IMG/VR virus record: IMGVR_UViG_3300032249_001455
Location: 1 to 64,000 of that record
Direction: 5' to 3' (one strand)
Length of the DNA: 64,000 nt
Source of the DNA: a virus
This document shows, piece after piece, positions 1-64,000 of this stretch (positions are counted from its first letter, which is position 1; every line of letters starts with the position of its first letter). The notes under the pieces were generated by a model that saw only the letters and a program-made list of their open reading frames with translations, was not told the DNA's origin and did no database searches. Both the position numbers and the translations under genes were made by a program.

Positions 1-498
1 CGTAGGAGTTAGTGTAGGTGTATTTGTACTTGTCGGTGTCAATGTTGGTGTTGATGTTGCAGTTATCGTAGGAGTTAGTGTAGGTGTTGATGTAGGTGTT
101 CTTGTTGGTGTGAGTGTAGGTGTATTTGTCCTTGTCGGTGTCAATGTAGGTGTTGATGTAGGTGTTCTTGTTGGTGTGAGTGTAGGTGTTGATGTTGCAG
201 TTATCGTAGGAGTTAGTGTAGGTGTTGATGTTACAGTTATCGTAGGAGTTAGTGTAGGTGTATTTGTACTTGTCGGTGTCAATGTTGGAGTTGATGTTGC
301 AGTTATAGTAGGAGTGAGTGTAGGTGTTGATGTAGGTGTTCTTGTTGGTGTTAGTGTAGGTGTATTTGTCCTTGTCGGTGTCAATGTTGGAGTTGATGTT
401 GCAGTTATAGTAGGAGTGAGTGTAGGTGTTGATGTTGCAGTTATCGTAGGAGTTAGTGTAGGTGTTTGAGTTGGTGTGAGTGTAGGAGTGAGAGTGGG
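1..498. repeat. Tandem 12/24-bp degenerate repeats
   Basis: Units of the form GTAGGTGTTGATGT / GTAGGAGTTAGT recur throughout in a 12-bp period with 24-bp higher-order variants. On the minus strand they encode the TPTL/TPTI array. Substitutions are mostly confined to the residue between TPT units (L, I, R, S, N, Q), as expected if the minus-strand protein is the selected product. Such arrays expand and contract by slippage or recombination. Confidence 0.85.
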
Positions 499-579
499 AG
501 TAGCCGTTTCAACCGGCTTGTCCGACAGGGAGAATAAAACATCCTTGTTTTTGGTATTTTTTATTTCGCCAAGTCGCAT
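1..579 (-). CDS. Thr/Pro-repeat (PT-repeat) structural-type protein, partial
   Basis: Reading frame open from an ATG at 579 down to base 1 with no stop, so the C-terminus lies outside the window (193 codons visible). About 25 ordinary residues beginning [13 protein letters not shown] are followed by a low-complexity array built from TPTLTPT units alternating with ITATS, RTPTS, RTNTP and STNTP. The frame contains no stop over the whole array. It starts 5 nt after the stop of the upstream adenylate-forming gene and is probably in the same minus-strand operon. PT-rich linkers occur in extended, often glycosylated surface or fibre proteins. That role is inferred, and the adjacent glycosyltransferase fits it. 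The opposite strand also has an open frame (Gly/Val repeats), which I regard as a shadow. Confidence 0.7.
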
Positions 580-584
580 TATTT

Positions 585-1796
585 CTAGTCTTCCACGATA
601 AACCTAAACTCAAATCTGTCGGTCAATTTGGATATTTCGCCCCTCTGCCCTTCGGGGATTTCTTCCGAGGAAATGATATCGATCGTATTTAGGCCGCATC
701 TGACCTGTTTTATGCATTTGGAATTAATTTTTGCTATTCTGCATTTGAGGTCTTGCAGGCATGTACCTTTCATTGAAAAAGGCCTGTTTTCTAGGAATTC
801 AAATTCTCTGTAGAGTCTGCCGCATTCGCACCTTTGGTAGGAATTTGATATTGAACACATGTCTCCATTCCAGTATCTGACGAAGGGAGAAGGAATTGAG
901 AAATAGTCGGTGCTGACCAGTTTTCCGCCCAATTCCTCGCACCAGGACAGGTTGTCAAGAAGGTGGTAGTTTTTGTGCCTGCATGTGAAGAAAGTCGCCC
1001 CTCCATCCCAGCACCTCATGTGATCGCAGACATGATCTGCGCGACCTTCCATGAGGTAGGCCGCATCCTCTTGAAGCAGTCTTTCGTTACTGTTGCTGAG
1101 CAGGCCGCATATTTTATCGCTTATGTTCATCCTTCTCATGTAGTGGCACATGGAGTTGGTTGCGGGTCCGGGGGCGAAAATGACGTCAATTCTGTTTTCT
1201 AGGAGATGGCGGATTAGATTTACGAAGAAATCACGGTGGCTATCCTCAAAGGCCTTGAAGTTCACGTAATGCACTTCGGCCTTTCTCGATGTGCCGTGGT
1301 GTTCCATGAAGTTGGCGGAGTCGTCCCGCACGGTAATTAATTTTTTAGGATCGTACTGATTGCTGTTGAAGAAATAGAGTATTTTTGGCCTTTTTGGAAC
1401 ATCAAATTCATCAAGAATTAGATCGTAGTGGTTCAATCCCTCTATGAAATAAAGGAAAGGCTCCCATCTCATGTATCCAAAAGGACTTCCTGTGGTGCTT
1501 CCGCTGGTCGCCATTGGCTGAGCCTCGTCCATCGCCGATTTGACATACCACAGACCTTTGTCTAAAAGATCTGCCTTGGATGCAAAGTCCCTTTTTTTTG
1601 AATAAACGGGACTCATTTTCCGCGCCCAGGACTCTATGTTCCTCTTCAGTATCCCCGTAATCTCTACTACTAATTCTTCTTCCTCAAAAAGCAGGTCGCG
1701 GCAGAATGGCCTGTACTCGTGGAGAATCTCCTTGGAAGGAAGCGAAGCAGTCCTCCATTTTAATATGAATTCTTTCAGAGCCTGTGTATTCCGCAT
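585..1796 (-). CDS. CapK/PaaK-like adenylate-forming enzyme
   Basis: 403 aa. The motif [10 protein letters not shown] (residues 96-105) matches the P-loop-like A3 motif of the AMP-binding (phenylacetate-CoA ligase / CapK / coenzyme F390 synthetase) superfamily. A CECGRLY segment near the C-terminus and the ending GLNTIDII...GEISKL also fit the PaaK/CapK type, including its Cys-rich site. Family members activate a carboxylate as the acyl-adenylate; the substrate cannot be read here. It is slightly shorter than PaaK (about 430-450 aa). It overlaps the end of the upstream GT2 gene by 22 bp and is followed 5 nt later by the PT-repeat gene, so the three look like one operon that builds or modifies a surface structure. 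Assignment to the superfamily is good; the exact role is unknown. Confidence 0.7.
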
Positions 1797-2446
1797 CCTT
1801 CACGCACATAGAAGTTGAGGGTGACCTTTCCGGTGTGTCTCCATGAGACATCCTTCCATCTAGATATGATGTCCCAGTCGTTGCATTTTGGTACGAACCT
1901 CCAGCCACCGTATCTATGTATGAGGTGCCTTTTGTGCATCATCTCGCTTGTGTCTATGTAGCCTGGGGCGGGTTTGGAAGGATGTATTCTCTCTCCCATC
2001 ACCTTCATTTCGTGGTCATATAGCCTTGTGCCTGTATATGCCATGTCAACATCGCCGTATTTCATTAGCGAATAAAGCGATTCAAGGTGGTCCGGCTCGT
2101 ACCAGTTGTCGTCGTCAAGGTAGCTGATGAGGTCGTGGTCTGTGTTCAGGATTGCGAAGTTCCTCGGACCCCATCCGGCGGCTCCGCAGTTTACGGGAAG
2201 GTTGAAAAAACGGAACCTCTTGTCTTTTATTGACATGCAGAAGTCCACGGTGGATCTGCAATTTTCGCATTCCCTGCAGGTGTTCAGGTCGCAGGCGGTT
2301 CTGCATCCGTCTTTGACGATCACGCAGTCAAAGTTGGAATGGGTCTGCTCAGTCAGCGATGCTACAGATCTCTTGATCCACTCTATTTTGGAGTGGTATG
2401 TGGGTAGACAAACCAGAACCCTATCGGACTTTCCATGTCCAGACAT
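1775..2446 (-). CDS. GT2-family glycosyltransferase
   Basis: 223 aa. The N-terminus VLVCLPTYHSKIEWIKRSV and the acidic DDDNWY at 111-116 (after ISYL) are the nucleotide-sugar and metal-binding elements of GT-A fold family 2 enzymes. The segment GAAGWGPRNFA precedes the DXD, as in typical GT2 proteins. Unusually, residues 48-70 insert a Cys cluster (C48, C52, C57, C60, C63, C70) that could bind metal or form disulfides. An AAGGAGG ribosome-binding site lies 5 nt upstream of the ATG at 2446. First gene of the minus-strand operon. Confidence 0.8.
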   Translation of the reverse strand: MSGHGKSDRVLVCLPTYHSKIEWIKRSVASLTEQTHSNFDCVIVKDGCRTACDLNTCRECENCRSTVDFCMSIKDKRFRFFNLPVNCGAAGWGPRNFAILNTDHDLISYLDDDNWYEPDHLESLYSLMKYGDVDMAYTGTRLYDHEMKVMGERIHPSKPAPGYIDTSEMMHKRHLIHRYGGWRFVPKCNDWDIISRWKDVSWRHTGKVTLNFYVREGCGIHRL

Positions 2447-2461
2447 CTGCCTCCTTGCGGC

Positions 2462-2477
2462 ATCCGCTATAGCGGAT
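2462..2477. promoter_or_regulatory. 16-bp perfect palindrome in a divergent intergenic region
   Basis: ATCCGCTATAGCGGAT is perfectly self-complementary and sits in the 124-bp gap between the divergently transcribed GT2 gene (minus) and the protease gene (plus), 16 bp from the GT2 start codon. A second, shorter palindrome CCTCATGAGG lies at 2503-2512. The position suits a dimeric repressor/activator operator or a transcript-start hairpin for the minus operon. No obvious -35/-10 pair was assigned. Confidence 0.4.
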
Positions 2478-2570
2478 TTGCTGCATTATTTACGTACGAA
2501 CGGCCTCATGAGGTGGGTATTTTGGAAAAAAATATGTTCAAATGACTATCGTGGACAATAGATATGAAAC

Positions 2571-3326
2571 ATGCAAATCGCTCTTGCCGCATTGATGGTT
2601 GTGCTGGCGACCTCTTTCTCTTATTCGGGAACCATAGATCCCTCCGTTCCCGATTCGAGGCATGTGGAGTATGGAAGACAATTCATCCATGTGGCAAAGA
2701 TCAAGGGCATATGCAACTGCAAGAAGAGGGATGGGGAGCATGACTTCCATGCGAGCGCAGTGATAATTTCTCCCCACTGGGCGGTGACAGCCGCTCATGT
2801 TGTCAGTTCTGCTGATGACGTGGCCATTGTGGCTGGCGGAAAAGAATACAAGATAAGCAAGGTCGAAATACATAAGGATTTCGACAAGGACAAAGTGGGA
2901 AACAACGACATAGCCCTGTGCTATTCCGAAGAGAATTTCGGAATGGATTTCTATCCAGAGTTGTACGTCCGCGATGACGAGGCGGGAAAGATTGCGACCA
3001 TATGCGGATACGGAACTACCGGCACTTTTTCCACGGGGGCGGTCAAGTCGGATGATCTGAAAAGGGCGGGTTCCAATGTGATTGAAAGAACGGAAAGGAA
3101 ATGTCTCGTATGCAACAATCTGGGGGGGAGAAGAACCGAACTTGAATTCATGATCGCCAGCGGGGACAGCGGAGGCGGACTTTTCATAGACGGGAAACTG
3201 GCGGGGGTGAATTCGTTCGTCATGGCGGACGACGGAAAGCCAAACTCCGACTACGGCGACGAATGCGCCCACACGAGGGTGAGCCTCTATGCGGATTGGA
3301 TTAAAGAGACCATGGAGAAGGACTGA
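2571..3326 (+). CDS. Secreted trypsin-like serine protease
   Basis: 251 aa. The first 19 or so residues are a typical signal peptide (MQIALAALMVVLATSFSYSG). The chymotrypsin-fold triad is complete: His76 in WAVTAAHVV, Asp113 in NNDIAL, Ser200 in ASGDSGGG. A CNC pair (48-50) and CLVCN (178-182) may form disulfides. The predicted product is exported to the periplasm or outside and cleaves protein. Such enzymes are rare in phage genomes; candidate roles are receptor or capsule-protein processing or maturation of a virion protein (inference). It stands alone, divergent from the glycan operon, with a short unknown minus-strand gene convergent downstream. Confidence 0.85.
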   Translation: MQIALAALMVVLATSFSYSGTIDPSVPDSRHVEYGRQFIHVAKIKGICNCKKRDGEHDFHASAVIISPHWAVTAAHVVSSADDVAIVAGGKEYKISKVEIHKDFDKDKVGNNDIALCYSEENFGMDFYPELYVRDDEAGKIATICGYGTTGTFSTGAVKSDDLKRAGSNVIERTERKCLVCNNLGGRRTELEFMIASGDSGGGLFIDGKLAGVNSFVMADDGKPNSDYGDECAHTRVSLYADWIKETMEKD

Positions 3327-3357
3327 ACAGGGCTTCCTTAAAATGAAGCATGTCGGC

Positions 3358-3738
3358 TCATGGGGCAATGGTGATGTGCATGGATTCGGGGGGGTCGTCG
3401 AAAACGAGCCTCATATATCCGCAGACCCAGGCCTTTCTCCTTTGAGACCCATAAGTTATCTCGTAAATCCAGCCGTCCATAAACTTCTCTAGATAGTTTG
3501 CGGAAGCGTCGCATTCCAAAGAGGGTTCATTGGAGAATTGCAGCATGAAGTCCCCGTCCATGCCCTTTCTTTTTGCTCCCTCTAGAAGAAAGGAATCGAC
3601 GCCAGCGACGTTGGGCGGAAGAACCATGCGGACGAAATCGGGAGGCGACAGATCGTAGGCCCAGCCTCCGTAATCCAGAAAGAGTCTTCCTTTTCTCTTG
3701 AGGATTTTGAATTGCAATACCTTTTCAGGAATATTCAT
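3358..3738 (-). CDS. Unknown protein
   Basis: 126 aa from the ATG at 3738 (MNIPEKVLQF). This start overlaps the end of the upstream gene by 14 bp; the frame is open 33 bp further upstream, but the longer start would lie deep in that gene. No recognised domain; mixed alpha/beta composition with a C-terminal ITYGSQRRKAWVCGYMRL segment. Coupled to the 226-aa gene. Confidence 0.6.
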   Translation of the reverse strand: MNIPEKVLQFKILKRKGRLFLDYGGWAYDLSPPDFVRMVLPPNVAGVDSFLLEGAKRKGMDGDFMLQFSNEPSLECDASANYLEKFMDGWIYEITYGSQRRKAWVCGYMRLVFDDPPESMHITIAP

Positions 3739-4405
3739 GGACGAAAAGTTCCTTGAAAAACAACTCCGCATGTGGACTTATGGAAGAGCGGTAGTAGACC
3801 TTGTCGAAATCCAGAGAGTCTAGGTCTCCAAAAATGCGAGACATCCAGGGAGAAAGCACGGCATAGAATGGGGAAACCTCTCCGTTTCCTATCCATGTTT
3901 TCATCTTGTCCGTGTTCAGTTCCATGGATTTGAATTCCAAAAGGCTCCTTTTTTCAAAAAATTCGTATGTCGCCTTCATTTCGGAAATTACCTTGGATGA
4001 TTTAGTTGAAATGTCGGCTTCCTTGGAATCCAATACCCGCTCCAGCTTTTTTCTGTACCTGTATCTCCAGAGCTTCCATCTCTTCCATGCCTTCTCGCCC
4101 ACAAGGCAGTGGGGTTCTATGAGGGCGTGAACCTCCCCCTCCTTGATCGCCTTCAGAATCTGAAGCTGAGAGCGGATGTATAGGTGTATCTCATTGTCTT
4201 GCAAGATTCCTTTCATTTCTTTTGCAAGTTTATAGCAGTATTTGAAAAGTGTGGACTTTCTTGGGTCTGCATTGGCCTTGAGCTTGACAAACTGCTCTTT
4301 TGGCAGTTCCCTTCTGCACTCGTCCTGCCATATGAGGGCTATCTTGTAGGCCTTGGCCTCCATATCCGTCATCTTGTACTTGATTATCGGCTCAAGTTCC
4401 TTCAT
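3725..4405 (-). CDS. Unknown Lys-rich helical protein
   Basis: 226 aa, strongly basic and predicted mostly helical, with many K/E/W/R residues (e.g. GEKAWKRWKLWRYRYRKKLE). No recognised family. First gene of a minus-strand pair reading out of the 503-bp non-coding region; an A-rich stretch lies just before its ATG. The basic surface suggests nucleic-acid contact, but this is inference only. Confidence 0.6.
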   Translation of the reverse strand: MKELEPIIKYKMTDMEAKAYKIALIWQDECRRELPKEQFVKLKANADPRKSTLFKYCYKLAKEMKGILQDNEIHLYIRSQLQILKAIKEGEVHALIEPHCLVGEKAWKRWKLWRYRYRKKLERVLDSKEADISTKSSKVISEMKATYEFFEKRSLLEFKSMELNTDKMKTWIGNGEVSPFYAVLSPWMSRIFGDLDSLDFDKVYYRSSISPHAELFFKELFVHEYS

Positions 4406-4908
4406 TTTTTTTCTCTATTGCAGAAGTTTTCAAGTCTAGTTATTATGTCCGCATGCGAAAGATCATCCACTGACTATCATAACCTACGAACCTGAAACTT
4501 TCAACCTTTTCGTGGGATGATATTTCGCAAGAGTAGATGTTTGGTCACCCCAAAAGGGCGGCTGGGTTATAAACTCCCCAGCAGTTCCAAGCCTTTGCGC
4601 TGAGACGCGTGTATGACTAGGAGGCTGTGTTTTTTCGGAGGAAATTCTTTTTTACGGCGAAAGCCGGTTTTTACCGTGTAACCCGATAGTAGTAGACTCT
4701 ATCACGGGGCCTGGGTCACGGTCCTTAATGGGAACAGAGATAAAAAAAGTTGCAGTAGTCCGAAAAGAGGAACGGAGAAGGTAGAACCAGACAGCAGAAT
4801 AAGGAAAACCTGGAAATCCGAATGAGAGATATAAGTGATTAAATTCCTTATATCTCTTTAGTAGGGTTCCCTAGGGAAGGACCCCGTTGTATAAAAAGAA
4901 AGGCAACC
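4406..4908. other. 503-bp structured non-coding region (candidate RNA, origin or control region)
   Basis: No plausible ORF on either strand. It lies between divergent genes and holds many local inverted repeats: GCTGGG/CCCAGC (4561-4566 with 4577-4582), a GNRA-type hairpin CGGC-GAAA-GCCG near 4654-4665 flanked by T-runs on both sides, and an 11-bp perfect stem at 4825-4857. Purine-rich single-stranded-looking stretches (4735-4820) separate them. The density of stems is more than a promoter gap needs. Possibilities are a phage ncRNA, a replication origin beside the polymerase gene, or a degenerate intron. I could not find the conserved group I intron core or tRNA features. Confidence 0.4.
4825..4857 (+). 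terminator. 11-bp perfect inverted repeat
   Basis: AGAGATATAAG and CTTATATCTCT pair perfectly around an 11-nt loop and are followed by TTTAG. It could end a transcript made from the non-coding region, or serve as an operator before the small gene at 4909. The stem is AT-rich, so a weak terminator or protein-binding site are both possible. Confidence 0.35.
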
Positions 4909-5103
4909 ATGCAGAAAGATGATTTGACTGGAAAATGCTTCGGCAAGCAAAGAGGGGATACCAATAGAAAGTTGAGAAGAAATTTGAGGAGAATGGCTGA
5001 CAGAAAGGGCATCTCCTACAAGGAAGCGATATTGAAATTCTACAAGGTTTCAAGTTATGACCAATTGGACAAGAACCTCGTTTATTCACTTAACAAGAAG
5101 TAG
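4909..5103 (+). CDS. Small basic protein
   Basis: 64 aa, highly basic (RKLRRNLRRMADRKG), with a C-terminal half predicted helical (SYKEAILKFYKV). No family recognised. It directly precedes the DNA polymerase gene (22 bp gap), so a DNA-binding accessory role is possible. An AAAGGCAACC stretch upstream of the ATG gives a weak ribosome-binding site. Confidence 0.55.
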   Translation: MQKDDLTGKCFGKQRGDTNRKLRRNLRRMADRKGISYKEAILKFYKVSSYDQLDKNLVYSLNKK

Positions 5104-5125
5104 GAGTTGTGGTAGAATTTTTTAA

Positions 5126-6433
5126 ATGAGCAGATTTTCGGAAATACTCCCGAGCATAAAGGGCAAGGATGTCTACCTCTATCTTTCCAGGGAGAACCCC
5201 GACTGGCGGGATTCCGGGCAGGATGTCAGCCTCGTAGTCCATTTTGGAGGAAAGAGGGTTACCTTGCCCCTCGGGGACTCCTCCGAACTGAACTACCTCG
5301 TCTCTTCTTTGTATCACTTCCTGGACTCCGACAGGCTCGTTCTGGCGTGGGGAGCCAAGGATGTCTTCTCCTACCTCAAAGGGCGTACGGAGATGAATCT
5401 GGAGATCCACAGTCAGGTCTACGACCTTTCCCTCATCTCTTCCTATCTCGGTGCGGCTCCCGCGAGGCCTGAAAATTTCAGGGACGCAGTATCGCTCCTG
5501 AAGGGGCTCATGTCCGATGCCCTCTGGAAGAAATTTTCTCCATACTACTCCGCCGTCCAGGTCCCGATGTTTTCCTCGATTCTTCCGGAGATTGAGACGG
5601 GCTGCATAGTCGATAACAAGAGGAAGAAATGCGTTTACCCGACCTATGTCATGGAGGGGCAGATAAACGGAAGACTGAAGGCCATCAAGGTCGATTCCTC
5701 CTCCTACAACCCCCACTCCATCGGCGAGGAAGAGAGGGCAAGCCTGCGTCCCAGGGGCTACGACGAGGCTTTCGTCTATTTTGACTACAGAAACATGGAG
5801 GTCGCGGTCCTCCAGTGGCTTTCCGGCGACCCCGCCCTGGCGTCAATTCTTGAATCGGGCAAGGATCTCTACAAGGAGATATGGCGCAAGATAACAAGGC
5901 AGGAACCCACGGACTCCCACAGAAAACTCTGCAAGAACACGTTTCTTCCGGTCGTATTCGGCCAGGGCAAGGCCTCCCTTGCCAAAAAACTGGGATCATC
6001 GGAAGAAATTGCGGCCAAGCTCATAGATAGCCTGGTCGATACCTTTCCCGTTGCCTTCGACTGGGTCGAATCCCAGTCACCCGACGGCAACAACACGGCA
6101 ACTGATGTTTTTGGTCGCAGAAGGACTTTTGACGGACAAGAACTGTACAAGATTAAAAATTTTTGTATTCAGTCGCCAGCGAGCATGATTTGTTTGAGAA
6201 AACTTGTGAAATTGCACGAGGCTCTGGCCGGCAAGGCCAGCATCGGTTTTCATGTGCATGACGGATATTGCGTACTTTGCGACAAAAAGAACCTTGCTTC
6301 CACCTGCGAACTCGGAATTAACGTTCTTGAGGAGGAGGATGAAATGTTCCCCGGCCTGGTACTCAAGACCACATGCAAGTTCGGACAAAATCTCAATGAT
6401 TTGGAAACTTTTACCAAGAGGATAAAAATATGA
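5126..6433 (+). CDS. Divergent compact family A DNA polymerase
   Basis: 435 aa. Family A motifs occur in order: T-motif-like QINGRL (179-184); motif A YFDYRNMEVAVLQWLSGDP with catalytic Asp220; motif B HRKLCKN....FG with Lys270; NFCIQSPASMI (345-355); motif C IGFHVHDGYC with Asp379. Motif C reads HDG instead of HDE. The N-terminal 150 residues keep only a trace of the 3'-5' exonuclease fold (LAWGAKDVFSYL), so proofreading is probably lost. There is no 5'-3' nuclease. It is much shorter than Pol I (about 930 aa) or T7 Pol (704 aa). It overlaps the next gene by 4 nt. Presumed replicative enzyme with the DnaB-like helicase at 15.9 kb. Confidence 0.85.
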   Translation: MSRFSEILPSIKGKDVYLYLSRENPDWRDSGQDVSLVVHFGGKRVTLPLGDSSELNYLVSSLYHFLDSDRLVLAWGAKDVFSYLKGRTEMNLEIHSQVYDLSLISSYLGAAPARPENFRDAVSLLKGLMSDALWKKFSPYYSAVQVPMFSSILPEIETGCIVDNKRKKCVYPTYVMEGQINGRLKAIKVDSSSYNPHSIGEEERASLRPRGYDEAFVYFDYRNMEVAVLQWLSGDPALASILESGKDLYKEIWRKITRQEPTDSHRKLCKNTFLPVVFGQGKASLAKKLGSSEEIAAKLIDSLVDTFPVAFDWVESQSPDGNNTATDVFGRRRTFDGQELYKIKNFCIQSPASMICLRKLVKLHEALAGKASIGFHVHDGYCVLCDKKNLASTCELGINVLEEEDEMFPGLVLKTTCKFGQNLNDLETFTKRIKI

Positions 6434-6987
6434 AGACGATTCAGGATTCCTTTCCCGTCACCGAAGAGGAGTATCTTCTTCTGGACGGCAAGTTCGGCGA
6501 ACTGTGCGAATACCAGGCCTGGCAGCTCATAAAAAAGAACACCAGGAACAACCACACCGACAGCCAGGAGGACATCGCGCAGGACATGAGGATCGCCCTC
6601 CTCCGTGCGGCCTCGTACTACAAGAGGCAGTGCTACATCGAGGAGTGCCTTGAGAAGTGCAAGAAGTATGCCAAGGACGCGGTGATCAAGAGCGTCCTGA
6701 AGCAGCTTCTGAACCTGTGGAAGAACAAGACAAGGCACGGCGCAAACAAGCAGAAGTTCGGGCCGCATCAGGAAAAGATGCTTGACAAACTCGTTAAGTC
6801 CCTCGTGCCTTCCAAGGAGAGACCGGACAGGAAGGCTCCCTTGAGGATAGACACGAAGTTCATCACCTACTGCAAGGCGATAACATGGAATGCGCAAAAG
6901 TCGCTCGGCAAGAGGATAACTAGAGAGAAGTCAATCAGGACGGGAATGGTGTCCTTGTCCGAATACGATTACCTTGGTGGAAATTAA
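6430..6987 (+). CDS. Putative sigma-like transcription factor
   Basis: 185 aa, basic. Residues 25-65 (LCEYQAWQLIKKN...SQEDIAQDMRIALLRAASYYKRQ) follow the region 2 pattern of sigma factors: an A.KLA-type helix, then an EDL.QE..I.LL.AA..Y-like helix. A second basic helical block (KAITWNAQKSLGKRITREKS) could be a region-4-like DNA-contact segment. It could be the phage's late-gene sigma (gp55 analogue), but similarity is only at pattern level. Coupled to the polymerase by ATGA; its TAA overlaps the ATG of the next gene. Confidence 0.4.
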   Translation: MKTIQDSFPVTEEEYLLLDGKFGELCEYQAWQLIKKNTRNNHTDSQEDIAQDMRIALLRAASYYKRQCYIEECLEKCKKYAKDAVIKSVLKQLLNLWKNKTRHGANKQKFGPHQEKMLDKLVKSLVPSKERPDRKAPLRIDTKFITYCKAITWNAQKSLGKRITREKSIRTGMVSLSEYDYLGGN

Positions 6988-9587
6988 TGTCAAAAATATG
7001 TGTGGTTCAGTTCTATACTTCCAATGTTTCCTACGGTCGTTTTGCCGAGGAGATCAACAGAAAGTACTGTGAGGCTCACGGATATGACTATTTAGTAGAA
7101 AAGGATGATGAGAAGCTGAAGTCCATGGCGGAAGGCCGAGCCTTCACATGGATCAAACCCAAGTTGATAGGCGAGGTTCTAGGCAAGTACGACCATGTAT
7201 TGTTCATGGACATTGACGCCATATTTTGCAAGCAAGATATCAGAATAGAGGAATTTTTGGATTCCAGCCATGATTTGATCGCAGCCGAAGACTACAGCCA
7301 TCATTCTAAAATGAATGCTGGAGTGTTGCTCTTCAGCAATTCATCTTGGACTTCTGATTTTTTGAGAAAATGGTGGGAGTCAGGCGATAATTTGAAAGGT
7401 TCGGATATTACTGAATTGGGAATAAACAACGATCAACCTGGGTATTTCAAGCATGGCCATTGGCATGATCAATCTTGCTTGTCTTATTTGTACTTTAATG
7501 GATATGGCGACCGCATCAAGATAATCAGCAAAAGAAGTTTTAACTGGTTGGAATACAACCAAGATAATTTCATTTTTCACGCATTCGCCAAAGGTCACCG
7601 GCGAAACAGGTCTTTGGACAAGATACACGCCAAAATTTTTGAAACAAAGATAAATTCGGAAGAGATGACGCTTGCCCAACTGGCCGAATTTCATGGCACG
7701 GACAAGGAATACGAGCATCGCTATGTCACCAATCACTATGAAAGAATATTCGCTCCATTTAGGAAGAGCGCGAAGAGGGTCTGTGAAATAGGAATAGCAG
7801 ACGGGGATTCGCTCATGATGTTCCGCGATTATTTTTCTGAAGCCACTATAGTGGGATGCGATCTTGTAGACAAATCAATTGAGGAAGAGCGGATATCTGT
7901 CGTGAAAATGAATCAGTCCGTAGATGCCGAAATTGATTCATTTTGTAAGTCTCAGGATGACTTTGACATCATATTAGACGACGGATCGCACAAGATGAGG
8001 GATCAGCAGGTCACATTTTTGAAGCTTTTTAGAAAACTCAATCCTGGCGGGCTGTTTGTCATTGAGGATTTACACACAAGCACGGAGGCCCGCATGTCCG
8101 AGAAATCCGGGTACAACTGGGGCGATCCTGAAAAGACTACTACTTTGGAAGTGCTGGAAAACTTCATTTCCTCGGGAAGGATTGAATCCGATTATCTTTC
8201 GTACGAAGAGTGCAGGTATTTAGAAAACAACATTGAATCGTGTGAGGTTCTTAAAAAAGATGAGAACTATTTCAGCGTGACATCGTTGATAAGGAAAAAG
8301 ACGAATGCGCCTAGGGAGCAACCGGCAACCAAGACGAATGCCGTTAGAGATTCATCCACAATCAATGCGGATTCCGTCGGTACTAAAATACTATTCCTTG
8401 CTTTTACAAGCAAGGAATACAAAGGACACTCAATACAAATAGACAGAGCAGATCTTACGAGAAAGATGTCTTGCATGGAGACATGGGTTCCGAGAATAGA
8501 GGCTCTTGGTTTTGAAGTAATTTTTTTTGACGGAGGCAACGACAATCAGTCGTTTGACAAGGCGAATAGAGTCCTTCATTTGATTTCAAGTGATTCTTAT
8601 GACTACAATTATCTCAATGACTTGGGATTTGGGTCTTTGATGTTTGAGCGCCTCAAGGAGGCCATCTCCTGGTGCCTCAAGAACAGGGATTTTGATTACA
8701 TATTCAGAACCGATGACGGATCTTATTTAAATTCATGGAGGTTGCCCGATTTAATTGAGGAACTTAAATTAAAATCATTTCCAGATGTTGTTTTTTCATC
8801 TTGTTCCCACGGCGGAGCGGGAATGTTATTTTCAAGAAATGCCTGTGAATTAATTTCGCGCCACAATAATGAAGCAAAGATAATAGCAGAAGACAGGGTT
8901 ATTTTTGATTTAATATCCAGGGAAAGCAAAATTAGAGCTGTAACTAGCGACCTCCTTTACGGTGGTTATGTTGTTGGGGAGAAACTTTTCACATTCCATT
9001 ACACTAATGGAAAAAGACAATATTTTGCGGATGATGTAATATCGTATTACAATAATGGCAATCCGATCAGAAGAAAAGTTATGATAAATTTTCCTTTTGA
9101 TGTTGTCAATCACGAATCTCTCCATCTGCCCGTCAAAACATGGAATTGCACGGGTTCAGAAACAACTCCCATCTGGTATTCATTTGAAAAAGACGAATAC
9201 AACTGGGAGTACTATGGAAACCTTCCGAGGTCCGGTCTGAATGCTAGTGAGTTTTGTCCGTTTGGAGCCAAGTCAATAGGCGAACTTTCGTTTTGGAACA
9301 CATTTTTTGACACGTCATTGGCTCATGAAAAAAACATGCTGAAAGCATATGGAGAATCTGTAATGGACGGAGGCCTATTGTTCTTCAATCTTACAGAAGG
9401 TTTTGAATCCAAACTTCATGGATCAAGAAAGTCGTTTGGATTTGATGAAAATACCGTATTTAACTATATAAAAGGGGTCGAATCACATTTTAATGTTATT
9501 AATGTGGATTTTGATTCAATCATCAAAAGTTCATTCAATCTTCCTGTAAAAACAGTCAGCATAAAAGCGACTCCGAAAAATGACTGA
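6987..9587 (+). CDS. Trifunctional glycosyltransferase-methyltransferase-glycosyltransferase fusion
   Basis: 866 aa in three parts. Residues 1-220: a GT-A domain with DXD in VLFMDIDAIF (75-77) and WHDQSCLSYL, like galactosyltransferase family 34. Residues about 225-430: a SAM-dependent O-methyltransferase of the TylF/MycE (macrocin O-methyltransferase) type, with HGTDKEYEHRY, VCEIGIADGDSL (motif I), IILDDGSHKMRDQQ and IEDLHTS. Residues about 455-720: a second glycosyltransferase-like domain with YIFRTDDGSYLN and SCSHGGAGMLFSRNA. The last 140 residues are unassigned. Start of a five-gene coupled cluster; probably decorates a polysaccharide or virion glycan. Confidence 0.75.
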   Translation: MSKICVVQFYTSNVSYGRFAEEINRKYCEAHGYDYLVEKDDEKLKSMAEGRAFTWIKPKLIGEVLGKYDHVLFMDIDAIFCKQDIRIEEFLDSSHDLIAAEDYSHHSKMNAGVLLFSNSSWTSDFLRKWWESGDNLKGSDITELGINNDQPGYFKHGHWHDQSCLSYLYFNGYGDRIKIISKRSFNWLEYNQDNFIFHAFAKGHRRNRSLDKIHAKIFETKINSEEMTLAQLAEFHGTDKEYEHRYVTNHYERIFAPFRKSAKRVCEIGIADGDSLMMFRDYFSEATIVGCDLVDKSIEEERISVVKMNQSVDAEIDSFCKSQDDFDIILDDGSHKMRDQQVTFLKLFRKLNPGGLFVIEDLHTSTEARMSEKSGYNWGDPEKTTTLEVLENFISSGRIESDYLSYEECRYLENNIESCEVLKKDENYFSVTSLIRKKTNAPREQPATKTNAVRDSSTINADSVGTKILFLAFTSKEYKGHSIQIDRADLTRKMSCMETWVPRIEALGFEVIFFDGGNDNQSFDKANRVLHLISSDSYDYNYLNDLGFGSLMFERLKEAISWCLKNRDFDYIFRTDDGSYLNSWRLPDLIEELKLKSFPDVVFSSCSHGGAGMLFSRNACELISRHNNEAKIIAEDRVIFDLISRESKIRAVTSDLLYGGYVVGEKLFTFHYTNGKRQYFADDVISYYNNGNPIRRKVMINFPFDVVNHESLHLPVKTWNCTGSETTPIWYSFEKDEYNWEYYGNLPRSGLNASEFCPFGAKSIGELSFWNTFFDTSLAHEKNMLKAYGESVMDGGLLFFNLTEGFESKLHGSRKSFGFDENTVFNYIKGVESHFNVINVDFDSIIKSSFNLPVKTVSIKATPKND

Positions 9588-10617
9588 AATTCAGCGTGAT
9601 ATTTCTAGAGAAACCAGTCAAATACCGAAAATTGCCATCGTGTACTACTGCTGGGCCACTAGCGATTGGAAACAACGCGCCACTTTCGCCTTTGAAAGGT
9701 TGAAGCGTTCTGGGTTGTACGATGCCGCGGATGAATTGTACTTCTTGGTCGCGGACACAGAGGAGAACAGAGATGAGGTTGAGAATCTTGTAAGAAAATT
9801 TCCCAAATTCGCATTGGAGTACGAGGAAGTAAATCTCGGGTCGGAATATAGGGCGATTAAAAAAGTTCAGGAAATAGGCAACCGGAGCGATGAATACAAC
9901 ATCCTTTATTTCCACGCCAAAGGCGTCCACAACAAGTACTCAAATGTAATTGAACGCAAAGAATTAGACGAATTGAGGATAAAGGGAATCAACTGCTGGA
10001 CTGAAATGCTGACATACTTCGTCGTGGACAGGTGGACAGAGTGCGTCGCCAAACTGAATGATGGTTTTGATACCGCTGGTGCAGCCTGCCACTACAGGTG
10101 GTGGTGGGGAAATTTCTGGTGGGCGTCCTCCCGACACGTCAAAAAACTGATAAAGTTTGAAGGAGGCACTAGGTGGTACTGTGAGTCCTGGCTCCACGAG
10201 GGACGGGACAATTCCGAATGGGAGTCAATAAGGTTCTTCGAGCACAATAAGTTTAGATACCATCCCTACTTCAGCGTCATCCCCAGATACATTTATGAAG
10301 ATGGCGGCTCCAATGTCGCGATCAATATAATCAAGGCAGAATACGGATGTTTCGGTGAGCAGATTGACGAGGGGCGTCCGGCTCCCCGGAGTCCAGATGT
10401 TATAGATGTCACCGAAAAGGTCAGAGAACTCTCGCCCCCAGATCAGATAATTTACCCGAAGCACTTGCTTGAACAACTTCATTCTTGTGACGGAGAAAAA
10501 TACATAAGAGTTTACTTCTCTACATCTAGGGAGCCGGACGCGAATTATATTGTAACGAGCCACCCTATTTTCGACGACATCGGACTTTTTGTGCCGCCTA
10601 GAACAGAAGGAAATTAA
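9580..10617 (+). CDS. Glycosyltransferase-like protein
   Basis: 345 aa. The segment ILYFHAKGVHNKYS, a CWTEMLTYFVVDRW block, and FDTAGAACHYRWWWGNFWWASS followed by TRWYCESWL are the signature of a family of phage and giant-virus glycosyltransferases. I recognise the pattern but not a named family. Trp-rich centre (WWW, WW). Overlaps both neighbours (8 bp upstream, 1 bp downstream TAATG), so it is translated with them. Confidence 0.6.
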   Translation: MTEIQRDISRETSQIPKIAIVYYCWATSDWKQRATFAFERLKRSGLYDAADELYFLVADTEENRDEVENLVRKFPKFALEYEEVNLGSEYRAIKKVQEIGNRSDEYNILYFHAKGVHNKYSNVIERKELDELRIKGINCWTEMLTYFVVDRWTECVAKLNDGFDTAGAACHYRWWWGNFWWASSRHVKKLIKFEGGTRWYCESWLHEGRDNSEWESIRFFEHNKFRYHPYFSVIPRYIYEDGGSNVAINIIKAEYGCFGEQIDEGRPAPRSPDVIDVTEKVRELSPPDQIIYPKHLLEQLHSCDGEKYIRVYFSTSREPDANYIVTSHPIFDDIGLFVPPRTEGN

Positions 10618-11285
10618 TGAAACTTAGTGAAATAGCCAAGGCCTACCCGACCGACAAGGATTTTACCCACAACTATTACGAGGCGGCATACGAGTCTGCT
10701 TTTAGTTCTATAAGAGAAGAGGTCAAGCTTGTCTGCGAGATAGGCATAGGGGGCTTCTGGAATGAAGTGGGGTGGGTTCACGGCAACTCCCTAAAGGTTT
10801 GGAGGGACTACTTTCCGAACGCCGACATTCTTGGATTGGACATAAAAGAATATCAGATAGAAGACCTGGGCAGAATAAGGACGGGCTGGCTGGATCAGTC
10901 CAAGAAGGATCTGGTGGTGGATTACGCGTCAAAACTGAAGGACTACGATCTGATAGTGGACGACGGATCGCACAACATATATGACCAGCAGATCACGCTG
11001 GCCTATTTTTTCAAATGCCTCAAGCCGGGGGGCATATACATACTGGAAGACCTGCACAGCAGCATAGAGGTAAATGACCTTGAGAAGGCGAAGTTCTGGG
11101 GCTGGGGAGAGGCCGGACACATAACTCCGCTCCAGATGCTGGAGCATCATATCGGCACCAAAGAAATAATCAGCGATTATTTGGATGAGGGCGAAAAACA
11201 GTATCTGGAGCAGAGCATAGACAAAATAGAGGTGTTTCACATAGGACCCACTAGCATCACATCAATAATTAGAAAGAAGATCTGA
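10617..11285 (+). CDS. TylF-like SAM-dependent O-methyltransferase
   Basis: 222 aa. Same family as the middle domain of the 866-aa protein: PTDKDFTHNYYEAAYE at the N-terminus, LVCEIGIGGF (SAM motif I), DLIVDDGSHNIYDQQ and GGIYILEDLHSS. Compared with that domain it carries a 7-9 residue loop after motif I (WNEVGWVHG). It probably methylates a sugar hydroxyl added by the neighbouring transferases. The gene is joined to neighbours by TAATG and TGATG overlaps. Confidence 0.8.
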   Translation: MKLSEIAKAYPTDKDFTHNYYEAAYESAFSSIREEVKLVCEIGIGGFWNEVGWVHGNSLKVWRDYFPNADILGLDIKEYQIEDLGRIRTGWLDQSKKDLVVDYASKLKDYDLIVDDGSHNIYDQQITLAYFFKCLKPGGIYILEDLHSSIEVNDLEKAKFWGWGEAGHITPLQMLEHHIGTKEIISDYLDEGEKQYLEQSIDKIEVFHIGPTSITSIIRKKI

Positions 11286-12826
11286 TGCTGACAGACCTCC
11301 CGGAAGGAACTAGAGTTTGCGGGGAAGGCAACATAAGCTGGTTCCCAGAAAGACAGGTGAAGCTTGTTGAATTTCTGAAACAGATCAAGCCTGTGACCAT
11401 TTTGGAAACGGGATTCAACATGGGTCATTCTGCGCATCTCATATGTCAAACAATTCACGAATTGAAGAAGAAATGTTCTGATTATTCAAAAGTTCATGTT
11501 GACTTTTACATCTTTGATATATGCGAACACGAGTGCGTCAGGCACAATTTTGAGATACTCAAGAGCTATTGGCGCGATTGCGTGAGCCTGCATTTGACGG
11601 AGGGCGATTCCGCCAAGACGCTCCCCGACTTTGTGTCCAGGTTCCAGGGCAGATTTGATTTTGCCGAAATAGACGGCAACCATACCTTTGACGGGGTCCA
11701 AAACGACATAAGAAGCGTCGTCGGCGAAATGGAAGAGGGCGGCGTGATTTATGTGGATGACTACAAGTCTTCCAAATTCAGGTTTGAAGGGCTGGATGCG
11801 GGCGTGGATGAATTTTCATGGGAAAGTTTTGAAATCGGCAGCATTGACGGTTTGTTCTGGGCCACAAAAAAGCAAAAGAAATGTGACTTGCTTTTGCACA
11901 ACCCCAACAGCGATTTTATGAGGGAATTCCGGGATCACTCGGCGTTTTGGGACGAGATAGTCGCCGTTCTGTCGGAGAGTTGCAATGTTTTTGAAAACAG
12001 AGGCGACGCCACAACCCAAGAAGATTTGAACATTCACCTTTCCAGGCGAACCCGAGACCACCTTCAGGTCAAGAACTGCGAGATGGTCATAGAAAACTTG
12101 GACACGGGGGACTTCTATGTCCTCTCCTTGGCAGACCAGATAAGCCCAGCCGTGCTAGCGGAGCAAGACAACCCCCATCTGAAGATGGTACTCTACAGCC
12201 AGTACGTACCCGATCAGATTTTGTTCCACGCTGGAAAGAACGCCCACAAGTACCGCCCTTGGATATATTTCCCCCAGAACAGCGCCGACTTTGACGGCCT
12301 GTATGCCAAAAGGCAGGACATGGCCGAGCTAAAGGAGAAAATGTATTTCAAGGGAACAAGGGAATACAGGCCTATCATCGGCCACATAGACCCGTCCCTA
12401 TTGTCGGACAACGGGGGACTGGGCTACCGCGAATACCTTGAGGAAATGATGGGCTACCGCCTTGCTTTGAGCATAGGAGGGGCGGCGAACGGTGATATAT
12501 GCTACCGCGATGTGGAATGCATGGCTCTTGGAGTCCCGATGATCAGATTTGAATATGTCGTCGGATTAGACCCTAATTTAATTCCCAACTACCATTATTT
12601 TTCAATCCCCCTTCCCGACGATCTGCCCCTTCAGAACGCTGTCAAAAAGGACAGGTTGGGACTGAAGAGGCATGCGGAGATGATAGAACAGAGGTTCAGG
12701 GAGGTGGTCGGAGACTTGGATTACCTCAATTTCGTATCAAACAATGCCCGTAGGTACTATGAAGAGAACCTCTCCCCCAAAGTCAGGGCTAGAAACACTC
12801 TTATGAAATTAGGATTAATAAAATGA
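11285..12826 (+). CDS. Methyltransferase-glycosyltransferase fusion
   Basis: 513 aa. Residues 1-200 form a class I methyltransferase (Methyltransf_24-like): ILETGFNMGHSAHLI is motif I and DFAEIDGNHTFDGVQND the acidic loop. Residues 200-513 look like a glycosyltransferase: the block CYRDVECMALGVPMIRFEY and the C-terminal YYEENLSPKVRARN resemble the acceptor/donor region of GT90/CAP10-like or GT-B proteins. Overlaps the next gene by 4 nt (ATGA). Confidence 0.65.
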   Translation: MLTDLPEGTRVCGEGNISWFPERQVKLVEFLKQIKPVTILETGFNMGHSAHLICQTIHELKKKCSDYSKVHVDFYIFDICEHECVRHNFEILKSYWRDCVSLHLTEGDSAKTLPDFVSRFQGRFDFAEIDGNHTFDGVQNDIRSVVGEMEEGGVIYVDDYKSSKFRFEGLDAGVDEFSWESFEIGSIDGLFWATKKQKKCDLLLHNPNSDFMREFRDHSAFWDEIVAVLSESCNVFENRGDATTQEDLNIHLSRRTRDHLQVKNCEMVIENLDTGDFYVLSLADQISPAVLAEQDNPHLKMVLYSQYVPDQILFHAGKNAHKYRPWIYFPQNSADFDGLYAKRQDMAELKEKMYFKGTREYRPIIGHIDPSLLSDNGGLGYREYLEEMMGYRLALSIGGAANGDICYRDVECMALGVPMIRFEYVVGLDPNLIPNYHYFSIPLPDDLPLQNAVKKDRLGLKRHAEMIEQRFREVVGDLDYLNFVSNNARRYYEENLSPKVRARNTLMKLGLIK

Positions 12827-14508
12827 ACAAAAATGTGACGATAGTTACGGGTCTCTGGGATCTAGGCAGAGGGGATATGGACGGCTGGGCGAAGAGAGAT
12901 TTCTCCCATTACAAGGACAAATTTTTTGAACTTTTGAAGTGCGACGCACAGATGTGCATCTGGATTCCCGAAACCATCAGGGGTGAAGTTGAGGAGATTA
13001 GGGGCGACAAGCCGACAAAAATATTCATCAAGAACAATTCCGACTTCAAGACTTGGAATCCTTTTTTCAACAAAATACAAGAATTGAGGAATGATCCTTC
13101 ATGGAAGAATTTCGCGGGATGGCTCCCCGGATCGCCCCAGGCGGCACTGGAATACTACAACGCGATGATGTTCACGAAGATGTTCATGCTCAATGATTCG
13201 GCAATAACCAATCCGTTCTCGAGCGAGTATTTCTTCTGGATGGACGGAGGATTGACAAATACTGTGAACGCGGGGTATTTCCTCCATGACATGGTTCTTG
13301 ATAATCTGGATAGATATGTTCTGAAGAGCGGCAGCAAGTTCGTCTTCATTTCCTATCCGTACGATGGCAACGACGAAATCCACGGCTTTGAGCGGAAGGC
13401 CATGGCTCGGTACTGCGATGTGGATTTCGTCAATTATGTCTGCCGTGGCGGTTTCTTCGGCGGATCCAAGGAGAACGTTCACGCCTTGAATGACCTTCAT
13501 TACGGCGTCATGAAGTCCACATTGGATGAGGGCTTCATGGGAGCCGACGAGTGCATTTTCACAATCCTCGCCCACAGGAATCCTGAACTAACACATAGGT
13601 TTGAAATATCGGGCGACGGCCTTGTGTGGCCTTTCTTTGAGAATTTGAAGGAGTTCACGGAGGACAAGATGAGGCATGATCCCTCTTTCTCCGACCCGGA
13701 TAACACCGCAATATATGTGATAACCTTCAATAGCCCCTCGCAGTTTGAGGCTCTTCTGCAGAGCATGGAGACCTACGACAATGACTTTATAACTAGACCG
13801 AGGCGGAAGTATCTGTTGGACAACTCCTCCGATCTCTCCACCACCGAGAAATACAAATCTATCTGCGAGAGATACGGATACGAACACATAAAAAAAGACA
13901 ATCTCGGAATATGCGGAGGCAGGCAGTTTGTTGCCGAACACGCGGAGGAGAACGGCTTTGATTTCTATGTGTTTTTTGAAGACGACATGTTCTTTTACTC
14001 GGGGCCGGATTCGTACTGCAAGAACGGGTTCAGAAGAAAAGTCGCAGACTTGTACAAGAACTCCATAAGTATCATAAGGGAAAACGGCTTTGACTTTCTC
14101 AAGTTGTCTTTCACGGAATTCTACGGGGACAACGGAACCCAGTGGTCCTGGTACAACGTTCCGCAGGATGTCAGAGAGAAATACTTTACTGAAAAGACCA
14201 AGTTGCCCGTCATGGGAACTGATCCGAACGCGCCGAGGACAAAATTTGACAGGATAAGGGTTTTAAATGGAATTCCTTACATAGATGGAGAGATATACTA
14301 CTGCAACTGGCCCCAGGTCGTAAGCCGAAGCGGCAACAAAAAGATGTTCCTCACCGAACGGTGGGCCCATCCCTACGAGGGCACATGGATGTCATATATT
14401 TTCCAAGAGACAAAGAAGGGCAACATCCGCCCCGGCCTCCTCTTGGCTTCGCCCACACAGCACGAACGCAGAGATTTCTACGACGGAAAATTGAGGAAGG
14501 AATCTTAG
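12823..14508 (+). CDS. HtrL/YibB-like plus GT2-like glycosyltransferase fusion
   Basis: 561 aa. Residues 1-280 match the HtrL/WlaTC-type pattern: VTIVTGLWDLGR, ALEYYNAMMFTKMFML, FFWMDGGLTN, GGFFGG and an acidic DECIFTIL. Residues 296-540 are a GT2-like domain with AIYVITFNSP, GICGGRQFVAEHA and the acidic DXD-type FFEDDMFF, ending with a WAHPYEGTWMSYIFQ block. Last plus gene of the glycan cluster; its end overlaps the convergent HNH gene by 4 bp. Confidence 0.7.
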   Translation: MNKNVTIVTGLWDLGRGDMDGWAKRDFSHYKDKFFELLKCDAQMCIWIPETIRGEVEEIRGDKPTKIFIKNNSDFKTWNPFFNKIQELRNDPSWKNFAGWLPGSPQAALEYYNAMMFTKMFMLNDSAITNPFSSEYFFWMDGGLTNTVNAGYFLHDMVLDNLDRYVLKSGSKFVFISYPYDGNDEIHGFERKAMARYCDVDFVNYVCRGGFFGGSKENVHALNDLHYGVMKSTLDEGFMGADECIFTILAHRNPELTHRFEISGDGLVWPFFENLKEFTEDKMRHDPSFSDPDNTAIYVITFNSPSQFEALLQSMETYDNDFITRPRRKYLLDNSSDLSTTEKYKSICERYGYEHIKKDNLGICGGRQFVAEHAEENGFDFYVFFEDDMFFYSGPDSYCKNGFRRKVADLYKNSISIIRENGFDFLKLSFTEFYGDNGTQWSWYNVPQDVREKYFTEKTKLPVMGTDPNAPRTKFDRIRVLNGIPYIDGEIYYCNWPQVVSRSGNKKMFLTERWAHPYEGTWMSYIFQETKKGNIRPGLLLASPTQHERRDFYDGKLRKES

Positions 14509-14783
14509 TCCCAATGTTCTGTTCCGTTCTCGTCGAAGTAGTGAAGTACCCAACCATTAGTTGAATAATACTTCCTGTCAACCTTGATTTTGCCGTTGTG
14601 GATTTTTCTGTGACACACGGCACATGTGGTCACCGTATTTAATTCCACATATTCGCCCCCGATTTCTCCCGGGACTATTCTGTGGACATCCAGGGCGCAG
14701 TAGTCGTCCTCCCCGCAGAAGTGGCACTTCTTGTCCGACTTCTTTTTGATTGCCTTGTTGATTAGTCTTTTCTTTCTCGGCAT
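14505..14783 (-). CDS. HNH homing-type endonuclease
   Basis: 92 aa from MPRKKRLINK (the frame is open 60 bp upstream of this ATG). CHFCGEDD and CAVCHRKIHNGK supply the two zinc-knuckle Cys pairs, and VHRIVPGE...N.VTTC..CH is the HNH core. A free-standing nuclease on the opposite strand between two plus-strand genes is the usual placement of a phage homing endonuclease; its recognition site is presumably nearby. No intron is apparent in the neighbours. Confidence 0.8.
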   Translation of the reverse strand: MPRKKRLINKAIKKKSDKKCHFCGEDDYCALDVHRIVPGEIGGEYVELNTVTTCAVCHRKIHNGKIKVDRKYYSTNGWVLHYFDENGTEHWD

Positions 14784-14820
14784 TGCATGATAAAATAGTA
14801 GAAATCCATGGATTGCTCCG

Positions 14821-15852
14821 ATGCGAATTGAAAATGAAGTCAAGTTGGATTATTCCGATGTTCTCATCTGCCCGAAGAGGTCCGAATCCCCCAGCAGGAA
14901 GAATGTAAACCTCCACAGGAAGTTCAGGTTTCTGAACTCCGGAGCGGACTGGGAGGGGGTTCCGATAGTCGCCGCGAACATGTCCACGGTCGGGACTTTC
15001 GCCATGGCCAAGGCTCTCGCGGAATACGACATGCCGGTGTGCCTTCACAAGCACTACTCCACATCGCAGCTTGTCGACTTTTTCGGAGACAACGATTCTT
15101 TCTATACGCTCGGAATAAAGGACGAGGACTTTGAAAAGCTAGAAGATTTCAGGGGCAGGCACGGCGATCCCAAATATGTCTGCCTCGATGTGGCCAACGG
15201 CTACACGAGGTTCTTCGTGGAGAGGTGCAAGAGGCTCCGGGGAGCCCTGCCGAAAAGTGTTCTGATGGCGGGCAACGTATGCACGCCAGAGATGGTTCAG
15301 GAACTCCTGCTTTCGGGCGGGGTTGACATCGTCAAGATAGGAATAGGCCCCGGATCCGCATGTACCACTCGAATTGTGACTGGCTGTGGTTTCCCGCAGC
15401 TGAGTGCATGCATTGAGTGTGCCGACGCCGCCCACGGCCTCAGGGGTCACATCGTCGCGGACGGAGGATGCACCACGCCGGGCGACGTCGCCAAGGCCTT
15501 CGGAGCCGGTGCCGACTTTGTGATGCTCGGAGGGATGCTGAGCGGACACAACGAGTGCGAGGGGGACTGGGAACTTGACGAGTACGGCAACCGGGAATTC
15601 TTCAGGTTCTACGGAATGAGTAGCGACGAGGCCATGGAGAAGTTCAACGGCGGCAAGGCGAGGTACAAGGCCAGCGAGGGAAGAAGCGCCAAGGTTCCGT
15701 ACAGGGGGCCGGTGAAGTTCACCGTGGAGGAGATTCTCGGAGGCTTGAGGAGCGCCTGCACCTATGTGGGTACCGAAAACCTGAAGGACTTGAGCAAGTG
15801 CTGCAAATTTGTTAGAGTGAACAACACCCACAATAGAATATTTGAGAACTGA
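14821..15852 (+). CDS. guaC: GMP reductase
   Basis: 343 aa, the usual GuaC length (E. coli about 347). TIM-barrel of the IMPDH/GMPR family without CBS domains. The catalytic loop [11 protein letters not shown] has Cys181; further landmarks are [10 protein letters not shown], the FD-type [40 protein letters not shown] and the [13 protein letters not shown] flap. Converts GMP to IMP with NADPH, shifting guanine toward adenine nucleotides. An unusual auxiliary metabolic gene for a phage; it sits between the glycan cluster and the replication genes. It could serve AT-directed dNTP supply or a modified-purine pathway (inference). Confidence 0.9.
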
Positions 15853-15875
15853 GTCGGACGCGACTAGGTTACGAC

Positions 15876-17483
15876 ATGCATGAATTTGAAGACGAACCTC
15901 TGTCGGACGCCGAGCAGGCGGAACTCGACAAACTCACCAACCCGGATGACAATCCCGACGAAAAGTACAAGTGGGACGAGGAATTCCAGAGGACGATAAT
16001 CGGGCTTCTGCTCAACGACAGGTGGTTTGCGACACAGTGTCAGGACCTCATAAAGCCTTCTTATTTCGTAGACGAACGGCACCAGCTCGTGTGCCGGATA
16101 CTGTTTGATCACATAGATTCCTACAAGACGATTCCTTCGAAGACGCTCGTGATGCAGGAGGTGAAGGACAAGACCGCAAACAAGGACGAGCAGTCTAGAT
16201 TTCATTACACCGCAGAAATAGAACTGATATACAAAAAGTATGTCCCGGGACTCGACACAAGAGAGGCCTTTCTCAACAAGATAATAAACTTTGCCAAGCT
16301 GATGGCTCTAAAGGTCGCCTTTGATCAGTCCCTCGGCCTCATAAAGAGGAATCCCGAGAGCGAGGACACGTGGATAAAAATTCAAGGCGTTCTGAAGGGA
16401 GCCCTTCTCGTGGACAGGAACTTCGAGGAGGGACTGAACTACTTCCAGACCTTCGAGGAGCGGTACGAGAGGATGCAGAAGGATGAGGAGACGAGGGAGA
16501 GGTTCACGAGCGGGTTTGACAGGATAGACGACGCCCTCCTCGGGGGCGGGTGTCACCGTGGCGAGATTTATTCGTGGATCGGAATGAGCGGAAGCGGAAA
16601 GTCCCTCGCCCTTGTCGGAGCCGCCCTTCAGAACGTCGTCAGGCTCGGCAAGAAGGTTCTGTACGTGTCTCTTGAAATGGGAGAGGACGCCATAGCCGAA
16701 AGATTTGACGCCCAGCTTTCGGGGGTGGACATCAACAAACTACAAGAATACAGAGAAAAGGTCAGGGCTGCCTTCGAGGACAAGCTCCGCGACAAGGAGG
16801 ACAAGCGCCTTCTAATAATAAAGCAGTTTCCCGCCGGAAGCATGACTGTCGCGACCCTCAGAGCCTACATGCAGCAGCTTCAGCTCGTGGGATTCATCCC
16901 CGATCTTGTCGTCATAGACTACATCGGCGAAATGAAGGACTATCCCGGCATTCCAACGTACGAATCCAGATACAGGATGGTCCGCGACCTCCGGGGACTC
17001 GCCACGGAGGAGAACATCTGCATATTCACCGCCATGCAGCCGAACAAGGACGCCCGCGAGGCCCAGAAGAAGGACGGCCTGGGCGACGGCGTCATAGACG
17101 ACACCAATCTCGCTGACTCCTACGGGCAGATCAGACCCCTTGACGGGTGTTGGAGCATAAATCAGATGCAGGCCGAGAAGGAGGCCGGCATAGCCCGCAT
17201 ATTCGTCATCAAGCACAGGCACGGCAAGAGCAGGTTCACATTCTGGGCCCAGTTTGACAAGGAGACGCTCCAAATAAAGCAGATAGCGGAGGACGTCTAC
17301 AACAAAATATGGAAGGAATACTCTTTCAAGAAGACGGAGCGCGCTTCCGACATGGACATGCAGGCCGAGATGCTCGCCTCCAAGACAAAGAAGAAAAAGA
17401 TGCTGGAGAACGACGCGGGGTACGATGATCCCGACTCTCCCGACGTACAACCGCCATTAGAAGAAGGAGAAAAGGGTGACTGA
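15876..17483 (+). CDS. DnaB/gp41-type replicative helicase
   Basis: 535 aa. N-terminal DnaB-like domain about 30-130 (EFQRTIIGLLL...); RecA-type ATPase with Walker A WIGMSGSGKS (residues 235-243), VSLEMGED and Walker B DLVVIDYI (343-350). C-terminal acidic/Lys tail (EKGD). It unwinds DNA ahead of the polymerase as a hexamer. No primase domain is fused to it, so the primase must lie elsewhere. It overlaps the UvsY-like gene by 8 bp. Confidence 0.9.
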   Translation: MHEFEDEPLSDAEQAELDKLTNPDDNPDEKYKWDEEFQRTIIGLLLNDRWFATQCQDLIKPSYFVDERHQLVCRILFDHIDSYKTIPSKTLVMQEVKDKTANKDEQSRFHYTAEIELIYKKYVPGLDTREAFLNKIINFAKLMALKVAFDQSLGLIKRNPESEDTWIKIQGVLKGALLVDRNFEEGLNYFQTFEERYERMQKDEETRERFTSGFDRIDDALLGGGCHRGEIYSWIGMSGSGKSLALVGAALQNVVRLGKKVLYVSLEMGEDAIAERFDAQLSGVDINKLQEYREKVRAAFEDKLRDKEDKRLLIIKQFPAGSMTVATLRAYMQQLQLVGFIPDLVVIDYIGEMKDYPGIPTYESRYRMVRDLRGLATEENICIFTAMQPNKDAREAQKKDGLGDGVIDDTNLADSYGQIRPLDGCWSINQMQAEKEAGIARIFVIKHRHGKSRFTFWAQFDKETLQIKQIAEDVYNKIWKEYSFKKTERASDMDMQAEMLASKTKKKKMLENDAGYDDPDSPDVQPPLEEGEKGD

Positions 17484-18006
17484 AATAAACGACCTCGTAC
17501 CGAAGGGCGATGCCGACAGGGTCGCGCCCCACGCGCAGACCACGATAAAGATAGGCGGCCAGGAGATCGTCCTGGACAACACAAGGCTGTCTTTCAACGA
17601 GATTAGCCTCAATAATTTCATGGAGAACCTCGCCCTCTGGTACGACTACTTCAGCCAGAAGCTCGCAGAGGCCGAGGCCATACTGGCCTACAAGGAGTAT
17701 GAGTATGACATACTTTTCTCCGCCTCTTACGAGAAGAGCAAGGAGGAGGGGTGTACTGACAAGCTTGCGGAGGCAAGCACAAAGAAGGACGCAAATGTCT
17801 GCGAGGCCAAGAGGGAGATCATCGGAGCCAAGCACAAGGTCACTCTCATTAAGCAGCACCTCAAGGCGTGGGACAAGGCCCATGAGAACGCGATGAGCAG
17901 GGGTCACATGGTGCGCAAGGAGATGGACAAGCTTAACACCGACATCGTATTCAAGAACCGGGACGACGCGGTGAGCGGCATCGTAGGCAGAAGCCGTTCC
18001 GAATGA
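17476..18006 (+). CDS. Candidate UvsY-like recombination mediator
   Basis: 176 aa, GTG start overlapping the helicase stop. A short N-terminal strand region (IVLDNTRLSFNEISLNNF) precedes a long charged helix region with LWYDYFSQKLAEAE...AYKEYEYDILFSASYEKSKE. This resembles the layout of T4 UvsY (I-D-T-L...YS.W followed by helix). The position between gp41-like helicase and gp32/UvsX genes supports this, since UvsY loads UvsX on gp32-coated ssDNA. Sequence similarity is weak, so treat it as a context-based call. Confidence 0.45.
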   Translation: MTEINDLVPKGDADRVAPHAQTTIKIGGQEIVLDNTRLSFNEISLNNFMENLALWYDYFSQKLAEAEAILAYKEYEYDILFSASYEKSKEEGCTDKLAEASTKKDANVCEAKREIIGAKHKVTLIKQHLKAWDKAHENAMSRGHMVRKEMDKLNTDIVFKNRDDAVSGIVGRSRSE

Positions 18007-18644
18007 GGCGTGGTGTGGATTTCCTCGTAGATCCCGACAACATAACGAAGTACGACTGCACGGATCACGAGCTTCAGCTCGTGCTTCTTTTCTGGATATG
18101 CGCCGCGGGCAAGAAGGCATCCACCGCGGCGCGAAACCTGAGCCGCATGCTTTCCCATGGCAGGGATAGATTCGGCACGGACGAGCCGTTCGAGATAATC
18201 CGCAGGTTTGGAGCCGACCTTGCGGAATCCATGAGGGCGCATGGGATAGGATGCTACAACAACAAGAGCAGGTCAATGCTTGATCTGGCAAGCAGGAGGC
18301 TTGATCTCAAAAATTGCGGCGTCTCTGATCTTGAATCCGTTCGCGGCATAGGGCCGAAGACCTCCCGGTGTTTCCTCATGCACAGCAGGAGGGGAGCGAG
18401 GTACGCAGGCCTTGACACCCATGTTTTGAAGTACATGAGGGAAAAGGGAATAGATGTTCCCAAGTCTACTCCGACGGGAGGAAAGTACCTTGAGCTTGAG
18501 GCGAAGTTTCTGGAGATGGCCGACATATCAGGAAAGACAATTGCGGAGTTTGATCTTGAGATATGGAGGCACTACTCGGGAATCAGAAAAAAATACGCCG
18601 GGTCAGACGAGCGTCCGGCGGGGCCATTGCGATCAAGGCCATGA
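18003..18644 (+). CDS. HhH-GPD DNA glycosylase (endonuclease III-like)
   Basis: 213 aa. Helix-hairpin-helix SVRGIGPKTSRCF (residues 112-124) followed by YAGLDTHVLKYM with the catalytic Asp138. The N-terminal helical half has the GPD fold layout. Lys119 in GPKT is at the position of the lyase Lys in Nth, suggesting a bifunctional enzyme. No C-terminal 4Fe-4S Cys cluster. Role: base excision of damaged or modified bases. Overlaps the UvsY-like gene by 4 nt. Confidence 0.75.
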   Translation: MRRGVDFLVDPDNITKYDCTDHELQLVLLFWICAAGKKASTAARNLSRMLSHGRDRFGTDEPFEIIRRFGADLAESMRAHGIGCYNNKSRSMLDLASRRLDLKNCGVSDLESVRGIGPKTSRCFLMHSRRGARYAGLDTHVLKYMREKGIDVPKSTPTGGKYLELEAKFLEMADISGKTIAEFDLEIWRHYSGIRKKYAGSDERPAGPLRSRP

Positions 18645-18740
18645 TTCCTGCCCGGCTCTCTACTGCCTTTCCGCTTCGGCTTTTCACCTGTTGCCTCCAT
18701 GGGTTGGAGAACTAGTTTCTTTTTTAGCTAGATTATTGGC

Positions 18741-19361
18741 ATGGACTTGAACAGGCTGAAGTGCGATATAGATAAGGCTCTGTCTTCGGGCCTTTTGGGG
18801 ACGAGCGTCCTCCTTGGGCATCTTCGTCTGATAGACGAAGACTCCAGAAAAAGCCCCCAGTACCAGGACCCAAAGCATCTTCCTTTCTATTATCACCTCG
18901 CGAAGCATATAGGTCCCGCTTCCGTTCTGAACGTTGGCTTCAATCTCGCCCTTCCCCTTTGCTGTTTTTTGAAGGGCTCTTCTTCTGTCACAAGGGCGGT
19001 CGGCCTTCAGACATCATCTGCGGAGTTCTATTCTCCTCGTCTTGCCCTGGCCAACATCAGAGACGTGAAGGGCAGAAGGTTTCCTGTCGACTTCCATTTT
19101 GGCAAGGCCACCGACGAGAACCTCTCCAGAAAGGTTTCCGGCGGCGTTGACCTCGCCATGATCACGGAGAGGATTGGCTCGGATTTGCTTGATGTCCTGG
19201 AGGTGTGCTGGCAGAATCTGAATCTCGACGGTTTCGTAGTGCTTGACAGAGCCCCTCCCGAATCCGCAGAAGGCAGGCTTTTTTCGGATTTCTGCAGGTC
19301 AAAGAACAGAGACTTGATATTTTTTAATACGAGGTACGGAACCGCTCTTGCGATGAAATGA
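18741..19361 (+). CDS. Methyltransferase-fold protein, degenerate
   Basis: 206 aa. ASVLNVGFNLALPLCCFL has the position of SAM motif I but lacks the G.G.G pattern. GGVDLAMITERIGSDLLDVLEVC and LDGFVVLDRAPP follow the Rossmann strand order of class I methyltransferases. It may have lost activity or use another ligand. It is related in style to the glycan-cluster methyltransferases but separated from them. A 96-bp gap with T-rich DNA precedes it. Confidence 0.4.
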   Translation: MDLNRLKCDIDKALSSGLLGTSVLLGHLRLIDEDSRKSPQYQDPKHLPFYYHLAKHIGPASVLNVGFNLALPLCCFLKGSSSVTRAVGLQTSSAEFYSPRLALANIRDVKGRRFPVDFHFGKATDENLSRKVSGGVDLAMITERIGSDLLDVLEVCWQNLNLDGFVVLDRAPPESAEGRLFSDFCRSKNRDLIFFNTRYGTALAMK

Positions 19362-19384
19362 AATGCCGCAGCTATTTTTAATAC

Positions 19385-20104
19385 ATGGGATACGAGATTT
19401 TTTACAGTTACAAGGAGGCCTTGGATAGTCCCGGCACTTACGGGGAAGAGGTCAAGACGAAAAGCGTCAAGGTGGGCAAGGTCACCGACGATGTCGGTCT
19501 GGAAGTCGTCGCGGGCAAGGTGATGAGCCAGCTCGCCCGGCGGAACATACTGATCGTGGACGTGGAGATATACGAGTATGCCAAGAAGAAACTGGGATAC
19601 AGGGAGGCCTCCGACGGCATCGTCATAAAGGGGAAGAAGTTTAGTTTTGATTCGGGGGCAGTGGTCACGACCGAAGACTTCGAGTCCGAGGACGATTTCA
19701 AGCCCGAAGACGACTTCAAGCCAGTGCCGTCGCCATCAAGGGATCTCGCCGACAAGTCGTGCCCCGTCAGGAGGAACCTTGCGAAGCGAGCGATCCGCCA
19801 GGAAATGTACGATCCCGATCCCGTAGGCGAGCAGAAGGTCAGACAGAAGGGCCTGAAGTTCACTATGGGCAGGAAGTACCCCGTCCATTCCGAGGAATCC
19901 CTCGGATCCACCCTCGTCTACAGCACCACCGACGACTCCGGAAAGGAAGTGAAGGTCAGCGCCGAGTACTTCGTCGCCGTTGGAGCCGGACTTTCGCAGG
20001 AGGACGAAGGGCCGAAGTACGTCGGAGCCGAGAACCAGAAGGAAGAGATAAACCTCTGGGGCAACTACGAGAGAACCGAAATGCCGGACATAAGGATAAG
20101 ATGA
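19385..20104 (+). CDS. Unknown protein with an acidic duplicated segment
   Basis: 239 aa. N-terminal 95 residues look folded (alpha/beta: KVMSQLARRNILIVDVEIYEYAKK). An acidic linker with a near-duplicate (SEDDFKPEDDFKP) is followed by a C-terminal basic/aromatic region containing RQKGLKFTMGRKYPV. No known family. Located between HhH and gp32-type genes; overlaps the next gene by 4 nt (ATGA). Confidence 0.65.
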   Translation: MGYEIFYSYKEALDSPGTYGEEVKTKSVKVGKVTDDVGLEVVAGKVMSQLARRNILIVDVEIYEYAKKKLGYREASDGIVIKGKKFSFDSGAVVTTEDFESEDDFKPEDDFKPVPSPSRDLADKSCPVRRNLAKRAIRQEMYDPDPVGEQKVRQKGLKFTMGRKYPVHSEESLGSTLVYSTTDDSGKEVKVSAEYFVAVGAGLSQEDEGPKYVGAENQKEEINLWGNYERTEMPDIRIR

Positions 20105-20535
20105 TGACAACCAAGAAACAGCTTCAGAAGAAGAAGGCGCGCGAACTCAAGGGCAAGGCCAGAGCCGCGGCGCGGCGGCACAAGCTGGAGCAGATCAAGA
20201 GGGATGATAGAAGGGGCGCAAAACTGAACAGAAGGTTCAGGGAAAAGATCGTCCCATTCGTCAAGGATCCCGAGAAGAAGAAGGCCATAGAGGAAAAGAG
20301 CAATCAGAAGTCGATTGAGAAGCTTGAAAAGAACATGCAAATTCTCAAGGCTCTGGAGGAGGAGCATCTCAGGGAGGCCGAAGAAAGACGCAAGATCAAC
20401 GAGAGCCTCGAGGCCGAGGGCCACGTCACTCTCCAGGACAAGGTCAAGGCTCTTGAGGAGAAGGCCAGGTCAAGCCTTGATGAGGAGCAGGCTGCGTCGG
20501 GTGGCATAGATTTGACCGCGGAAACACCGTCGTGA
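20101..20535 (+). CDS. Lys/Arg/Glu-rich coiled-coil protein
   Basis: 144 aa from the ATG at 20101, chosen because it overlaps the upstream stop (ATGA); the same frame is open further upstream inside that gene. Very high charge: basic N-terminus (KKQLQKKKARELKGKARAAA) and a long acidic/basic heptad-like helix (NMQILKALEEEHLREAEERR). Likely an extended helix that binds nucleic acid or a partner; function unknown. Followed by a strong promoter. Confidence 0.6.
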   Translation: MMTTKKQLQKKKARELKGKARAAARRHKLEQIKRDDRRGAKLNRRFREKIVPFVKDPEKKKAIEEKSNQKSIEKLEKNMQILKALEEEHLREAEERRKINESLEAEGHVTLQDKVKALEEKARSSLDEEQAASGGIDLTAETPS

Positions 20536-20553
20536 AAAATCTAGAAAAATCTA

Positions 20554-20582
20554 TTGACAGCCACCCTATATTACATTATAAC
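20554..20582 (+). promoter_or_regulatory. Consensus sigma70-type promoter for the ssDNA-binding gene
   Basis: TTGACA (20554-20559), a 17-bp spacer and TATAAC (20577-20582). This is 11 of 12 consensus positions with ideal spacing. The start would be near 20589, giving a leader of about 55 nt before the gp32-like ATG at 20646. It suggests early transcription by the host RNA polymerase. Confidence 0.8.
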
Positions 20583-20645
20583 TTGCCGACGCGAACAGAA
20601 GTAGCGTTGGTTTGAACTTTCAACTTTTAACAACGGAGAATTAAC

Positions 20646-21581
20646 ATGTCACTTGATCTTGGTTCACTTCAGAGCGATTACAAGGGCCTCAAGTCCGCCG
20701 AGGGTTCTGGCGGCTCCTTCCTCGAGAATTTCGTAAAGATGCCGGAAGGCAAGGGGAGCGTGGTGATGCGCCTCCTTCCTCCCGCCCCCTCCAGCAAGTT
20801 CGGCCGCGATAAGAGCCCTTTCTATCTCACCACGGCCCTCCACAGGGTCAACGGCAAGAGCATCCATGACATCCGCGAGTATGTCAACGGCAAGTGGGTC
20901 GGCAAGAATCCCATCGTGGATTACATCCGCCACTGCTGGAAGGAGTCGGAGCAGGCCGCCCCCGCCGAGCGAGACCGCCTGCAGAACCTCTACAGGCAGC
21001 TCAAGCCCATCGAGAGGTACTACTACAACGTCATCGTCCGCTCGGAGACCGCCGAGGACGGCACGGTGAAGAAGAATGTCGGGCCGAAGATTCTCTCCGT
21101 CGGCAAGACGGTTCACGAGATCATCCTCCGCGGCATTCTCGGCGACAAGGAGATGAACCAGCCGCAGCTCGGCGACGTCACCGACTTCAAGAACGGCTAC
21201 GACTTCAAGCTCGTCAAGACGATACGCAAGTCGGGCGACCAGCAGTTTCCGAACTACGAGGGTTCGCACTTCCTCGAGCAGAGCCCCGCTGCCGACCCGG
21301 ACGAGTGCAAGAAGTGGATGGAGGGCGTACACGACCTCGTCGCCCTCAGAACCCTCAAGACCTACGAGGAACTGGAGCACGAGCTCGCCGTGCATCTCGG
21401 ACTCAAGCAGGAGTCCTCCGGCGGCTTTGATCCGTCGAAGTTTGCGACCAAGCCCGCCGCCCCCGTCGCGGAGGAGAAGGTCGCGGCCCCCAAGGCCAGG
21501 GTCGAGGAGGAATCCACGGGCGGCGACGACGACGAGATCGCCGACAAGGACTTCCTCGAGGAACTCAGAAGGCTGGGCTGA
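20646..21581 (+). CDS. gp32-like single-stranded DNA-binding protein
   Basis: 311 aa, close to T4 gp32 (301 aa). The core (residues 25-220) has the gp32-type N-terminal segment FLENFVKMPEGKGSVVMRLLPP, aromatic/basic ssDNA-binding stretches (RYYYNVIVRSE, PKILSVGKTVHEIIL) and a C-terminal acidic tail (GGDDDEIADKDFLEEL) preceded by an Ala/Pro/Lys linker. The zinc-binding Cys/His cluster of T4 gp32 is not evident. Coats ssDNA for replication and UvsX-mediated recombination. Own promoter upstream and terminators downstream indicate high separate expression. Confidence 0.8.
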   Translation: MSLDLGSLQSDYKGLKSAEGSGGSFLENFVKMPEGKGSVVMRLLPPAPSSKFGRDKSPFYLTTALHRVNGKSIHDIREYVNGKWVGKNPIVDYIRHCWKESEQAAPAERDRLQNLYRQLKPIERYYYNVIVRSETAEDGTVKKNVGPKILSVGKTVHEIILRGILGDKEMNQPQLGDVTDFKNGYDFKLVKTIRKSGDQQFPNYEGSHFLEQSPAADPDECKKWMEGVHDLVALRTLKTYEELEHELAVHLGLKQESSGGFDPSKFATKPAAPVAEEKVAAPKARVEEESTGGDDDEIADKDFLEELRRLG

Positions 21582-21599
21582 TAGGATTCGATAAGAGAA

Positions 21600-21633
21600 C
21601 CTCTCCCCGGGACAATCGGGTCCCGGGGAGAGG
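21600..21633 (+). terminator. Strong GC hairpin after the gp32-like gene
   Basis: CCTCTCCCCGGGA and TCCCGGGGAGAGG form a perfect 13-bp stem with an 8-nt loop, followed by ATATTTCC. No long U-tract, but a second hairpin lies just downstream. Probably reduces read-through into the recombinase gene or protects the 3' end of the ssDNA-binding mRNA. Confidence 0.65.
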
Positions 21634-21641
21634 ATATTTCC

Positions 21642-21656
21642 AGCCCCCTCTGGGCT
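21642..21656 (+). terminator. Second small hairpin with T-run
   Basis: AGCCC and GGGCT pair around a 5-nt loop and are followed by TTCT. Acts in tandem with the 13-bp hairpin upstream, leaving a 30-nt leader before the UvsX ATG at 21687, which has an AAAAAAGGAG ribosome-binding site. Confidence 0.45.
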
Positions 21657-21686
21657 TTCTGCAACAAATCAAAAAAAGGAGACATC

Positions 21687-22877
21687 ATGGCTAAGAAGAA
21701 TAAGGGTGAGGATTCGGCTCTTGACGAGATATTGAGTTCCACCGGAGGAGAACTCCTCCGAAACGCAGGCCAGGTTCCGTACTACGTGGACACCGGCAAC
21801 CTCGCTATCAACTACGCGTGCAGCGGGAGGTTCATCAGCGGAGGCTTCCCCGGGGGCAGAATCATAGAGGCCTTCGGTCCCGAAGCCTCCGGCAAGTCGC
21901 TTCTCGGATACTGCTTCCTCGGAGCCATTCAGAAGCAAGGCGGCATCGCCGTTCTGCTGGACTGCGAAAGGTCGAGCGGAAGCGACTTCGCGGAGCGTTG
22001 CGGACACGTTGACCCCGACAAGCTCCTTGTGTTCGATCCCGTGACCCTCCAGCAGGTCGAGAAGAAGATCATCGCCGTCGTCAATGCCATCCGCGCCAAG
22101 TTCCCCAAGAAGCCCATCGGCATCGTCTGGGACAGCATCGGCGTCAATCCCACCGACAGGGAGTGGAGCGAGGTGGAATTGCCCGAGAACGCCACCAAGG
22201 CGGAGCGAGACGCCGTCGGGAACGAGAGGCCGGGCGAACGAGCCAAGTTTGCAAACAAGATATTGAGGAGCCTCAATCCCTTCCTCAACGACAAGGATGC
22301 GACCTTGTACGTCATAAACCAGGTGCGCAAGAAGATCGGGGTGATATACGGCAACGACGAGACCACCTCCGGTGGCGGCGAGGCCCTGAAGTTCTACGCC
22401 TCACTCAGGTTCCGAACCGGCTCCCCGAAGGCGTTCCAGGACAAGAGCACAAAGCTTTCGCTCGGCACAAACATGACAATTGTCAACAAGAAGAACAGGC
22501 ACTTCACCCCAGGAATAAAGATAGAAAACGTCCCGTTGTTTTACGATTCGGGAATCAATCCCCTCGGGGGCCTCATGGACGCCATCCTCATGTCAAAGAG
22601 GGTCGAGACCGCCAAGGGCGCAGGCAAGTACAAGATTCTCTCCCCGTGGAACGGCGGCGACGAGGAGGCGGTGTTCCAGCAGGCCAAGTCGGCTCCGTTC
22701 GACGCCGAGGTTCTGATAAAGTATCCCGCTCTCATAGATGCCGAAAGCCCGGAGCAGGTCAGGGAGTATCTGAAGGAGTGGTCCGACGCCATCGCCCTCA
22801 CCAACAGCGACAGCGTGGAGCAGGTGGACACGCACCAGGATGTAAGCAACTTGATCGGCGAAAGAAATGAAGATTGA
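21687..22877 (+). CDS. uvsX: UvsX/RecA-family recombinase
   Basis: 396 aa (T4 UvsX 391). Walker A FGPEASGKS (residues 63-71), acidic ERSSGSDF, Walker B-type IGIVWDSIGV, DNA-binding loop region GNERPGERAKFANK and YVINQVRKK. The TTSGGGEALKFYASLR segment is the typical RecA/UvsX L2 area. Forms the presynaptic filament on ssDNA for recombination-dependent replication. Lies directly after the gp32-like gene; its end overlaps the next small gene by 11 bp. Confidence 0.9.
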   Translation: MAKKNKGEDSALDEILSSTGGELLRNAGQVPYYVDTGNLAINYACSGRFISGGFPGGRIIEAFGPEASGKSLLGYCFLGAIQKQGGIAVLLDCERSSGSDFAERCGHVDPDKLLVFDPVTLQQVEKKIIAVVNAIRAKFPKKPIGIVWDSIGVNPTDREWSEVELPENATKAERDAVGNERPGERAKFANKILRSLNPFLNDKDATLYVINQVRKKIGVIYGNDETTSGGGEALKFYASLRFRTGSPKAFQDKSTKLSLGTNMTIVNKKNRHFTPGIKIENVPLFYDSGINPLGGLMDAILMSKRVETAKGAGKYKILSPWNGGDEEAVFQQAKSAPFDAEVLIKYPALIDAESPEQVREYLKEWSDAIALTNSDSVEQVDTHQDVSNLIGERNED

Positions 22878-23073
22878 ACTGACGGACGACCAGATTGACG
22901 AAGTCGTTCTTTTTGAGATGAGGCGCCACTCGGAACTTTTGAAGTCCAACGTGGCCTCTCTCAAAAGAAAGAGACGCAGAGAGAAGTACGAGAACGAAGA
23001 CCTCGAGAGATTCAAAGAGATTCTGTCTGCCATGAAGGTGATGCTCGGCTACTACGGCAGTCACCTGAAGTGA
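22867..23073 (+). CDS. Small helical protein
   Basis: 68 aa, highly charged, predicted helical (KSNVASLKRKRRREKYENEDLERFKEIL). No family recognised. Overlaps the end of uvsX, so it is coupled to the recombinase. Confidence 0.6.
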   Translation: MKIELTDDQIDEVVLFEMRRHSELLKSNVASLKRKRRREKYENEDLERFKEILSAMKVMLGYYGSHLK

Positions 23074-23325
23074 TCATTTGATCTTTTTGTTCTTTTTGTT
23101 CTCGATTATCTTGTAGCCGACTTTTTCGCCTTTGTAGTTTTTGTCGCAGAGGGCCGGCACAAGCCCCTTCAGATCTAGAATTCTCTTTCTTTCTATATCT
23201 GCCTTCACCACGAACATCTCGGCGCCGAAGGCCCGGCAGTACTCCTCCAGGTGCTTGAAGTTTCCGAGCAGGGTGAAGAACCGCTTCTTGTCTCTGGTCT
23301 CCAGCATCAGGCATTTCAAAGCCAT
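23074..23325 (-). CDS. Small Lys-rich unknown protein
   Basis: 83 aa on the opposite strand, its stop abutting the end of the previous plus gene. MALKCLMLETRDKKRFFTLLG then a FKHLEEYCRAFGAEMFVVKAD segment (beta-alpha-like), ending in a Lys/Asn-rich tail. Unknown function. A 121-bp intergenic region upstream separates it from the divergent plus gene. Confidence 0.55.
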   Translation of the reverse strand: MALKCLMLETRDKKRFFTLLGNFKHLEEYCRAFGAEMFVVKADIERKRILDLKGLVPALCDKNYKGEKVGYKIIENKKNKKIK

Positions 23326-23446
23326 GAAATTTTTCTCCTATTGCGTTCAAATTAACGTTTTCTGTATGATCCGTCAATGCTTGTTTTTTGGACGAATAAT
23401 CTCGTTTATTGCGTCGCCGGATCATAAATAAGGTGAGCGAAAACAC

Positions 23447-23896
23447 ATGTCAAAATTTGACGAAAAAATAGAAATGATGAGGGGTATGGCCCATCAGCTT
23501 GTGCCCTACAATTTTCCGCTCGGGCCGGTGGAACTGGAATACCACATAGCCCCTCTGAAGAGGTGCGAGGCCGTCGTGGACGGCTATTCCGTCGTTTTCC
23601 ACCTCAACAGGGCCACGTACAACGACCACTACCTGGAGACCTTTCAGGTCTACAACAAGTACGCTCCTTTCCTGCCGTTTTGTCTTGTGACGAAACTCGC
23701 CAAGAAGGTTCTCGGGGGGCATTTTCTCTTCCTCGTTGAATTCTACCAGGACGACAGGAAGGTTTATTGCTGGAGCGTCTGCCTCGACGACAGGGGCAGG
23801 CCGATCTCGTCGCCGACAAAGGAGAAGTCCAAGCCGAGGGTTTTCGAGGGTTTTGAATACATGTACATGACCCCCGATCAGCTCAACCTATATTGA
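23447..23896 (+). CDS. Unknown protein
   Basis: 149 aa, alpha/beta; KFLVTKLAKKVLG-type centre with HFLFLVEFYQDDRKVYCWSVCLDDRG strand region. No family recognised. A TAAGGTGAG stretch 13-21 nt before the ATG may serve as its ribosome-binding site. Confidence 0.6.
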   Translation: MSKFDEKIEMMRGMAHQLVPYNFPLGPVELEYHIAPLKRCEAVVDGYSVVFHLNRATYNDHYLETFQVYNKYAPFLPFCLVTKLAKKVLGGHFLFLVEFYQDDRKVYCWSVCLDDRGRPISSPTKEKSKPRVFEGFEYMYMTPDQLNLY

Positions 23897-23940
23897 TTTC
23901 ATGATTCTTTGCAGTTGATCTCACAAAGGGAGGACAAGCC

Positions 23941-24246
23941 ATGAAAAGGACCAACAAGGAGAAGATTCAGAGGCTTTTTGTAGAATATCTTCTGAAGGAG
24001 GGCGGTCTTGCGCTGACCCTTCCGAACGGGATGGTCCTCGAGGTGGGAGTCACCCAGGAAAACAGGCGCGGCGATCTGGAGATCATTCCCGACTACTGCT
24101 GGGTGGTGGCATCCCAGCGAGACCGTTCCGTCTCCATAGACAGTTACAATCTCGGGCTCAGATACCCCGGCGACAAGGAGATGGTGTGCGAGCACTCCAT
24201 ACAGTCCGCGGATGGAACCAACATCAACGTCGTCGATGTTGTCTAG
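23941..24246 (+). CDS. Unknown protein
   Basis: 101 aa. Basic N-terminal helix (KRTNKEKIQRLFVEYLLK) then mostly beta. GGGAGGACAAGCC upstream contains a good ribosome-binding site. No recognised domain. Confidence 0.6.
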   Translation: MKRTNKEKIQRLFVEYLLKEGGLALTLPNGMVLEVGVTQENRRGDLEIIPDYCWVVASQRDRSVSIDSYNLGLRYPGDKEMVCEHSIQSADGTNINVVDVV

Positions 24247-24258
24247 GCAAATCTGGCA

Positions 24259-24287
24259 TTGACTTTTCTATTGTAATCTACTAATCT
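24259..24287 (+). promoter_or_regulatory. sigma70-type promoter placed for a leaderless transcript
   Basis: TTGACT, 17-bp spacer, TAATCT. Only 7 nt separate the -10 box from the ATG at 24295, so transcription would begin at or next to the start codon. The same geometry occurs before thyX and before the gene at 50729. Confidence 0.55.
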
Positions 24288-24294
24288 GTAACGC

Positions 24295-24366
24295 ATGTGG
24301 CTCGTTGAGAGCCTTTTAATTCTCGCCTTCGGGCGTTTGCTTTCAGATGATGGAGATTTTGAATGA
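24295..24366 (+). CDS. 23-residue leader-type ORF
   Basis: ATG TGG CTC ... TGA encodes MWLVESLLILAFGRLLSDDG plus three residues, a hydrophobic peptide. It begins 7 nt after a -10 box and its stop overlaps the ATG of the next gene, so it may couple or attenuate that gene. A CGCC-TTCG-GGCG hairpin lies inside it. Could be a leader peptide or chance. Confidence 0.35.
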   Translation: MWLVESLLILAFGRLLSDDGDFE

Positions 24367-24641
24367 TTCAGTCAAAGAGGAAGTTGGGAAAGTCGGAGAT
24401 AACCCTTATCAAGGAGTACTGCTCCAGACTTTCGGACGAGGAGTTGCAGACGGTTGCGACGATGCTTCGCGACGAGTTTTCGTATGACATTTGCGTGGCT
24501 CTGGAAATCTTCCAGAAAGACGTTCAGGTCAATCGCTGGCTCAGCCAGTCGACAGGGAACGAAGACCTTCGCGTGCGTGCGGACGGAATCGGCGAACTCG
24601 CCTTGATAGAAATCAACTTGAGGCTTTCCAAGAAGAAGTGA
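24363..24641 (+). CDS. Small unknown protein
   Basis: 92 aa. Helical, with KLGKSEITLIKEYCSRLSDEELQTVATMLRDEF suggesting a small helical bundle; no known family. Translation probably coupled to the 23-codon ORF. Confidence 0.6.
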   Translation: MIQSKRKLGKSEITLIKEYCSRLSDEELQTVATMLRDEFSYDICVALEIFQKDVQVNRWLSQSTGNEDLRVRADGIGELALIEINLRLSKKK

Positions 24642-24656
24642 TTTGGAGGGTGGGAG

Positions 24657-24698
24657 GGGGGCGGTCGTGATTTTATTCGCGGCCGCCCCCTAATTTTT
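24657..24698 (+). terminator. Intrinsic terminator abutting the helicase start codon
   Basis: GGGGGCGG and CCGCCCCC form an 8-bp GC stem with an 18-nt loop, followed by TAATTTTT and then immediately the ATG at 24699. A classical terminator shape, yet it occupies the place of the helicase ribosome-binding site; no Shine-Dalgarno sequence precedes that ATG. Confidence 0.65.
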
Positions 24699-27600
24699 AT
24701 GGCGCTAACAAGACTTTCCGACCAGCTCGACCTCGTCAGCACGGCAGACTTCCCGCACGGGAAGTATCCGTTTGAGAAATTCAACCGGGTGCAGAGCCGT
24801 GTTTTCGAAATCTGCGACAAGAACTGCAACTGCGTCATAGCCGCCCCCACCAGCGTGGGCAAGACGGTCTGTGCGGAACTTTTCATGAGCCACGAGGTTC
24901 GCGTCCGCGGAGGCAAGGCGATATACCTTGCTCCCCTGCGGGCCCTGGCAAAAGAGAAGATAGACGACTGGACTTCTCCGGACTCCATATTCGGCGATCT
25001 GAAGATAGCCATATGCACCGGCGACTACAGGCTCACCGAGTCCCGCATGAGGGAACTCAACGAGGCGGACATCATTGTGATGACCTCGGAGATGCTCAAC
25101 AGCCGGTGCAGGAACATGGATTCGGAGAAGAACGACTTCTTGAAGGACTGCGGCACCATCGTCGTGGACGAGTCGCACCTTCTCACGGTGCCCGGCCGTG
25201 GAGACCACCTCGAGGTCGGTCTGATGAAGTTCTCCGAGGTTGCAAGGGATCCCAGGATCGTCTTTCTTTCGGCGACGATGCCGAATGTGGATCAGATAGC
25301 GGACTGGGTGGGGTGCAGCCTCGTCAAGAAGGACACCTACCTTGTGAAGTCGGAATACAGGCCGTGTCCCCTGGACATCCACTACGAGACCTACGAGGTG
25401 TCCGAGAGCTACGAGCTGACGGAGGAATACAAGGTCTCCAAGGCCGTGGACATCGTGAGGAACTATCCCGACGACAAGTTTCTTGTTTTCGTCCACTCCA
25501 AGTCCACGGGGGAACGCGTCAAGAAAGCCCTTCAGGATGCGAAGGTAGACTGCGAATTTCATAACGCCGACCTAGACAAGGACAAGCGTCATGAGGTGGA
25601 AAAGAAATTCAAGTACGGAAAGCTGAGGGTGATAATAGCCACAAGCACATTGGCCTGGGGGTGCTACAAGCACGGCAGCAGAGTCGTGATGCAGGATGGT
25701 TCGCTCAAAGACGTCGCCGACATAGTGGTGGGCGACAAATTGCTGTGCCCCGTGAAAGACGGATTCGCCCCGAGAAAGGTCGTCAAAGAAAAGACCTTCA
25801 GATCTGACCGGGGCTATTTTGTCAAGTTGGAATGCGGCGACACCATGACCGTCTCCGAAGATCATGTTTTTCTCGCGGCGAAGGACAGGAATTCGCCCGA
25901 ATGGTGCGACGTTTCATATCTATCCCGGGGCGATTTTGTAGCCGTTCCTTCCGATTTGAAATTGTGGACTGATGAGCTTGCCGACCTTGATCGATTCTGG
26001 TATTTGGTCGGATTCGCCTTTGGAGACGGCTGTCTCGTGGACTGCGGTTTTCACGCCGATGGATCAAAAAAGGCGGTTCTTGATCTGTGCCTTGGAAAGA
26101 TGAACCGTCTTTCAAGAGAAGTTGTGAGGATGTTCTCGGAAGAGTTCAATTATGATGCCAAGGTCAAAAATGATACCAACGGCGTCCCTCATGTTTGCAC
26201 AAAGAAAAAGATAATAGTTGACAAATTTCTTGAACTCCTCCCGCTCGGCAGAAAAGACGGAAAAGACGACTTGCCTAGAGCCGTGTACCTTAATCAATTG
26301 AGGATCAAGAGCTTTTTGAGAGGCCTATTTGATGCCGACGGTGGTTCAGAAGACCACTCCAACGGCAATGTTTCTGTGGGTTTTACGAACATAAGCGAAA
26401 AGGTCGTCCATTCGGTGCGAAGTCTGCTTCTGGGATTCGGCATAAGATCTTCTTTCGGACGAAAACGCATGGTTCCTTCTGTAATAAACGGAAGGCTCCA
26501 GATTCCAGCAAGAAAATACTCCTACAGACTCAGAATTTTCGGAGTGGACAACATTCAGAAATTTGTGAATCACATTGGATTCGGATGCCCGGACAAGACG
26601 GCGAAAATATCAAAATATCTTTCTTCAAAGATCACTGACGCATCAAAGGATCTCATTCCTGCGAGGGAGTTGATCAGGGAGCATCTTGACAAAAATGGCA
26701 TGGGAGCCTCCCATTTCAAGTCGGCTACAAATTGCGACCTCTACAACAGCATCAAAACGCAGGATTGCAGAAGAGGCACCATTTTGAAGCTTATTTCTTC
26801 TGCCCGGAAAAGGACTAGACTGAACGAACTTGTGGAAAAGCCTTATTTCTGGTCTAGGATCAAGGAAATAAGAAAGTGTCGCGGCGGGTTTTTCAAGGAA
26901 ATAGAGATAGAAGACCCCCATGCTTACATTGGATGCGGTGCGATATCCCACAACTGCAATTTTCCCGCACGAAGGGTCGTCATAACGGGCGTCCACAGAG
27001 GCATGAGCGAGGTTGAGACCTACGACATATTTCAGATGGCTGGTCGTGCGGGAAGGCCGGGATACGACCCGCGGGGCGACGTCTACATTCTTCTGCCCGA
27101 CAACAATTCTGAACACCACGAGGACCGGCTCTCCTCCCCCAAGGACATAGAATCGCAGCTCCTCAGTTACTCCGGCAAGGAAGAAGACCCCCATTATAAG
27201 ACTCTCGCCTTCCACCTCGTCAGCGAGATACACCACGGCCAGATAACCACGCTTCAAGACATACACCACTGGTACGGGAAGTCCCTCGCCTATTTCCAGT
27301 ACAACGACCTGGAGGACTCCATCGTGGACAAGACGATGGAACTTCTGATGAGAGTCGGTGCAGTCAAGGAGGTCGAGGGAAAGTACGAGGTCACCTCCGT
27401 AGGCAAGGTGTCCAGCATGATGTACTACAGCCCTTTTGACGTCGCGGATCTGCGGAGGAATTTCAAGTTTCTTTTCGGCAACGGCCTGCAGAGCAACGAC
27501 ATGGCGGTCGCCCTTGCTCTCGGAAACGTGGACTCGATCAGGATGGGTTTCGTCACGAGGGCTGAAAAGGACGAGATGGAGGATTTTTCCTCCAAGGTTC

Positions 27601-28019
27601 AGAACGCCTTCGGAGGGGGCTATCTTGAATCGTCCATAAAGGGCGCATACGCCTATTACTGCCTCTTGAACGGCTATACTCTGGGTCCGTTCAACGCGAT
27701 GGCCAGGGGCCTTCAGATGGACTTTGAGAGGCAGGCGTCCGTACTCAACATGCTTGACTCCATGGCGGCCAAGTGGAACAAGCGAGACTTCTTCAGCAAC
27801 CTTTCTCTTCGTATAGCCTACGGCGTCAGACCCGAACTCATAGACCTCTGCAAGGTTCCCAATGTCGGCAAGGTTCGGGCGGAGAGGCTTTATTCCGCAG
27901 GCATAAGAAGGCCCGCAGACATGCTCAAAAACCCCCATGTCGTCAAGAAGATACTGAATATGAAGGACGATAAGGTCATGGAAATATTGAAGGCGGCCAA
28001 ATCAATTGCTTCTTCTTAA
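24699..28019 (+). CDS. Ski2/Hel308-like superfamily 2 helicase with embedded intein
   Basis: 1106-aa precursor, about 675 aa after intein removal. Helicase motifs: Walker A AAPTSVGKT (48-56), motif Ia APLRALAKEK, II VVDESHL (Asp157), III FLSATMP, IV FVHSKSTGE, V ATSTLAWG interrupted then CNFPARRVVI, VI QMAGRAGRPGYDPRG (DEVH/Ski2 type). The C-terminal part has the winged-helix/ratchet-like region and a helix-hairpin-helix-like VPNVGKVRAERLYSAGIRRPAD, as in Hel308. 3'-5' helicase acting on branched DNA, perhaps replacing T4 UvsW. The ATG follows directly on a terminator hairpin. The end overlaps the convergent Ser-rich gene by 18 bp. Confidence 0.9.
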   Translation: MALTRLSDQLDLVSTADFPHGKYPFEKFNRVQSRVFEICDKNCNCVIAAPTSVGKTVCAELFMSHEVRVRGGKAIYLAPLRALAKEKIDDWTSPDSIFGDLKIAICTGDYRLTESRMRELNEADIIVMTSEMLNSRCRNMDSEKNDFLKDCGTIVVDESHLLTVPGRGDHLEVGLMKFSEVARDPRIVFLSATMPNVDQIADWVGCSLVKKDTYLVKSEYRPCPLDIHYETYEVSESYELTEEYKVSKAVDIVRNYPDDKFLVFVHSKSTGERVKKALQDAKVDCEFHNADLDKDKRHEVEKKFKYGKLRVIIATSTLAWGCYKHGSRVVMQDGSLKDVADIVVGDKLLCPVKDGFAPRKVVKEKTFRSDRGYFVKLECGDTMTVSEDHVFLAAKDRNSPEWCDVSYLSRGDFVAVPSDLKLWTDELADLDRFWYLVGFAFGDGCLVDCGFHADGSKKAVLDLCLGKMNRLSREVVRMFSEEFNYDAKVKNDTNGVPHVCTKKKIIVDKFLELLPLGRKDGKDDLPRAVYLNQLRIKSFLRGLFDADGGSEDHSNGNVSVGFTNISEKVVHSVRSLLLGFGIRSSFGRKRMVPSVINGRLQIPARKYSYRLRIFGVDNIQKFVNHIGFGCPDKTAKISKYLSSKITDASKDLIPARELIREHLDKNGMGASHFKSATNCDLYNSIKTQDCRRGTILKLISSARKRTRLNELVEKPYFWSRIKEIRKCRGGFFKEIEIEDPHAYIGCGAISHNCNFPARRVVITGVHRGMSEVETYDIFQMAGRAGRPGYDPRGDVYILLPDNNSEHHEDRLSSPKDIESQLLSYSGKEEDPHYKTLAFHLVSEIHHGQITTLQDIHHWYGKSLAYFQYNDLEDSIVDKTMELLMRVGAVKEVEGKYEVTSVGKVSSMMYYSPFDVADLRRNFKFLFGNGLQSNDMAVALALGNVDSIRMGFVTRAEKDEMEDFSSKVQNAFGGGYLESSIKGAYAYYCLLNGYTLGPFNAMARGLQMDFERQASVLNMLDSMAAKWNKRDFFSNLSLRIAYGVRPELIDLCKVPNVGKVRAERLYSAGIRRPADMLKNPHVVKKILNMKDDKVMEILKAAKSIASS
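25662..26954 (+). mobile_element. LAGLIDADG intein in helicase motif V
   Basis: Residues 322-752 of the helicase precursor (431 aa). Begins at Cys322 (CYKHGSRVVMQDGSL, block A), has block B TVSEDHVFL, two dodecapeptide endonuclease motifs YLVGFAFGDG (435-444) and FLRGLFDADG (539-548), and ends AISHN before Cys753 (block G His-Asn with +1 Cys). All splice residues are present, so it should be active. The insertion splits STLAWG|CNFPA, the nucleic-acid-contact motif V. Its codons are somewhat more AT-rich than the host gene, as expected for a recently gained element. Confidence 0.95.
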
Positions 28020-29513
28020 TCCCCTTGATCTCCTCTTGACCCTGTCCACGACGAACTTGATCTTCTGTTCAAGTACGGATTTGTTCATCACAATTGTATT
28101 GTTTTCCCTTCCGCTTTTGCTCATCCACAATGATGTGGGCTGACTTCCTCCGTCGCAGTCTCTTTTTGTCTCGCAGCACGAACAGTTTCCTACGGCTTGT
28201 ATCTCGACACTTATGGAGTCGCCATCCTCTACTTCAGTTGAATTGCCGGCACTTCCATTGAGAATCAAGGACACCTGGCAATCCTGAAGATTTGAAGAGG
28301 AAAGTTCGGCAGTCACCGTACCTGCGCCGACGGCTTCTACGCCCCCCGAAGACATGTACAAGCAGCATCCGCTCGTTGTGAGCGTCACCGTGACTTGCTG
28401 ACAAGGCGAACAGCTGCTGGAGCTGCTTGATTCCGAACTGCTGCTTGATTCTGAAGTGCTGCTCGAACACAGGCAGTTTTGGGCACACTCCTCTTTTGTT
28501 TCATATGGCCCTCCGAGAATTTCGTAAATGCTTGGATTGTACTGTGATTCTGGTATGCAGATTACATCACAACTACTGCTACTTGATGATTCTTCGCTCG
28601 AACTACTTGACTCCGAAGAGCTGCTTGAACCCGACGAACTGCTTGAACCCGAAGAACTGCTTGAACCCGAAGAGCTGCTTGAACCCGACGAACTGCTTGA
28701 ACCCGAAGAACTGCTTGAACCCGACGAACTGCTTGAACCCGACGAACTGCTTGAACCCGACGAACTGCTTGAACCCGACGAACTGCTTGAACCCGAAGAG
28801 CTGCTTGAACCCGAAGAGCTGCTTGAACCCGAGGTGGAAGAAGTTCCTCCGGATGTGTCCGAACTTGTCGGAACCGAAGGCAATGTTCCCGATTGTGAAA
28901 ATACGAAGCCGTTAGAATTTATTGCCGATTTAGAAAATGTTGGGATTTTCCAAAAACTCTGTCTCCTTCGTGCGCAGTAATATCTTTCTTGGCTACTGCT
29001 GCTTGAAGATTCTTCGCTTGAGCTACTTGAATCTGAAGAACTAGAGGAATCGCTTGAAGAGCTGCTACTACCGCTAGAACTTGACGGTGGTGGAGAGGAC
29101 GACGAACTTCCGCTGGAGGAACTGCCACTGCTTGACGAGCTGCCGGATGAAGAACTTCCTTCGGTGGAACTTGACGTTGGTGGCGGATTTTCGGTAGAAG
29201 AACTTGTCGGCAATGTCCCGGCTTGTGAAAATACGAAGCCGTTTGACTGTAGAGTTTCCCTTGAAAAAGAGGGCAGGGAGGGAAGTTTATTTGCCTTTTT
29301 CTTGAATTTTATCCCGCTGAAGTTATATCCGTCAAATACGCAGTCGCACCTGCATTCGGGGGGGTCGCTCGGGCCGCATTCAAAGTATATCGTTACGCTG
29401 TCGCAGCAGTTGTCGGGCGGACATGTATTGCAGCAGTCAGCAAAGCACTGTTGGGCCGGATTTGTGGCCCTTCCCGGCTTTCCTCTTTTGAACGGCCCGC
29501 AGCAGTTTGGCAT
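28002..29513 (-). CDS. Cys-rich, Ser-rich repeat structural-type protein
   Basis: 503 aa. Cys-rich N-terminus (PNCCGPFKRG..CFADCCNTCPPDNCC, about 14 Cys in 60), then two blocks with a repeated ...SNGFVFSQ(A/S)GTLP unit (about 90-102 and 200-212). Long poly-Ser/Gly stretches (GSSSS units) follow each. A Cys-containing centre (CDVICIPESQYNPSIYEILGG) and a beta-rich C-terminus (VTVTLTTSGCCLYMSSGG) end in a basic tail. Likely a disulfide-stabilised fibre or surface protein with flexible linkers (inference). Convergent with the helicase gene. Confidence 0.65.
   Translation of the reverse strand: MPNCCGPFKRGKPGRATNPAQQCFADCCNTCPPDNCCDSVTIYFECGPSDPPECRCDCVFDGYNFSGIKFKKKANKLPSLPSFSRETLQSNGFVFSQAGTLPTSSSTENPPPTSSSTEGSSSSGSSSSSGSSSSGSSSSSPPPSSSSGSSSSSSDSSSSSDSSSSSEESSSSSSQERYYCARRRQSFWKIPTFSKSAINSNGFVFSQSGTLPSVPTSSDTSGGTSSTSGSSSSSGSSSSSGSSSSSGSSSSSGSSSSSGSSSSSGSSSSSGSSSSSGSSSSSGSSSSSGSSSSSGSSSSSESSSSSEESSSSSSCDVICIPESQYNPSIYEILGGPYETKEECAQNCLCSSSTSESSSSSESSSSSSCSPCQQVTVTLTTSGCCLYMSSGGVEAVGAGTVTAELSSSNLQDCQVSLILNGSAGNSTEVEDGDSISVEIQAVGNCSCCETKRDCDGGSQPTSLWMSKSGRENNTIVMNKSVLEQKIKFVVDRVKRRSRGLRRSN
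28600..28840. repeat. 18-bp tandem repeats encoding SSSSSG units
   Basis: The unit GAACTGCTTGAACCCGA(C/A)G recurs about 13 times on the plus strand; on the minus strand it encodes Gly-Ser5. The near-identity of units indicates recent expansion. Plus-strand ORFs through it are shadows. Confidence 0.85.
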
Positions 29514-29765
29514 TCAGTTCCCAAAAAAGTCGTCTGGATATTCAATTTTTACAACTCCATTCTTGTCGGTCTTTTCGCCGGTTTTGGGATCCTCCACCCA
29601 CCATCTGACTTGGTTTACCTGTATGCCGAGTTCGTCCATGTGACACTTGTCCTCGGGACTAACCGGCATGTGGTATTTCTGGCCTTCCATCAGGATCGCT
29701 ACATTGCATAGGCCTTCTGATCTGTTGAACAGAAGGCAGTTTCCGCATATTGGTTCTTTGGACAT
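29514..29765 (-). CDS. Small Cys-containing (zinc-ribbon-like) protein
   Basis: 83 aa. ICGNCLLFNRSEGLC at the N-terminus and SPEDKCHMDELGI give four Cys spaced like a small metal-binding knuckle; ends KIEYPDDFFGN. Directly upstream of and abutting the Ser-rich gene, so the two are co-transcribed. Unknown function. Confidence 0.6.
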   Translation of the reverse strand: MSKEPICGNCLLFNRSEGLCNVAILMEGQKYHMPVSPEDKCHMDELGIQVNQVRWWVEDPKTGEKTDKNGVVKIEYPDDFFGN

Positions 29766-29810
29766 GCAATAGTTGAGCTAAAATACCGCAAATAAACCCG
29801 CTGATATGTA

Positions 29811-29839
29811 TTGATAGCGGCCTGTCTTTTTGATATCAT
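29811..29839 (+). promoter_or_regulatory. sigma70-type promoter before the dNMP kinase
   Basis: TTGATA, 17-bp spacer, TATCAT; 10 of 12 consensus positions. Start point near 29846. A GGAGAGGAG ribosome-binding site precedes the ATG at 29858. Confidence 0.6.
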
Positions 29840-29857
29840 CCCGGAGAGGAGAAATAT

Positions 29858-30448
29858 ATGAAATTCATATGTGCCGCAGGGCAGATGAGAAGTGGCAAGA
29901 ATGTCACTGGAGAGTACTTGTGTGGCAAAAGTGGCTTCCTCCCCGCCTCGTTCGCCAAGCCCGTCAAAGACATATATTGCAGGGCTTTCGGCGTGGATAT
30001 GGACTTCGTGGAGAAATGGAAGGTGATAAACGAGCCTCCCCCGGGATTTGACAAGACGGTCAGGCAATCACTCCAGTTCATAGGCGACGGGTTCCGCAGC
30101 ATCAATCCGAATGTTTGGGTAGACTACGCCTTTAGTAATAATCCTGAAAAATCTTGCTACATGGACGGAAGGTACCTCAATGAGTTATCTAGGGTGAGGC
30201 TTGAGGGCGGAGCAAACATCCTTCTGTGGCGGCCAAGACATGAGAACAACGACTCCAATCAGTCTGAAGCACAAGTGAAACCTCTCGTGGATTGGTACGC
30301 CGAAAGGCGGATTGAGGGAGAGGTCGGAATGCTGGATAGGTCTTCGGCTCCAAAGGGGTGTGAGCTCGTGGACTTCTTTCTGATCAACGACGGCGACATA
30401 CCGAGTCTCTATAGAAAAATAGACAGGCTCGTCATTCCAAAAATCTAA
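29858..30448 (+). CDS. Deoxynucleoside monophosphate kinase (T4 gp1-like)
   Basis: 196 aa. P-loop GQMRSGKN (8-15), then VRQSLQFIGDGFRSINPNVWVDY, the LID/NMP-binding signature of phage dNMP kinases, and an FLIND-type end. Phosphorylates dNMPs to dNDPs for phage DNA synthesis. Works with ThyX and GuaC on nucleotide supply. Own promoter and ribosome-binding site; convergent with the next minus gene (4-bp overlap). Confidence 0.7.
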   Translation: MKFICAAGQMRSGKNVTGEYLCGKSGFLPASFAKPVKDIYCRAFGVDMDFVEKWKVINEPPPGFDKTVRQSLQFIGDGFRSINPNVWVDYAFSNNPEKSCYMDGRYLNELSRVRLEGGANILLWRPRHENNDSNQSEAQVKPLVDWYAERRIEGEVGMLDRSSAPKGCELVDFFLINDGDIPSLYRKIDRLVIPKI

Positions 30449-31221
30449 ATAGGCCATTTTCTGCGGATTAGAAAGCCGCCGGGCTCCTTCTCCAGCCATT
30501 TTTTAAATCCTATTTTTCCTTCGCTCGTCTGCATCGCCTGTCTCTGCTGGATTCCGATGGTCTTGGGCGACTGTGATCCCATGGGCGTCGCCCTGTCCGC
30601 AGGCACGAAAAGCGGTTTGTTGTAGGTCGTATTGGGAAGCTGCTGTGGCCTTGCGAAGGAGTTCGTGTTTTTTATGTCGGCCAGCGTGGCATCAAAACTT
30701 CTGTTGGTTTTGTGGTCGTACACGCTGAATTCTATCTGGTCGTCCGGCTCCTCAATGCTTTCCTGTTCAAGTATTTCTTCTATTCCCGATGATAGCTGTC
30801 CTTTCTTGTTTGCGTCGTATCCGAAAAGTTCTATGTTGTTTGATCTGACCGCAATCCACCCTTCGTTCTTCATCACATAAAGGCGTGCGTCACCTCCACC
30901 TCCAAGAAGCTTGTAAACCTCCATGTTGATCCCGAGCTTCTTGATTATCAATTCGGCCACTTTGATCGAGGCGACTCCGCGTTCAAGGAGTGCGTAACGG
31001 ATCGCCTCTAGTAGTTCGGATGTGCTTGTGAAGGGTTCGTCGTGAATTCCCAGGTCTTCGGTGTCCAGGCCTAGTTCCTGGGCATAGTCCATGATTCTGT
31101 CTACATGGTCGGCCGCTATAGAATTCAAGGCGACCATTTCGTGGTTCTGATCTCCCACGTCGCCGTCCGCGAATTCAACTTGGCCCCCTTGAATCCAATA
31201 TTCCCCTCTGATCTTCGCCAT
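30445..31221 (-). CDS. Unknown protein
   Basis: 258 aa from the ATG at 31221, which overlaps the upstream stop as TGATG (a GTG one codon earlier is possible). Starts AKIRGEYWIQGGQVEFADGD. Contains a LLGGGGDARLYVMKNEGWIAVRSNNIELFGYD block and ends with a basic GKIGFKKWLEKEPGGFLIRR segment. No recognised family. Downstream partner of the 129-aa gene. Confidence 0.6.
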   Translation of the reverse strand: MAKIRGEYWIQGGQVEFADGDVGDQNHEMVALNSIAADHVDRIMDYAQELGLDTEDLGIHDEPFTSTSELLEAIRYALLERGVASIKVAELIIKKLGINMEVYKLLGGGGDARLYVMKNEGWIAVRSNNIELFGYDANKKGQLSSGIEEILEQESIEEPDDQIEFSVYDHKTNRSFDATLADIKNTNSFARPQQLPNTTYNKPLFVPADRATPMGSQSPKTIGIQQRQAMQTSEGKIGFKKWLEKEPGGFLIRRKWPI

Positions 31222-31610
31222 CACATGCTCCCGGGCTGGGGCTGGAAGTCCTGGGACATGAGTTTGTCAAGGTCTTCTATTCCAACGAGGAACTTCCTCT
31301 CGTCGGGAGTTCCGTCTATCTTGACGAATCCGCCTTCCCCGTCGTCCTTGTACTGTCTGTTTGTAATGGACTTGTCCGTCGTCTGCTTGACGAGAGCGTG
31401 CGTTATCTTTCCGTTATGGTCGCGCTTGAATCCAAGGACCTTGTACGGGGCTATGTTGCTTGCGGTCTTTCCGAACGAGAAGAAGCTTGCGACCTGAGGC
31501 TCGTGCTCGAGGTCGGAAGGCTTTATGCCCAGTTCGTCCCTGATCGAAGACAGGAAGGGATGCTTGTTCTCCTCCTCGCGGAGGAATTCGGAAAAAGTTT
31601 TTTCGGCCAT
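31221..31610 (-). CDS. Unknown protein with FSEFL N-terminus
   Basis: 129 aa. N-terminus MAEKTFSEFLREEENK resembles the capsid-targeting leader of T4 internal head proteins (MKTYQEFIAEA). The rest is alpha/beta with FFSFGKTASNIAPYKVLGFKRD. Divergent from the plus gene at 31652. Function unknown; a packaged protein is a hypothesis. Confidence 0.6.
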   Translation of the reverse strand: MAEKTFSEFLREEENKHPFLSSIRDELGIKPSDLEHEPQVASFFSFGKTASNIAPYKVLGFKRDHNGKITHALVKQTTDKSITNRQYKDDGEGGFVKIDGTPDERKFLVGIEDLDKLMSQDFQPQPGSM

Positions 31611-31651
31611 ACAAAAGATATATATCTGGGTCGCGATTTTTTAGGAGAAGC

Positions 31652-32044
31652 ATGGCTAGTCCGGCATTTTCAGACTTCCGAGAGCTAATGGACAGGTGGG
31701 ACGCTTCATCGCACCTGTTTTCCGAGAACGACCTGTGCATGTTCTTCAGGAAGGACGGCGTCCTGTACGGAACTACCGAGCCGGGAAGGATAACGTTCGC
31801 CCGGATGAAAAACCCCGAATCCAAGGAGGACGAGGACTGGATGAAGGACGCCACGTTCGTCGCCTACGACCTGGAGAAGACTGCCTCTGGGGAGAAGTCC
31901 ATGTCGGTCTTCGGACACAAGGAAGCGTCCAAGGCCAAGATCGTCAGTCAGGGCGACGCGGAGAAGGAGCTGAAGAAGAAGGGCAAGAGCCTTCCTGTCA
32001 TCAGCGACGATCAGGAACAGGACCGAACAATCGGCGAAAAATGA
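31652..32044 (+). CDS. Unknown acidic/Lys-rich protein
   Basis: 130 aa. FSDFRELMDRWDASSHLFSENDLCMFFRKDGVLYGTT then a Lys/Glu-rich C-terminal half. A TTTAGGAGAAG ribosome-binding site precedes the ATG. No known domain. Overlaps the next gene by 4 nt. Confidence 0.6.
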   Translation: MASPAFSDFRELMDRWDASSHLFSENDLCMFFRKDGVLYGTTEPGRITFARMKNPESKEDEDWMKDATFVAYDLEKTASGEKSMSVFGHKEASKAKIVSQGDAEKELKKKGKSLPVISDDQEQDRTIGEK

Positions 32045-32223
32045 CCAAATTCACAACAATAGAAAGCTGGGCCAGCAACATAGGCTATGTCGTGGAGAAA
32101 AACGACGGCGGATTCGTATGGTACAAGGAGCACGCCTTGACGTTCCACAGGTGTTCCTCCGCCGAAGAGGCGGCCGAGCAAATACTTTCCGAAATCCGCC
32201 ATTCGCTGGGAGCGTCCGAATGA
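32041..32223 (+). CDS. Small unknown protein
   Basis: 60 aa from the ATG overlapping the upstream stop (ATGA). TIESWASNIGYVVEKNDGGFVWYKEHALTF then an amphipathic helix SSAEEAAEQILSEI. The same frame is open farther upstream, but that part is the shadow of the previous gene. Confidence 0.6.
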   Translation: MTKFTTIESWASNIGYVVEKNDGGFVWYKEHALTFHRCSSAEEAAEQILSEIRHSLGASE

Positions 32224-32882
32224 CCCTGCCCTTCGGCGACTCTACGGGCAAATACGTGTGCTTCTGCTGCGGAGTACAGTTCTCGGAATACGACGAGTTC
32301 AGGAATCACATAATTGAAAGCCACGAGGAGGGCAGGGAGTATGTCCGGTGTCCCCTGGAACACTGCAAGGCTCCCGTGAGAGACGTCAAGCTCCACATGA
32401 AGGTTAAGCACCCGAACTTCGACCTCCGCAACTTCAAGGGACAGGCAAGAGCCATAATATGGCACGACTTCTCCGCCAAGGGCAAGAAGACGAGAAAGCC
32501 CAAATTCAAGCAGGGCAAGTACGAGTCCACCAAGACCGGAAAGATACTGGGCTACCGGTCGGGACTTGAGGAGAAACTATACAAAGTGCTAGACCAGCAC
32601 GACGAGGTCATGTCTTTTTATTCGGAGCCTTTTAACATAGACTACATCCACAAGGGTCAGGCTCACAAGTATACGCCTGACCTCATCGTCAACTTCATGG
32701 ACGGCAGGAGGCAGGTGTGGGAGGTCAAGCCATCCAACCAGACCGATCTCGAGGTGAATAAGAACAAGTGGAGGGCCGCCGAGGAGGCCTGCAAGATCAG
32801 GGGCTGGGAATTCAAGGTCTTCACGGAGCAGGGAATCGACAAACTGGCGGTTGAAGTCAGAAGGCAGAAACTGGATGATTGA
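32220..32882 (+). CDS. C2H2 zinc-finger plus TnsA-like PD-(D/E)XK nuclease
   Basis: 220 aa from the ATG at 32220 (ATGA overlap). Residues 14-35 CFCCGVQFSEYDEF...HIIESH and 44-64 CPLEHC...LHMKVKH form two C2H2 fingers. Residues 114-205 match the TnsA N-terminal endonuclease/phage head-completion nuclease pattern: SGLEEKLY (Glu117), HKYTPDLIV (Asp154), VWEVKPS (Glu168, Lys170). Probable role: DNA-end trimming or head completion, with the fingers giving DNA or partner recognition. The zinc-finger fusion is unusual. Confidence 0.75.
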   Translation: MTLPFGDSTGKYVCFCCGVQFSEYDEFRNHIIESHEEGREYVRCPLEHCKAPVRDVKLHMKVKHPNFDLRNFKGQARAIIWHDFSAKGKKTRKPKFKQGKYESTKTGKILGYRSGLEEKLYKVLDQHDEVMSFYSEPFNIDYIHKGQAHKYTPDLIVNFMDGRRQVWEVKPSNQTDLEVNKNKWRAAEEACKIRGWEFKVFTEQGIDKLAVEVRRQKLDD

Positions 32883-32965
32883 AATCAGGGATGGAACCAC
32901 GAGAAGGTGATGCGCAACTTGGGGGGCTACTGCGGCAAAACAGTCCCCGGCGACTAGATATCGTC

Positions 32966-33772
32966 ATGGAATTCAGGGACTTCATGATCAACGAGTATGC
33001 GAGAAAACTCGCCAAGGCGTACGCTGACATCCTCAGGGACGTGCCCCAGAGTCCCGAACACCATCCCGAGGGAGCCGTCCTCAATCATGTCAGACTCGTA
33101 AGGAAGGCGATATCCGCCGCCATAGAGGAACTGAAGATCCTGAAGTCGGACCCCATCCTTGGTGATGTTCTCGCCAACCTGGATTTCAACATGACCGCCG
33201 AGGACATGAAAATACTCAATACGGCCGCATGGCTCCACGACATCGGCAAATTTTCATCCACCACAATAGATGGAATCCACTTCAGTAGCGCAGCCGGTAA
33301 GGACGGAAAGATACAGGCGATCGGGCACGAGACGCCCGCACACTACCAACCCCAGATCGACAAACTTTCCGGTCTGGCCCCCAAGGAGCTGGTAGACTTC
33401 TATGAGACGCACAGGGACGTCATCAACTTTCTCATAGAACGCCACATGGATTTCGCCCACGGAGGATTCGGCAAGGGGGTCATCGCCAGCTATTTCGAAA
33501 ACGGAAGGATCAAGAACGACAGGAAGATCAGACTTCTTCTTGTTCTAATGTGGTCCGACAAGATGGGTCGGGGAAAGGTGGCCGACCTCTCGGACAACAT
33601 ATTGAAGCTAAAGTCTGCGTCCGAAAAGAGCAGGCAGAACCATGCCAAACTTTCAAAGCAATCCAGGCCGTTCCAAGGCGGAGAGGACGACTTCAGAGCC
33701 ATGCTGAAGCAGAGGGGACTTTCGGACAAGGACATAGAATCCGCCGTCACCTCCAAATTCGGATTCCGATAG
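32966..33772 (+). CDS. HD-domain phosphohydrolase
   Basis: 268 aa from the ATG at 32966 (MEFRDFMINEYARK). A TTG at 32879 overlapping the upstream stop would add 29 low-complexity residues, and TTGA coupling is used elsewhere here, so the start is uncertain. HD motif AAWLHDIGKFS, upstream His in EGAVLNHVRLVRKA, downstream HE(T) and ERHMDF histidines. Metal-dependent hydrolase of a nucleotide or RNA end; it resembles the HD part of tRNA nucleotidyltransferases. Substrate unknown. Confidence 0.65.
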   Translation: MEFRDFMINEYARKLAKAYADILRDVPQSPEHHPEGAVLNHVRLVRKAISAAIEELKILKSDPILGDVLANLDFNMTAEDMKILNTAAWLHDIGKFSSTTIDGIHFSSAAGKDGKIQAIGHETPAHYQPQIDKLSGLAPKELVDFYETHRDVINFLIERHMDFAHGGFGKGVIASYFENGRIKNDRKIRLLLVLMWSDKMGRGKVADLSDNILKLKSASEKSRQNHAKLSKQSRPFQGGEDDFRAMLKQRGLSDKDIESAVTSKFGFR

Positions 33773-33782
33773 CTCTCTGAAT

Positions 33783-34832
33783 GTGATGGCCAAGACACCC
33801 CTCTACGTATTCCAGTGGATATCCGACCTCGGCGGAGCGGACACCAGACTCAAGGAACTTCTGATCCTTCTGAAGGACGACTTCGAAATAACCTGCATTC
33901 CGAACGACGAGTTCAGGCTCAAGGAAAAGCACAATACTGACTTTCTTGACTTCCATGGAATCAAATACTGCATGCCCTCGTCCCTTCCCAAGAAGTTGGA
34001 TGGTTTCGCCTATGCGAACTGCAACTTCCGACTATTCGACGAGAGGGAGAGGATAGATTTCATATGCGGAACTGGACTCAGGCTCCTCTGGTCTAATGAC
34101 ATGATGTGGACCACCGCCAACGAGCTGGCGGGCATATCGAGGAAGCAGGTGGACTGCTGCCTCTTCACCTCGCCCTTCCACAGGGATGTCATAGGCCCCA
34201 GCACATTCAAGGCCAGACCCGATCAGAAGGCTGCCATACTGGACAACTACTTTGACAGCTCCACATGGGAGTACGTCGACAGGCCCACGAGGGATTCGGT
34301 TGTTTGCGGGAAGCACAGCAGGAACGACATGATGAAGTTTTCCGAGGATTTCCCCATGTTCTATGAGTCCGCAACAAAGGGCCTGCCGGTTTCCTACAGG
34401 GTCATGGGATGGAGCAAGGAGATATCAAAAAAGTACTCGTGGTTTAGTTTCTCCGACAGGTGGAGTCTTCTCAACACCAACCAGGAGCCGACCCGGAATT
34501 ATCTTTCATCCATAGACATCTTTCTTTACAACTGCAACCATAGGTTCATAGAGAACCAGAGCCGCGCCGTGATAGAGGCGCAGCTGACGGGCTGTCCAAT
34601 TGTGGCTCCCGGCAAGTGGAACTTCCCCAACATGGTCTGGGACAAGAGGACGGGCTTTCTCTGGGAGGATCTGGATGAACTCAGGGAGGTCATGGGAGAC
34701 CTCATGAATGGCGAGTTCAGAAAGAAGATCGGCAGGCTCGCAAGCCATGCGACCAGGGAGATATGGTGCGATAAGGAGTCTGCCAAAAGGAAGTGGAACG
34801 CGGTTCTCAACTATGTAGGAGGTGCCGGTTGA
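33783..34832 (+). CDS. GT4-like (GT-B) glycosyltransferase
   Basis: 349 aa (ATGs at 33783... and one codon later via GTGATG context; MMAK start). The C-terminal half has the donor-binding pattern: YNCNHRFIENQSRAVIEAQLTGCPIVAP with the E..A.G.P-type motif. The N-terminal half has an acceptor Rossmann domain starting YVFQWISDLGGADTRLKELL. Modifies a glycan on host or virion. Coupled to the next glycosyltransferase gene by TTGA. Confidence 0.65.
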   Translation: MMAKTPLYVFQWISDLGGADTRLKELLILLKDDFEITCIPNDEFRLKEKHNTDFLDFHGIKYCMPSSLPKKLDGFAYANCNFRLFDERERIDFICGTGLRLLWSNDMMWTTANELAGISRKQVDCCLFTSPFHRDVIGPSTFKARPDQKAAILDNYFDSSTWEYVDRPTRDSVVCGKHSRNDMMKFSEDFPMFYESATKGLPVSYRVMGWSKEISKKYSWFSFSDRWSLLNTNQEPTRNYLSSIDIFLYNCNHRFIENQSRAVIEAQLTGCPIVAPGKWNFPNMVWDKRTGFLWEDLDELREVMGDLMNGEFRKKIGRLASHATREIWCDKESAKRKWNAVLNYVGGAG

Positions 34833-35665
34833 AGACTCTCATATGGTCCGTAGCGTGGGGCGACTACAGATACATGCTTCAGTCCCTCATGAGTTCCATA
34901 AGGAATGTCGGGATAGAACACGACATTCTGACGTTCACCGACCAGCCCATTTCGGGCGTCGTCTCATGCGAGATAGACAAGGGCATAAATCTTGACTTCA
35001 AGCAGTACTGGAAATTCCACTACCTCAAGAAGATCAAGGATCTTGACTACGACCTCTTCGTATTCATAGACAGCGATCATTTCTTCGTGCGAAGGCCCGA
35101 GAAGGACTTCCACCAGATTATCGGGGGAGACCCGTGGCATTCCTTCCTAGAGTCGCCCATCAACTCCCCGAGAACCAAGAGGGGCGACTGGTGGGGCGTC
35201 CCCAACGACGCCATGGTGGAACTCTACAGGGGATTCGGCGCAAACCAGCGTGAGATATACAGCACGAACGGAGGCTTCTGGATGTGCAGGAGGGAGTTCA
35301 TGGATCACGCGGCAGACACGGGACTGCTCTTCGGCGAATATCAGAGGGGCAAGGGTCTAGACCTCCCGGAGGAGGTCGCCATATCGGTTCTCTCGCACAT
35401 GTTCAGCATGAACTATGAAGATAGATTTCATTACAGACATATGGACATATGGGCGAGCGAGTGGACGGGAGTCATGAAGGACAGACTTCCCGACGGTTCG
35501 TTCTGGGATTTCCAGGAATACATGACCATGGAGACCAAGAGCGTCAATCCCGCCATAGTCCACGCCATGAGGAGCAAGAACGCCCTAGTGGAGAATGGAA
35601 AAGAGATACTGAATCGCTCCGAATCAAGGGAATTCCAAGATTGGTTCGGGCAAATTGCCCGCTAA
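34829..35665 (+). CDS. GT-A glycosyltransferase, TTG start
   Basis: 278 aa from TTG at 34829, which overlaps the upstream stop (TTGA) and has a strong AGGAGG site 6 nt before it; an upstream ATG at 34793 lies inside the previous gene and lacks such a site. LKTLIWSVAWGDYRYMLQSL begins the Rossmann-like fold. The DXD motif is in LFVFIDSDHFFVRRP. Followed by the structural gene block. Acceptor and donor unknown. Confidence 0.65.
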   Translation: MKTLIWSVAWGDYRYMLQSLMSSIRNVGIEHDILTFTDQPISGVVSCEIDKGINLDFKQYWKFHYLKKIKDLDYDLFVFIDSDHFFVRRPEKDFHQIIGGDPWHSFLESPINSPRTKRGDWWGVPNDAMVELYRGFGANQREIYSTNGGFWMCRREFMDHAADTGLLFGEYQRGKGLDLPEEVAISVLSHMFSMNYEDRFHYRHMDIWASEWTGVMKDRLPDGSFWDFQEYMTMETKSVNPAIVHAMRSKNALVENGKEILNRSESREFQDWFGQIAR

Positions 35666-35720
35666 TTGTTCGCACGCAATTGATATATATGTGGGCTGAC
35701 ATGATCCTCATGGAGTAGAA

Positions 35721-35984
35721 ATGAGCATAAAAATATCCGAGTTGCCCTCGGGAACGGCGGGACAGAACGATGTTGTTCCCGTCGCGAACGCTGCGGGGAC
35801 GCAGACTAGCAAGGTCACTCTCATGGGAATCGCTTCTCTTGCCACAAAGCATACTGTTGGTTTGGGAAAGATAACCGCGAACAATATTGTTTCATTTTCG
35901 GGACTGGACAATTCCGAGGTTAAGTTTGGCGGAGGGGGAGAGATTCTCTATAAGGAATCCGTAGTGGACGGGGGAGTTTTTTAA
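35721..35984 (+). CDS. Small fibre/tail-associated protein
   Basis: 87 aa. The N-terminus ISELPSGTAGQNDVVPVANAAGTQTSKVTL is the type found at the head of phage tail-fibre and neck proteins, where it docks a fibre to the virion. Ends 3 bp before the next structural gene. Likely a connector or truncated fibre. Confidence 0.6.
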   Translation: MSIKISELPSGTAGQNDVVPVANAAGTQTSKVTLMGIASLATKHTVGLGKITANNIVSFSGLDNSEVKFGGGGEILYKESVVDGGVF

Positions 35985-35987
35985 CTG

Positions 35988-38666
35988 ATGTCCAACATAA
36001 TCAGGCACAAGAGAACTTCGGTTTCAGGAAGGATTCCTTCCGTAGGCCAACTAGTAACCGGCGAACTCGCCATAAACTGCGCCGACGGCAAGGTTTTCAC
36101 CAAGAAGACTAACGGCGAGGTCATAGACATATCAGTTCAACAGTCCATAGACGGAGGGGAAATAATTTATGACTCGCTCCGCCAGGGGCTGCTGGGATTT
36201 TGGCTGTTTGACAGCGTGGTCGGAAGCGTGGCCGATGTGTCTGGCAACAACACTCCTCTTTTAGAGGGCTTTCTTTCCGAAAAGAAGCAGAGGCTACAGT
36301 CGCCAAATATCCTCGGTCCGCAGGAATCCTCGCTTGAACTGTCCAAAAACAACTTTTTTTACTCCCAAACTAATTTCCCGACGAGAAAGACCGTGGCTTT
36401 TTGGCTGAGGGTATTGGCCACGGAACCCTTCAGCGGCCCCGCGGATCCGGCCAACACGATTGTTTCGTTTGATTCATTCGCCGAAACAAACGGTCCGAGA
36501 ATCCGACTTGGAACGGGAGGAAGCGTAGAGTGGGTCAACGTGCGGACTGCGGGCGAAAATCCAGAGGTGGTCACCTCAGGAGACGACGCCGTCGCCGGAG
36601 GATGGCGCCACTACGCATTCGTCTACGACGATCAGGCGGGAACGGCGATTCATTACGAAAACGGCGAACTTGTAGATTCGGCCTCCATTGGCGGAGCCCT
36701 GCAGAACGCGGTTGACGGCAAATTCGTCATCGGACTCCACAACACAACCCCCGTACAAATGGACTGCCTTGGCGTTTGGAGCAGGGTCCTGACGGCAAAT
36801 GAAGTGAAGCGGCTGTTCGGCCCGTCGGAGGACGCCTCCACGAACATATCGCAGGGCAATGTCTATAGCGTGGTCGCTCCGGATAGACCGCAGATAGACC
36901 TGGAACAGTTCATGTTGTTCAACTTCTCCGACGCGATAACGAACATCGCGGTTTCCGTAGAGGGTTCTTCTTCGGCCATCTTTCCGGAGTTCTCGACAAG
37001 CGTCACCGACTATGGCGTCAAAACTGCCTCTTCTGCCGCGGGAGCCTTGGCCATCTTCACGTTGACCGTCAACGGAAACTCCTTTTCCGCCGTGGGGTCA
37101 GTGAACAAGCTGATCCGTGTCTCCAGCGGATCGCAGGAGTACTACATCAGGCTTCTTCCGTCCGACATCCAGTACGGGACATTAATCACTCCGCCAACGG
37201 AGAATTACATTCCCGGATATTACATCACGACAAGCAGAAGGGACATAGTCGCCGAAAACTACAACATCGTATACAACGAACACGGCCTGCCCATATGGTA
37301 CGTGCAAAACGCAGGCTCGCCCCACCTCGCCCAGCACGGCAACGACCGCAACAAGATCGGCGTAAGCCGCAACGGAACGGGAGCCCGCTATTCGATGACA
37401 GTGGGAAACACGGACATCAGCGCCCGCCAGTTAGAGTTCTTGCCCACAACTCGCAACGGAAACCCTTACCAGTACGTCTTCGGCAACCACGAGTTTTTGG
37501 AGGTCAAGAGTCCTCCGGACCGCCGAGGCAACATCATATACAACCACTTCATCGCGACGCCCTCGAACGGATCGCAGGCGCTCACGGACAAGTCCTACGG
37601 AGTGTATGTTCAGGAGCAGCGTCCGAACGGCACCATCGGCTGGGAGTGGTGGACTTCTGACGCCTTCGATCGGACGACGCTCGCCCGCAACGCTTCGTTC
37701 TTCCACATGAACTCGGTAGACTCGCATCCTGTCACCGGCGACATGCTCCTCAGCTGCCGCCAGTGTTCTGCAATCGTATGCCTTGATCATGAGACAAAAG
37801 CCGTCAAGTGGGTGTTGCAGGGATCATCACAGCTGTGGGGCGGAATCGCGCAGACGGCCAACGCCACGACTCTGGCCAACGCCAAATTCCTAGAGCTTGA
37901 TGGCGAACCCACGCTGGAAAGCGGTTATGAGTATCTGGGCCCGGAGGGGCAGCATCATGCTCGGTGGTGTCCCCACATAGATCCGATCACCCCGGGCAAC
38001 CAGATCATATCAGTTTTTGACAACCAGGTGGGCTTTTTCCCGGGCAGTTCAAACTCGCAGAAAACCGTCGCCGCTTTGTCGCGCAGCGGAACGACCGCAA
38101 CGGCGACCGTAGCAAATCACGGGTATGCGACGGGAGCGTATGTGAAGATGACGGGAGCCACGCCCGGCAACTTGAACGGCGTATATGCCATAACGGTGAC
38201 CAACACCAACACCTTTACATATACCACCGCCACAAGCGGCTCCGCAACGGCGACGGGATCGGTCAAGGCACAAAGAGCCCAGACCTATTTCCCCCACAGC
38301 GACGACCCCCGAGCGGTCGCCAGAGGCGTAATATACGAAATTGATCTGGTCAACAACAAGGCCATTCACCGTGCAAGCGTGTTTGCCCGATACGGCACGG
38401 TCAACTATCGCGGAAGCGGCTATTTGGGAAGCTATCAGGTTGAACTTCACGACAACGGCGAATATGTCCACATACTGAACTTCACCCAGCAGCACCCGCA
38501 GCTTGTGGAGTATGCCGACGGAGGAAACGGATGCCAGCCGGGCGAAGTCGTTCTCGCGATGGATTTCCCCGGCGACCTGTACAGAATCACAAAAGTTTCC
38601 AAGGACTATTTCGATTTGGACTTCTTGCGTTTGACAGCCGGCAAGACCGTAACATTTGTCACCTGA
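35988..38666 (+). CDS. Fibre/adhesin with LamG-like lectin and arylsulfotransferase-like propeller
   Basis: 892 aa. Residues 1-50: virion-type N-terminus (RIPSVGQLVTGELAINCADGKVFTKK). About 60-285: ConA/LamG-like lectin. About 305-390: cadherin-like/Ig-like strand domain. About 395-890: ASST-type beta-propeller (NYIPGYYITTS, WEWWTSDAF, FHMNSVDSHPVTGDMLLSCR, DHETKAVKWVLQG). An Ig-like insert (about 690-760: ATVANHGYATGAYVKMTGA...) sits in a propeller loop that is short in the 766-aa paralogue. The known ASST family transfers sulfate between phenols or binds ligands; here it is probably a receptor-binding or glycan-modifying fibre. Confidence 0.75.
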   Translation: MSNIIRHKRTSVSGRIPSVGQLVTGELAINCADGKVFTKKTNGEVIDISVQQSIDGGEIIYDSLRQGLLGFWLFDSVVGSVADVSGNNTPLLEGFLSEKKQRLQSPNILGPQESSLELSKNNFFYSQTNFPTRKTVAFWLRVLATEPFSGPADPANTIVSFDSFAETNGPRIRLGTGGSVEWVNVRTAGENPEVVTSGDDAVAGGWRHYAFVYDDQAGTAIHYENGELVDSASIGGALQNAVDGKFVIGLHNTTPVQMDCLGVWSRVLTANEVKRLFGPSEDASTNISQGNVYSVVAPDRPQIDLEQFMLFNFSDAITNIAVSVEGSSSAIFPEFSTSVTDYGVKTASSAAGALAIFTLTVNGNSFSAVGSVNKLIRVSSGSQEYYIRLLPSDIQYGTLITPPTENYIPGYYITTSRRDIVAENYNIVYNEHGLPIWYVQNAGSPHLAQHGNDRNKIGVSRNGTGARYSMTVGNTDISARQLEFLPTTRNGNPYQYVFGNHEFLEVKSPPDRRGNIIYNHFIATPSNGSQALTDKSYGVYVQEQRPNGTIGWEWWTSDAFDRTTLARNASFFHMNSVDSHPVTGDMLLSCRQCSAIVCLDHETKAVKWVLQGSSQLWGGIAQTANATTLANAKFLELDGEPTLESGYEYLGPEGQHHARWCPHIDPITPGNQIISVFDNQVGFFPGSSNSQKTVAALSRSGTTATATVANHGYATGAYVKMTGATPGNLNGVYAITVTNTNTFTYTTATSGSATATGSVKAQRAQTYFPHSDDPRAVARGVIYEIDLVNNKAIHRASVFARYGTVNYRGSGYLGSYQVELHDNGEYVHILNFTQQHPQLVEYADGGNGCQPGEVVLAMDFPGDLYRITKVSKDYFDLDFLRLTAGKTVTFVT

Positions 38667-38678
38667 TGGTTTAAAAAA

Positions 38679-41600
38679 ATGGGCACAGAAATTAAATTCA
38701 AGCGCGGTACGGCATTGGCCCTGCAACAGTCGAACCCCGTTCTTGCGGCGGGAGAGCCGTGCCTAGAGACGGACACGAACAAAATCAAGTACGGCAACGG
38801 CGTGACTCCGTGGCGGGATCTGCCGTACGGAAACTCAGCGCTAGATGTTATAGACGGCGGTGAATTTACGGCCGGCGCTGTGCCCGCCGAGCCGGATATT
38901 TTTAGCCCGCCCACGATCGCTGGTTTAAAGCTGTGGCTTGATGCGGATAACGCTGATTACGTACACCGCGTAAATAACCGCGTATCGGTGTGGGAAGATG
39001 CGTCTGAATCTGGCGCCAAGTTTGTTCAATCTGGCAAAATGCACAGGCCGACTGTTAATAACAAAATTGCGCAACAAGATGTCGTGACGTTTGACGGCGA
39101 TAACGACGCGATGATCGGCGCGCTGAACCTGCCCGCAGAGTTTACGCTAGTAGTTGCGCTACGCCGTCGCGGCGCTAGCTCCGGCGGCAAATTAATCTCG
39201 GCGTACACGCAAAACAACGCGACCGAGCTTGTGCTTTGCGGCACCGAAACCGGCGTCGAATTAGGCGTCTTGTTTGACGGGGAATATTTAGCCTCGCAAC
39301 CGGTCGACAATATGACGCCGGTTGTGTACACGCTTCAATTTGGCGGCGACGGGCTTTCAACACGGCTCAACGGGCTAAACACACAAGCGGCCGAAAGCGT
39401 ATCTGTTTCCGGTCTGACATGTATGTCACTCGGCGGCGACCGCGCCAATTTTACCGACGACAACTACGGCGGCGATATTGCCGAGGTCGTTCTGTACGAA
39501 GGTGTTTTGTCTAGTGCAGACCTGCTTGACGTTGAAAATTACATGATGGAACGATGGGATGTTCAGCGTCTTGTACACCCACTGCTCGACAACATGAAGG
39601 CTTTTTTGCGGATGAACGAAGAGTCCGGGACGCGTTTAGATATCACGGCGGCCGAAATTCCTTTGACGCAAACCGGCGCCGTTGGTTTTGCGCCGGGCGT
39701 CATAGAAAACGCGGCAGAGTTTACGGCCGGAAATAACTATCTACAAGCCCCGAACGATCTCACATTTGCCGGATCTTTTTCTGCGTCGATCTGGTTCAAC
39801 CCTGCCGCGGTCACTGGTGGCGTATCAGAATTGATTCAGAATTGGAGCGGCACAGACGGCACTACGGGTCAAATGGCGCTCGCGTTCGGCGATGTCGGAG
39901 AAAGTTCTGCGTCGTTGTTTGGTTTCGTACGCACCGACGAGGGTGTTTATTCTGTCTCGGCGCCGGAGTTAGAAGCAAATCGGTGGTATCAATGTGTTCT
40001 GATATATGACGCCGACGCGAACGCGCTTCGTCTTTATAAAGACGGATTGTTTGTGGAAGAGGTGAGTGTTGTCGGAACGCTGTTGACGACCAACATTCCT
40101 CTGCGCGTCGGTATCGGCCAACAAACTGCGGAACAAAACGATCTGGGCTTTTTGGCTGATCAAATCGGATTGTGGGATCGCGCGTTGTCTTTGTCTGAAG
40201 TCCAGATGCTCTACAACTATGAGCTGGGCAAAGAAGACTTTGCCGCCGACTTTTACGGCGATAATGTTTCGCTGCTCTTGCATATGGACAAGCCGGCTAA
40301 CGCCCCTAGCAGGCCACTCGGCTCGCCGGCGCTGCTTCTGCACTTTGACGGTGCCGACGGCAGTACGAACATAGTTGATTCTTCGCCGCAAAACGGCACG
40401 GCGACGGCAGTAGGCGCCATTCAACTCAGCACAGCTCAAAGTAAATTTGGTGGATCTAGCCTCAAGTGCCCCGACACCTACGCTGATCATGTAGATGGTT
40501 TTGCGGGTGTCGACCTTTCGGCCGGCAGTTGGACAGTGGAGTGCTGGCTTCTCAGTGAGGGTCCGAATGTCGGCAACAACAAAACTGTTCTCAGCGCCGG
40601 ACATCAGCAGTTTCCAGACCGCTGGATCGTAGACGTATCCGTCGTTGATCACACGATTTACCCGCGCATTTACACCGTTGGAAACAGCATTTACGCCGGC
40701 GGCGAACCCCCCAACAACCCCAACGGCGGCGGCGCGACACCTACGCCGTATACCTACGGCACATGGGCGCACATCGCGTGGGTGAATGATGCTGGTTCTG
40801 ACGAATTTGCCATGTATGTTGACGGCGTCAAAGTTTACGACCGTGAATCTTTTAATCTGCCGAAATACGACACTGTTCAAATCGGCCAACAAGCGTCGGT
40901 GTTTGGTCCGGGCGAGTTCTACATCGACGAACTGCGGGTGATGAACATCGCGGTCTACACGGGCGAGTTTACGCCGCCGACGGCGCCGTTTGAATTTGTT
41001 GTGCCCCCCGCTCCGACAACGGAAATGTTTATTGATACATCTAGGCATCATCGCACGGTCACACCGGCCGGCGATGTTTACCTCAATATTGAAGATATCA
41101 AGTACGGTAACGCGAGTGGCGAATTTGCCGGCGGCTATTGCGAGCTTGATATGTCGTCAGAGCTTGCGTTCGGAACCGATGACTTCACCGTTGAGTTCTG
41201 GGGCAAACTGAACTACGCCCAGTATTCTGCGGTGTTCTCTACGGCGTCCAGTGCGCAGGAACCGGGCACCTACATTGTCGGCTTCCGCGACGACGCGAAC
41301 ATGTTCGGGTTTTGCTACGACATAGACAATTTCACGTTTATTGCGACAAATATCTCAGCACATTACAACACGTGGACGCACTACGCGTTTGTGCGGCTTG
41401 ACGGCGTGCTGAAGATGTATGTCAACGGCGTTGAAGCGGCATCCGCAACGACGGCTATGAATTTAGACGGCGGCGAGCAGACTACAGCCGTGATTGGCCG
41501 CCGCTGGACAAACGAAGATAATTACTACCTTGACGGTCTGATTGACGACTTCCGCATTACCAAAGGCGTGGCTCGGTACATCGCGGAATTTAATTCTCCG

Positions 41601-43745
41601 ACCAAGGCGTTTCCTGATCCGGTTGTTCCGGTCGTTGACAGCGCCGATCCACACTTAGAGTACGTTACACTACTGCTTCATATGGATGGCGCAGATACCA
41701 GCACTACTTTTGTTGACAATTCGTATTTGCAGCATACTGTGACTGCCGAAGGCTCCGCGGCTATTAGCACAGCCCAGAGCAAGTTTGGCGGGGCGAGCGC
41801 GTACTTTGCTGGAGACGGAGATAGGCTCGTCGTTCCGGGCGGGGACGCCTTCGCTTACGGGACGGATGACTTCACCATCGAAATGTGGGTCTGGCCCGTC
41901 AGCGTTCAGAGCGGGGGGATATTCTCGCAGGCCGAAAGCGGGATCAACTATTGCGTCATTGAGTTGATTGACGGGGAGGTACACTTCCCGTATGCGGGCA
42001 CGGGCGGCGGCGCCGGGCCGAGGATCATCGGCGGCGCGATATCAACAGAGTCTTGGCACCACATAGCCGTCGTCCGGCGACTCGGGCAGGCGCGGCTGTA
42101 TGTCGACGGCGTCGGAACCGCCGGGGAGCCGGTCAATTTTGATTTTTCGAACACCTCGTATCCGATTGCCGTCGGCGGTTACTCGTTCACCAGCGCGCTG
42201 GGCTTCAACGGCTACATCGACGACTTGCGCATCACGAAGGGCGTCGCTCACTACACGGACGACTTCATGCTGCCCACGACGCCGTTCCCGAGTCCGTTTA
42301 CTCCCGTCCCGACGGCAACGCTGCTTTTACATTTTGACGGCAGCGCGGCGTTGATCGACTCGTCGCCAAATGACCTGACGGTCATCGCTGGCGGTGGCGC
42401 TGTCCTCAGCACTGCGCAAAGTAAATTTGGCGGCTCAAGTCTTGAGCTAGCCGCGTTTGATTATGTCTCTGTGTTGCCGCCCGCAGGGTTTCAACTTGGC
42501 ACAGCCGCATGGACGATTGAGGCATGGACGTACATGAGGAGCGTGGCTCTTTACTCATGCCTTCTTGAGATCGGCAATCACGGCGTGGCGGCTGGCGCTG
42601 TGTTCTCGATGGGCTATGACGGCCTTCAGTTCTATAATAACGGCACATTTTACGGCTCTGGGGCGGCTATAACGCTCAATCAGTGGCAGCACATTGCCGC
42701 GTCGTTCGACGGCACGACGCTGCGGGTATTTACTGACGGCGTGCAACGGTGGAGCGGGCCGTTCGCTGGCGATCTAAACGACGGCAGCACTATTAGTATT
42801 GGGTACCCGCTTGGGTACACCGGGGGGCCGGGAACTAATCCCGCCTACGGTTTTGACGGCTACATAGACGAGATGCGCATTGTCCAAGGACTAGCCGTCT
42901 ACACCGCCGACTTCCCGAAGCCAACCGCCCCGTTCCGCGCCACATCCGAAGTCACACCCACAGACGTCGCTGGTTGTGATCTGTGGCTAGACTCTACAGC
43001 CGAGATAGGCACGCTCAATGGCGCGATCACAGTGTGGCCCGACAAGAGCAGCAACACGCGACCCGCTACGCCGGCTGATTATGCGCCGGCGCCGACGTTG
43101 GCTGTTGGCGAAGGACTTGCCGGGCAGAATGTCGTGCGTTTCAGCGGCGAACCGAATGTGCTTGACGTGGCATACGAGTTTAATCTCAAAAATTCGTCTG
43201 GGTTTGTAGTACTTAAACAGCCAACGCCTTTGAATGCGCCACCCGGTTTTCAAAGAATTCTGTCATTTCAGCCAACTACGGGAATAGACTCGTATCAAAA
43301 TGATGGTTTGGCGCTTGTGTTTAATAACTACACCACTGACGGCGTAGAGTTTTATTCCAACGGCAACCCCCCGATTGGTCAGCACGCTATGCCGCTTCCT
43401 GCTGGTTGGACGCTGCTCGCTTACACAATTGATAATTCCGGCAATCTCTCTCTGCGCGTAAACGGCGAAGAAGTTGACACCGGCGTCAATGCAAGCATGG
43501 CACAAGCTGCTGGCGGCAATCTTTATATTGGTCACGGCGGCTCGTTCGTCATCGACGAGGCCCTTCACGGCGACATCGCAGAGGTTGTAATCTTCGATCA
43601 TGCGCTGGGCCATGCGGCGCTGATTGGCTTAGAGCGTGGCTTACGGGCGCGTTGTTTGCCTCCACCACCGCCGCCTCCACCGCCGCCTCCACCGCCGCCG
43701 CCGCCTCCACCGCCTCCGCCAACAACAACTCCTTCTAACCCGTAA
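38679..43745 (+). CDS. Giant multi-lectin fibre protein
   Basis: 1688 aa. Residues 1-54 match the major tropism determinant N-terminal type (KRGTALALQQSNPVLAAGEP, KIKYGNGVTPWRDL). Seven LamG/ConA-like lectin domains follow in tandem (about 75-300, 300-510, 515-770, 780-1010, 1015-1220, 1225-1420, 1425-1650). Their strand signatures recur: LLLHFDGADGSTNIVDSSP, STAQSKFGGSS, W.H.A, V.I......G.IDD.RI. It ends in about 23 consecutive prolines then TTTPSNP. Probably a long adhesin for polysaccharide binding. Arg codons are mostly CGN, unlike flanking genes. Confidence 0.8.
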   Translation: MGTEIKFKRGTALALQQSNPVLAAGEPCLETDTNKIKYGNGVTPWRDLPYGNSALDVIDGGEFTAGAVPAEPDIFSPPTIAGLKLWLDADNADYVHRVNNRVSVWEDASESGAKFVQSGKMHRPTVNNKIAQQDVVTFDGDNDAMIGALNLPAEFTLVVALRRRGASSGGKLISAYTQNNATELVLCGTETGVELGVLFDGEYLASQPVDNMTPVVYTLQFGGDGLSTRLNGLNTQAAESVSVSGLTCMSLGGDRANFTDDNYGGDIAEVVLYEGVLSSADLLDVENYMMERWDVQRLVHPLLDNMKAFLRMNEESGTRLDITAAEIPLTQTGAVGFAPGVIENAAEFTAGNNYLQAPNDLTFAGSFSASIWFNPAAVTGGVSELIQNWSGTDGTTGQMALAFGDVGESSASLFGFVRTDEGVYSVSAPELEANRWYQCVLIYDADANALRLYKDGLFVEEVSVVGTLLTTNIPLRVGIGQQTAEQNDLGFLADQIGLWDRALSLSEVQMLYNYELGKEDFAADFYGDNVSLLLHMDKPANAPSRPLGSPALLLHFDGADGSTNIVDSSPQNGTATAVGAIQLSTAQSKFGGSSLKCPDTYADHVDGFAGVDLSAGSWTVECWLLSEGPNVGNNKTVLSAGHQQFPDRWIVDVSVVDHTIYPRIYTVGNSIYAGGEPPNNPNGGGATPTPYTYGTWAHIAWVNDAGSDEFAMYVDGVKVYDRESFNLPKYDTVQIGQQASVFGPGEFYIDELRVMNIAVYTGEFTPPTAPFEFVVPPAPTTEMFIDTSRHHRTVTPAGDVYLNIEDIKYGNASGEFAGGYCELDMSSELAFGTDDFTVEFWGKLNYAQYSAVFSTASSAQEPGTYIVGFRDDANMFGFCYDIDNFTFIATNISAHYNTWTHYAFVRLDGVLKMYVNGVEAASATTAMNLDGGEQTTAVIGRRWTNEDNYYLDGLIDDFRITKGVARYIAEFNSPTKAFPDPVVPVVDSADPHLEYVTLLLHMDGADTSTTFVDNSYLQHTVTAEGSAAISTAQSKFGGASAYFAGDGDRLVVPGGDAFAYGTDDFTIEMWVWPVSVQSGGIFSQAESGINYCVIELIDGEVHFPYAGTGGGAGPRIIGGAISTESWHHIAVVRRLGQARLYVDGVGTAGEPVNFDFSNTSYPIAVGGYSFTSALGFNGYIDDLRITKGVAHYTDDFMLPTTPFPSPFTPVPTATLLLHFDGSAALIDSSPNDLTVIAGGGAVLSTAQSKFGGSSLELAAFDYVSVLPPAGFQLGTAAWTIEAWTYMRSVALYSCLLEIGNHGVAAGAVFSMGYDGLQFYNNGTFYGSGAAITLNQWQHIAASFDGTTLRVFTDGVQRWSGPFAGDLNDGSTISIGYPLGYTGGPGTNPAYGFDGYIDEMRIVQGLAVYTADFPKPTAPFRATSEVTPTDVAGCDLWLDSTAEIGTLNGAITVWPDKSSNTRPATPADYAPAPTLAVGEGLAGQNVVRFSGEPNVLDVAYEFNLKNSSGFVVLKQPTPLNAPPGFQRILSFQPTTGIDSYQNDGLALVFNNYTTDGVEFYSNGNPPIGQHAMPLPAGWTLLAYTIDNSGNLSLRVNGEEVDTGVNASMAQAAGGNLYIGHGGSFVIDEALHGDIAEVVIFDHALGHAALIGLERGLRARCLPPPPPPPPPPPPPPPPPPPPPTTTPSNP
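40425..42445 (+). repeat. Diverged DNA repeats from duplicated lectin domains
   Basis: A segment like AGCAC(A/T)GC(T/C)CAAAGTAAATTTGG recurs at about 40430, 41768 and 42408, each before the GG(A/G)(T/G)C(T/A)AG(C/T) codons of a LamG-like unit. This shows the domains arose by duplication inside the gene. Confidence 0.7.
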
Positions 43746-43751
43746 TTAACT

Positions 43752-46052
43752 ATGCCACCTATTGAAATCAGAATTCGTCGCGGGACTTCAAAATACCTCT
43801 CAGAGCAGAATGATGTTCTGGCCGACGGCGAGCCGTGTCTAGAAATTGACACGGGCAAGATCAAGTACGGTGACGGCGTCACGCCGTGGAATCAACTCGC
43901 CTATGCCACCACCGGGGATGAGCTGCCAGGAACGAATAACGAAGTCACAGGCGCAGACGGTTTGGCGGCGGGTGGTTCAGATAATCTTGCTAGCGGTTCC
44001 GCCTCGGCCGCGCTTTCCGGCAAAAACAACACAGCCAGCGGCGCTCAGTCGGTCGTCGTCGGCGGCAACGCGAACACGGCGGCCGGTGTTAATTCTGTTG
44101 CGATCGGCGGCAACGCAAACACAGCAAACGGCCCAAACAGCATTGCTGGCGGCAAAAACGCTGTTGCTACAAAAGACGCGCAATTTGCTTTGTCGGCCGG
44201 GAGCTTTTTTGTTCCCGGCGACGCGCAATTTTCTATTTACAACTTGCGCGCATCTACTGAAAACGATGTGCCAACACGCATGTATATCAACGGTACGGCT
44301 GGCAATTTAACTTTGACGCCCGGTGCCGCGTGGGCGTTTGAGGTGCGCGTGTCGGCATACGACTTTTCCGCAACCACATCCGGCGCGTGGACAATCCGCG
44401 GGAGCGTGTTCCGAGACTATGCAAACAGCGTAAGTCTATCTGGGACGCCCGTTGTTGAAGTTATTTCTGAAGAGTGGCCCGAGGGATCTGGTGTCGAAGT
44501 AACTGCCGATAATGTCAATAAAGCGCTGGCTGTCACCGTAACCGGCGCTGTTGCTCACGAGGTGCAGTGGGCGGCCACGGTTTTTTCGACCGAGCTTATC
44601 TCGCCAGAGCCGTTGGTGTCGGACATGTTCGTGGAAATTCCCGCGGACGCGGCTGTCGCCGACTTGGCTGTGACTGTAGACGGAAACAGCATGCAGCCGG
44701 CTTTTGATCCGACCATCTACGATTATGTTGTTTGGTCGGATGCTGATTTTTACAGCTCGTCAGCTCGCGACTATTCCGTCACGATCAACAACGGCAATCC
44801 AGTTACCGGCACGGCCACGGTCAATAAAGCTTTGCGCGTCAAAATTGGTGCGACAAGTTATTTCATTCGAATTCTTCCCAGCGACTTTCCAGAACTACCG
44901 GAAATTGTTACAAAAACAAATCAGTACTTGCCCGGCTATTACCTGGCTGCTTGTACGCAAGCGATTGGGCCTTACATGGTGATATACAACTCTAACGGCG
45001 TGCCGGTCTGGTACACATACAACGATGCCTCGTTGTGTGAAGTTATCAGTCTGCACGCCGGCTGGGACGCCAACAAACTGATCACCAACGGCAACACGCA
45101 CAACTGCGATCGGTGGGATATCCATATTGGTCTGAATGAGTTGACTGCAAAACCGTACACGATGATTAACCCAAATGGCAAAGGCAACAACGAAACGTGG
45201 GAGATTCACGAATCTCACGCAGTCAAAGGCCCGGCAAATCGCAAGGGCAACATTATTTACGAAGCCTACACCAACGTCGGTTTCTATATCCAAGAACAGA
45301 ATCCGCAAAATCAAATCGTGTGGGAGTGGTGGACAGAGGATTACTTCGGCTCTCGTTGGAGTGATTTCTACCACGTCAACTCTATAGATGTGCATCCAAT
45401 AACCGGAAACATTGTCGTCAGTTGCCGGCATAACAGCGCTGTATTCGCCATTGACTATGCAACAAAAGAAGTAATCTGGATTATCGAGGGTGCAGTAAAT
45501 TGCCACGGCGGCGGTTCTTTGTGGGGCGCGCGTATTCCGAACATGACGCAAAACACAAAGCTGCTCGTACTACAGGGCGAGCCAAGCCTATCGGGGAGTC
45601 AGTATGTGGGCCCAGACTCGCAACATGACGCCCGCTGGCACATTGATGTTCCGCCGCTCACCCCCGGCAACGACATTGTTTCTGTTTCTGACAACCAAAC
45701 ATGTTCCGCGCGACCAGCCCGCGGCGTTGTATATGAAATTGATCTTGCAAACTCCCGTGCGATTAACAGAATGCAAGTAAATTCGCCTTACGGCAATACT
45801 GGATGTTGCGGTTCGTTTACATTGCTGAAGGCAAACGATACAACTTATTCCGGCACGATGCTGTTAAACTCCGAAACCCCTAATACGGTAGAATTTAACT
45901 TGTCGCTGGCGGGTGCGAATCAGGGTGTCGTATTTGAGATGCACTTGCCGGGCGCGTGGTGGTATCGAGCTATTAAGGTTCGACCCGATTTCTTTAACCT
46001 GAATTACTTGCGCACAACTGCCGGGCGCATCCCAACAATCATTGGCGATTGA
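43752..46052 (+). CDS. Fibre/adhesin with YadA-like head repeats and arylsulfotransferase-like propeller
   Basis: 766 aa. Residues 1-55: same N-terminal docking type as the 1688-aa protein (RRGTSKYLSEQNDVLADGEP, KIKYGDGVTPW). About 60-130: YadA/hemagglutinin head repeats (SGAQSVVVGGNANTAAGVNS, VAIGGNANTANGPNSIAGG). About 140-290: unassigned beta region. 290-385: cadherin-like domain (VTVDGNSMQPAFDPTIYDYV). 390-766: ASST-like propeller (QYLPGYYLAACT, WEWWTEDYFG, FYHVNSIDVHPITGNIVVSCR). A paralogue of the 892-aa protein that lacks its lectin domain and the propeller insert. Confidence 0.75.
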   Translation: MPPIEIRIRRGTSKYLSEQNDVLADGEPCLEIDTGKIKYGDGVTPWNQLAYATTGDELPGTNNEVTGADGLAAGGSDNLASGSASAALSGKNNTASGAQSVVVGGNANTAAGVNSVAIGGNANTANGPNSIAGGKNAVATKDAQFALSAGSFFVPGDAQFSIYNLRASTENDVPTRMYINGTAGNLTLTPGAAWAFEVRVSAYDFSATTSGAWTIRGSVFRDYANSVSLSGTPVVEVISEEWPEGSGVEVTADNVNKALAVTVTGAVAHEVQWAATVFSTELISPEPLVSDMFVEIPADAAVADLAVTVDGNSMQPAFDPTIYDYVVWSDADFYSSSARDYSVTINNGNPVTGTATVNKALRVKIGATSYFIRILPSDFPELPEIVTKTNQYLPGYYLAACTQAIGPYMVIYNSNGVPVWYTYNDASLCEVISLHAGWDANKLITNGNTHNCDRWDIHIGLNELTAKPYTMINPNGKGNNETWEIHESHAVKGPANRKGNIIYEAYTNVGFYIQEQNPQNQIVWEWWTEDYFGSRWSDFYHVNSIDVHPITGNIVVSCRHNSAVFAIDYATKEVIWIIEGAVNCHGGGSLWGARIPNMTQNTKLLVLQGEPSLSGSQYVGPDSQHDARWHIDVPPLTPGNDIVSVSDNQTCSARPARGVVYEIDLANSRAINRMQVNSPYGNTGCCGSFTLLKANDTTYSGTMLLNSETPNTVEFNLSLAGANQGVVFEMHLPGAWWYRAIKVRPDFFNLNYLRTTAGRIPTIIGD

Positions 46053-46129
46053 TGGTTTCTTTGACGCACGAAACAGACCGCCATGACGGAGACCAGGTCA
46101 ATTGTGCATTCTGCCCAGAGTTTCTGCGC

Positions 46130-46157
46130 TTGCTTTCAAATTAGATTATGCTAGAAT
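46130..46157 (+). promoter_or_regulatory. Promoter before thyX, leaderless geometry
   Basis: TTGCTT, 16-bp spacer, TAGAAT (46152-46157). The thyX ATG at 46165 starts 8 nt after the end of the -10 box, i.e. about at the transcription start. No Shine-Dalgarno sequence precedes the ATG. Confidence 0.5.
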
Positions 46158-46164
46158 CAAATCC

Positions 46165-46809
46165 ATGAAAGCAGAACTTTTGAGTCACTTCGGCGACGAC
46201 CTCATGGTCGTCAATGCGGCCAGGGTCAGTTATGGCAAGAGCAAGGGCGTTCTGGATGAGAAGGACTCAAGGCTCATAAGGTTTCTTGTAGAACACGGCC
46301 ACACCTCTCCGTTCCGGCACCCGCAGCTCCAGTTCAGGATACAGTGTCCCATATTCGTGGAAAGGCAGCTTTTCAAGCACCAGGTCGGCCTCACCGCCAA
46401 CAGCATAAGCGGAAGGTACGTTGATTTCTCGGACGAGTACTGGATTCCCGAACAGCTGAGGCTTCAGTCCAAGGACAGCAAGCAGGGAAGCGCCGGGGAT
46501 ATGGCGTCTGCCGACAACTCCCATTTTGTCACGAGAATCGACTGCCTCGTCGCCCAGTGCAAGGAACTCTATGAGGACATGGTGGCGGCGGGAGTGGCCA
46601 AGGAGCAGTGCAGGATAATACTTCCGCTCTGCCTTGAGACGCAGTTCATATGGACTGGTTCGCTCGCGGCTTTCCTTCACCTTTGGAAACTGAGGCTGAA
46701 GCCCGACGCCCAGAAGGAGACCAGGGATGTCGCCCAGATGATGCTGGACGAGGTCAGGAGCCTGCCCGGAAACCCCTTCAGTCTTACTCTTGAGGCCTTC
46801 GGTCTTTGA
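46165..46809 (+). CDS. thyX: Flavin-dependent thymidylate synthase
   Basis: 214 aa from the ATG at 46165 (MKAELLSHFGDDLMVVNAAR); a frame extension upstream adds unrelated residues. ThyX fold signatures: VNAARVSYGK, HGHTSPFRHPQLQFRI, FVERQLFKHQVG..ANSISGRYVDF. The usual RHRxxSxNxxSxRY motif is replaced by KHQVGLTANSISGRY (71-85), with one extra residue and K/Q in place of the two arginines. Makes dTMP from dUMP using FAD and methylenetetrahydrofolate. Confidence 0.85.
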   Translation: MKAELLSHFGDDLMVVNAARVSYGKSKGVLDEKDSRLIRFLVEHGHTSPFRHPQLQFRIQCPIFVERQLFKHQVGLTANSISGRYVDFSDEYWIPEQLRLQSKDSKQGSAGDMASADNSHFVTRIDCLVAQCKELYEDMVAAGVAKEQCRIILPLCLETQFIWTGSLAAFLHLWKLRLKPDAQKETRDVAQMMLDEVRSLPGNPFSLTLEAFGL

Positions 46810-46862
46810 ACGAAGGCCCGAGGCCCCTGTTCTGCTAGAAAAACAAGGTCGGACAACTAGAT

Positions 46863-47162
46863 ATGTACATGTTGAAATTCACTGAATGGATGGAACTGAA
46901 GGAGCAGATGATCGGTACGGCCTCCGCGGGAGCCTCCGGGCTTGTCAAGAAGATGCCGGGAATGTCGGGCTTTGACAAGACCAAGAAGAGAATAGATTCG
47001 ACCATCAAGGGTCTTTTTCTCAAAGGAAATACCAAGCAGGCAACGAAGCAGGTTGACACGATCATAAACGGAGAGATCAACAACACATCCACCGGCCTGG
47101 AGGACGCGGCCAAGCTCGCCGGCATGAGGGACTCAATAAAGAAGAGTCTCTCTTCGCTATGA
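46863..47162 (+). CDS. Small helical protein with FTEWM N-terminus
   Basis: 99 aa. N-terminus MLKFTEWMELKEQ resembles a T4-type capsid-targeting leader. The rest is a Lys/Thr/Ala-rich helical region (KQATKQVDTIINGEI). Overlaps the next small gene by 4 nt. Packaged or scaffold-type role possible. Confidence 0.6.
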   Translation: MYMLKFTEWMELKEQMIGTASAGASGLVKKMPGMSGFDKTKKRIDSTIKGLFLKGNTKQATKQVDTIINGEINNTSTGLEDAAKLAGMRDSIKKSLSSL

Positions 47163-47344
47163 GTTTCCGCGAGTGGCTCGCCACCGAAGGGGGAAGGGGT
47201 TCCGGCACCAAGTTCACTTCCACAGGCCTCAATGCGGGCGGACAGGCGCAGAGCGGAATGACCTTCAGGATGTCCGTGAAGCCTGCCAGTCCCTTCGTTC
47301 CCCGCATCAAAGCCAAAATAAAGCCGTGGAAGAGCTCTATTTGA
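47159..47344 (+). CDS. Small basic protein with FREWL N-terminus
   Basis: 61 aa. MSFREWLATEGG leader-like start then a basic, Gly/Ser/Lys-rich stretch (KPASPFVPRIKAKIKPWK). ATGA-coupled to the previous gene. Possibly a DNA-binding internal protein; unproven. Confidence 0.55.
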   Translation: MSFREWLATEGGRGSGTKFTSTGLNAGGQAQSGMTFRMSVKPASPFVPRIKAKIKPWKSSI

Positions 47345-47347
47345 TAT

Positions 47348-47812
47348 GTGGGCGAAAATCTATCAAATATAGCCATAGTATGCGAGTGCCTTCCCTGCCA
47401 CGACTGGATGTCGTTTGCATCCTGGTACTCCCTGAGCAAGAGGCTTCCGGACTCGGCCGTCGTCCTAGAAGTCCGCCACTGCCACCTCTTTTCATGGGCC
47501 CGAAGGCTGGGGGTTCGGATCGTCGGCCATTCCGAGAACGGCTTTAAAATTGGCCCCTCCGTAATGGCGGTCAGGGACTTTGACGGAGATGCGTCCATTT
47601 CGCCCGCAAAAACAGAAACCCAAACTTGTCTCATAGATTATTCGGCGGGTTGCGGCAATTTTGTTGCGGGCGACTGGATAAATAACAGCAAGGTTCCGTT
47701 CCTCAATGCTGTCAAGAGGTTCGGAACCGGCAGTTTGACCGTCAATGAGATGGCCATCCTGAATGTCTGGGAGCAATGTCACAATCTATACCTGCATGCG
47801 GGAGGCTCATGA
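47348..47812 (+). CDS. Unknown protein of a phage-conserved type
   Basis: 154 aa, GTG start. NIAIVCECLPCHDWMSFASWYSLSKRLPDSAVVLEVRHCH resembles a phage-conserved hypothetical with a Rossmann-like start. Cys-rich first third. No function known. Next ATG overlaps its stop. Confidence 0.55.
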   Translation: MGENLSNIAIVCECLPCHDWMSFASWYSLSKRLPDSAVVLEVRHCHLFSWARRLGVRIVGHSENGFKIGPSVMAVRDFDGDASISPAKTETQTCLIDYSAGCGNFVAGDWINNSKVPFLNAVKRFGTGSLTVNEMAILNVWEQCHNLYLHAGGS

Positions 47813-48081
47813 AAAGGTTTTATTTCGGCAACGAGGATGGCGACGAGGAAGACGAGGAGGATATTGACGATCCCCGCTTCATGACGCCAGACGCGTCCGA
47901 GTTCATATCGATGGCCAGGTTGGACAATCCGGAACAGTACCTTCTTGAGTGTTCCCTGAGAATGTGTGAAAAAAGCTTGTTTTGGAGGTTCTTCGGTGCG
48001 GAGAAGAAGATTTCTATGGTGAGCAAGGTATTTCTTGATCTTAAAAAACTAACAGAAGGACTTGACGATGCCCAGGTATGA
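47809..48081 (+). CDS. Small acidic protein
   Basis: 90 aa from the ATG overlapping the upstream stop. Starts KRFYFGNEDGDEEDEEDIDD (very acidic), then a helical segment ending in WRFFGAEKKISMVSKVFLDLKKL. Unknown; acidic N-terminus suggests protein partnering. Confidence 0.55.
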   Translation: MKRFYFGNEDGDEEDEEDIDDPRFMTPDASEFISMARLDNPEQYLLECSLRMCEKSLFWRFFGAEKKISMVSKVFLDLKKLTEGLDDAQV

Positions 48082-48418
48082 GATGCAGTGTCTTAAGTGC
48101 GAGGAAGTGTACGACGTGTGGTGCAAGATGGCCGAAAAGGACGAATCCGTGAAGAAGGCCGCATGCCCCTCTTGCAAGTCCAAGAAGAAGGAGGAGGTGT
48201 TCGGGTGTCCCTCCGTCAAGTTCGCCAATCCCGTCGGAACCGACCGCTGGAACAGCGATTCCAAGGGCCATGACTACAGGTTCAAGTACAACATGGACAA
48301 GCCAGGCGGCCCTAGGGATCAGCGCACCGCCGCGGCCAGGGCCTCCAAGGTCGGAGCAGAGCCCTACAGGAGGATAGACGACATATCAAGCGGAAAGCAC
48401 TTCGGCGAAGTCAAATGA
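48068..48418 (+). CDS. FmdB-type zinc-ribbon protein
   Basis: 116 aa from ATG at 48068 (MPRYEMQCLKCEEVYDVW). The pairs C.KC (8-11) and CPSC (34-37) with the MP.Y.-type start are the FmdB/CxxC zinc-ribbon regulatory signature. A basic C-terminus follows. Known members are small and of unclear function, sometimes near structural or regulatory genes. Overlaps the previous gene by 14 bp. Confidence 0.7.
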   Translation: MPRYEMQCLKCEEVYDVWCKMAEKDESVKKAACPSCKSKKKEEVFGCPSVKFANPVGTDRWNSDSKGHDYRFKYNMDKPGGPRDQRTAAARASKVGAEPYRRIDDISSGKHFGEVK

Positions 48419-48441
48419 AAAGACCCATTTTTTGGGCTTTT
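48418..48441 (+). terminator. Hairpin with U-tract after the zinc-ribbon gene
   Basis: AAAAG(A)CCCA and TGGGCTTTT pair with one bulged A around a T5 loop and end in TTTT. Terminator-like; a second T-run (CTCTTTTTTG) follows 10 bp later. It isolates the upstream small-gene cluster from the ClpP-like gene. Confidence 0.5.
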
Positions 48442-48514
48442 CCGCGGTTCTCTTTTTTGCCTTTTCTGGCCCTAAATACGGTGTCCCTCCGAGCTCAATT
48501 ACACCGTGCAATCC

Positions 48515-49198
48515 ATGAATGCAGCCAAGAAAAGCGTATCCGCAGAGCAGCTGATAAGCGAAATCCACAACCACCACATAAACCACTTGTCTAGGGAGAT
48601 ATACCTGCACGGATATGTTGACGCGGACGAGGAGCCGGGCGTCGACTACAGGATGGCGACCTCGTTCATCAAGAACTTGCACATCCTCGGACTGCAGAAC
48701 AGCCAGAACATACTTGTCCACATGCACACCATAGGGGGCAACTGGAGCGACGGGATGGCCATATTCAATTCGATCAGGCTTTCCAAGTCGCCCGTCACGA
48801 TCATCGGGTACGCCCAGGCCAGCAGCATGAGCGGGATTGTATTCCAGGCCGCCGACAAGAGGGTCTTGATGCCCGACTGCGAGATCATGATCCACCACGG
48901 ATCAATAGCCCTAGACGACAACACCATGGCGGTCAAGAGCGCGGTGGATCAGAACGAGAAGTACTGCAAGAGGATGCTCCAGATATTTGCGGAGAGAGCC
49001 GTCATGGGAGCCTATTTCAATGAGAGGAAGTACAGCGTGAGGAAGGCCATGACCTTCATAGACCAGAAGATAAAGCAGAACGGAGACTGGTATCTCATGC
49101 CCGACGAGGCGGTCTACTACGGGTTCGCGGACGGCATACTCGGGGAGAAGGGCTTCGAGACCGTCGCCAAGGCCAGATCGGGGAGGAAAAGGAAATGA
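48515..49198 (+). CDS. ClpP-like serine protease
   Basis: 227 aa from the ATG at 48515 (MNAAKKSV); a GTG three codons earlier is possible. ClpP-fold landmarks: LVHMHTIGGNWSDGMAIFN (oxyanion Gly pair), GYAQASSMSGIVFQAAD with the nucleophile Ser104, LMPDCEIMIHHGS with His127. Could be the prohead protease or a host-modulating peptidase; no scaffold or capsid genes are in the window to decide. Ends with ATGA overlap to a membrane protein. Confidence 0.75.
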   Translation: MNAAKKSVSAEQLISEIHNHHINHLSREIYLHGYVDADEEPGVDYRMATSFIKNLHILGLQNSQNILVHMHTIGGNWSDGMAIFNSIRLSKSPVTIIGYAQASSMSGIVFQAADKRVLMPDCEIMIHHGSIALDDNTMAVKSAVDQNEKYCKRMLQIFAERAVMGAYFNERKYSVRKAMTFIDQKIKQNGDWYLMPDEAVYYGFADGILGEKGFETVAKARSGRKRK

Positions 49199-49467
49199 GC
49201 GGGTTCTCATGGTTCACGGCCGTATCCATATTCGTTACGTACGTCGTCATAGACATGCTCTACGCCTATTATATAATGTGCGTGGAGGAGCGGAGACCCT
49301 TCAGGGCCGCCGCGACCACGAGTGTCATCTACAGCCTGCTGGCCTACGGGGTGGTCTCCTATTCCCAGAACATTCTTTATCTGATACCCTTGGCGTCCGG
49401 GGCTTTTTTTGGTACATTCATAATGGTCGCCTACAAAAAGAGAAAGGAAAACAATGACAGAGCATGA
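49195..49467 (+). CDS. Small membrane protein, holin-like
   Basis: 90 aa with three hydrophobic stretches (SWFTAVSIFVTYVVIDMLYA, AAATTSVIYSLLAYGVVSY, ILYLIPLASGAFFGTFIMVA) and a charged tail KKRKENNDRA. Size and topology suit a holin or other inner-membrane phage protein, but no lysin gene is adjacent. Confidence 0.6.
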   Translation: MSGFSWFTAVSIFVTYVVIDMLYAYYIMCVEERRPFRAAATTSVIYSLLAYGVVSYSQNILYLIPLASGAFFGTFIMVAYKKRKENNDRA

Positions 49468-49666
49468 ACTTTTGTTGACCGACGAGTTCGTCGAATTCTC
49501 CAAGGCCGTATCCGCGGTCCACGAGGAGAAGAAGGTTCTTGAGGAGGATTTCAAGAAGCACTTCGAGGATTACAAGTCCAAGAAGAAGGAACTGGAGAAC
49601 AAGGTGGCCGCCGCCAGCTCCAAGTGGGAGGAATGGAAGAAGACTCAGCTCTCCGCAAAGAAGTAG
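49454..49666 (+). CDS. Small coiled-coil protein
   Basis: 70 aa, nearly all helical and charged (SAVHEEKKVLEEDFKKHFED). Overlaps the membrane-protein gene by 14 bp. Function unknown. Confidence 0.55.
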   Translation: MTEHELLLTDEFVEFSKAVSAVHEEKKVLEEDFKKHFEDYKSKKKELENKVAAASSKWEEWKKTQLSAKK

Positions 49667-49674
49667 TTCCCAAG

Positions 49675-50691
49675 ATGAGGAAGCTGGCATCGTTGCAGAA
49701 GGTTAAATTTGTCAGGCCCATCGCCGGGGCGGACGCCATAGAGTGCGTCGGCGTTCTCGGCTGGGAGTGCGTCTCGAAGAAGGGCGAGTTCTCTATTGAT
49801 GACGAATGTGTCTATTTCGAGATCGACAGTCTTATGCCGGACGAGCCTGTCTTCGAGTTCCTCAGGAAGGCATGCTGGAAGGAGGATCTCGGCAGGTACC
49901 GACTCCGCACTGTGCGACTCAGGGGGCAAATAAGCCAGGGACTAGCCCTTCCAATTGGTCTTTTCCCTGAACTCGCGGGCCGGGAAGTGGGGTTCGATGC
50001 CACCGAAATTCTTGGCGTGGAGAAGTACGAACCCCCCATCCCCGCCCAGATACAAGGCGATGCGAGGAGCTTCAGTTGGCCGATCGAAAAGACCGACGAA
50101 ACTAGGGTGCAGCAGGACGATGAGTGCGGTTTCATATCCCGACTGACGGGCAGCCCCTATTACATATCTCTTAAAATAGACGGCACGAGTTCGAGCTTCA
50201 TGGTGTCCGAGGGCGAGTACCACGTCTGCGGAAGGAACTACAGCTACAAGAGGTCGGATTCCCACTCCTTTTGGAAGATCAGCGAGAGGTACGGCATAGA
50301 GGCCAGGATCAGGGATCACGCCCTCCGCACGGGGCAGAGGCTTGCCATACAGGGCGAGATCGCCGGCCCAGGAATACAGAAGAACCCCCTTGGCCTTAGA
50401 TTCCCCGACCTTTTTGTATTCAACGTCGTTGACATGGATGCGGGCAAGCTTCATTTGGATTCGGCAACTAGGATTGCGGCTGAATTTGGACTTAATTTCG
50501 TGCCTGTTATGGAGCGGGGGGAGTCCTTCTCCCTCTCGCAGGCGGAACTGCTCGAGCTCGCAAGGGGAAAGTACGCGGATCACTTCCCATCCGCCAAGCC
50601 CGGTCAGGACAGGGAGGGCATCGTGGTTCGCAGCCTCTGCGGACGCATAAGTTTTAAGGCGATAAACAACGACTTCCTTCTGAAGGAATGA
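49675..50691 (+). CDS. DraRnl-type (Rnl5) RNA ligase
   Basis: 338 aa from the ATG at 49675, close to Deinococcus Rnl (342 aa). N-terminal OB-fold region (1-130, VVPKMRKLASLQ boundary removed) then a nucleotidyltransferase domain with motif I SLKIDGTSS, nucleophile Lys167. Further motifs: CGRNYSY (Ia/III), LAIQGEIAGPG (IIIa-type), REGIVVRS (IV) and ISFKAIN (V). Seals nicks in RNA with a 3'-OH on duplex, so it is an RNA repair enzyme. A cyclic-phosphate-receiver-like protein sits at 63.05 kb. Overlaps no gene; a promoter follows directly. Confidence 0.8.
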   Translation: MRKLASLQKVKFVRPIAGADAIECVGVLGWECVSKKGEFSIDDECVYFEIDSLMPDEPVFEFLRKACWKEDLGRYRLRTVRLRGQISQGLALPIGLFPELAGREVGFDATEILGVEKYEPPIPAQIQGDARSFSWPIEKTDETRVQQDDECGFISRLTGSPYYISLKIDGTSSSFMVSEGEYHVCGRNYSYKRSDSHSFWKISERYGIEARIRDHALRTGQRLAIQGEIAGPGIQKNPLGLRFPDLFVFNVVDMDAGKLHLDSATRIAAEFGLNFVPVMERGESFSLSQAELLELARGKYADHFPSAKPGQDREGIVVRSLCGRISFKAINNDFLLKE

Positions 50692-50692
50692 A

Positions 50693-50721
50693 TTGACTTG
50701 ATTGAATATTTTTATTAGAAT
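50693..50721 (+). promoter_or_regulatory. Strong sigma70-type promoter, leaderless geometry
   Basis: TTGACT, 17-bp spacer, TAGAAT (50716-50721). The ATG at 50729 is 8 nt after the -10 box end, as for thyX. No ribosome-binding site precedes that ATG. Confidence 0.65.
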
Positions 50722-50728
50722 CCTGGCC

Positions 50729-50932
50729 ATGACGCTTCCGTACGAAAGGTTCAGGGCGGTCAAGTCCGCAAGGGAGTTCCTGGGAGACCTCCTCGACCCC
50801 AGGAAGACTCCGAGGGTTCCGAAGGACGTCCGCCGCCAGGCTCTTTTCTTATTGAGGCACTATCCCATGGATTACGAGATGGAACATGTGGCGGATCTGG
50901 TTCCGGAACTGTTCTCGAGGAAATTTAAATGA
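50729..50932 (+). CDS. BPSL0761-family-like small protein
   Basis: 67 aa from ATG at 50729 (MTLPYERFRAVKSAREFLGD). The pattern MT.PYER.RAV...R.FL..LL.P..TPRVPK..R..A..LLRHYP is that of the BPSL0761 protein family of proteobacteria (function unknown). It is the clearest bacterial-like small protein here and may hint at a proteobacterial host. Coupled by ATGA to the next gene. Confidence 0.7.
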   Translation: MTLPYERFRAVKSAREFLGDLLDPRKTPRVPKDVRRQALFLLRHYPMDYEMEHVADLVPELFSRKFK

Positions 50933-51135
50933 AATTCGAGGATTTTGTTTCCAAGGTTGATTCCATGTATTCGGATCACAAGGAGCTCAGGTACGGACAG
51001 TCCCTGATGAACGTGCTTTTTGAAGTGTGGCCGGACAAATACAAGGAGGTCACCGGCACCGACGACGATTGCTTCTACGACGACGCCACCGTGAGGCTCA
51101 CCCTCAACAGACTTGAAAAGGAGTGGAAAGAATGA
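50929..51135 (+). CDS. Small unknown protein
   Basis: 68 aa. KFEDFVSKVDSMYSDHKELRYGQSLMNVLFEVWPD... acidic C-terminus. Seen as a generic type in phage genomes; no function. ATGA overlaps on both sides. Confidence 0.6.
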   Translation: MKFEDFVSKVDSMYSDHKELRYGQSLMNVLFEVWPDKYKEVTGTDDDCFYDDATVRLTLNRLEKEWKE

Positions 51136-51563
51136 GTCCCGAACTAGAACAGAAACTGACAGAAAAGTTCCCCGAGTTGTTCAATGGCAGGTCCAAGCCG
51201 AAGTCGGAGTCGCTCATGGCCTTCGGCTGCGAGCACGGCGACGGATGGTTCAACATAATCCTCTGCGCGTGCGATGCCATAGAAAACCACCTGAAGGCAT
51301 CGGCCTGCAACTCCAGGATGGAAACCCGTTCCGACTACGAGTTCTTCCAGATAAAGGAGAAGTTCGGCACGCTCAGGGTCTATGACAACGGACACGACGA
51401 GTACATAGCCGGCGTCATAAGAATGGCGGAGAACATGAGCGCCTTCACGTGCGAGGTCACGGGAAGACCCGGTCGTCTGTGCAGAAAGGGACACTGGTAC
51501 AGGACTCTCTGCGACGAGCAGGCAGAGAAGGACGGCTACGAGTCCGCGGAGAAGGATGCCTGA
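51132..51563 (+). CDS. Conserved phage/bacterial hypothetical protein with Cys-rich end
   Basis: 143 aa from ATG at 51132 (overlaps upstream stop). Pattern: F.ELF.........FGCEHGDGWFNIILCACDAI, FQIKEKFGTLRVY, CEVTGRPGRLCRKGHWYRTLC. This conserved hypothetical family occurs in many phages and bacteria; Cys spacing suggests zinc binding. Overlaps the methyltransferase start by 1 bp (TGATG). Confidence 0.65.
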   Translation: MSPELEQKLTEKFPELFNGRSKPKSESLMAFGCEHGDGWFNIILCACDAIENHLKASACNSRMETRSDYEFFQIKEKFGTLRVYDNGHDEYIAGVIRMAENMSAFTCEVTGRPGRLCRKGHWYRTLCDEQAEKDGYESAEKDA

Positions 51564-53140
51564 TGCCAACCGCAGTCGATCTCTATTCGGGGGTGGGTGG
51601 CTGGTCTCTAGGACTCAGGATGGCTGGGATAGATGTCGTCTCGTCCTACGAGTGGTGGAACAGGGCCAACGACACTAACCTCCGCAACAACGGCCACAAG
51701 ACCGAGTGCCTGGACATAAGGCAGCTTCCCTCCTCGTCTGTTCCGAAGGTAGACCTGATCGTCGGAAGCCCCCCTTGCACCCACTTCTCCCTCGCCAACA
51801 GGGGAGGCAAGGGAAACATATACGAGGGACTCAAGGATGTGGAGAAGTTCCTTGAGATCGTGGACGCCATAAAACCCCGCTTCTGGGCCATGGAGAACGT
51901 GCCCCGGCTCGCCACGATCATGGAGAGAGAACTCTGTCAGGAGGGCGTGCTGCACAGGTTTGCCGGTCTCAACCCCAGGATCATGGTACTCGACGCCTCC
52001 GAGTGGGGAGTGCCGCAGAGAAGGCAGAGGTGCATCGCGGGCAACTTTGACTTTGACCTCCTCTTCTCCTACCGTGACGGCCTTCCGAACCGCTCCCTCG
52101 GAGACGTGATCTCCTCCCTTTCCTCCGATCCTGTTCAAGACCCCATATACGGGACTTCTCTTCCTCAATCTCGCTTGTTGGATCACGATCCCGAGGACGT
52201 TCTCTCCCCCGAGGAGGAGAGGATAAATCGGGAGATGAAGACATTTCATCCGGTCTACAACAACATGTCGTTTCCCGACGACCCCCACAGGCCTTCTAGG
52301 ACGGTTACGGCGACATGCACTAGGGTTTCGCGTGAAAGTATCGTTGTGTGCACGGAGAAGGGTTTTAGAAGGCTCACTGTGAGGGAACGCGCTTGCCTGC
52401 AGTCCTTTCCCCTAAACTACCAGTTTTACGGGGACAGCCATTCGCAGAAGCTGAAGATGGTGGGCAACGCAGTTCCGCCCCTTCTCTCCTTCTATATAGC
52501 TCAAGCGATGCTCGGAACCCCCGTTTCCAATCTTCTTGACCCCTCTTCCGCAATATCGGTTTTTTCTATCCCTTCGGAATCTCCTGCGAAGACGAAGCCT
52601 GACAAGCCGGGATGCTCCTATTCGGCACAGAGGCGATTCCGCTCCGCAATCCCCCATCTCAGATTCAAAAGTGGCGTCCGTTTTGAACTCGGCAATTCAT
52701 TTGCGGGAAAGTCTCCCGAATGGAGGATCAAGTTCTTTTTCGGCGGGTCAAAAAAGATAGGAGAGGTCGTCCTCGATGACCTGCTCTTGAAGGACATTGA
52801 AAAGGTCAAGGGTGTCAAGTCAAAAATTGCCAAAGCCAGAAAGGCGTGCGATAAGGTCTCTGAAACCATCTCCGGCACCTCCTCCAGCAACCTCCAGCAC
52901 GCATGGACGCACTGCGAGGGAGGTTGCCTGCACCCGCATTCGCTCGTGGACGCCATAGGCGATGCCGTCGGCTCTATGATCGCAGAGGACGCCTCCGGGC
53001 TTTCTTCCGAGGTTGTGCGAGGCGTGATGGCTTCTATGGGCAACCCTCCCGGATGGGAGAAGGTTGTCCGCAACGCCCCCGCCGTGTTCACCGGGCTTCT
53101 GGTGGGTTGCATAGTCAACGGCATGCTGGAGAAATTCTAA
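51563..53140 (+). CDS. C5-cytosine DNA methyltransferase with C-terminal extension
   Basis: 525 aa from ATG at 51563. Motif I DLYSGVGGWSLGL (6-18), IV GSPPCTHFS (Cys72 nucleophile), VI FWAMENVP (Glu111), VIII VPQRRQRC, X KMVGNAVPP. The PCQ is PCT here. Residues 350-525 form an unassigned C-terminal domain (CSYSAQRRFRSAIPHLRFKS) not present in short Dcm-type enzymes. Methylates cytosine, probably to protect phage DNA from host restriction; no cognate nuclease is adjacent. A gene with an uncertain start follows immediately. Confidence 0.85.
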   Translation: MPTAVDLYSGVGGWSLGLRMAGIDVVSSYEWWNRANDTNLRNNGHKTECLDIRQLPSSSVPKVDLIVGSPPCTHFSLANRGGKGNIYEGLKDVEKFLEIVDAIKPRFWAMENVPRLATIMERELCQEGVLHRFAGLNPRIMVLDASEWGVPQRRQRCIAGNFDFDLLFSYRDGLPNRSLGDVISSLSSDPVQDPIYGTSLPQSRLLDHDPEDVLSPEEERINREMKTFHPVYNNMSFPDDPHRPSRTVTATCTRVSRESIVVCTEKGFRRLTVRERACLQSFPLNYQFYGDSHSQKLKMVGNAVPPLLSFYIAQAMLGTPVSNLLDPSSAISVFSIPSESPAKTKPDKPGCSYSAQRRFRSAIPHLRFKSGVRFELGNSFAGKSPEWRIKFFFGGSKKIGEVVLDDLLLKDIEKVKGVKSKIAKARKACDKVSETISGTSSSNLQHAWTHCEGGCLHPHSLVDAIGDAVGSMIAEDASGLSSEVVRGVMASMGNPPGWEKVVRNAPAVFTGLLVGCIVNGMLEKF

Positions 53141-53254
53141 TTAAGACGCGTGAGCAGATCATTGAATCCATGTGTCTCACATGGCGACACGACTACGGGC
53201 TGGACAAGAATGGATTCGGCACTGGCATGACGAATGCAGAACGCAATACTTTAT
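53141..53254 (+). pseudogene. 5' part of a gene split by the hairpin element
   Basis: Frame KTREQIIESMCLTWRHDYGLDKNGFGTGMTNAERNTL..., the N-terminus of a phage-conserved small protein. No ATG/GTG/TTG fits; the first codon after the methyltransferase stop is ATT (53141), 8-10 nt after a GGAG, so ATT may be the start or a mutated ATG. The frame runs into the element and stops at 53310. Removing 53255-53409 joins it in frame to the gene at 53418: ...ERNTLW-RQMAQLFDNDIAP. Confidence 0.65.
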
Positions 53255-53409
53255 ACGCCTCCCGCCAGAAAACCCAGTCCCCTTTAGGGGCTGGGATGAA
53301 TGGCGGTTAACTAAATAAAATTAACACTATAGTAAGTATGAGATTCGGGACGGAATCTTTGTACTTCGGTACTAGAAGCCGACTCCCTTTAGGGGGTCGG
53401 AGCGTTCAC
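53255..53409 (+). mobile_element. Hairpin element copy 1, IS200/IS605-like ends (MITE/omega-RNA-like)
   Basis: 155 bp inserted directly after TTTAT with no target duplication. Left half: outer stem CCGCCA/TGGCGG (53262-53267 with 53301-53306) around the bulged hairpin CCCAG-T-CCCC-TTTA-GGGG-CTGGG (53273-53295). Right half: AGATTC/GAATCT, GTAC-TTCG-GTAC, then CCGACTCCC-TTTA-GGGGGTCGG (53379-53400) and the end AGCGTTCAC. The right end (AGAAGCC-stem-CTTTAG-stem-GTTCAC) matches the subterminal palindrome of IS200/IS605 elements and the 3' omega-RNA scaffold of TnpB systems. No transposase inside. The last 89 bp are identical to copy 2. Confidence 0.7.
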
Positions 53410-53417
53410 GGCGCCAA

Positions 53418-53702
53418 ATGGCACAACTTTTTGACAACGACATCGCCCCCCACATGGATTTCAAAAAGGTTCCGAGAAAGACCGAAATCGTCCACGACGG
53501 CATCATCAAGATTCAGTCTTTCGAACTGACGGAACCTGAAAAGAAGAAGATCGCCCTCGGCCTCAAGTACGGCCCCGCCGCCGCGGCGATGAGGGACGAC
53601 GGCACCTTCTGGGAGTCCGAAACGCCCCCCAAGGAGCCGTGGAGAAGATGGTTGTTCAGGAAATTTCTAGGAACACAGGCTGGAAAGCGGGTTTCATCTT
53701 GA
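53418..53702 (+). CDS. 3' part of the split gene, restarting at an internal ATG
   Basis: 94 aa from MAQLFDNDIAPHMDFKK. In the restored gene this follows ERNTLWRQ. Acidic/basic, ends QAGKRVSS. It may still be translated alone from this ATG, which lies 8 bp after the element. Its end overlaps the next gene by 55 bp. Confidence 0.6.
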   Translation: MAQLFDNDIAPHMDFKKVPRKTEIVHDGIIKIQSFELTEPEKKKIALGLKYGPAAAAMRDDGTFWESETPPKEPWRRWLFRKFLGTQAGKRVSS

Positions 53703-54010
53703 AAGAGTCGACTTCACGAATATTCTGGTGTTTGTCTTGGATTGTCAATTTCACTTTGATTTCGCTTGTTATTTCGAACCTGATTGATCCCAAACCGCCC
53801 TTCAAAGACAATCTTCCAGAACCGCCCATACTGAAACTTTCGGACTATCCAAAAACGCAGGAACATTGTAAGGCATGTCCCCAATGCCGGGCGAGATGGG
53901 ATTTGATCGAAAAGAATCAGATCACATGGGACAGCCCCGTCTGCTGCGGCGAAGGATTTGAAATCGGAATGCAGGAATTCATAGAAAAGTTGAAGAAAGT
54001 TGAAAAGTAA
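53648..54010 (+). CDS. Membrane-anchored zinc-ribbon-like protein
   Basis: 120 aa from ATG at 53648 (GTG at 53639 also possible). A transmembrane segment (RIFWCLSWIVNFTLISLVIS) is followed by a Pro-rich linker and a Cys block CKACPQCRARWD...CCGEGF, then a helix FIEKLKKVEK. It is a paralogue of the protein at 61906 (same TM, C..C..W, F...LK order). Confidence 0.6.
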   Translation: MVVQEISRNTGWKAGFILKESTSRIFWCLSWIVNFTLISLVISNLIDPKPPFKDNLPEPPILKLSDYPKTQEHCKACPQCRARWDLIEKNQITWDSPVCCGEGFEIGMQEFIEKLKKVEK

Positions 54011-54013
54011 AAC

Positions 54014-54274
54014 ATGTGGAATAGAAACATAAAAGAAATACCGATTGGTACGAGGCTGTTGCTTCTTTCCAAGCCGAAAACGAAAGACAAACGCAGATTT
54101 GTCGCCATCGCCGCCTTGGAGGAGTGGGGCGGCAAGAAAATGCTCATCTACCCCACGGGATACCCGGAACTGATGAGAATGTACGGCTGCAAGAAGGGGG
54201 ACGTGTCTGAATTTGAGGCCTGGGCATATCTTGAGGAAAGTCCACTTGAATCCCGAACAGTCTCCAAGCCGTAG
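54014..54274 (+). CDS. Small unknown protein
   Basis: 86 aa, beta-rich with basic N-terminus (EIPIGTRLLLLSKPKTKDKRRFVAIAALEEWGG). Starts 3 bp after the previous stop. No family. Followed by 135 bp of non-coding DNA with a promoter. Confidence 0.55.
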   Translation: MWNRNIKEIPIGTRLLLLSKPKTKDKRRFVAIAALEEWGGKKMLIYPTGYPELMRMYGCKKGDVSEFEAWAYLEESPLESRTVSKP

Positions 54275-54361
54275 ATTGGGATTGAACCATGACAGAAAAA
54301 TTTGAACCCTACGCCTAAAAGGGACACTCACGACCACGGTCATGTAAAATTCTGAATCATT

Positions 54362-54389
54362 TTGAGATGCCTCTAAAGTCTGTTATAAT
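54362..54389 (+). promoter_or_regulatory. sigma70-type promoter
   Basis: TTGAGA, 16-bp spacer, TATAAT (54384-54389, perfect -10). Leader of about 14 nt contains GCGGAGG, then ATG at 54410. An imperfect inverted repeat GACC-ACG-GTC lies 25 bp upstream of the -35 box. Confidence 0.6.
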
Positions 54390-54409
54390 CGGTGCGGAGG
54401 ACTTCCTAA

Positions 54410-54853
54410 ATGGACACTAACTACAAGTCATGGACTATAAACAATATGAATTCCGAATATACATGGGAGATCAAGAGCAAAGATTACAAATGGCCAACGA
54501 CGGTCGCCACCATCCCGGGCGTTACGGTGGCCTCCACCTACTTTGAGCCTCTCCCTTCTCCCACCGAGGAGTCCATGATTGAGGATATTATGAACCGCAC
54601 GGAAGATCGGGGATTCTTCAAGGATGTGGTTGACTGGCTAGACAAAGAGGCTCCGAGGAGACTTCAGAGCGTCCTGAAGGAACTATATTCGCATGTCGGT
54701 TCGGTCACGTACGACCTTTTGTGCGAGGTTCTTTATCGCATAGGATTCAGGACGAGCGAGCTGATAGAGCGAAGGATGATCCTCGGCCCGTCCAACAACT
54801 GGGTGGCGGAATATTTCAAGGACTTCCCTCCCGGCTCAAGGAACGACCCGTGA
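54410..54853 (+). CDS. Unknown protein
   Basis: 147 aa. N-terminal PTTVATIPGVTVASTYFEPLPSPTEES linker-like, then helices (DVVDWLDKEAPRRLQSVLKELY, LLCEVLYRIGFRTSELIERR). Own promoter. GTGA-coupled to the truncated epimerase ORF. Confidence 0.6.
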   Translation: MDTNYKSWTINNMNSEYTWEIKSKDYKWPTTVATIPGVTVASTYFEPLPSPTEESMIEDIMNRTEDRGFFKDVVDWLDKEAPRRLQSVLKELYSHVGSVTYDLLCEVLYRIGFRTSELIERRMILGPSNNWVAEYFKDFPPGSRNDP

Positions 54854-55068
54854 AAATTCTTGTCACCGGCGGTGCCGGATTCATAGGCAGTCACATTGTG
54901 GACGGCATCCTTTCCTCGGGTCACTCCGTTGACTCTCAAGAAACGGATCAGGCGGGAAATCCAGGATTCTTTTTCGTTGTTTGCATATTTCTTGCGTCGT
55001 CTTTTCTTTTCTGCGATCAAATTAACAGCGGCCTCCGCCGCATTGCGTGCGTTTTTGTGTTCCATTAA
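54850..55068 (+). pseudogene. Truncated NAD-dependent sugar epimerase remnant
   Basis: GTG start overlapping the upstream stop. Codons 1-28 read VKILVTGGAGFIGSHIVDG then ILSSGHSV: a textbook N-terminus of an NDP-sugar epimerase/dehydratase with the TGGAGFIGSH dinucleotide-binding motif. After GHSVD the homology ends abruptly and 44 unrelated residues follow. The full enzyme needs about 300 aa. A deletion or insertion near 54935 destroyed it. On the opposite strand the downstream DNA has a basic helical frame (EHKNARNAAEAAVNLIAEKK), perhaps the end of another truncated gene. Confidence 0.75.
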
Positions 55069-55160
55069 ATTGAAACAAAGCATTTCTTGTGCCACAGAAA
55101 AGACCGAATTTTCCGTCAAATGAAAGGGAATGCCATGAAATATAAAGGTTTGTTTTGCTG

Positions 55161-55262
55161 ATGGCTTCAAATATAATGGCCGACGATGATTCTGAGCGGA
55201 GCGCCAAGATCGTTAGTCTTCTCAAAAAGGTCAGGGAGTGGATGGAAAGGAGTCTGAGTTGA
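55161..55262 (+). CDS. 33-residue small protein
   Basis: MASNIMADDDSERSAKIVSL then LKKVREWMERSLS. Helical and charged. Its stop overlaps the TTG start of the next gene (TTGA), and the AAGGAG site used by that gene is inside it, which supports it as a translated upstream partner. Confidence 0.5.
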   Translation: MASNIMADDDSERSAKIVSLLKKVREWMERSLS

Positions 55263-55825
55263 AAGTTTATATCGGACCCTACAAGAACTGGTGGGGACCA
55301 TACCAGATCGCCGACTTGCTGCGATACGTGGGATTTTCAAAATCCAAAACGCACCGGGTCGGCGAATGGCTCGCGGATACGCCCCTTTCGGACCTGTGCG
55401 AGTGGATACACGCCCGTCGCAAGAGAACCGTTAGGGTCGTGGTTCACGACTACGACGTATGGGGAATGGACAACACCATCGCGCTCATCGCCCTTCCTCT
55501 CCTCAAGAGACTCAAGGAGAAGAAGCATGGTTCCCCTCATGTGGACGACGAAGATGTGCCTGAGCATCTTAGGTCCACGGTCGCCAAGCCCTTGACCGAG
55601 GAGGAGGCGAAAAACGGATACTCGGACAACAACTTCCACCTGCGCTGGGAATGGGTGATTGACGAGATCATCTGGGGGTTTGAGAACATGATCGCGGACG
55701 ACGCGGGCGAGACCGAATTCCACAAGGACGGCAAGTTTGACATAGAGGCCTCTAGGAAGTTCCACGACCGAATCCAGAACGCCATGCGCCTGTTCGGCAA
55801 GTACCTTCAAGGAATGTGGCATTGA
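55259..55825 (+). CDS. Conserved T4-like-phage hypothetical protein
   Basis: 188 aa from TTG at 55259, 6 nt after AAGGAG. KVYIGPYKNWWGPYQIADLL, DTPLSDLCEWIHARRKR, VHDYDVWGMDNTLALI-type block, HGSPHVDDEDVPEHLRST and FHLRWEWVIDEIIWGFENM are hallmarks of a protein conserved in many T4-like and cyanophages, function unknown. The C-terminus ends RLFGKYLQGMWH. Confidence 0.75.
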   Translation: MKVYIGPYKNWWGPYQIADLLRYVGFSKSKTHRVGEWLADTPLSDLCEWIHARRKRTVRVVVHDYDVWGMDNTIALIALPLLKRLKEKKHGSPHVDDEDVPEHLRSTVAKPLTEEEAKNGYSDNNFHLRWEWVIDEIIWGFENMIADDAGETEFHKDGKFDIEASRKFHDRIQNAMRLFGKYLQGMWH

Positions 55826-55827
55826 AA

Positions 55828-56175
55828 ATGACAAAACAACCAAGGACATGGTTCATTGACTTCGACGGCACGCTCGTGACCCAGCGGAGCCACATGATGG
55901 AGACCGACACCATCCTCGAGGGAACCAAGGCTTTCTTCGATGAGGTGGTGGATGAACTGGATCATGTGGTCATCACGACCGCGAGGACGTGCGATGACAA
56001 GGAACGCATCGAGAGGTTCCTAGAGTCCCACGGCATAAGGGTCGACCATGTGATATGCGGTCTGCCCACCGGGGCGAGGATGCTCGTCAATGACATGAAG
56101 CCCGACGGAACCAAGACCGCATACGCATTCAACCTAGAGAGGGACAGGGGAATAGACAATGCAATTTTCAAATGA
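55828..56175 (+). CDS. HAD-superfamily phosphatase
   Basis: 115 aa from ATG at 55828 (a TTGA-coupled TTG lies 6 nt upstream). Motif I FIDFDGTLVT (Asp in DFDGT), motif II VVITTAR, then LVNDMKPDG, typical of small phage-type HAD hydrolases. Dephosphorylates a sugar phosphate or nucleotide. Small cap-less type. Its end overlaps the next small gene by 17 bp. Confidence 0.7.
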   Translation: MTKQPRTWFIDFDGTLVTQRSHMMETDTILEGTKAFFDEVVDELDHVVITTARTCDDKERIERFLESHGIRVDHVICGLPTGARMLVNDMKPDGTKTAYAFNLERDRGIDNAIFK

Positions 56176-56338
56176 AGTCGACATGATTCAGAGCGTCGTC
56201 ATAACATTCAGCGACGGATTTAAGGCGACCTTCTCGGGTCCGGCGGCCTGTTTTGAGGGCGAGGAAAGGCGGATTGAAGATATCTACTTTACTGAGCCGA
56301 AGCCTCTACCCGCCGGCTGCAATTGGGGGACCACATGA
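56159..56338 (+). CDS. Small conserved-type protein
   Basis: 59 aa: MQFSNEVDMIQSVVITFSDG at the start, beta-rich, then RRIEDIYFTEPKPLPAGCNW. Overlaps the upstream gene by 17 bp and the downstream gene by ATGA. The IEDI.FTEP..LP end is a type common in phages, supporting a real gene. Confidence 0.6.
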   Translation: MQFSNEVDMIQSVVITFSDGFKATFSGPAACFEGEERRIEDIYFTEPKPLPAGCNWGTT

Positions 56339-56913
56339 AGACATTCAGCGAATGGGCGGGTAGCCAGCCGACAGAGGAAATGAAGTCTCTGTTTGAGAAA
56401 AGAACCCGTAGACATATTGCTCTCGTGGGCGAATTCTGTGACAGAATCGCAGAGCACGATGGCCGCTTCAAGGAACTTCTGGATAGAAAGAAATTCCACG
56501 ACGACAGCAAGTTCAAGGAGCCGGAGTACACCCCTTACCTGTTCGTGACTTGGAAGTACAAATGCAGGAAGGACGGCGAGGAATTCAAGGTTCCGAAGGA
56601 GATAGAGGACAGGATGCACGAGGCCACCCTCCACCATGTCACCACCAACTCCCACCACCCCGAGTACCACAGCCCGAGGAAGGACGGCCTCATCAACAAG
56701 GAGAACAGGGACGCGCCCCCAGAGGAGATCGTGGATGCCACAAGCATGCCCGAACTCGACATCGCCGAGATGTGTGCCGACTGGATGGCAATGTCCAAGG
56801 AACTCGGCAGCAACCCCAAGGACTGGGCCGACAAGAATGTCAATGTGAGGTGGAAGTTCACAGAAGGACAGAAAAAACTGATCTACGACATCATCGGGGA
56901 GTGCTGGGAATGA
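56335..56913 (+). CDS. DUF5662-like protein
   Basis: 192 aa from ATG at 56335. RHIALVGEFCDRIAEHD, FHDDSKFKEPEYTPY, HHVTTNSHHPEYHS and LDIAEMCADWMAMSKE follow the DUF5662 pattern (HD.SKF, NDHHPEY, DW.A), a helical protein with several conserved His, likely metal-binding, unknown function. The N-terminus KTFSEWAGSQP again has the F.EW leader-like motif. ATGA overlaps on both sides. Confidence 0.7.
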   Translation: MKTFSEWAGSQPTEEMKSLFEKRTRRHIALVGEFCDRIAEHDGRFKELLDRKKFHDDSKFKEPEYTPYLFVTWKYKCRKDGEEFKVPKEIEDRMHEATLHHVTTNSHHPEYHSPRKDGLINKENRDAPPEEIVDATSMPELDIAEMCADWMAMSKELGSNPKDWADKNVNVRWKFTEGQKKLIYDIIGECWE

Positions 56914-57230
56914 GCCGATACTATTTCAAGGAGCCGAAAAAGGGTCTGTATCCCACTGAGGGGCTTTCCCTGAAGCTCTACAGGCTCCTCACGGAGAAGG
57001 GAAAGGACATGAAGAGGTCGGGCACCTTTTCAAAAGATGCCTGGACACAATATGTCATTTCTTTGGGGTGCGAATTCACAGATGAAACCTTTGTTCTGGA
57101 TTCAGAAAGGGAAATCATATTCCGCGACGAACATCATTTCACCCAGTTGAAGGACAGCAAGGCGTGGGACAGGCTGATAAAGGTTGATTTTGAAACCGCC
57201 ATGAGGATCGCCACCCTAGGGCTGCCGTGA
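56910..57230 (+). CDS. Array paralogue 1 (KLY/YL/LGxP family)
   Basis: 106 aa. LSLKLYRLLTEKGKDM, DAWTQYVISLGCEF and the end VDFETAMRIATLGLP give all three landmarks of the tandem family. ATGA overlap with the DUF5662 gene. Separated from the main array by the split gene and three tiny membrane genes, so it marks the left outlier of the array. Confidence 0.75.
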   Translation: MSRYYFKEPKKGLYPTEGLSLKLYRLLTEKGKDMKRSGTFSKDAWTQYVISLGCEFTDETFVLDSEREIIFRDEHHFTQLKDSKAWDRLIKVDFETAMRIATLGLP

Positions 57231-57239
57231 GGAAATAAC

Positions 57240-57335
57240 ATGATTAATGCCATAAAAGTTCTCTTCCTGATTGTCTTCCACTTGGGGGTCGCCATGTTCG
57301 CCGACGACGTTTTGGGCTTGTTTCGTTTCGTTTGA
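57240..57335 (+). CDS. 31-residue membrane peptide
   Basis: MINAIKVLFLIVFHLGVAMF then ADDVLGLFRFV: one hydrophobic segment. Its TGA overlaps the ATG of the split gene (TGATG), arguing for translation. Confidence 0.45.
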   Translation: MINAIKVLFLIVFHLGVAMFADDVLGLFRFV

Positions 57336-57385
57336 TGTTCGCAGAAAAACCCCAGACGTTGAAGGCGCCCGACGACGTCATTTAT
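57335..57385 (+). pseudogene. 5' part of a gene split by the second hairpin element
   Basis: 17 codons MFAEKPQTLKAPDDVIY up to TTTAT. In the present sequence the frame reads on into the element and stops at 57442. Removing 57386-57549 joins it in frame to YSNGASGTVES in the downstream part, giving a 156-aa protein. Confidence 0.65.
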
Positions 57386-57549
57386 ACGCCTCCCGCCCAG
57401 AAAACCCAGTCCCCTTTAGGGGCTGGGATGAATGGCGGTTAACTGTGTAAAAAATAAAAATTAACACTATAGTAAGTATGAGATTCGGGACGGAATCTTT
57501 GTACTTCGGTACTAGAAGCCGACTCCCTTTAGGGGGTCGGAGCGTTCAC
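57386..57549 (+). mobile_element. Hairpin element copy 2
   Basis: 164 bp, after TTTAT, no target duplication. Same nested left hairpins and right-end hairpins as copy 1; the right 89 bp (57461-57549) are identical and the left part differs by small indels (extra C; GTGTAAAAA in place of AAA). Contains ATG at 57478, which puts 24 element-encoded residues (MRFGTESLYFGTRSRLPLGG, RSVH) in frame with the downstream gene part. Both copies have the same orientation. Confidence 0.7.
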
Positions 57550-57969
57550 TACTCAAACGGCGCTTCAGGCACGGTGGAGTCCATACACATAGGAGGGCGA
57601 ACCGAGGTCGTCAAGGTGACGGGGGTCAGGCTGACCAAGCACTCCGGGTATTGCAACAAGACAAAATGGGGAAGGGAGACATGCCTGTGGAGGCTTGACG
57701 CCGACATAGAACAACCCGAGGGGAGGAAGAACTACTTCGCTCCCCATCTAGACGGCATGGTGGACGTGAAGCAGAAATCCGGCCAACTAACCGAGCACGG
57801 GGAACGCCCTTGGGATGCTCTGACCAACATGTGCGTGGGCTGGGACCAGTTGAGATACGCAAACATCGTCTTCAAGGACGACAAACCAGTTTCTTTACAT
57901 TTCACTCATCTGAAGTACAATGGGGAAAAGTGGATTGAAATTGCAAGTTTTGAGGCCGATTTCAAATGA
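57478..57969 (+). CDS. 3' part of the second split gene, fused to element-encoded start
   Basis: 163 aa as it stands: 24 residues from the element, then YSNGASGTVESIHIGGRTEV and a beta-rich domain with CNKTKWGRETCLWRLDADIE, ending EIASFEADFK. The original N-terminus is MFAEKPQTL at 57335. A rare case where an inserted end supplies a new start codon in frame. Function unknown. Overlaps the next gene by ATGA. Confidence 0.6.
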   Translation: MRFGTESLYFGTRSRLPLGGRSVHYSNGASGTVESIHIGGRTEVVKVTGVRLTKHSGYCNKTKWGRETCLWRLDADIEQPEGRKNYFAPHLDGMVDVKQKSGQLTEHGERPWDALTNMCVGWDQLRYANIVFKDDKPVSLHFTHLKYNGEKWIEIASFEADFK

Positions 57970-58094
57970 TTTCACAAGAATCTCTAAATTATTGGCTTGT
58001 CATCGTTGTGGCCTACTTGTATTTTTATTCTTGGGTCACCGCCTTCAGGCTCAGGGCGATACTCAAGAAAATAGAGAAAATGGAAGAGTACTGA
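57966..58094 (+). CDS. 42-residue single-pass membrane protein
   Basis: MISQESLNYWLVIVVAYLYF then YSWVTAFRLRAILKKIEKMEEY: one transmembrane segment and a basic amphipathic tail. ATGA overlap with the upstream gene supports it. Confidence 0.55.
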   Translation: MISQESLNYWLVIVVAYLYFYSWVTAFRLRAILKKIEKMEEY

Positions 58095-58096
58095 TA

Positions 58097-58252
58097 ATGG
58101 AATCTGCAAGGGAATTCGCGGCGGCTTTCGTCCTAGCCATGGGATTCGCCATGGCTTTCATGTTGGTTGCCACCCCGGTTATTATCTTTTTGACTTGGGC
58201 GCTCCACAGGCTTTTCCCGTCCCCGGACACGGACGACCCGGGTCCGAAGTGA
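58097..58252 (+). CDS. 51-residue membrane protein
   Basis: MESAREFAAAFVLAMGFAMA, FMLVATPVIIFLTWALHRLF, then an acidic/Pro tail. One long or two short hydrophobic segments. Starts 2 bp after the previous stop; the upstream extension of its frame is a shadow. Confidence 0.55.
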   Translation: MESAREFAAAFVLAMGFAMAFMLVATPVIIFLTWALHRLFPSPDTDDPGPK

Positions 58253-58298
58253 AAAGTCTTCGAAAAAACCCGCACCCGGAAGCCAAATGGAGAGAAGG

Positions 58299-58655
58299 AT
58301 GAACGCGACGCCGAATATGACGAACGAGCAGAAGACAGAAAAACTGTACGGAATTTTCAGGAACAAACTGGACGAAATAAGGAACAACGCCCGCGTGGGC
58401 CACTCATTCAAAACGCTGGACGCCGACACCGTGAGGAGATATGACAACATCGGTGCCATAATCTCGGACAAAATCGAGGAGTACCTCTCCGAGCAAGGGC
58501 CCCATGTGAGAAGCCTTCACGCCGACAATCTGGTGCATCTCATCAATGAGGGTCCGTTGGACGCGGTTGCGATACGAAACCACGTGAATTACGACAATAT
58601 CATCGTGATTGAAAGGGAATACGCCGAGAAGATACTTGTGCTGGGACTGCCATGA
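58299..58655 (+). CDS. Array paralogue 2
   Basis: 118 aa from ATG at 58299 (GGAGAGAAGG upstream; ATG at 58287 also possible). TEKLYGIFRNKLDEIR at the N-terminus and IVIEREYAEKILVLGLP at the C-terminus; the central W..YL block is changed to IEEYLSEQGP. First gene of eleven consecutive family members. Confidence 0.75.
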   Translation: MNATPNMTNEQKTEKLYGIFRNKLDEIRNNARVGHSFKTLDADTVRRYDNIGAIISDKIEEYLSEQGPHVRSLHADNLVHLINEGPLDAVAIRNHVNYDNIIVIEREYAEKILVLGLP

Positions 58656-58990
58656 ACGAAGCCGCTGAATTCAACGATGATCGCGGGTGGCATTCGCTCT
58701 TGGGCGGCCGTCGAGCCCCCGACCCCTTCTTGGGCAACGGCCCCATCCACGACCGATTCCAGAATTTTTTGTACGACCAGCACGACCTCGCGAATATTCA
58801 ATTGAAAGAATGGGGCGAATTAGCCTTCAGGAGAAGGATGGAGAAAGCGGGAGCCAGATTTATTCTTCCCGTCGCTAGTCCATGGTCTTCTAAAAAGCCC
58901 AGTGATTGGGTTTTTGATTCTCCCTTTGGCGGATATCTGGTCATAGACAGGGAAGCCGCCGAGAAGATATTGGTTTTAGGCCTGCCATGA
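58652..58990 (+). CDS. Array paralogue 3
   Basis: 112 aa. HDRFQNFLYDQHDLANI N-terminal helix, central LKEWGELAFRRRMEKAGARF, C-terminal VIDREAAEKILVLGLP, whose last 12 residues are nearly the same as paralogue 2. ATGA coupling on both sides. The N-terminal 30 residues (NEAAEFNDDRGWHSLLGGRR) are unique to this member. Confidence 0.75.
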   Translation: MNEAAEFNDDRGWHSLLGGRRAPDPFLGNGPIHDRFQNFLYDQHDLANIQLKEWGELAFRRRMEKAGARFILPVASPWSSKKPSDWVFDSPFGGYLVIDREAAEKILVLGLP

Positions 58991-59310
58991 GAGATCTTTT
59001 TGAAATCGTGAAGGCCGCAAATCAACATCCCCACCACGATGACCCGAGGAAGATGAAGGTCTATGACATTCTTCAAAGAAAGTATACAGACTGCTTTGAA
59101 AACAAAGAGATAAAACAATCAATCAATTTTGACTATTTGGGTCTCGCCAAGGCAAAGATGAAGTGGCATGAATATCTCAAGTCGCTCGGAATGACTTTCA
59201 ACAAGAATGACGGCATCTTTGACCCCTCGTGTCATCTGGAGTGGCAACAAAGGTATATTCAAATTCCCGAAGACATGATGGACAAGATACTGACACTGGG
59301 TCTGCCATGA
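58987..59310 (+). CDS. Array paralogue 4
   Basis: 107 aa. MKVYDILQRKYTDCF, AKMKWHEYLKSLGMTFN, IQIPEDMMDKILTLGLP. All three landmarks. ATGA coupling on both sides. Confidence 0.8.
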   Translation: MRDLFEIVKAANQHPHHDDPRKMKVYDILQRKYTDCFENKEIKQSINFDYLGLAKAKMKWHEYLKSLGMTFNKNDGIFDPSCHLEWQQRYIQIPEDMMDKILTLGLP

Positions 59311-59555
59311 ACCAAGAAAAGGCCAATCTGATTGAAAATCTTCTCGTTCTTAAATATGATCGGGACTTCTACATGACGACGAAATCATGGGAAGATTATA
59401 TACATTCCATCGGCTGTTCTTTCAGTCCCATAGTCGTGGAGCGCTATGAGGCATATGATCCCGACGTATTAGGGCAGGCGAGCGGAGTGGTGCGTAAAAT
59501 ATACATCCCGTTAGAGATCGGTCTCAAGGTCTTGACTCTCGGAGGTTTCCCGTGA
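59307..59555 (+). CDS. Array paralogue 5
   Basis: 82 aa, the shortest member. ENLLVLKYDRDFYMTTKSWEDYIHSIGCSF then IYIPLEIGLKVLTLGGFP. The codons for LGGFP (CTC GGA GGT TTC CCG) supply GGAGG to the GTG start of the next gene. Confidence 0.8.
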   Translation: MNQEKANLIENLLVLKYDRDFYMTTKSWEDYIHSIGCSFSPIVVERYEAYDPDVLGQASGVVRKIYIPLEIGLKVLTLGGFP

Positions 59556-59842
59556 ATCTTTCGTACGAGACAAAGAAGAAACTGAACGAGATGCTGTGGA
59601 AAAGGTACTTTGAAAAGAGTCGTGGCGAGATTTGGAGTCCGGACAGAAGCGAGTGGAAAGAATACCTGTTCAGTTTGGGCTGTGTTTTGGGAGTAGAGGG
59701 GAATGGGTGGCGACACATGGCTCCTCCGCCCAACAAGATTGAGGGAACCGTGGTGCTTAATGACCCGGCAGACTCGCTCCATGGAGTGGCCTTTCCCAAC
59801 GAGGTTATTACAAGAGTCTTGATTCTCGGAGGTTTCCCGTGA
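59552..59842 (+). CDS. Array paralogue 6
   Basis: 96 aa, GTG start. KKKLNEMLWKRYFEKS, RSEWKEYLFSLGCVLG, VAFPNEVITRVLILGGFP. GTGA overlaps at both ends, with GGAGG inside the LGGFP codons. Confidence 0.8.
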   Translation: MNLSYETKKKLNEMLWKRYFEKSRGEIWSPDRSEWKEYLFSLGCVLGVEGNGWRHMAPPPNKIEGTVVLNDPADSLHGVAFPNEVITRVLILGGFP

Positions 59843-59886
59843 AAAACAAAATCTACCGCATCTGGGGCTTCTGTCATGGATTATGA
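59839..59886 (+). CDS. 15-codon coupling ORF or relic
   Basis: GTGA-coupled start then KNKIYRIWGFCHGL and stop, overlapping the ATG of the next paralogue by 11 bp. The KNKIYRI start looks like the N-terminal landmark of the family, so this may be the frameshifted old N-terminus of paralogue 7. Confidence 0.35.
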   Translation: MKNKIYRIWGFCHGL

Positions 59887-60181
59887 GAAAATTGCCCGCG
59901 CCTTCAAGGAGTTGGCGTATAGGGCGAATGGCCTCCGGTTGGAGAGCTCCGAAGCCGGCGAGACCTTCACCTGGGTGGGCGACGGGCTTCCTCAAAAATG
60001 GAAGAGTCTCAAGGAGCTGGAAGTTTACTTTGAAGGCGTGGGTGGCAAGGTAACACCGTACGCCGAAAAAAGAGAAGGCTACCTTGTTGTGAACATAAGT
60101 GAGGACGAATGGATGCCGCAAGTTTTAGAAGTCCCCATGGAATTCGCCATGAAGGTCCTGACGCTAGGAGGATTCCCGTGA
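59876..60181 (+). CDS. Array paralogue 7
   Basis: 101 aa. MDYEKIARAFKELAYRANGL start, no W..YL but SLKELEVYFEGVGGKV in its place, end LEVPMEFAMKVLTLGGFP. The divergent N-terminal half fits replacement after a frameshift (see the ORF at 59839). Confidence 0.75.
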   Translation: MDYEKIARAFKELAYRANGLRLESSEAGETFTWVGDGLPQKWKSLKELEVYFEGVGGKVTPYAEKREGYLVVNISEDEWMPQVLEVPMEFAMKVLTLGGFP

Positions 60182-60501
60182 AGTGGGACAAGGAATCGCT
60201 TGAGAAGGTGACTACGATCCTTGCCGACCTCCCGCTGGAGAAGTGGCGCGAATTCAGCCAGGAAATGGACGCACGGGACGCAATTACATCCTCTTGGGCG
60301 GCGACGGTCTGGCCCTGTCCCGTCGGAACCGCGCACATAAGCCAGGGGCATGACCCCAAGCCAGCATACCTGAAGTTGACAAACAAAGTCGTGATAAGGA
60401 ATCCGTTCCCGCACCACCACTTTGTGATAGCCACCACTCCCTACATCGAGGTGGATGCCGACATGGCGATGAAGGTCCTCGTATTGGGAGGTGTCCCTTG
60501 A
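60178..60501 (+). CDS. Array paralogue 8
   Basis: 107 aa, GTG start. ESLEKVTTILADLPLEKWREFSQEMDARD, later FVIATTPYIEVDADMAMKVLVLGGVP. The centre is more divergent with a Pro/His-rich insert (NPFPHHHF). TTGA coupling downstream. Confidence 0.75.
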   Translation: MKWDKESLEKVTTILADLPLEKWREFSQEMDARDAITSSWAATVWPCPVGTAHISQGHDPKPAYLKLTNKVVIRNPFPHHHFVIATTPYIEVDADMAMKVLVLGGVP

Positions 60502-60773
60502 AATTAGACTCCGATCAGTACTTCAAGCTCGCCCAGCTCCTAAATGACAAGTACAATCGCGACTTCTGGATGGACGACGAGGCGTGGAAGAAATACTTGA
60601 CTTCATTCGGCGGCGCCAGGATGGACACGAACAACCCCCGCATAAAGACGATCTTTTTTCAGACGCTCAATGACCCCGTCGTCGTTCTGGTGGACCCCAA
60701 CGACCTTGACTGTGTCTTGGCTATTCCCGACGAGATCGCCTTGAAGGCATTGGCGCTGGGCTGTTTCGCATGA
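60498..60773 (+). CDS. Array paralogue 9
   Basis: 91 aa, TTG start overlapping the upstream stop, with GGGAGGTG just before it. YFKLAQLLNDKYNRDFWMDD, EAWKKYLTSFGGARM, LAIPDEIALKALALGCFA. The terminal Pro is replaced by Ala. Confidence 0.8.
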   Translation: MKLDSDQYFKLAQLLNDKYNRDFWMDDEAWKKYLTSFGGARMDTNNPRIKTIFFQTLNDPVVVLVDPNDLDCVLAIPDEIALKALALGCFA

Positions 60774-61138
60774 TGCTTGACACGGACAAGTTGTACCTCC
60801 TCCTTAACGACAAGTGGCTTGAGGTAGGTCTTCTTTGGCGCAGCGCCTTCCGGCGGCAGATCGGTCTCGACGGTTCTCCGGCCCGCCGCACGACCCACGG
60901 ACACGCCGAACGAAATCTGTGGGACGAATACCTGCGGGAGATGAACATAGTCCACCCCGCAGTAGAAGTTCATTTTCTCGGAAGGGAGACCGAACACTAC
61001 TTCGTCGAGAACCCGTCGGGGAAGGGGGGTTCAAGGGACATCTGGAAGTTGGGCATCCCCAAGGAGCTCGCCATGAAGGCCATTATTCTCGGATACTTCC
61101 CCGACAGCCCCTCGCTGGAACGCCTGAGGAACTCATGA
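60770..61138 (+). CDS. Array paralogue 10
   Basis: 122 aa. DKLYLLLNDKWLEV, NLWDEYLREMNIVHP, LGIPKELAMKAIILGYFP followed by a C-terminal tail DSPSLERLRNS. First of three members sharing the LGY(F/L)PDSPS.(+)M/L tail. Confidence 0.85.
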   Translation: MMLDTDKLYLLLNDKWLEVGLLWRSAFRRQIGLDGSPARRTTHGHAERNLWDEYLREMNIVHPAVEVHFLGRETEHYFVENPSGKGGSRDIWKLGIPKELAMKAIILGYFPDSPSLERLRNS

Positions 61139-61524
61139 AGCGAAATTTCAAGATGGGGAAGGGCGAAAAGGACGCGACCCAGAAGATATACAAACTGCTT
61201 GACGACAGACTTTTGCGGATATCTGACGAGATATACGAGGAAAGCGACCCGGCCGAATCTAGCAAGTTAAGCATGGTTAAAATAGAGAAATTCTTTCAGC
61301 TGGAGTCCGCTTGGACGGCGTACCTTGAAGGATTGGGTCTCAAGAGGACAATGTGTTCGCACAAGGACTGGCGGCGCGAGGTCTCGATAGACAACTGCAG
61401 AATCAGCGACCCTCTCTGTGTCAGTATGTTCATCGATGTTCCAAAGGAACTAGCCCTGAAAGTCCTTGTTCTCGGATACCTTCCCGACAGCCCTTCAATC
61501 AAGAAGATGATTCAACCCGCATGA
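61135..61524 (+). CDS. Array paralogue 11
   Basis: 129 aa. QKIYKLLDDRLLRISDEIYE, SAWTAYLEGLGLKR, IDVPKELALKVLVLGYLP then DSPSIKKMIQPA. ATGA coupling on both sides. Closest to paralogues 10 and 12. Confidence 0.85.
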   Translation: MKRNFKMGKGEKDATQKIYKLLDDRLLRISDEIYEESDPAESSKLSMVKIEKFFQLESAWTAYLEGLGLKRTMCSHKDWRREVSIDNCRISDPLCVSMFIDVPKELALKVLVLGYLPDSPSIKKMIQPA

Positions 61525-61913
61525 CAAAAGACAAAATTTACCACCTGCTCAACGAAAAACTCTTCAACATCGCCGATTTGCACTATCAAAACGCCGGCGC
61601 GGAATGGAGGACCGTAGAAAACAAAGAACTTTGGGAAACCTACCTAAAAGAGATGGGCATGGTCTTATTCGTACGATCAGGGTGGTTCAAGGAGAACGAT
61701 ATGGAGGACGAAATCGAGAACCTCTCCTTCTCGGACCTCCAAGGCCAGAAAGTTGACATTGAATGGATCAAAGAAAACCTTATAATAATCCAGGATCCGC
61801 TTGCGCAGTACCATAGAGTTGGCATCCCCAAGGAACTGGCCATGAGCGCCATGACCCTCGGATATTTCCCCGACAGCCCTTCAATTCAAAAGATGCGAGA
61901 ACGCAATGAATAG
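61521..61913 (+). CDS. Array paralogue 12
   Basis: 130 aa. DKIYHLLNEKLFNIADLHYQ, ELWETYLKEMGMVLFV, VGIPKELAMSAMTLGYFP then DSPSIQKMRERNE. Overlaps the next gene by 8 bp. Carries an acidic insert (ENDMEDEIENLSFSDLQG) before the C-terminal block. Confidence 0.85.
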   Translation: MTKDKIYHLLNEKLFNIADLHYQNAGAEWRTVENKELWETYLKEMGMVLFVRSGWFKENDMEDEIENLSFSDLQGQKVDIEWIKENLIIIQDPLAQYHRVGIPKELAMSAMTLGYFPDSPSIQKMRERNE

Positions 61914-62244
61914 CGAATCAATCAAGACCGAAGCTGCCCTCTTCATATTTTATATTTTTGTCGGACTGGTTCTTTTTCTTGTTGGTTGTATAGGCTTGTA
62001 TTTTGCTTTAAAGAGACAGCCGTCAAACCGAGAGACGCAGGTCTGTTCCGGTTGCGGTGCCGAATGGACTACACTCCACAAAGATCGGTTTTGGAAGCCT
62101 TCGGCCCCCATTACTCGTTGCCCGGAGTGCCCTATGACGGAAGAGGAGTTCGAGAAACTTAAGGAACAGGTTCGGCGAGGAGATAAGCCGGATCTGAAGA
62201 ATTTGCCGTCAATTACCCACCCCCTAAAGGGAGTGGGCTTGTAA
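61906..62244 (+). CDS. Membrane-anchored zinc-ribbon-like protein
   Basis: 112 aa. Transmembrane segment AALFIFYIFVGLVLFLVGCI, then CSGCGAEWTT...CPECPM (four Cys) and helix EEEFEKLKEQVRRG. Same layout as the protein at 53648. The last codons (ITHPLKGVGL) lie within a hairpin CCCACCCCC-TAAA-GGGAGTGGG, so its C-terminus may come from an inserted sequence. Confidence 0.6.
   Translation: MNSESIKTEAALFIFYIFVGLVLFLVGCIGLYFALKRQPSNRETQVCSGCGAEWTTLHKDRFWKPSAPITRCPECPMTEEEFEKLKEQVRRGDKPDLKNLPSITHPLKGVGL
62212..62235 (-). repeat. Hairpin resembling an IS200/IS605-type end, reverse orientation
   Basis: On the minus strand the sequence reads AAGCCCACTCCC-TTTA-GGGGGTGGG then TAATTGAC. It has the same AAGCC-stem-CTTTAG-stem layout as the right ends of the two hairpin elements, but a different stem and a TTGAC tip. 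A 90-bp non-coding gap follows, ending in AATTGACAC. Could be a solo end or a relic. Confidence 0.35.
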
Positions 62245-62334
62245 ATCACCGGAGCCTTCTCCACAGTGTCTACTATAAGCCAATTGACACATGGCTCGTT
62301 CCTCAACAGCTTGCCGTTTCCTTGCCGAATTCAG

Positions 62335-62667
62335 ATGAACACTGACACTGCCATCTTGGAAACCAAGTTGTACGGTCTTCTGCTCAAGAAGTCGGAGGAA
62401 ATCTGCAGAAATAACTCGGCTAGGTGTCCGGCCTTCTGGACTCCTTCAATCATACATAAGTGGGCGGAATATCTTGAGGGCATTGGATGCTTAAAAATAG
62501 ATATCGTCCGTCCGCGGCGAGGGTGGAGCCATGCGAAGTACGCGAAATCCAAGGCCCCCGAAGGGACGCAGTGCATCGTGAACCCGGCGAATCTGGGCTT
62601 CCACAGCTTCGTTATCATCCCAAACGATCTTGCCCTGAAGGCTCTCGCCTTGGGAGGGTTCCCGTGA
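62335..62667 (+). CDS. Array paralogue 13
   Basis: 110 aa from ATG at 62335 (MNTDTAILETKLYGLLLKK); an upstream frame extension has no ribosome-binding site. HKWAEYLEGIGCLKID centre, VIIPNDLALKALALGGFP end with GGGAGGG inside the LGGFP codons before the next GTG. Confidence 0.85.
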   Translation: MNTDTAILETKLYGLLLKKSEEICRNNSARCPAFWTPSIIHKWAEYLEGIGCLKIDIVRPRRGWSHAKYAKSKAPEGTQCIVNPANLGFHSFVIIPNDLALKALALGGFP

Positions 62668-63053
62668 GGGACAAAGTCTTCAAGCTCATCCTCTGCAGGA
62701 TTCAAGAAATGTCCACCTGGTACAGCAGGAACTTCAACTTCCACGACAGGGCTAAAATAGATGAATGGCCGTGCAGCCAATACTCCATGATCCAGAACTA
62801 CCTGGAGGAGATCGGATGCTCCCAAGTCCGATGCCCCAAGGAGGTCTTTTTGGAACTGAAGTACAGCCCCGGCGGCCGCAGGACCGCAGAACTCCTGAAC
62901 ATTAGCGAAGGGAAATTCTTCCTTTTGGCTCATCCTTGGGAGTCCACGACTCTAATCCTCATTCCGTACGAACTGGGCGTGAAGGCTGCCGCGCTCGGCG
63001 AGTTCCCAATCGGGCCAAAAACGTCTAGAATGCTCGGTCAGGGATTGAAATGA
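62664..63053 (+). CDS. Array paralogue 14
   Basis: 129 aa, GTG start. DKVFKLILCRIQEMSTWYSR, SMIQNYLEEIGCSQV, ILIPYELGVKAAALGEFP followed by a tail IGPKTSRMLGQGLK. Last member of the array. Confidence 0.8.
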   Translation: MRDKVFKLILCRIQEMSTWYSRNFNFHDRAKIDEWPCSQYSMIQNYLEEIGCSQVRCPKEVFLELKYSPGGRRTAELLNISEGKFFLLAHPWESTTLILIPYELGVKAAALGEFPIGPKTSRMLGQGLK

Positions 63054-63352
63054 TGTACCGTTTGTTCCTAGACGACATGAGAAACCCGCCCGACGAAGAT
63101 TGGATCGTCTGTCGGTCTACACAGGAAGCGGTGGAAATCATCAAGGAAAAAGGAATCCCCGACTTCATGAGCCTTGACCACGACCTTGGCGGAGAGGACA
63201 CGACCATGGTCTTCCTCAAAAGGCTCGTGGATGAAATCTGGGACGGCCAGTCCAAACCGCCCAAGTACCAAGTCCACAGCGCGAACCCGATAGGGACGCA
63301 GAATATAATCTCGTATATGGAATCTTGGATCAAATCAACTGGAGGCAAATGA
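63050..63352 (+). CDS. Cyclic-phosphate-processing receiver-domain protein
   Basis: 100 aa. YRLFLDDMRNPPDEDWIVCRS at the N-terminus, PDFMSLDHDLGGEDT, and HSANPIGTQNIISYM at the end. These are the signature of the cyclic-phosphate processing receiver (cREC) family, thought to act on 2',3'-cyclic phosphate RNA ends or related nucleotides. An RNA ligase at 49.7 kb would be a natural partner. ATGATG start overlaps the array's last stop. Confidence 0.7.
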   Translation: MMYRLFLDDMRNPPDEDWIVCRSTQEAVEIIKEKGIPDFMSLDHDLGGEDTTMVFLKRLVDEIWDGQSKPPKYQVHSANPIGTQNIISYMESWIKSTGGK

Positions 63353-63678
63353 TGGGACAAACACGATCCGACGAGCCAGAAGGAAACGGAATCTTCATCG
63401 GGGCGGTCTTTGGCGTCTTCACAGTGATTTTCGTGATTTTTGTGACTTCAATGTTATGTTCCAAGTCAAAGATAGACCCAGAAACAACATATCAAGTATT
63501 TGATGTGACAGACAGCGTGGGCAAGACATACCGAAACCTGAAGCGCTTTGATGGAAACACATTTGTGGACTACCATAGAAACCTGTACAGTTTCCACGGG
63601 AACTACACCGTGATCAGCAGAAATGTCAGCGGCGAAGAGTTAATGATGGAAGTGGGCATAGAAAAGGAAAACCAATGA
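63349..63678 (+). CDS. Single-pass membrane protein
   Basis: 109 aa from ATG at 63349 overlapping the upstream stop. Transmembrane segment FIGAVFGVFTVIFVIFVTSM then a beta-rich soluble domain (TYQVFDVTDSVGKTYRNLKR). Unknown function. Confidence 0.6.
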   Translation: MMGQTRSDEPEGNGIFIGAVFGVFTVIFVIFVTSMLCSKSKIDPETTYQVFDVTDSVGKTYRNLKRFDGNTFVDYHRNLYSFHGNYTVISRNVSGEELMMEVGIEKENQ

Positions 63679-63827
63679 ACGGTGAAAAAGAATTGAAGAA
63701 CCTGAAGTCTTTGGTCAGGAGTTTCCTGAAGGAGATAGAATATGTCCCGATGCGAGCCGTAGACTGCGACCAGGACGAGATTGAAAGACTGATGGCGCAA
63801 CTCGCCGAGGCGGCTAAAGAGAGATGA
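63675..63827 (+). CDS. 50-residue helical protein
   Basis: MNGEKELKNLKSLVRSFLKE, then IEYVPMRAVDCDQDEIERLMAQLAEAAKER. ATGA overlaps upstream and downstream. Unknown. Confidence 0.55.
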   Translation: MNGEKELKNLKSLVRSFLKEIEYVPMRAVDCDQDEIERLMAQLAEAAKER

Positions 63828-64000
63828 ACCCGACAGACCATCTGATTGGCAGGCAAGAGGACTTGGACTTTCTAGTGAAGATGACTGAAAGTCTCTACAA
63901 AATGCTTGAGGAAAGACACCATGATCTCATGGTCTTCTTCGGGGATATTTGTTGCGACCCCCAACGCTGGCCGATACATCTGAAGCCGATATGGTACGGG
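63824..64000 (+). CDS. Unknown protein, partial
   Basis: 59 codons from an ATG overlapping the upstream stop, open to the end of the window. NPTDHLIGRQEDLDFLVKMT, then SLYKMLEERHHDLMVFFGDI. The family of the array is not evident, although SLYKMLEE is reminiscent of its N-terminal helix. Confidence 0.55.
   Translation, partial: MNPTDHLIGRQEDLDFLVKMTESLYKMLEERHHDLMVFFGDICCDPQRWPIHLKPIWYG

Follow-up and report, generated by a model that had tools for sequence, protein, structure and literature searches.

A variable array of small paralogous genes sharing one predicted fold in a freshwater bacterial virus, a possible repertoire of host-directed binding proteins

Why does a freshwater bacterial virus carry one small gene family many times over in tandem? 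For the majority of phage genes no function has been assigned, and proteins that counter host defences have typically been discovered singly. The locus lies in IMG/VR record IMGVR_UViG_3300032249_001455 (73.4 kb; G000 below), whose first 64,000 nucleotides are the window, i.e., the whole stretch of DNA presented here. A first-pass annotation had proposed fourteen paralogous ORFs of 82 to 130 codons. All fourteen are real, lie on the + strand, and their starts were right, but the array was undercounted: a fifteenth member sits at the window edge, and an iterated profile search found 27 members in the whole record (56910 to 72726), 12 of which (members 16 to 27) occupy its final 9 kb, beyond the window. 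Array copy numbers are lower bounds, as the record stops 0.7 kb past the last member; contigs G012 and G004 stop just short of the expected array position.

Leave-one-out HMMs (built from the other 13 proteins; Z=1000) recovered every one of the fourteen, and in no case did any of 200 shuffles score as high as the true protein. By this comparison, the fourteen proteins are homologous beyond chance. Member 1 (56910..57230, 106 aa, E 1e-9) has an orthologue, G002_38200, in an independent phage, G002. The eleven genes starting from 58299 to 61521 are contiguous, as had been described, and most overlap their neighbor by 4 nt. They comprise member 2 (58299..58655, 118 aa, E 1e-8); member 3, the most divergent and the most weakly recovered (58652..58990, 112 aa, E 0.0047; orthologue G002_27699, dN/dS 0.21); member 4 (58987..59310, 107 aa, E 4e-10; G002_28013, dN/dS 0.20); member 5, the shortest (59307..59555, 82 aa, E 6e-9; G002_25003); member 6 (59552..59842, 96 aa, GTG start, E 3e-11); member 7 (59876..60181, 101 aa, E 2e-7); member 8 (60178..60501, 107 aa, GTG start, E 6e-7); member 9 (60498..60773, 91 aa, TTG start, E 2e-11); and three proteins with a C-terminal PDSPS tail, namely member 10 (60770..61138, 122 aa, E 9e-9; G002_28614, dN/dS 0.29), member 11 (61135..61524, 129 aa, E 6e-21, the strongest value) and member 12 (61521..61913, 130 aa, E 3e-13; G002_29268, dN/dS 0.17). 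Member 13 (62335..62667, 110 aa, E 5e-13) and member 14 (62664..63053, 129 aa, GTG start, E 2e-7; G002_27102, dN/dS 0.27) follow. Member 15 (63824..64159 of the record, 111 aa; G002_29716, dN/dS 0.15) crosses the window edge at 64000; its profile E value was 9e-7 with the 14-member model and 3e-17 after iteration. Members 16 to 27 start at 64156, 64473, 64769, 65162, 65458, 65733, 69398, 69697, 70330, 71736, 72050, and 72397. Between members 6 and 7, a 15-codon GTG frame (59839..59886, + strand; MKNKIYRIWGFCHGL-stop) opens in the 4-nt overlap and, as read from the sequence, bears the N-terminal K(I)Y landmark; it is possibly the remnant of a lost family member.

The three ordered landmarks on which the family had been proposed are looser than claimed, although the homology itself stands. 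The W..Y block is not clear in 58652 and 60178, and the C-terminal signature has no (I/V)P in 56910, 58299, 58652, and 60178. The signature also has a second face. The DNA encoding LGGFP-stop reads as a GGAGG-like ribosome-binding site 5 to 6 nt ahead of the next gene's start codon, which overlaps the stop of the preceding member, and the signature Gly codon is GGA or GGG in 46/69 cases there versus 196/401 elsewhere. The C-terminal signature is thus, in part, a DNA-level constraint. In its extreme form, this would mean that there is no protein family at all, the common C-terminus being nothing but translated ribosome-binding sites and the remainder chance. That reading has next to no probability left, and for the family taken together the data refute it. 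With the C-terminal landmark deleted, 10 members still gave E < 0.03, above their own shuffles, and 58299 gave E 0.066; 58652, 59876, and 60178, of the 14 members tested, did not reach significance. Furthermore, members without a coupled downstream gene (e.g., 56910 and 72397) still keep the signature, and separate alignments yield one predicted topology. Member 60178 is the least certain of the set.

AlphaFold2 predicted a compact α-α-β-α-β-β-α protein from the whole-family alignment (member 9, 60498; pLDDT 91) and a matching seven-element topology from a six-member subfamily alone (member 2, 58299; pLDDT 82), so that a common fold exists in predicted form. Conserved positions are nearly all structural; the only strongly conserved polar ones are K/R10, E/D79, and K/R83, and charge is free to differ from member to member. 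No convincing structural neighbor of these models was found. The top Foldseek rows were winged-helix MarR proteins, at E 0.33 or worse (VIA Z 3.6 at most), and these are the one indication that the members might be DNA- or RNA-binding regulators, each for another promoter. We consider this rather improbable: the TM-scores were below 0.36 with rmsd mostly about 10 or more, the order of helices in the models is unlike that of a winged helix, and member net charges from -9 to +9 (pI 4.5 to 10.5) imply no common basic face. Two further VIA matches, a designed protein (Z 4.1) and a Trypanosoma brucei microtubule doublet protein (Z 5.4), fall inside the tool's stated noise range and were set aside.

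That no described family would be recognized was borne out. Searches of Pfam-A with 14 members, and of NCBIfam and PHROGs with 57, returned isolated hits only, none recurring in more than one member; the best PDB sequence match had E 0.5, and tblastn of two members against GenBank phages reached E 0.3 at best. The 595-kb LR756511.1 held no sequence relative of the family. The exact C-terminal DNA pattern, a search of low sensitivity, was found in none of 84,980 bacterial and archaeal genomes, and further scans of viral contigs returned the same array phages. In six relatives, HMM searches at relaxed settings yielded no score exceeding reversed-sequence controls. A partial match in G046 (E 0.002) and a match in G017 (E 0.006) were taken as chance, and a 20.8-kb contig (L142) was rejected as it has the DNA pattern yet no profile match. 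Rfam gave nothing credible on 54001-73428. A promoter scan yielded 22 sites versus 13.6 (sd 4.1) in shuffles and no clear promoter for the array. A literature search, with subscription journals mostly outside its reach, found no account of such an array.

Three phages carry the array with members clustered and in variable number: 27 in G000, 33 in G002 (32 in the count of clustered members), and 19 in G030. Together with the common predicted fold, this variation is what the first-pass annotation had named as support. A 381-kb relative has a single distant copy, whereas none was found in some 60 further contigs that carry a related phage gene, many of which are fragments. G000 and G030 are close relatives, with core proteins 86 to 96% identical, yet they share only four clear orthologous array members (71 to 88% identical). 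In G002, the array lies at a different location and in a different orientation, and 9 of 13 G000/G002 array pairs have pS values of 0.42 to 0.66 versus 0.69 to 0.84 for core genes. The synonymous divergence of array members is thus younger than that of the core in the more distant phage, indicating that segments were exchanged. Comparison of these arrays shows that related phages have lost, replaced, and exchanged segments; in at least one instance, it appears, the recombination took place within a gene, at its conserved 3′ end.

Such turnover bears on two alternatives. The first, already raised in the first-pass annotation, is that the members are subunits of one hetero-oligomer (a virion part, scaffold, or intracellular shell), with coupled translation aiding joint assembly. 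A single predicted fold, a single operon, and about four lineages common to all three phages (the 69398, 58299, 71736, and 72397 types) are consistent with this. However, number and content differ by phage, close relatives share few orthologues, and PHROGs has no virion family matching the array proteins; an assembly is therefore a poor fit and unlikely. Receptor diversity, proposed alongside it, gained no positive support, with no virion or surface link seen. The second alternative is that the array expanded in a largely neutral or selfish way, its cassettes spreading and decaying through recombination and transposition while bringing the phage little advantage. Cassette turnover, tail exchange, the possible decayed stub at 59839, and a TnpB with IS605-like hairpins inside the array would all suit it. 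Against it, reading frames are nearly all intact, and dN/dS was 0.10 to 0.29 for every orthologue pair with estimable dS, which places the orthologues under purifying selection and makes this alternative quite improbable. The same values give no support to the ongoing diversifying selection suggested earlier; the spread among paralogues reflects old divergence.

At roughly even odds (about 0.5), we favor the view that the array is a repertoire open to exchange, whose small proteins would bind host factors and so serve host takeover or counter-defence, the most likely functional class. At least 27 mostly translationally coupled genes each encode one small single-domain protein of the same, so far unmatched, predicted fold; they make up an accessory module of variable content, parts of which are traded between related phages. 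The proteins would act by binding and not by catalysis; produced jointly in the infected cell, each would have a host factor of its own, be it a defence protein or an enzyme of transcription, translation, or nucleic acids. Counted in favor of this reading are the homology of all members, their common predicted topology, conservation confined to structural positions, the turnover and exchange of array content, the constraint on each orthologue, and the accessory type of the neighboring genes. No member resembles a characterized anti-defence protein. An arms race should leave site-wise positive selection; none was seen at gene level among orthologue pairs, and this was counted against the repertoire reading.

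A precedent, also counted in its favor, comes from T4-like phages, which respond to defence pressure by tandem amplification of genes that counter the defence, as with tifA against ToxIN and SegB-driven amplification (PMC9391042, PMC13096335). Both cases involve small phage genes in tandem copies arising through recombination. In contrast, T4 copies are recent and segmental, whereas the array copies are old and diverged: among near-full-length paralogues of the record, no two are more than 52% identical. A recent amplification of the T4 type was rejected, as there are no near-identical copies and duplications mostly predate the split of the phages. In African swine fever virus (ASFV), several members of multigene families MGF110, MGF360, and MGF505 are reported to counter host defences (PMC9327683, PMC9599437). 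Both systems have runs of diverged paralogues clustered in one region of a large DNA virus, with content varying among close relatives. The proteins and hosts are unrelated, and here the genes form a phage operon with overlapping genes.

A more specific version of the repertoire, which we offer only tentatively, would have 20 to 30 exchangeable single-domain binders of a new fold, each neutralizing a different host factor and shuffled at ribosome-binding 3′ ends so that any member stays expressible; by analogy, the array might then be a bacteriophage counterpart of eukaryotic-virus multigene families. The dual role of the 3′ end suggests how cassettes could remain plug-in compatible. If correct, an operon of exchangeable genes that uses one fold 19 to 33 times would offer a ready panel for finding host targets and defences, and a phage would build a repertoire through paralogy, as large eukaryotic viruses do.

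Accessory regions of tailed phages, with their host-takeover, anti-defence, and moron genes, usually mix unrelated genes. The array resembles them in its small exchangeable genes of unassigned function adjoining accessory-type neighbors (RNA ligase, C5-methylase, cREC, and phosphoesterase) and differs in that one family supplies 19 to 33 of the genes. An argument from this neighborhood is weak because genes of these kinds are common in large phages. One further neighbor, a phrog_11543 gene of unassigned function (55238..55825, + strand; PHROG E 6e-34), is found close to the array or within it in each of the three phages that carry one, its orthologues being at 46.8 kb in G030 and 19.9 kb in G002.

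All 14 small genes listed in the first-pass annotation are real and correctly placed in the linear, 73,428-base virus record (G000), of which the window covers bases 1-64000. The genome is of the tailed-phage type, with genes for a family A DNA polymerase, a DnaB-like helicase, UvsX and RNA ligase besides structural-type genes. A 14-member HMM matched the record's + strand at 26 places, and iteration gave 27 array genes (56910-72726), including a 15th member that starts at 63824 and runs across the window edge. Array copy numbers are lower bounds, and start codons outside overlaps were chosen.

Since the members are only 15-27% identical to the first one, whether they constitute a single family is a fair question. 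The homology proposed earlier withstood leave-one-out HMM searches, in which every member was recovered with E values of 0.0047 to 6e-21, above 200 shuffles. With the C-terminal landmark deleted, 10 of the 14 kept E < 0.03 and 58299 scored 0.066; 58652, 59876 and 60178 fell below significance. Structure prediction for 60498 from a 57-member alignment (pLDDT 91.2, pTM 0.79) gave H5-23 H27-36 E40-43 H47-56 E61-65 E72-77 H78-87. For 58299, only six members of one subfamily were aligned (pLDDT 82, pTM 0.72), giving H9-33 H42-65 E70-73 H76-84 E89-93 E101-105 H106-115; the two alignments have four rows in common, and the 58299 prediction used its own six only. Compared by element order rather than superposition, the seven predicted elements match in kind and order. 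Thus neither refuting outcome named earlier, unrelated folds or a likeness limited to the last 10 residues, was observed.

The conserved columns (60498 numbering: K/R10, L11, W30, Y33, L34, G38, P67, P77, E/D79, A81, K/R83, L85, L87, G88, L/F90, P91) look structural, with no evident catalytic set; member pI spans 4.5-10.5. Pfam, NCBIfam and PHROGs gave no match recurring among members, PDB sequences none to the family, and Foldseek against PDB and BFVD nothing with E < 0.001. VIA structural neighbours had Z <= 5.4. Such a lack of structural matches does not prove a new fold.

Of the 79 + strand members, 68 terminate in NTGA, with a start codon overlapping the stop, and this start is the next member's in 42 of them. 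In 47, the LG..P motif is the exact end of the protein, and the codons of its LGGFP version yield GGAGG ~6 nt upstream of the start, which is a standard ribosome-binding site. This C-terminal signature therefore seems to do double duty, as protein signature and ribosome-binding site, which helps explain its sharpness and leaves the protein homology standing.

The diversifying selection suggested earlier is not supported by dN/dS of 0.10-0.29 in all orthologue pairs with estimable dS (pairwise Nei-Gojobori, rough at such distances). By these sequence comparisons the members are constrained and functional; positive selection may act at a few sites.

Contigs G001, G002 and G003 of IMG/VR represent one phage (100% identity across 30 kb) with 32 members in one array and another, on the opposite strand, at a different site. 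The third array phage, G030, has 19 members, and the 381-kb relative G011 carries a single distant copy (E 5.8e-7). About 60 other contigs with a related dehydrogenase gene, many of them fragments, held no members; two partial, marginal matches among them were taken as chance. The related contigs G012 and G004 end at the expected array start. No array is present in the AT-rich sisters G007 and G009, though their sequence runs tens of kb beyond the syntenic gene; hence the expansion seems limited to one sub-lineage, as far as collection scans dependent on conserved patterns reveal.

Core proteins of G000 and G030 are 86-96% identical, and clear G030 orthologues exist only for 70330, 71736, 72050 and 72397 (71-88% identical); that of 69398 is 39% identical. 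Between G000 and G002, whose core is more distant, core genes (63-93% protein identity) have pS of 0.69-0.84, synonymous differences being near saturation, yet 9 of 13 array pairs have pS of 0.42-0.66, under every core gene tested. Flanked in G002 by the neighbours of G000 genes 32118 and 33783, the array is inverted there versus the core. Most simply read, array segments move between these phages. In the member tree, genes from the three phages are fully intermixed (40 label changes versus a shuffled mean of 36); most duplications thus seem to predate the phage split, many forks being unresolved. A PDSPS tail occurs on G002_28957 and its neighbours and not on the orthologue G000_69398, likely through recombination inside the conserved 3' end. 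Frame 59839-59886 (MKNKIYRIWGFCHGL) resembles the remnant of a member that was lost. In G002, two members (22860-23420 and 30924-31838) are in-frame fusions with a protein that has a membrane-type segment; for the latter, the fusion partner occurs in G000 as a stand-alone gene (12688-12906 of L007, the later part of the record).

This turnover of content disfavours a fixed assembly of array members, one of the roles guessed earlier. A stable scaffold with free surfaces, present in many versions per genome, under constraint and differing in content between close relatives, would fit a repertoire of binders, each version with a different partner. The array neighbours (RNA ligase, C5-methylase, cREC, a weak HAD-type match and a phosphoesterase-like gene) are of an accessory, host-directed kind. 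T4-like phages under defence pressure tandemly amplify counter-defence genes (PMC9391042, PMC13096335), and by analogy such amplification is a plausible origin of these arrays. We give a host-directed role, in takeover or counter-defence, roughly even odds.

Next to or inside the array, all three array phages have the phosphoesterase-like gene (record 70695-71342) as well as a phrog_11543 gene (55238-55825). A cREC_REC gene (cyclic-phosphate processing receiver, PF20274, E 5e-23; 63050-63352) lies between members. Palindromes of CCCTTTAGGG type (57402-57421, 57513-57540, 62209-62242; L007 14132-14165 and 14147-15298) that also occur in the flank of a TnpB (OrfB_IS605) gene inside the array resemble the ends of IS605-type elements, of which three lack a TnpB gene. 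A 26-nt inverted repeat, 96% complementary (L007 15652-15677/19026-19051; record 69652-69677/73026-73051), has its arms in the 3' part of 69398 and in a tail-type gene that lies at the record end and carries TNTPTATSTP repeats. In G020, a related AT-rich phage, four small proteins (120837-122571; L160, L161) with a conserved C-terminus ITGFPSSSLFDL form a different tandem family. They lie near the gene whose syntenic counterpart in G000 comes before the array region, and may represent a second family that has expanded at this genomic location.

Elsewhere, glycosyltransferase and methyltransferase-type genes form a block (6987-14508) that is mostly present in G012 and absent where synteny would place it in G002 and G004. 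The helicase gene (24699-28019) contains an in-frame insertion of ~1.3 kb (25662-26954), absent from that of G012, G030 and G002. With its starting Cys, LAGLIDADG-like GFAFGDG and LRGLFDADG, and terminal HN then Cys, it reads as an intein.
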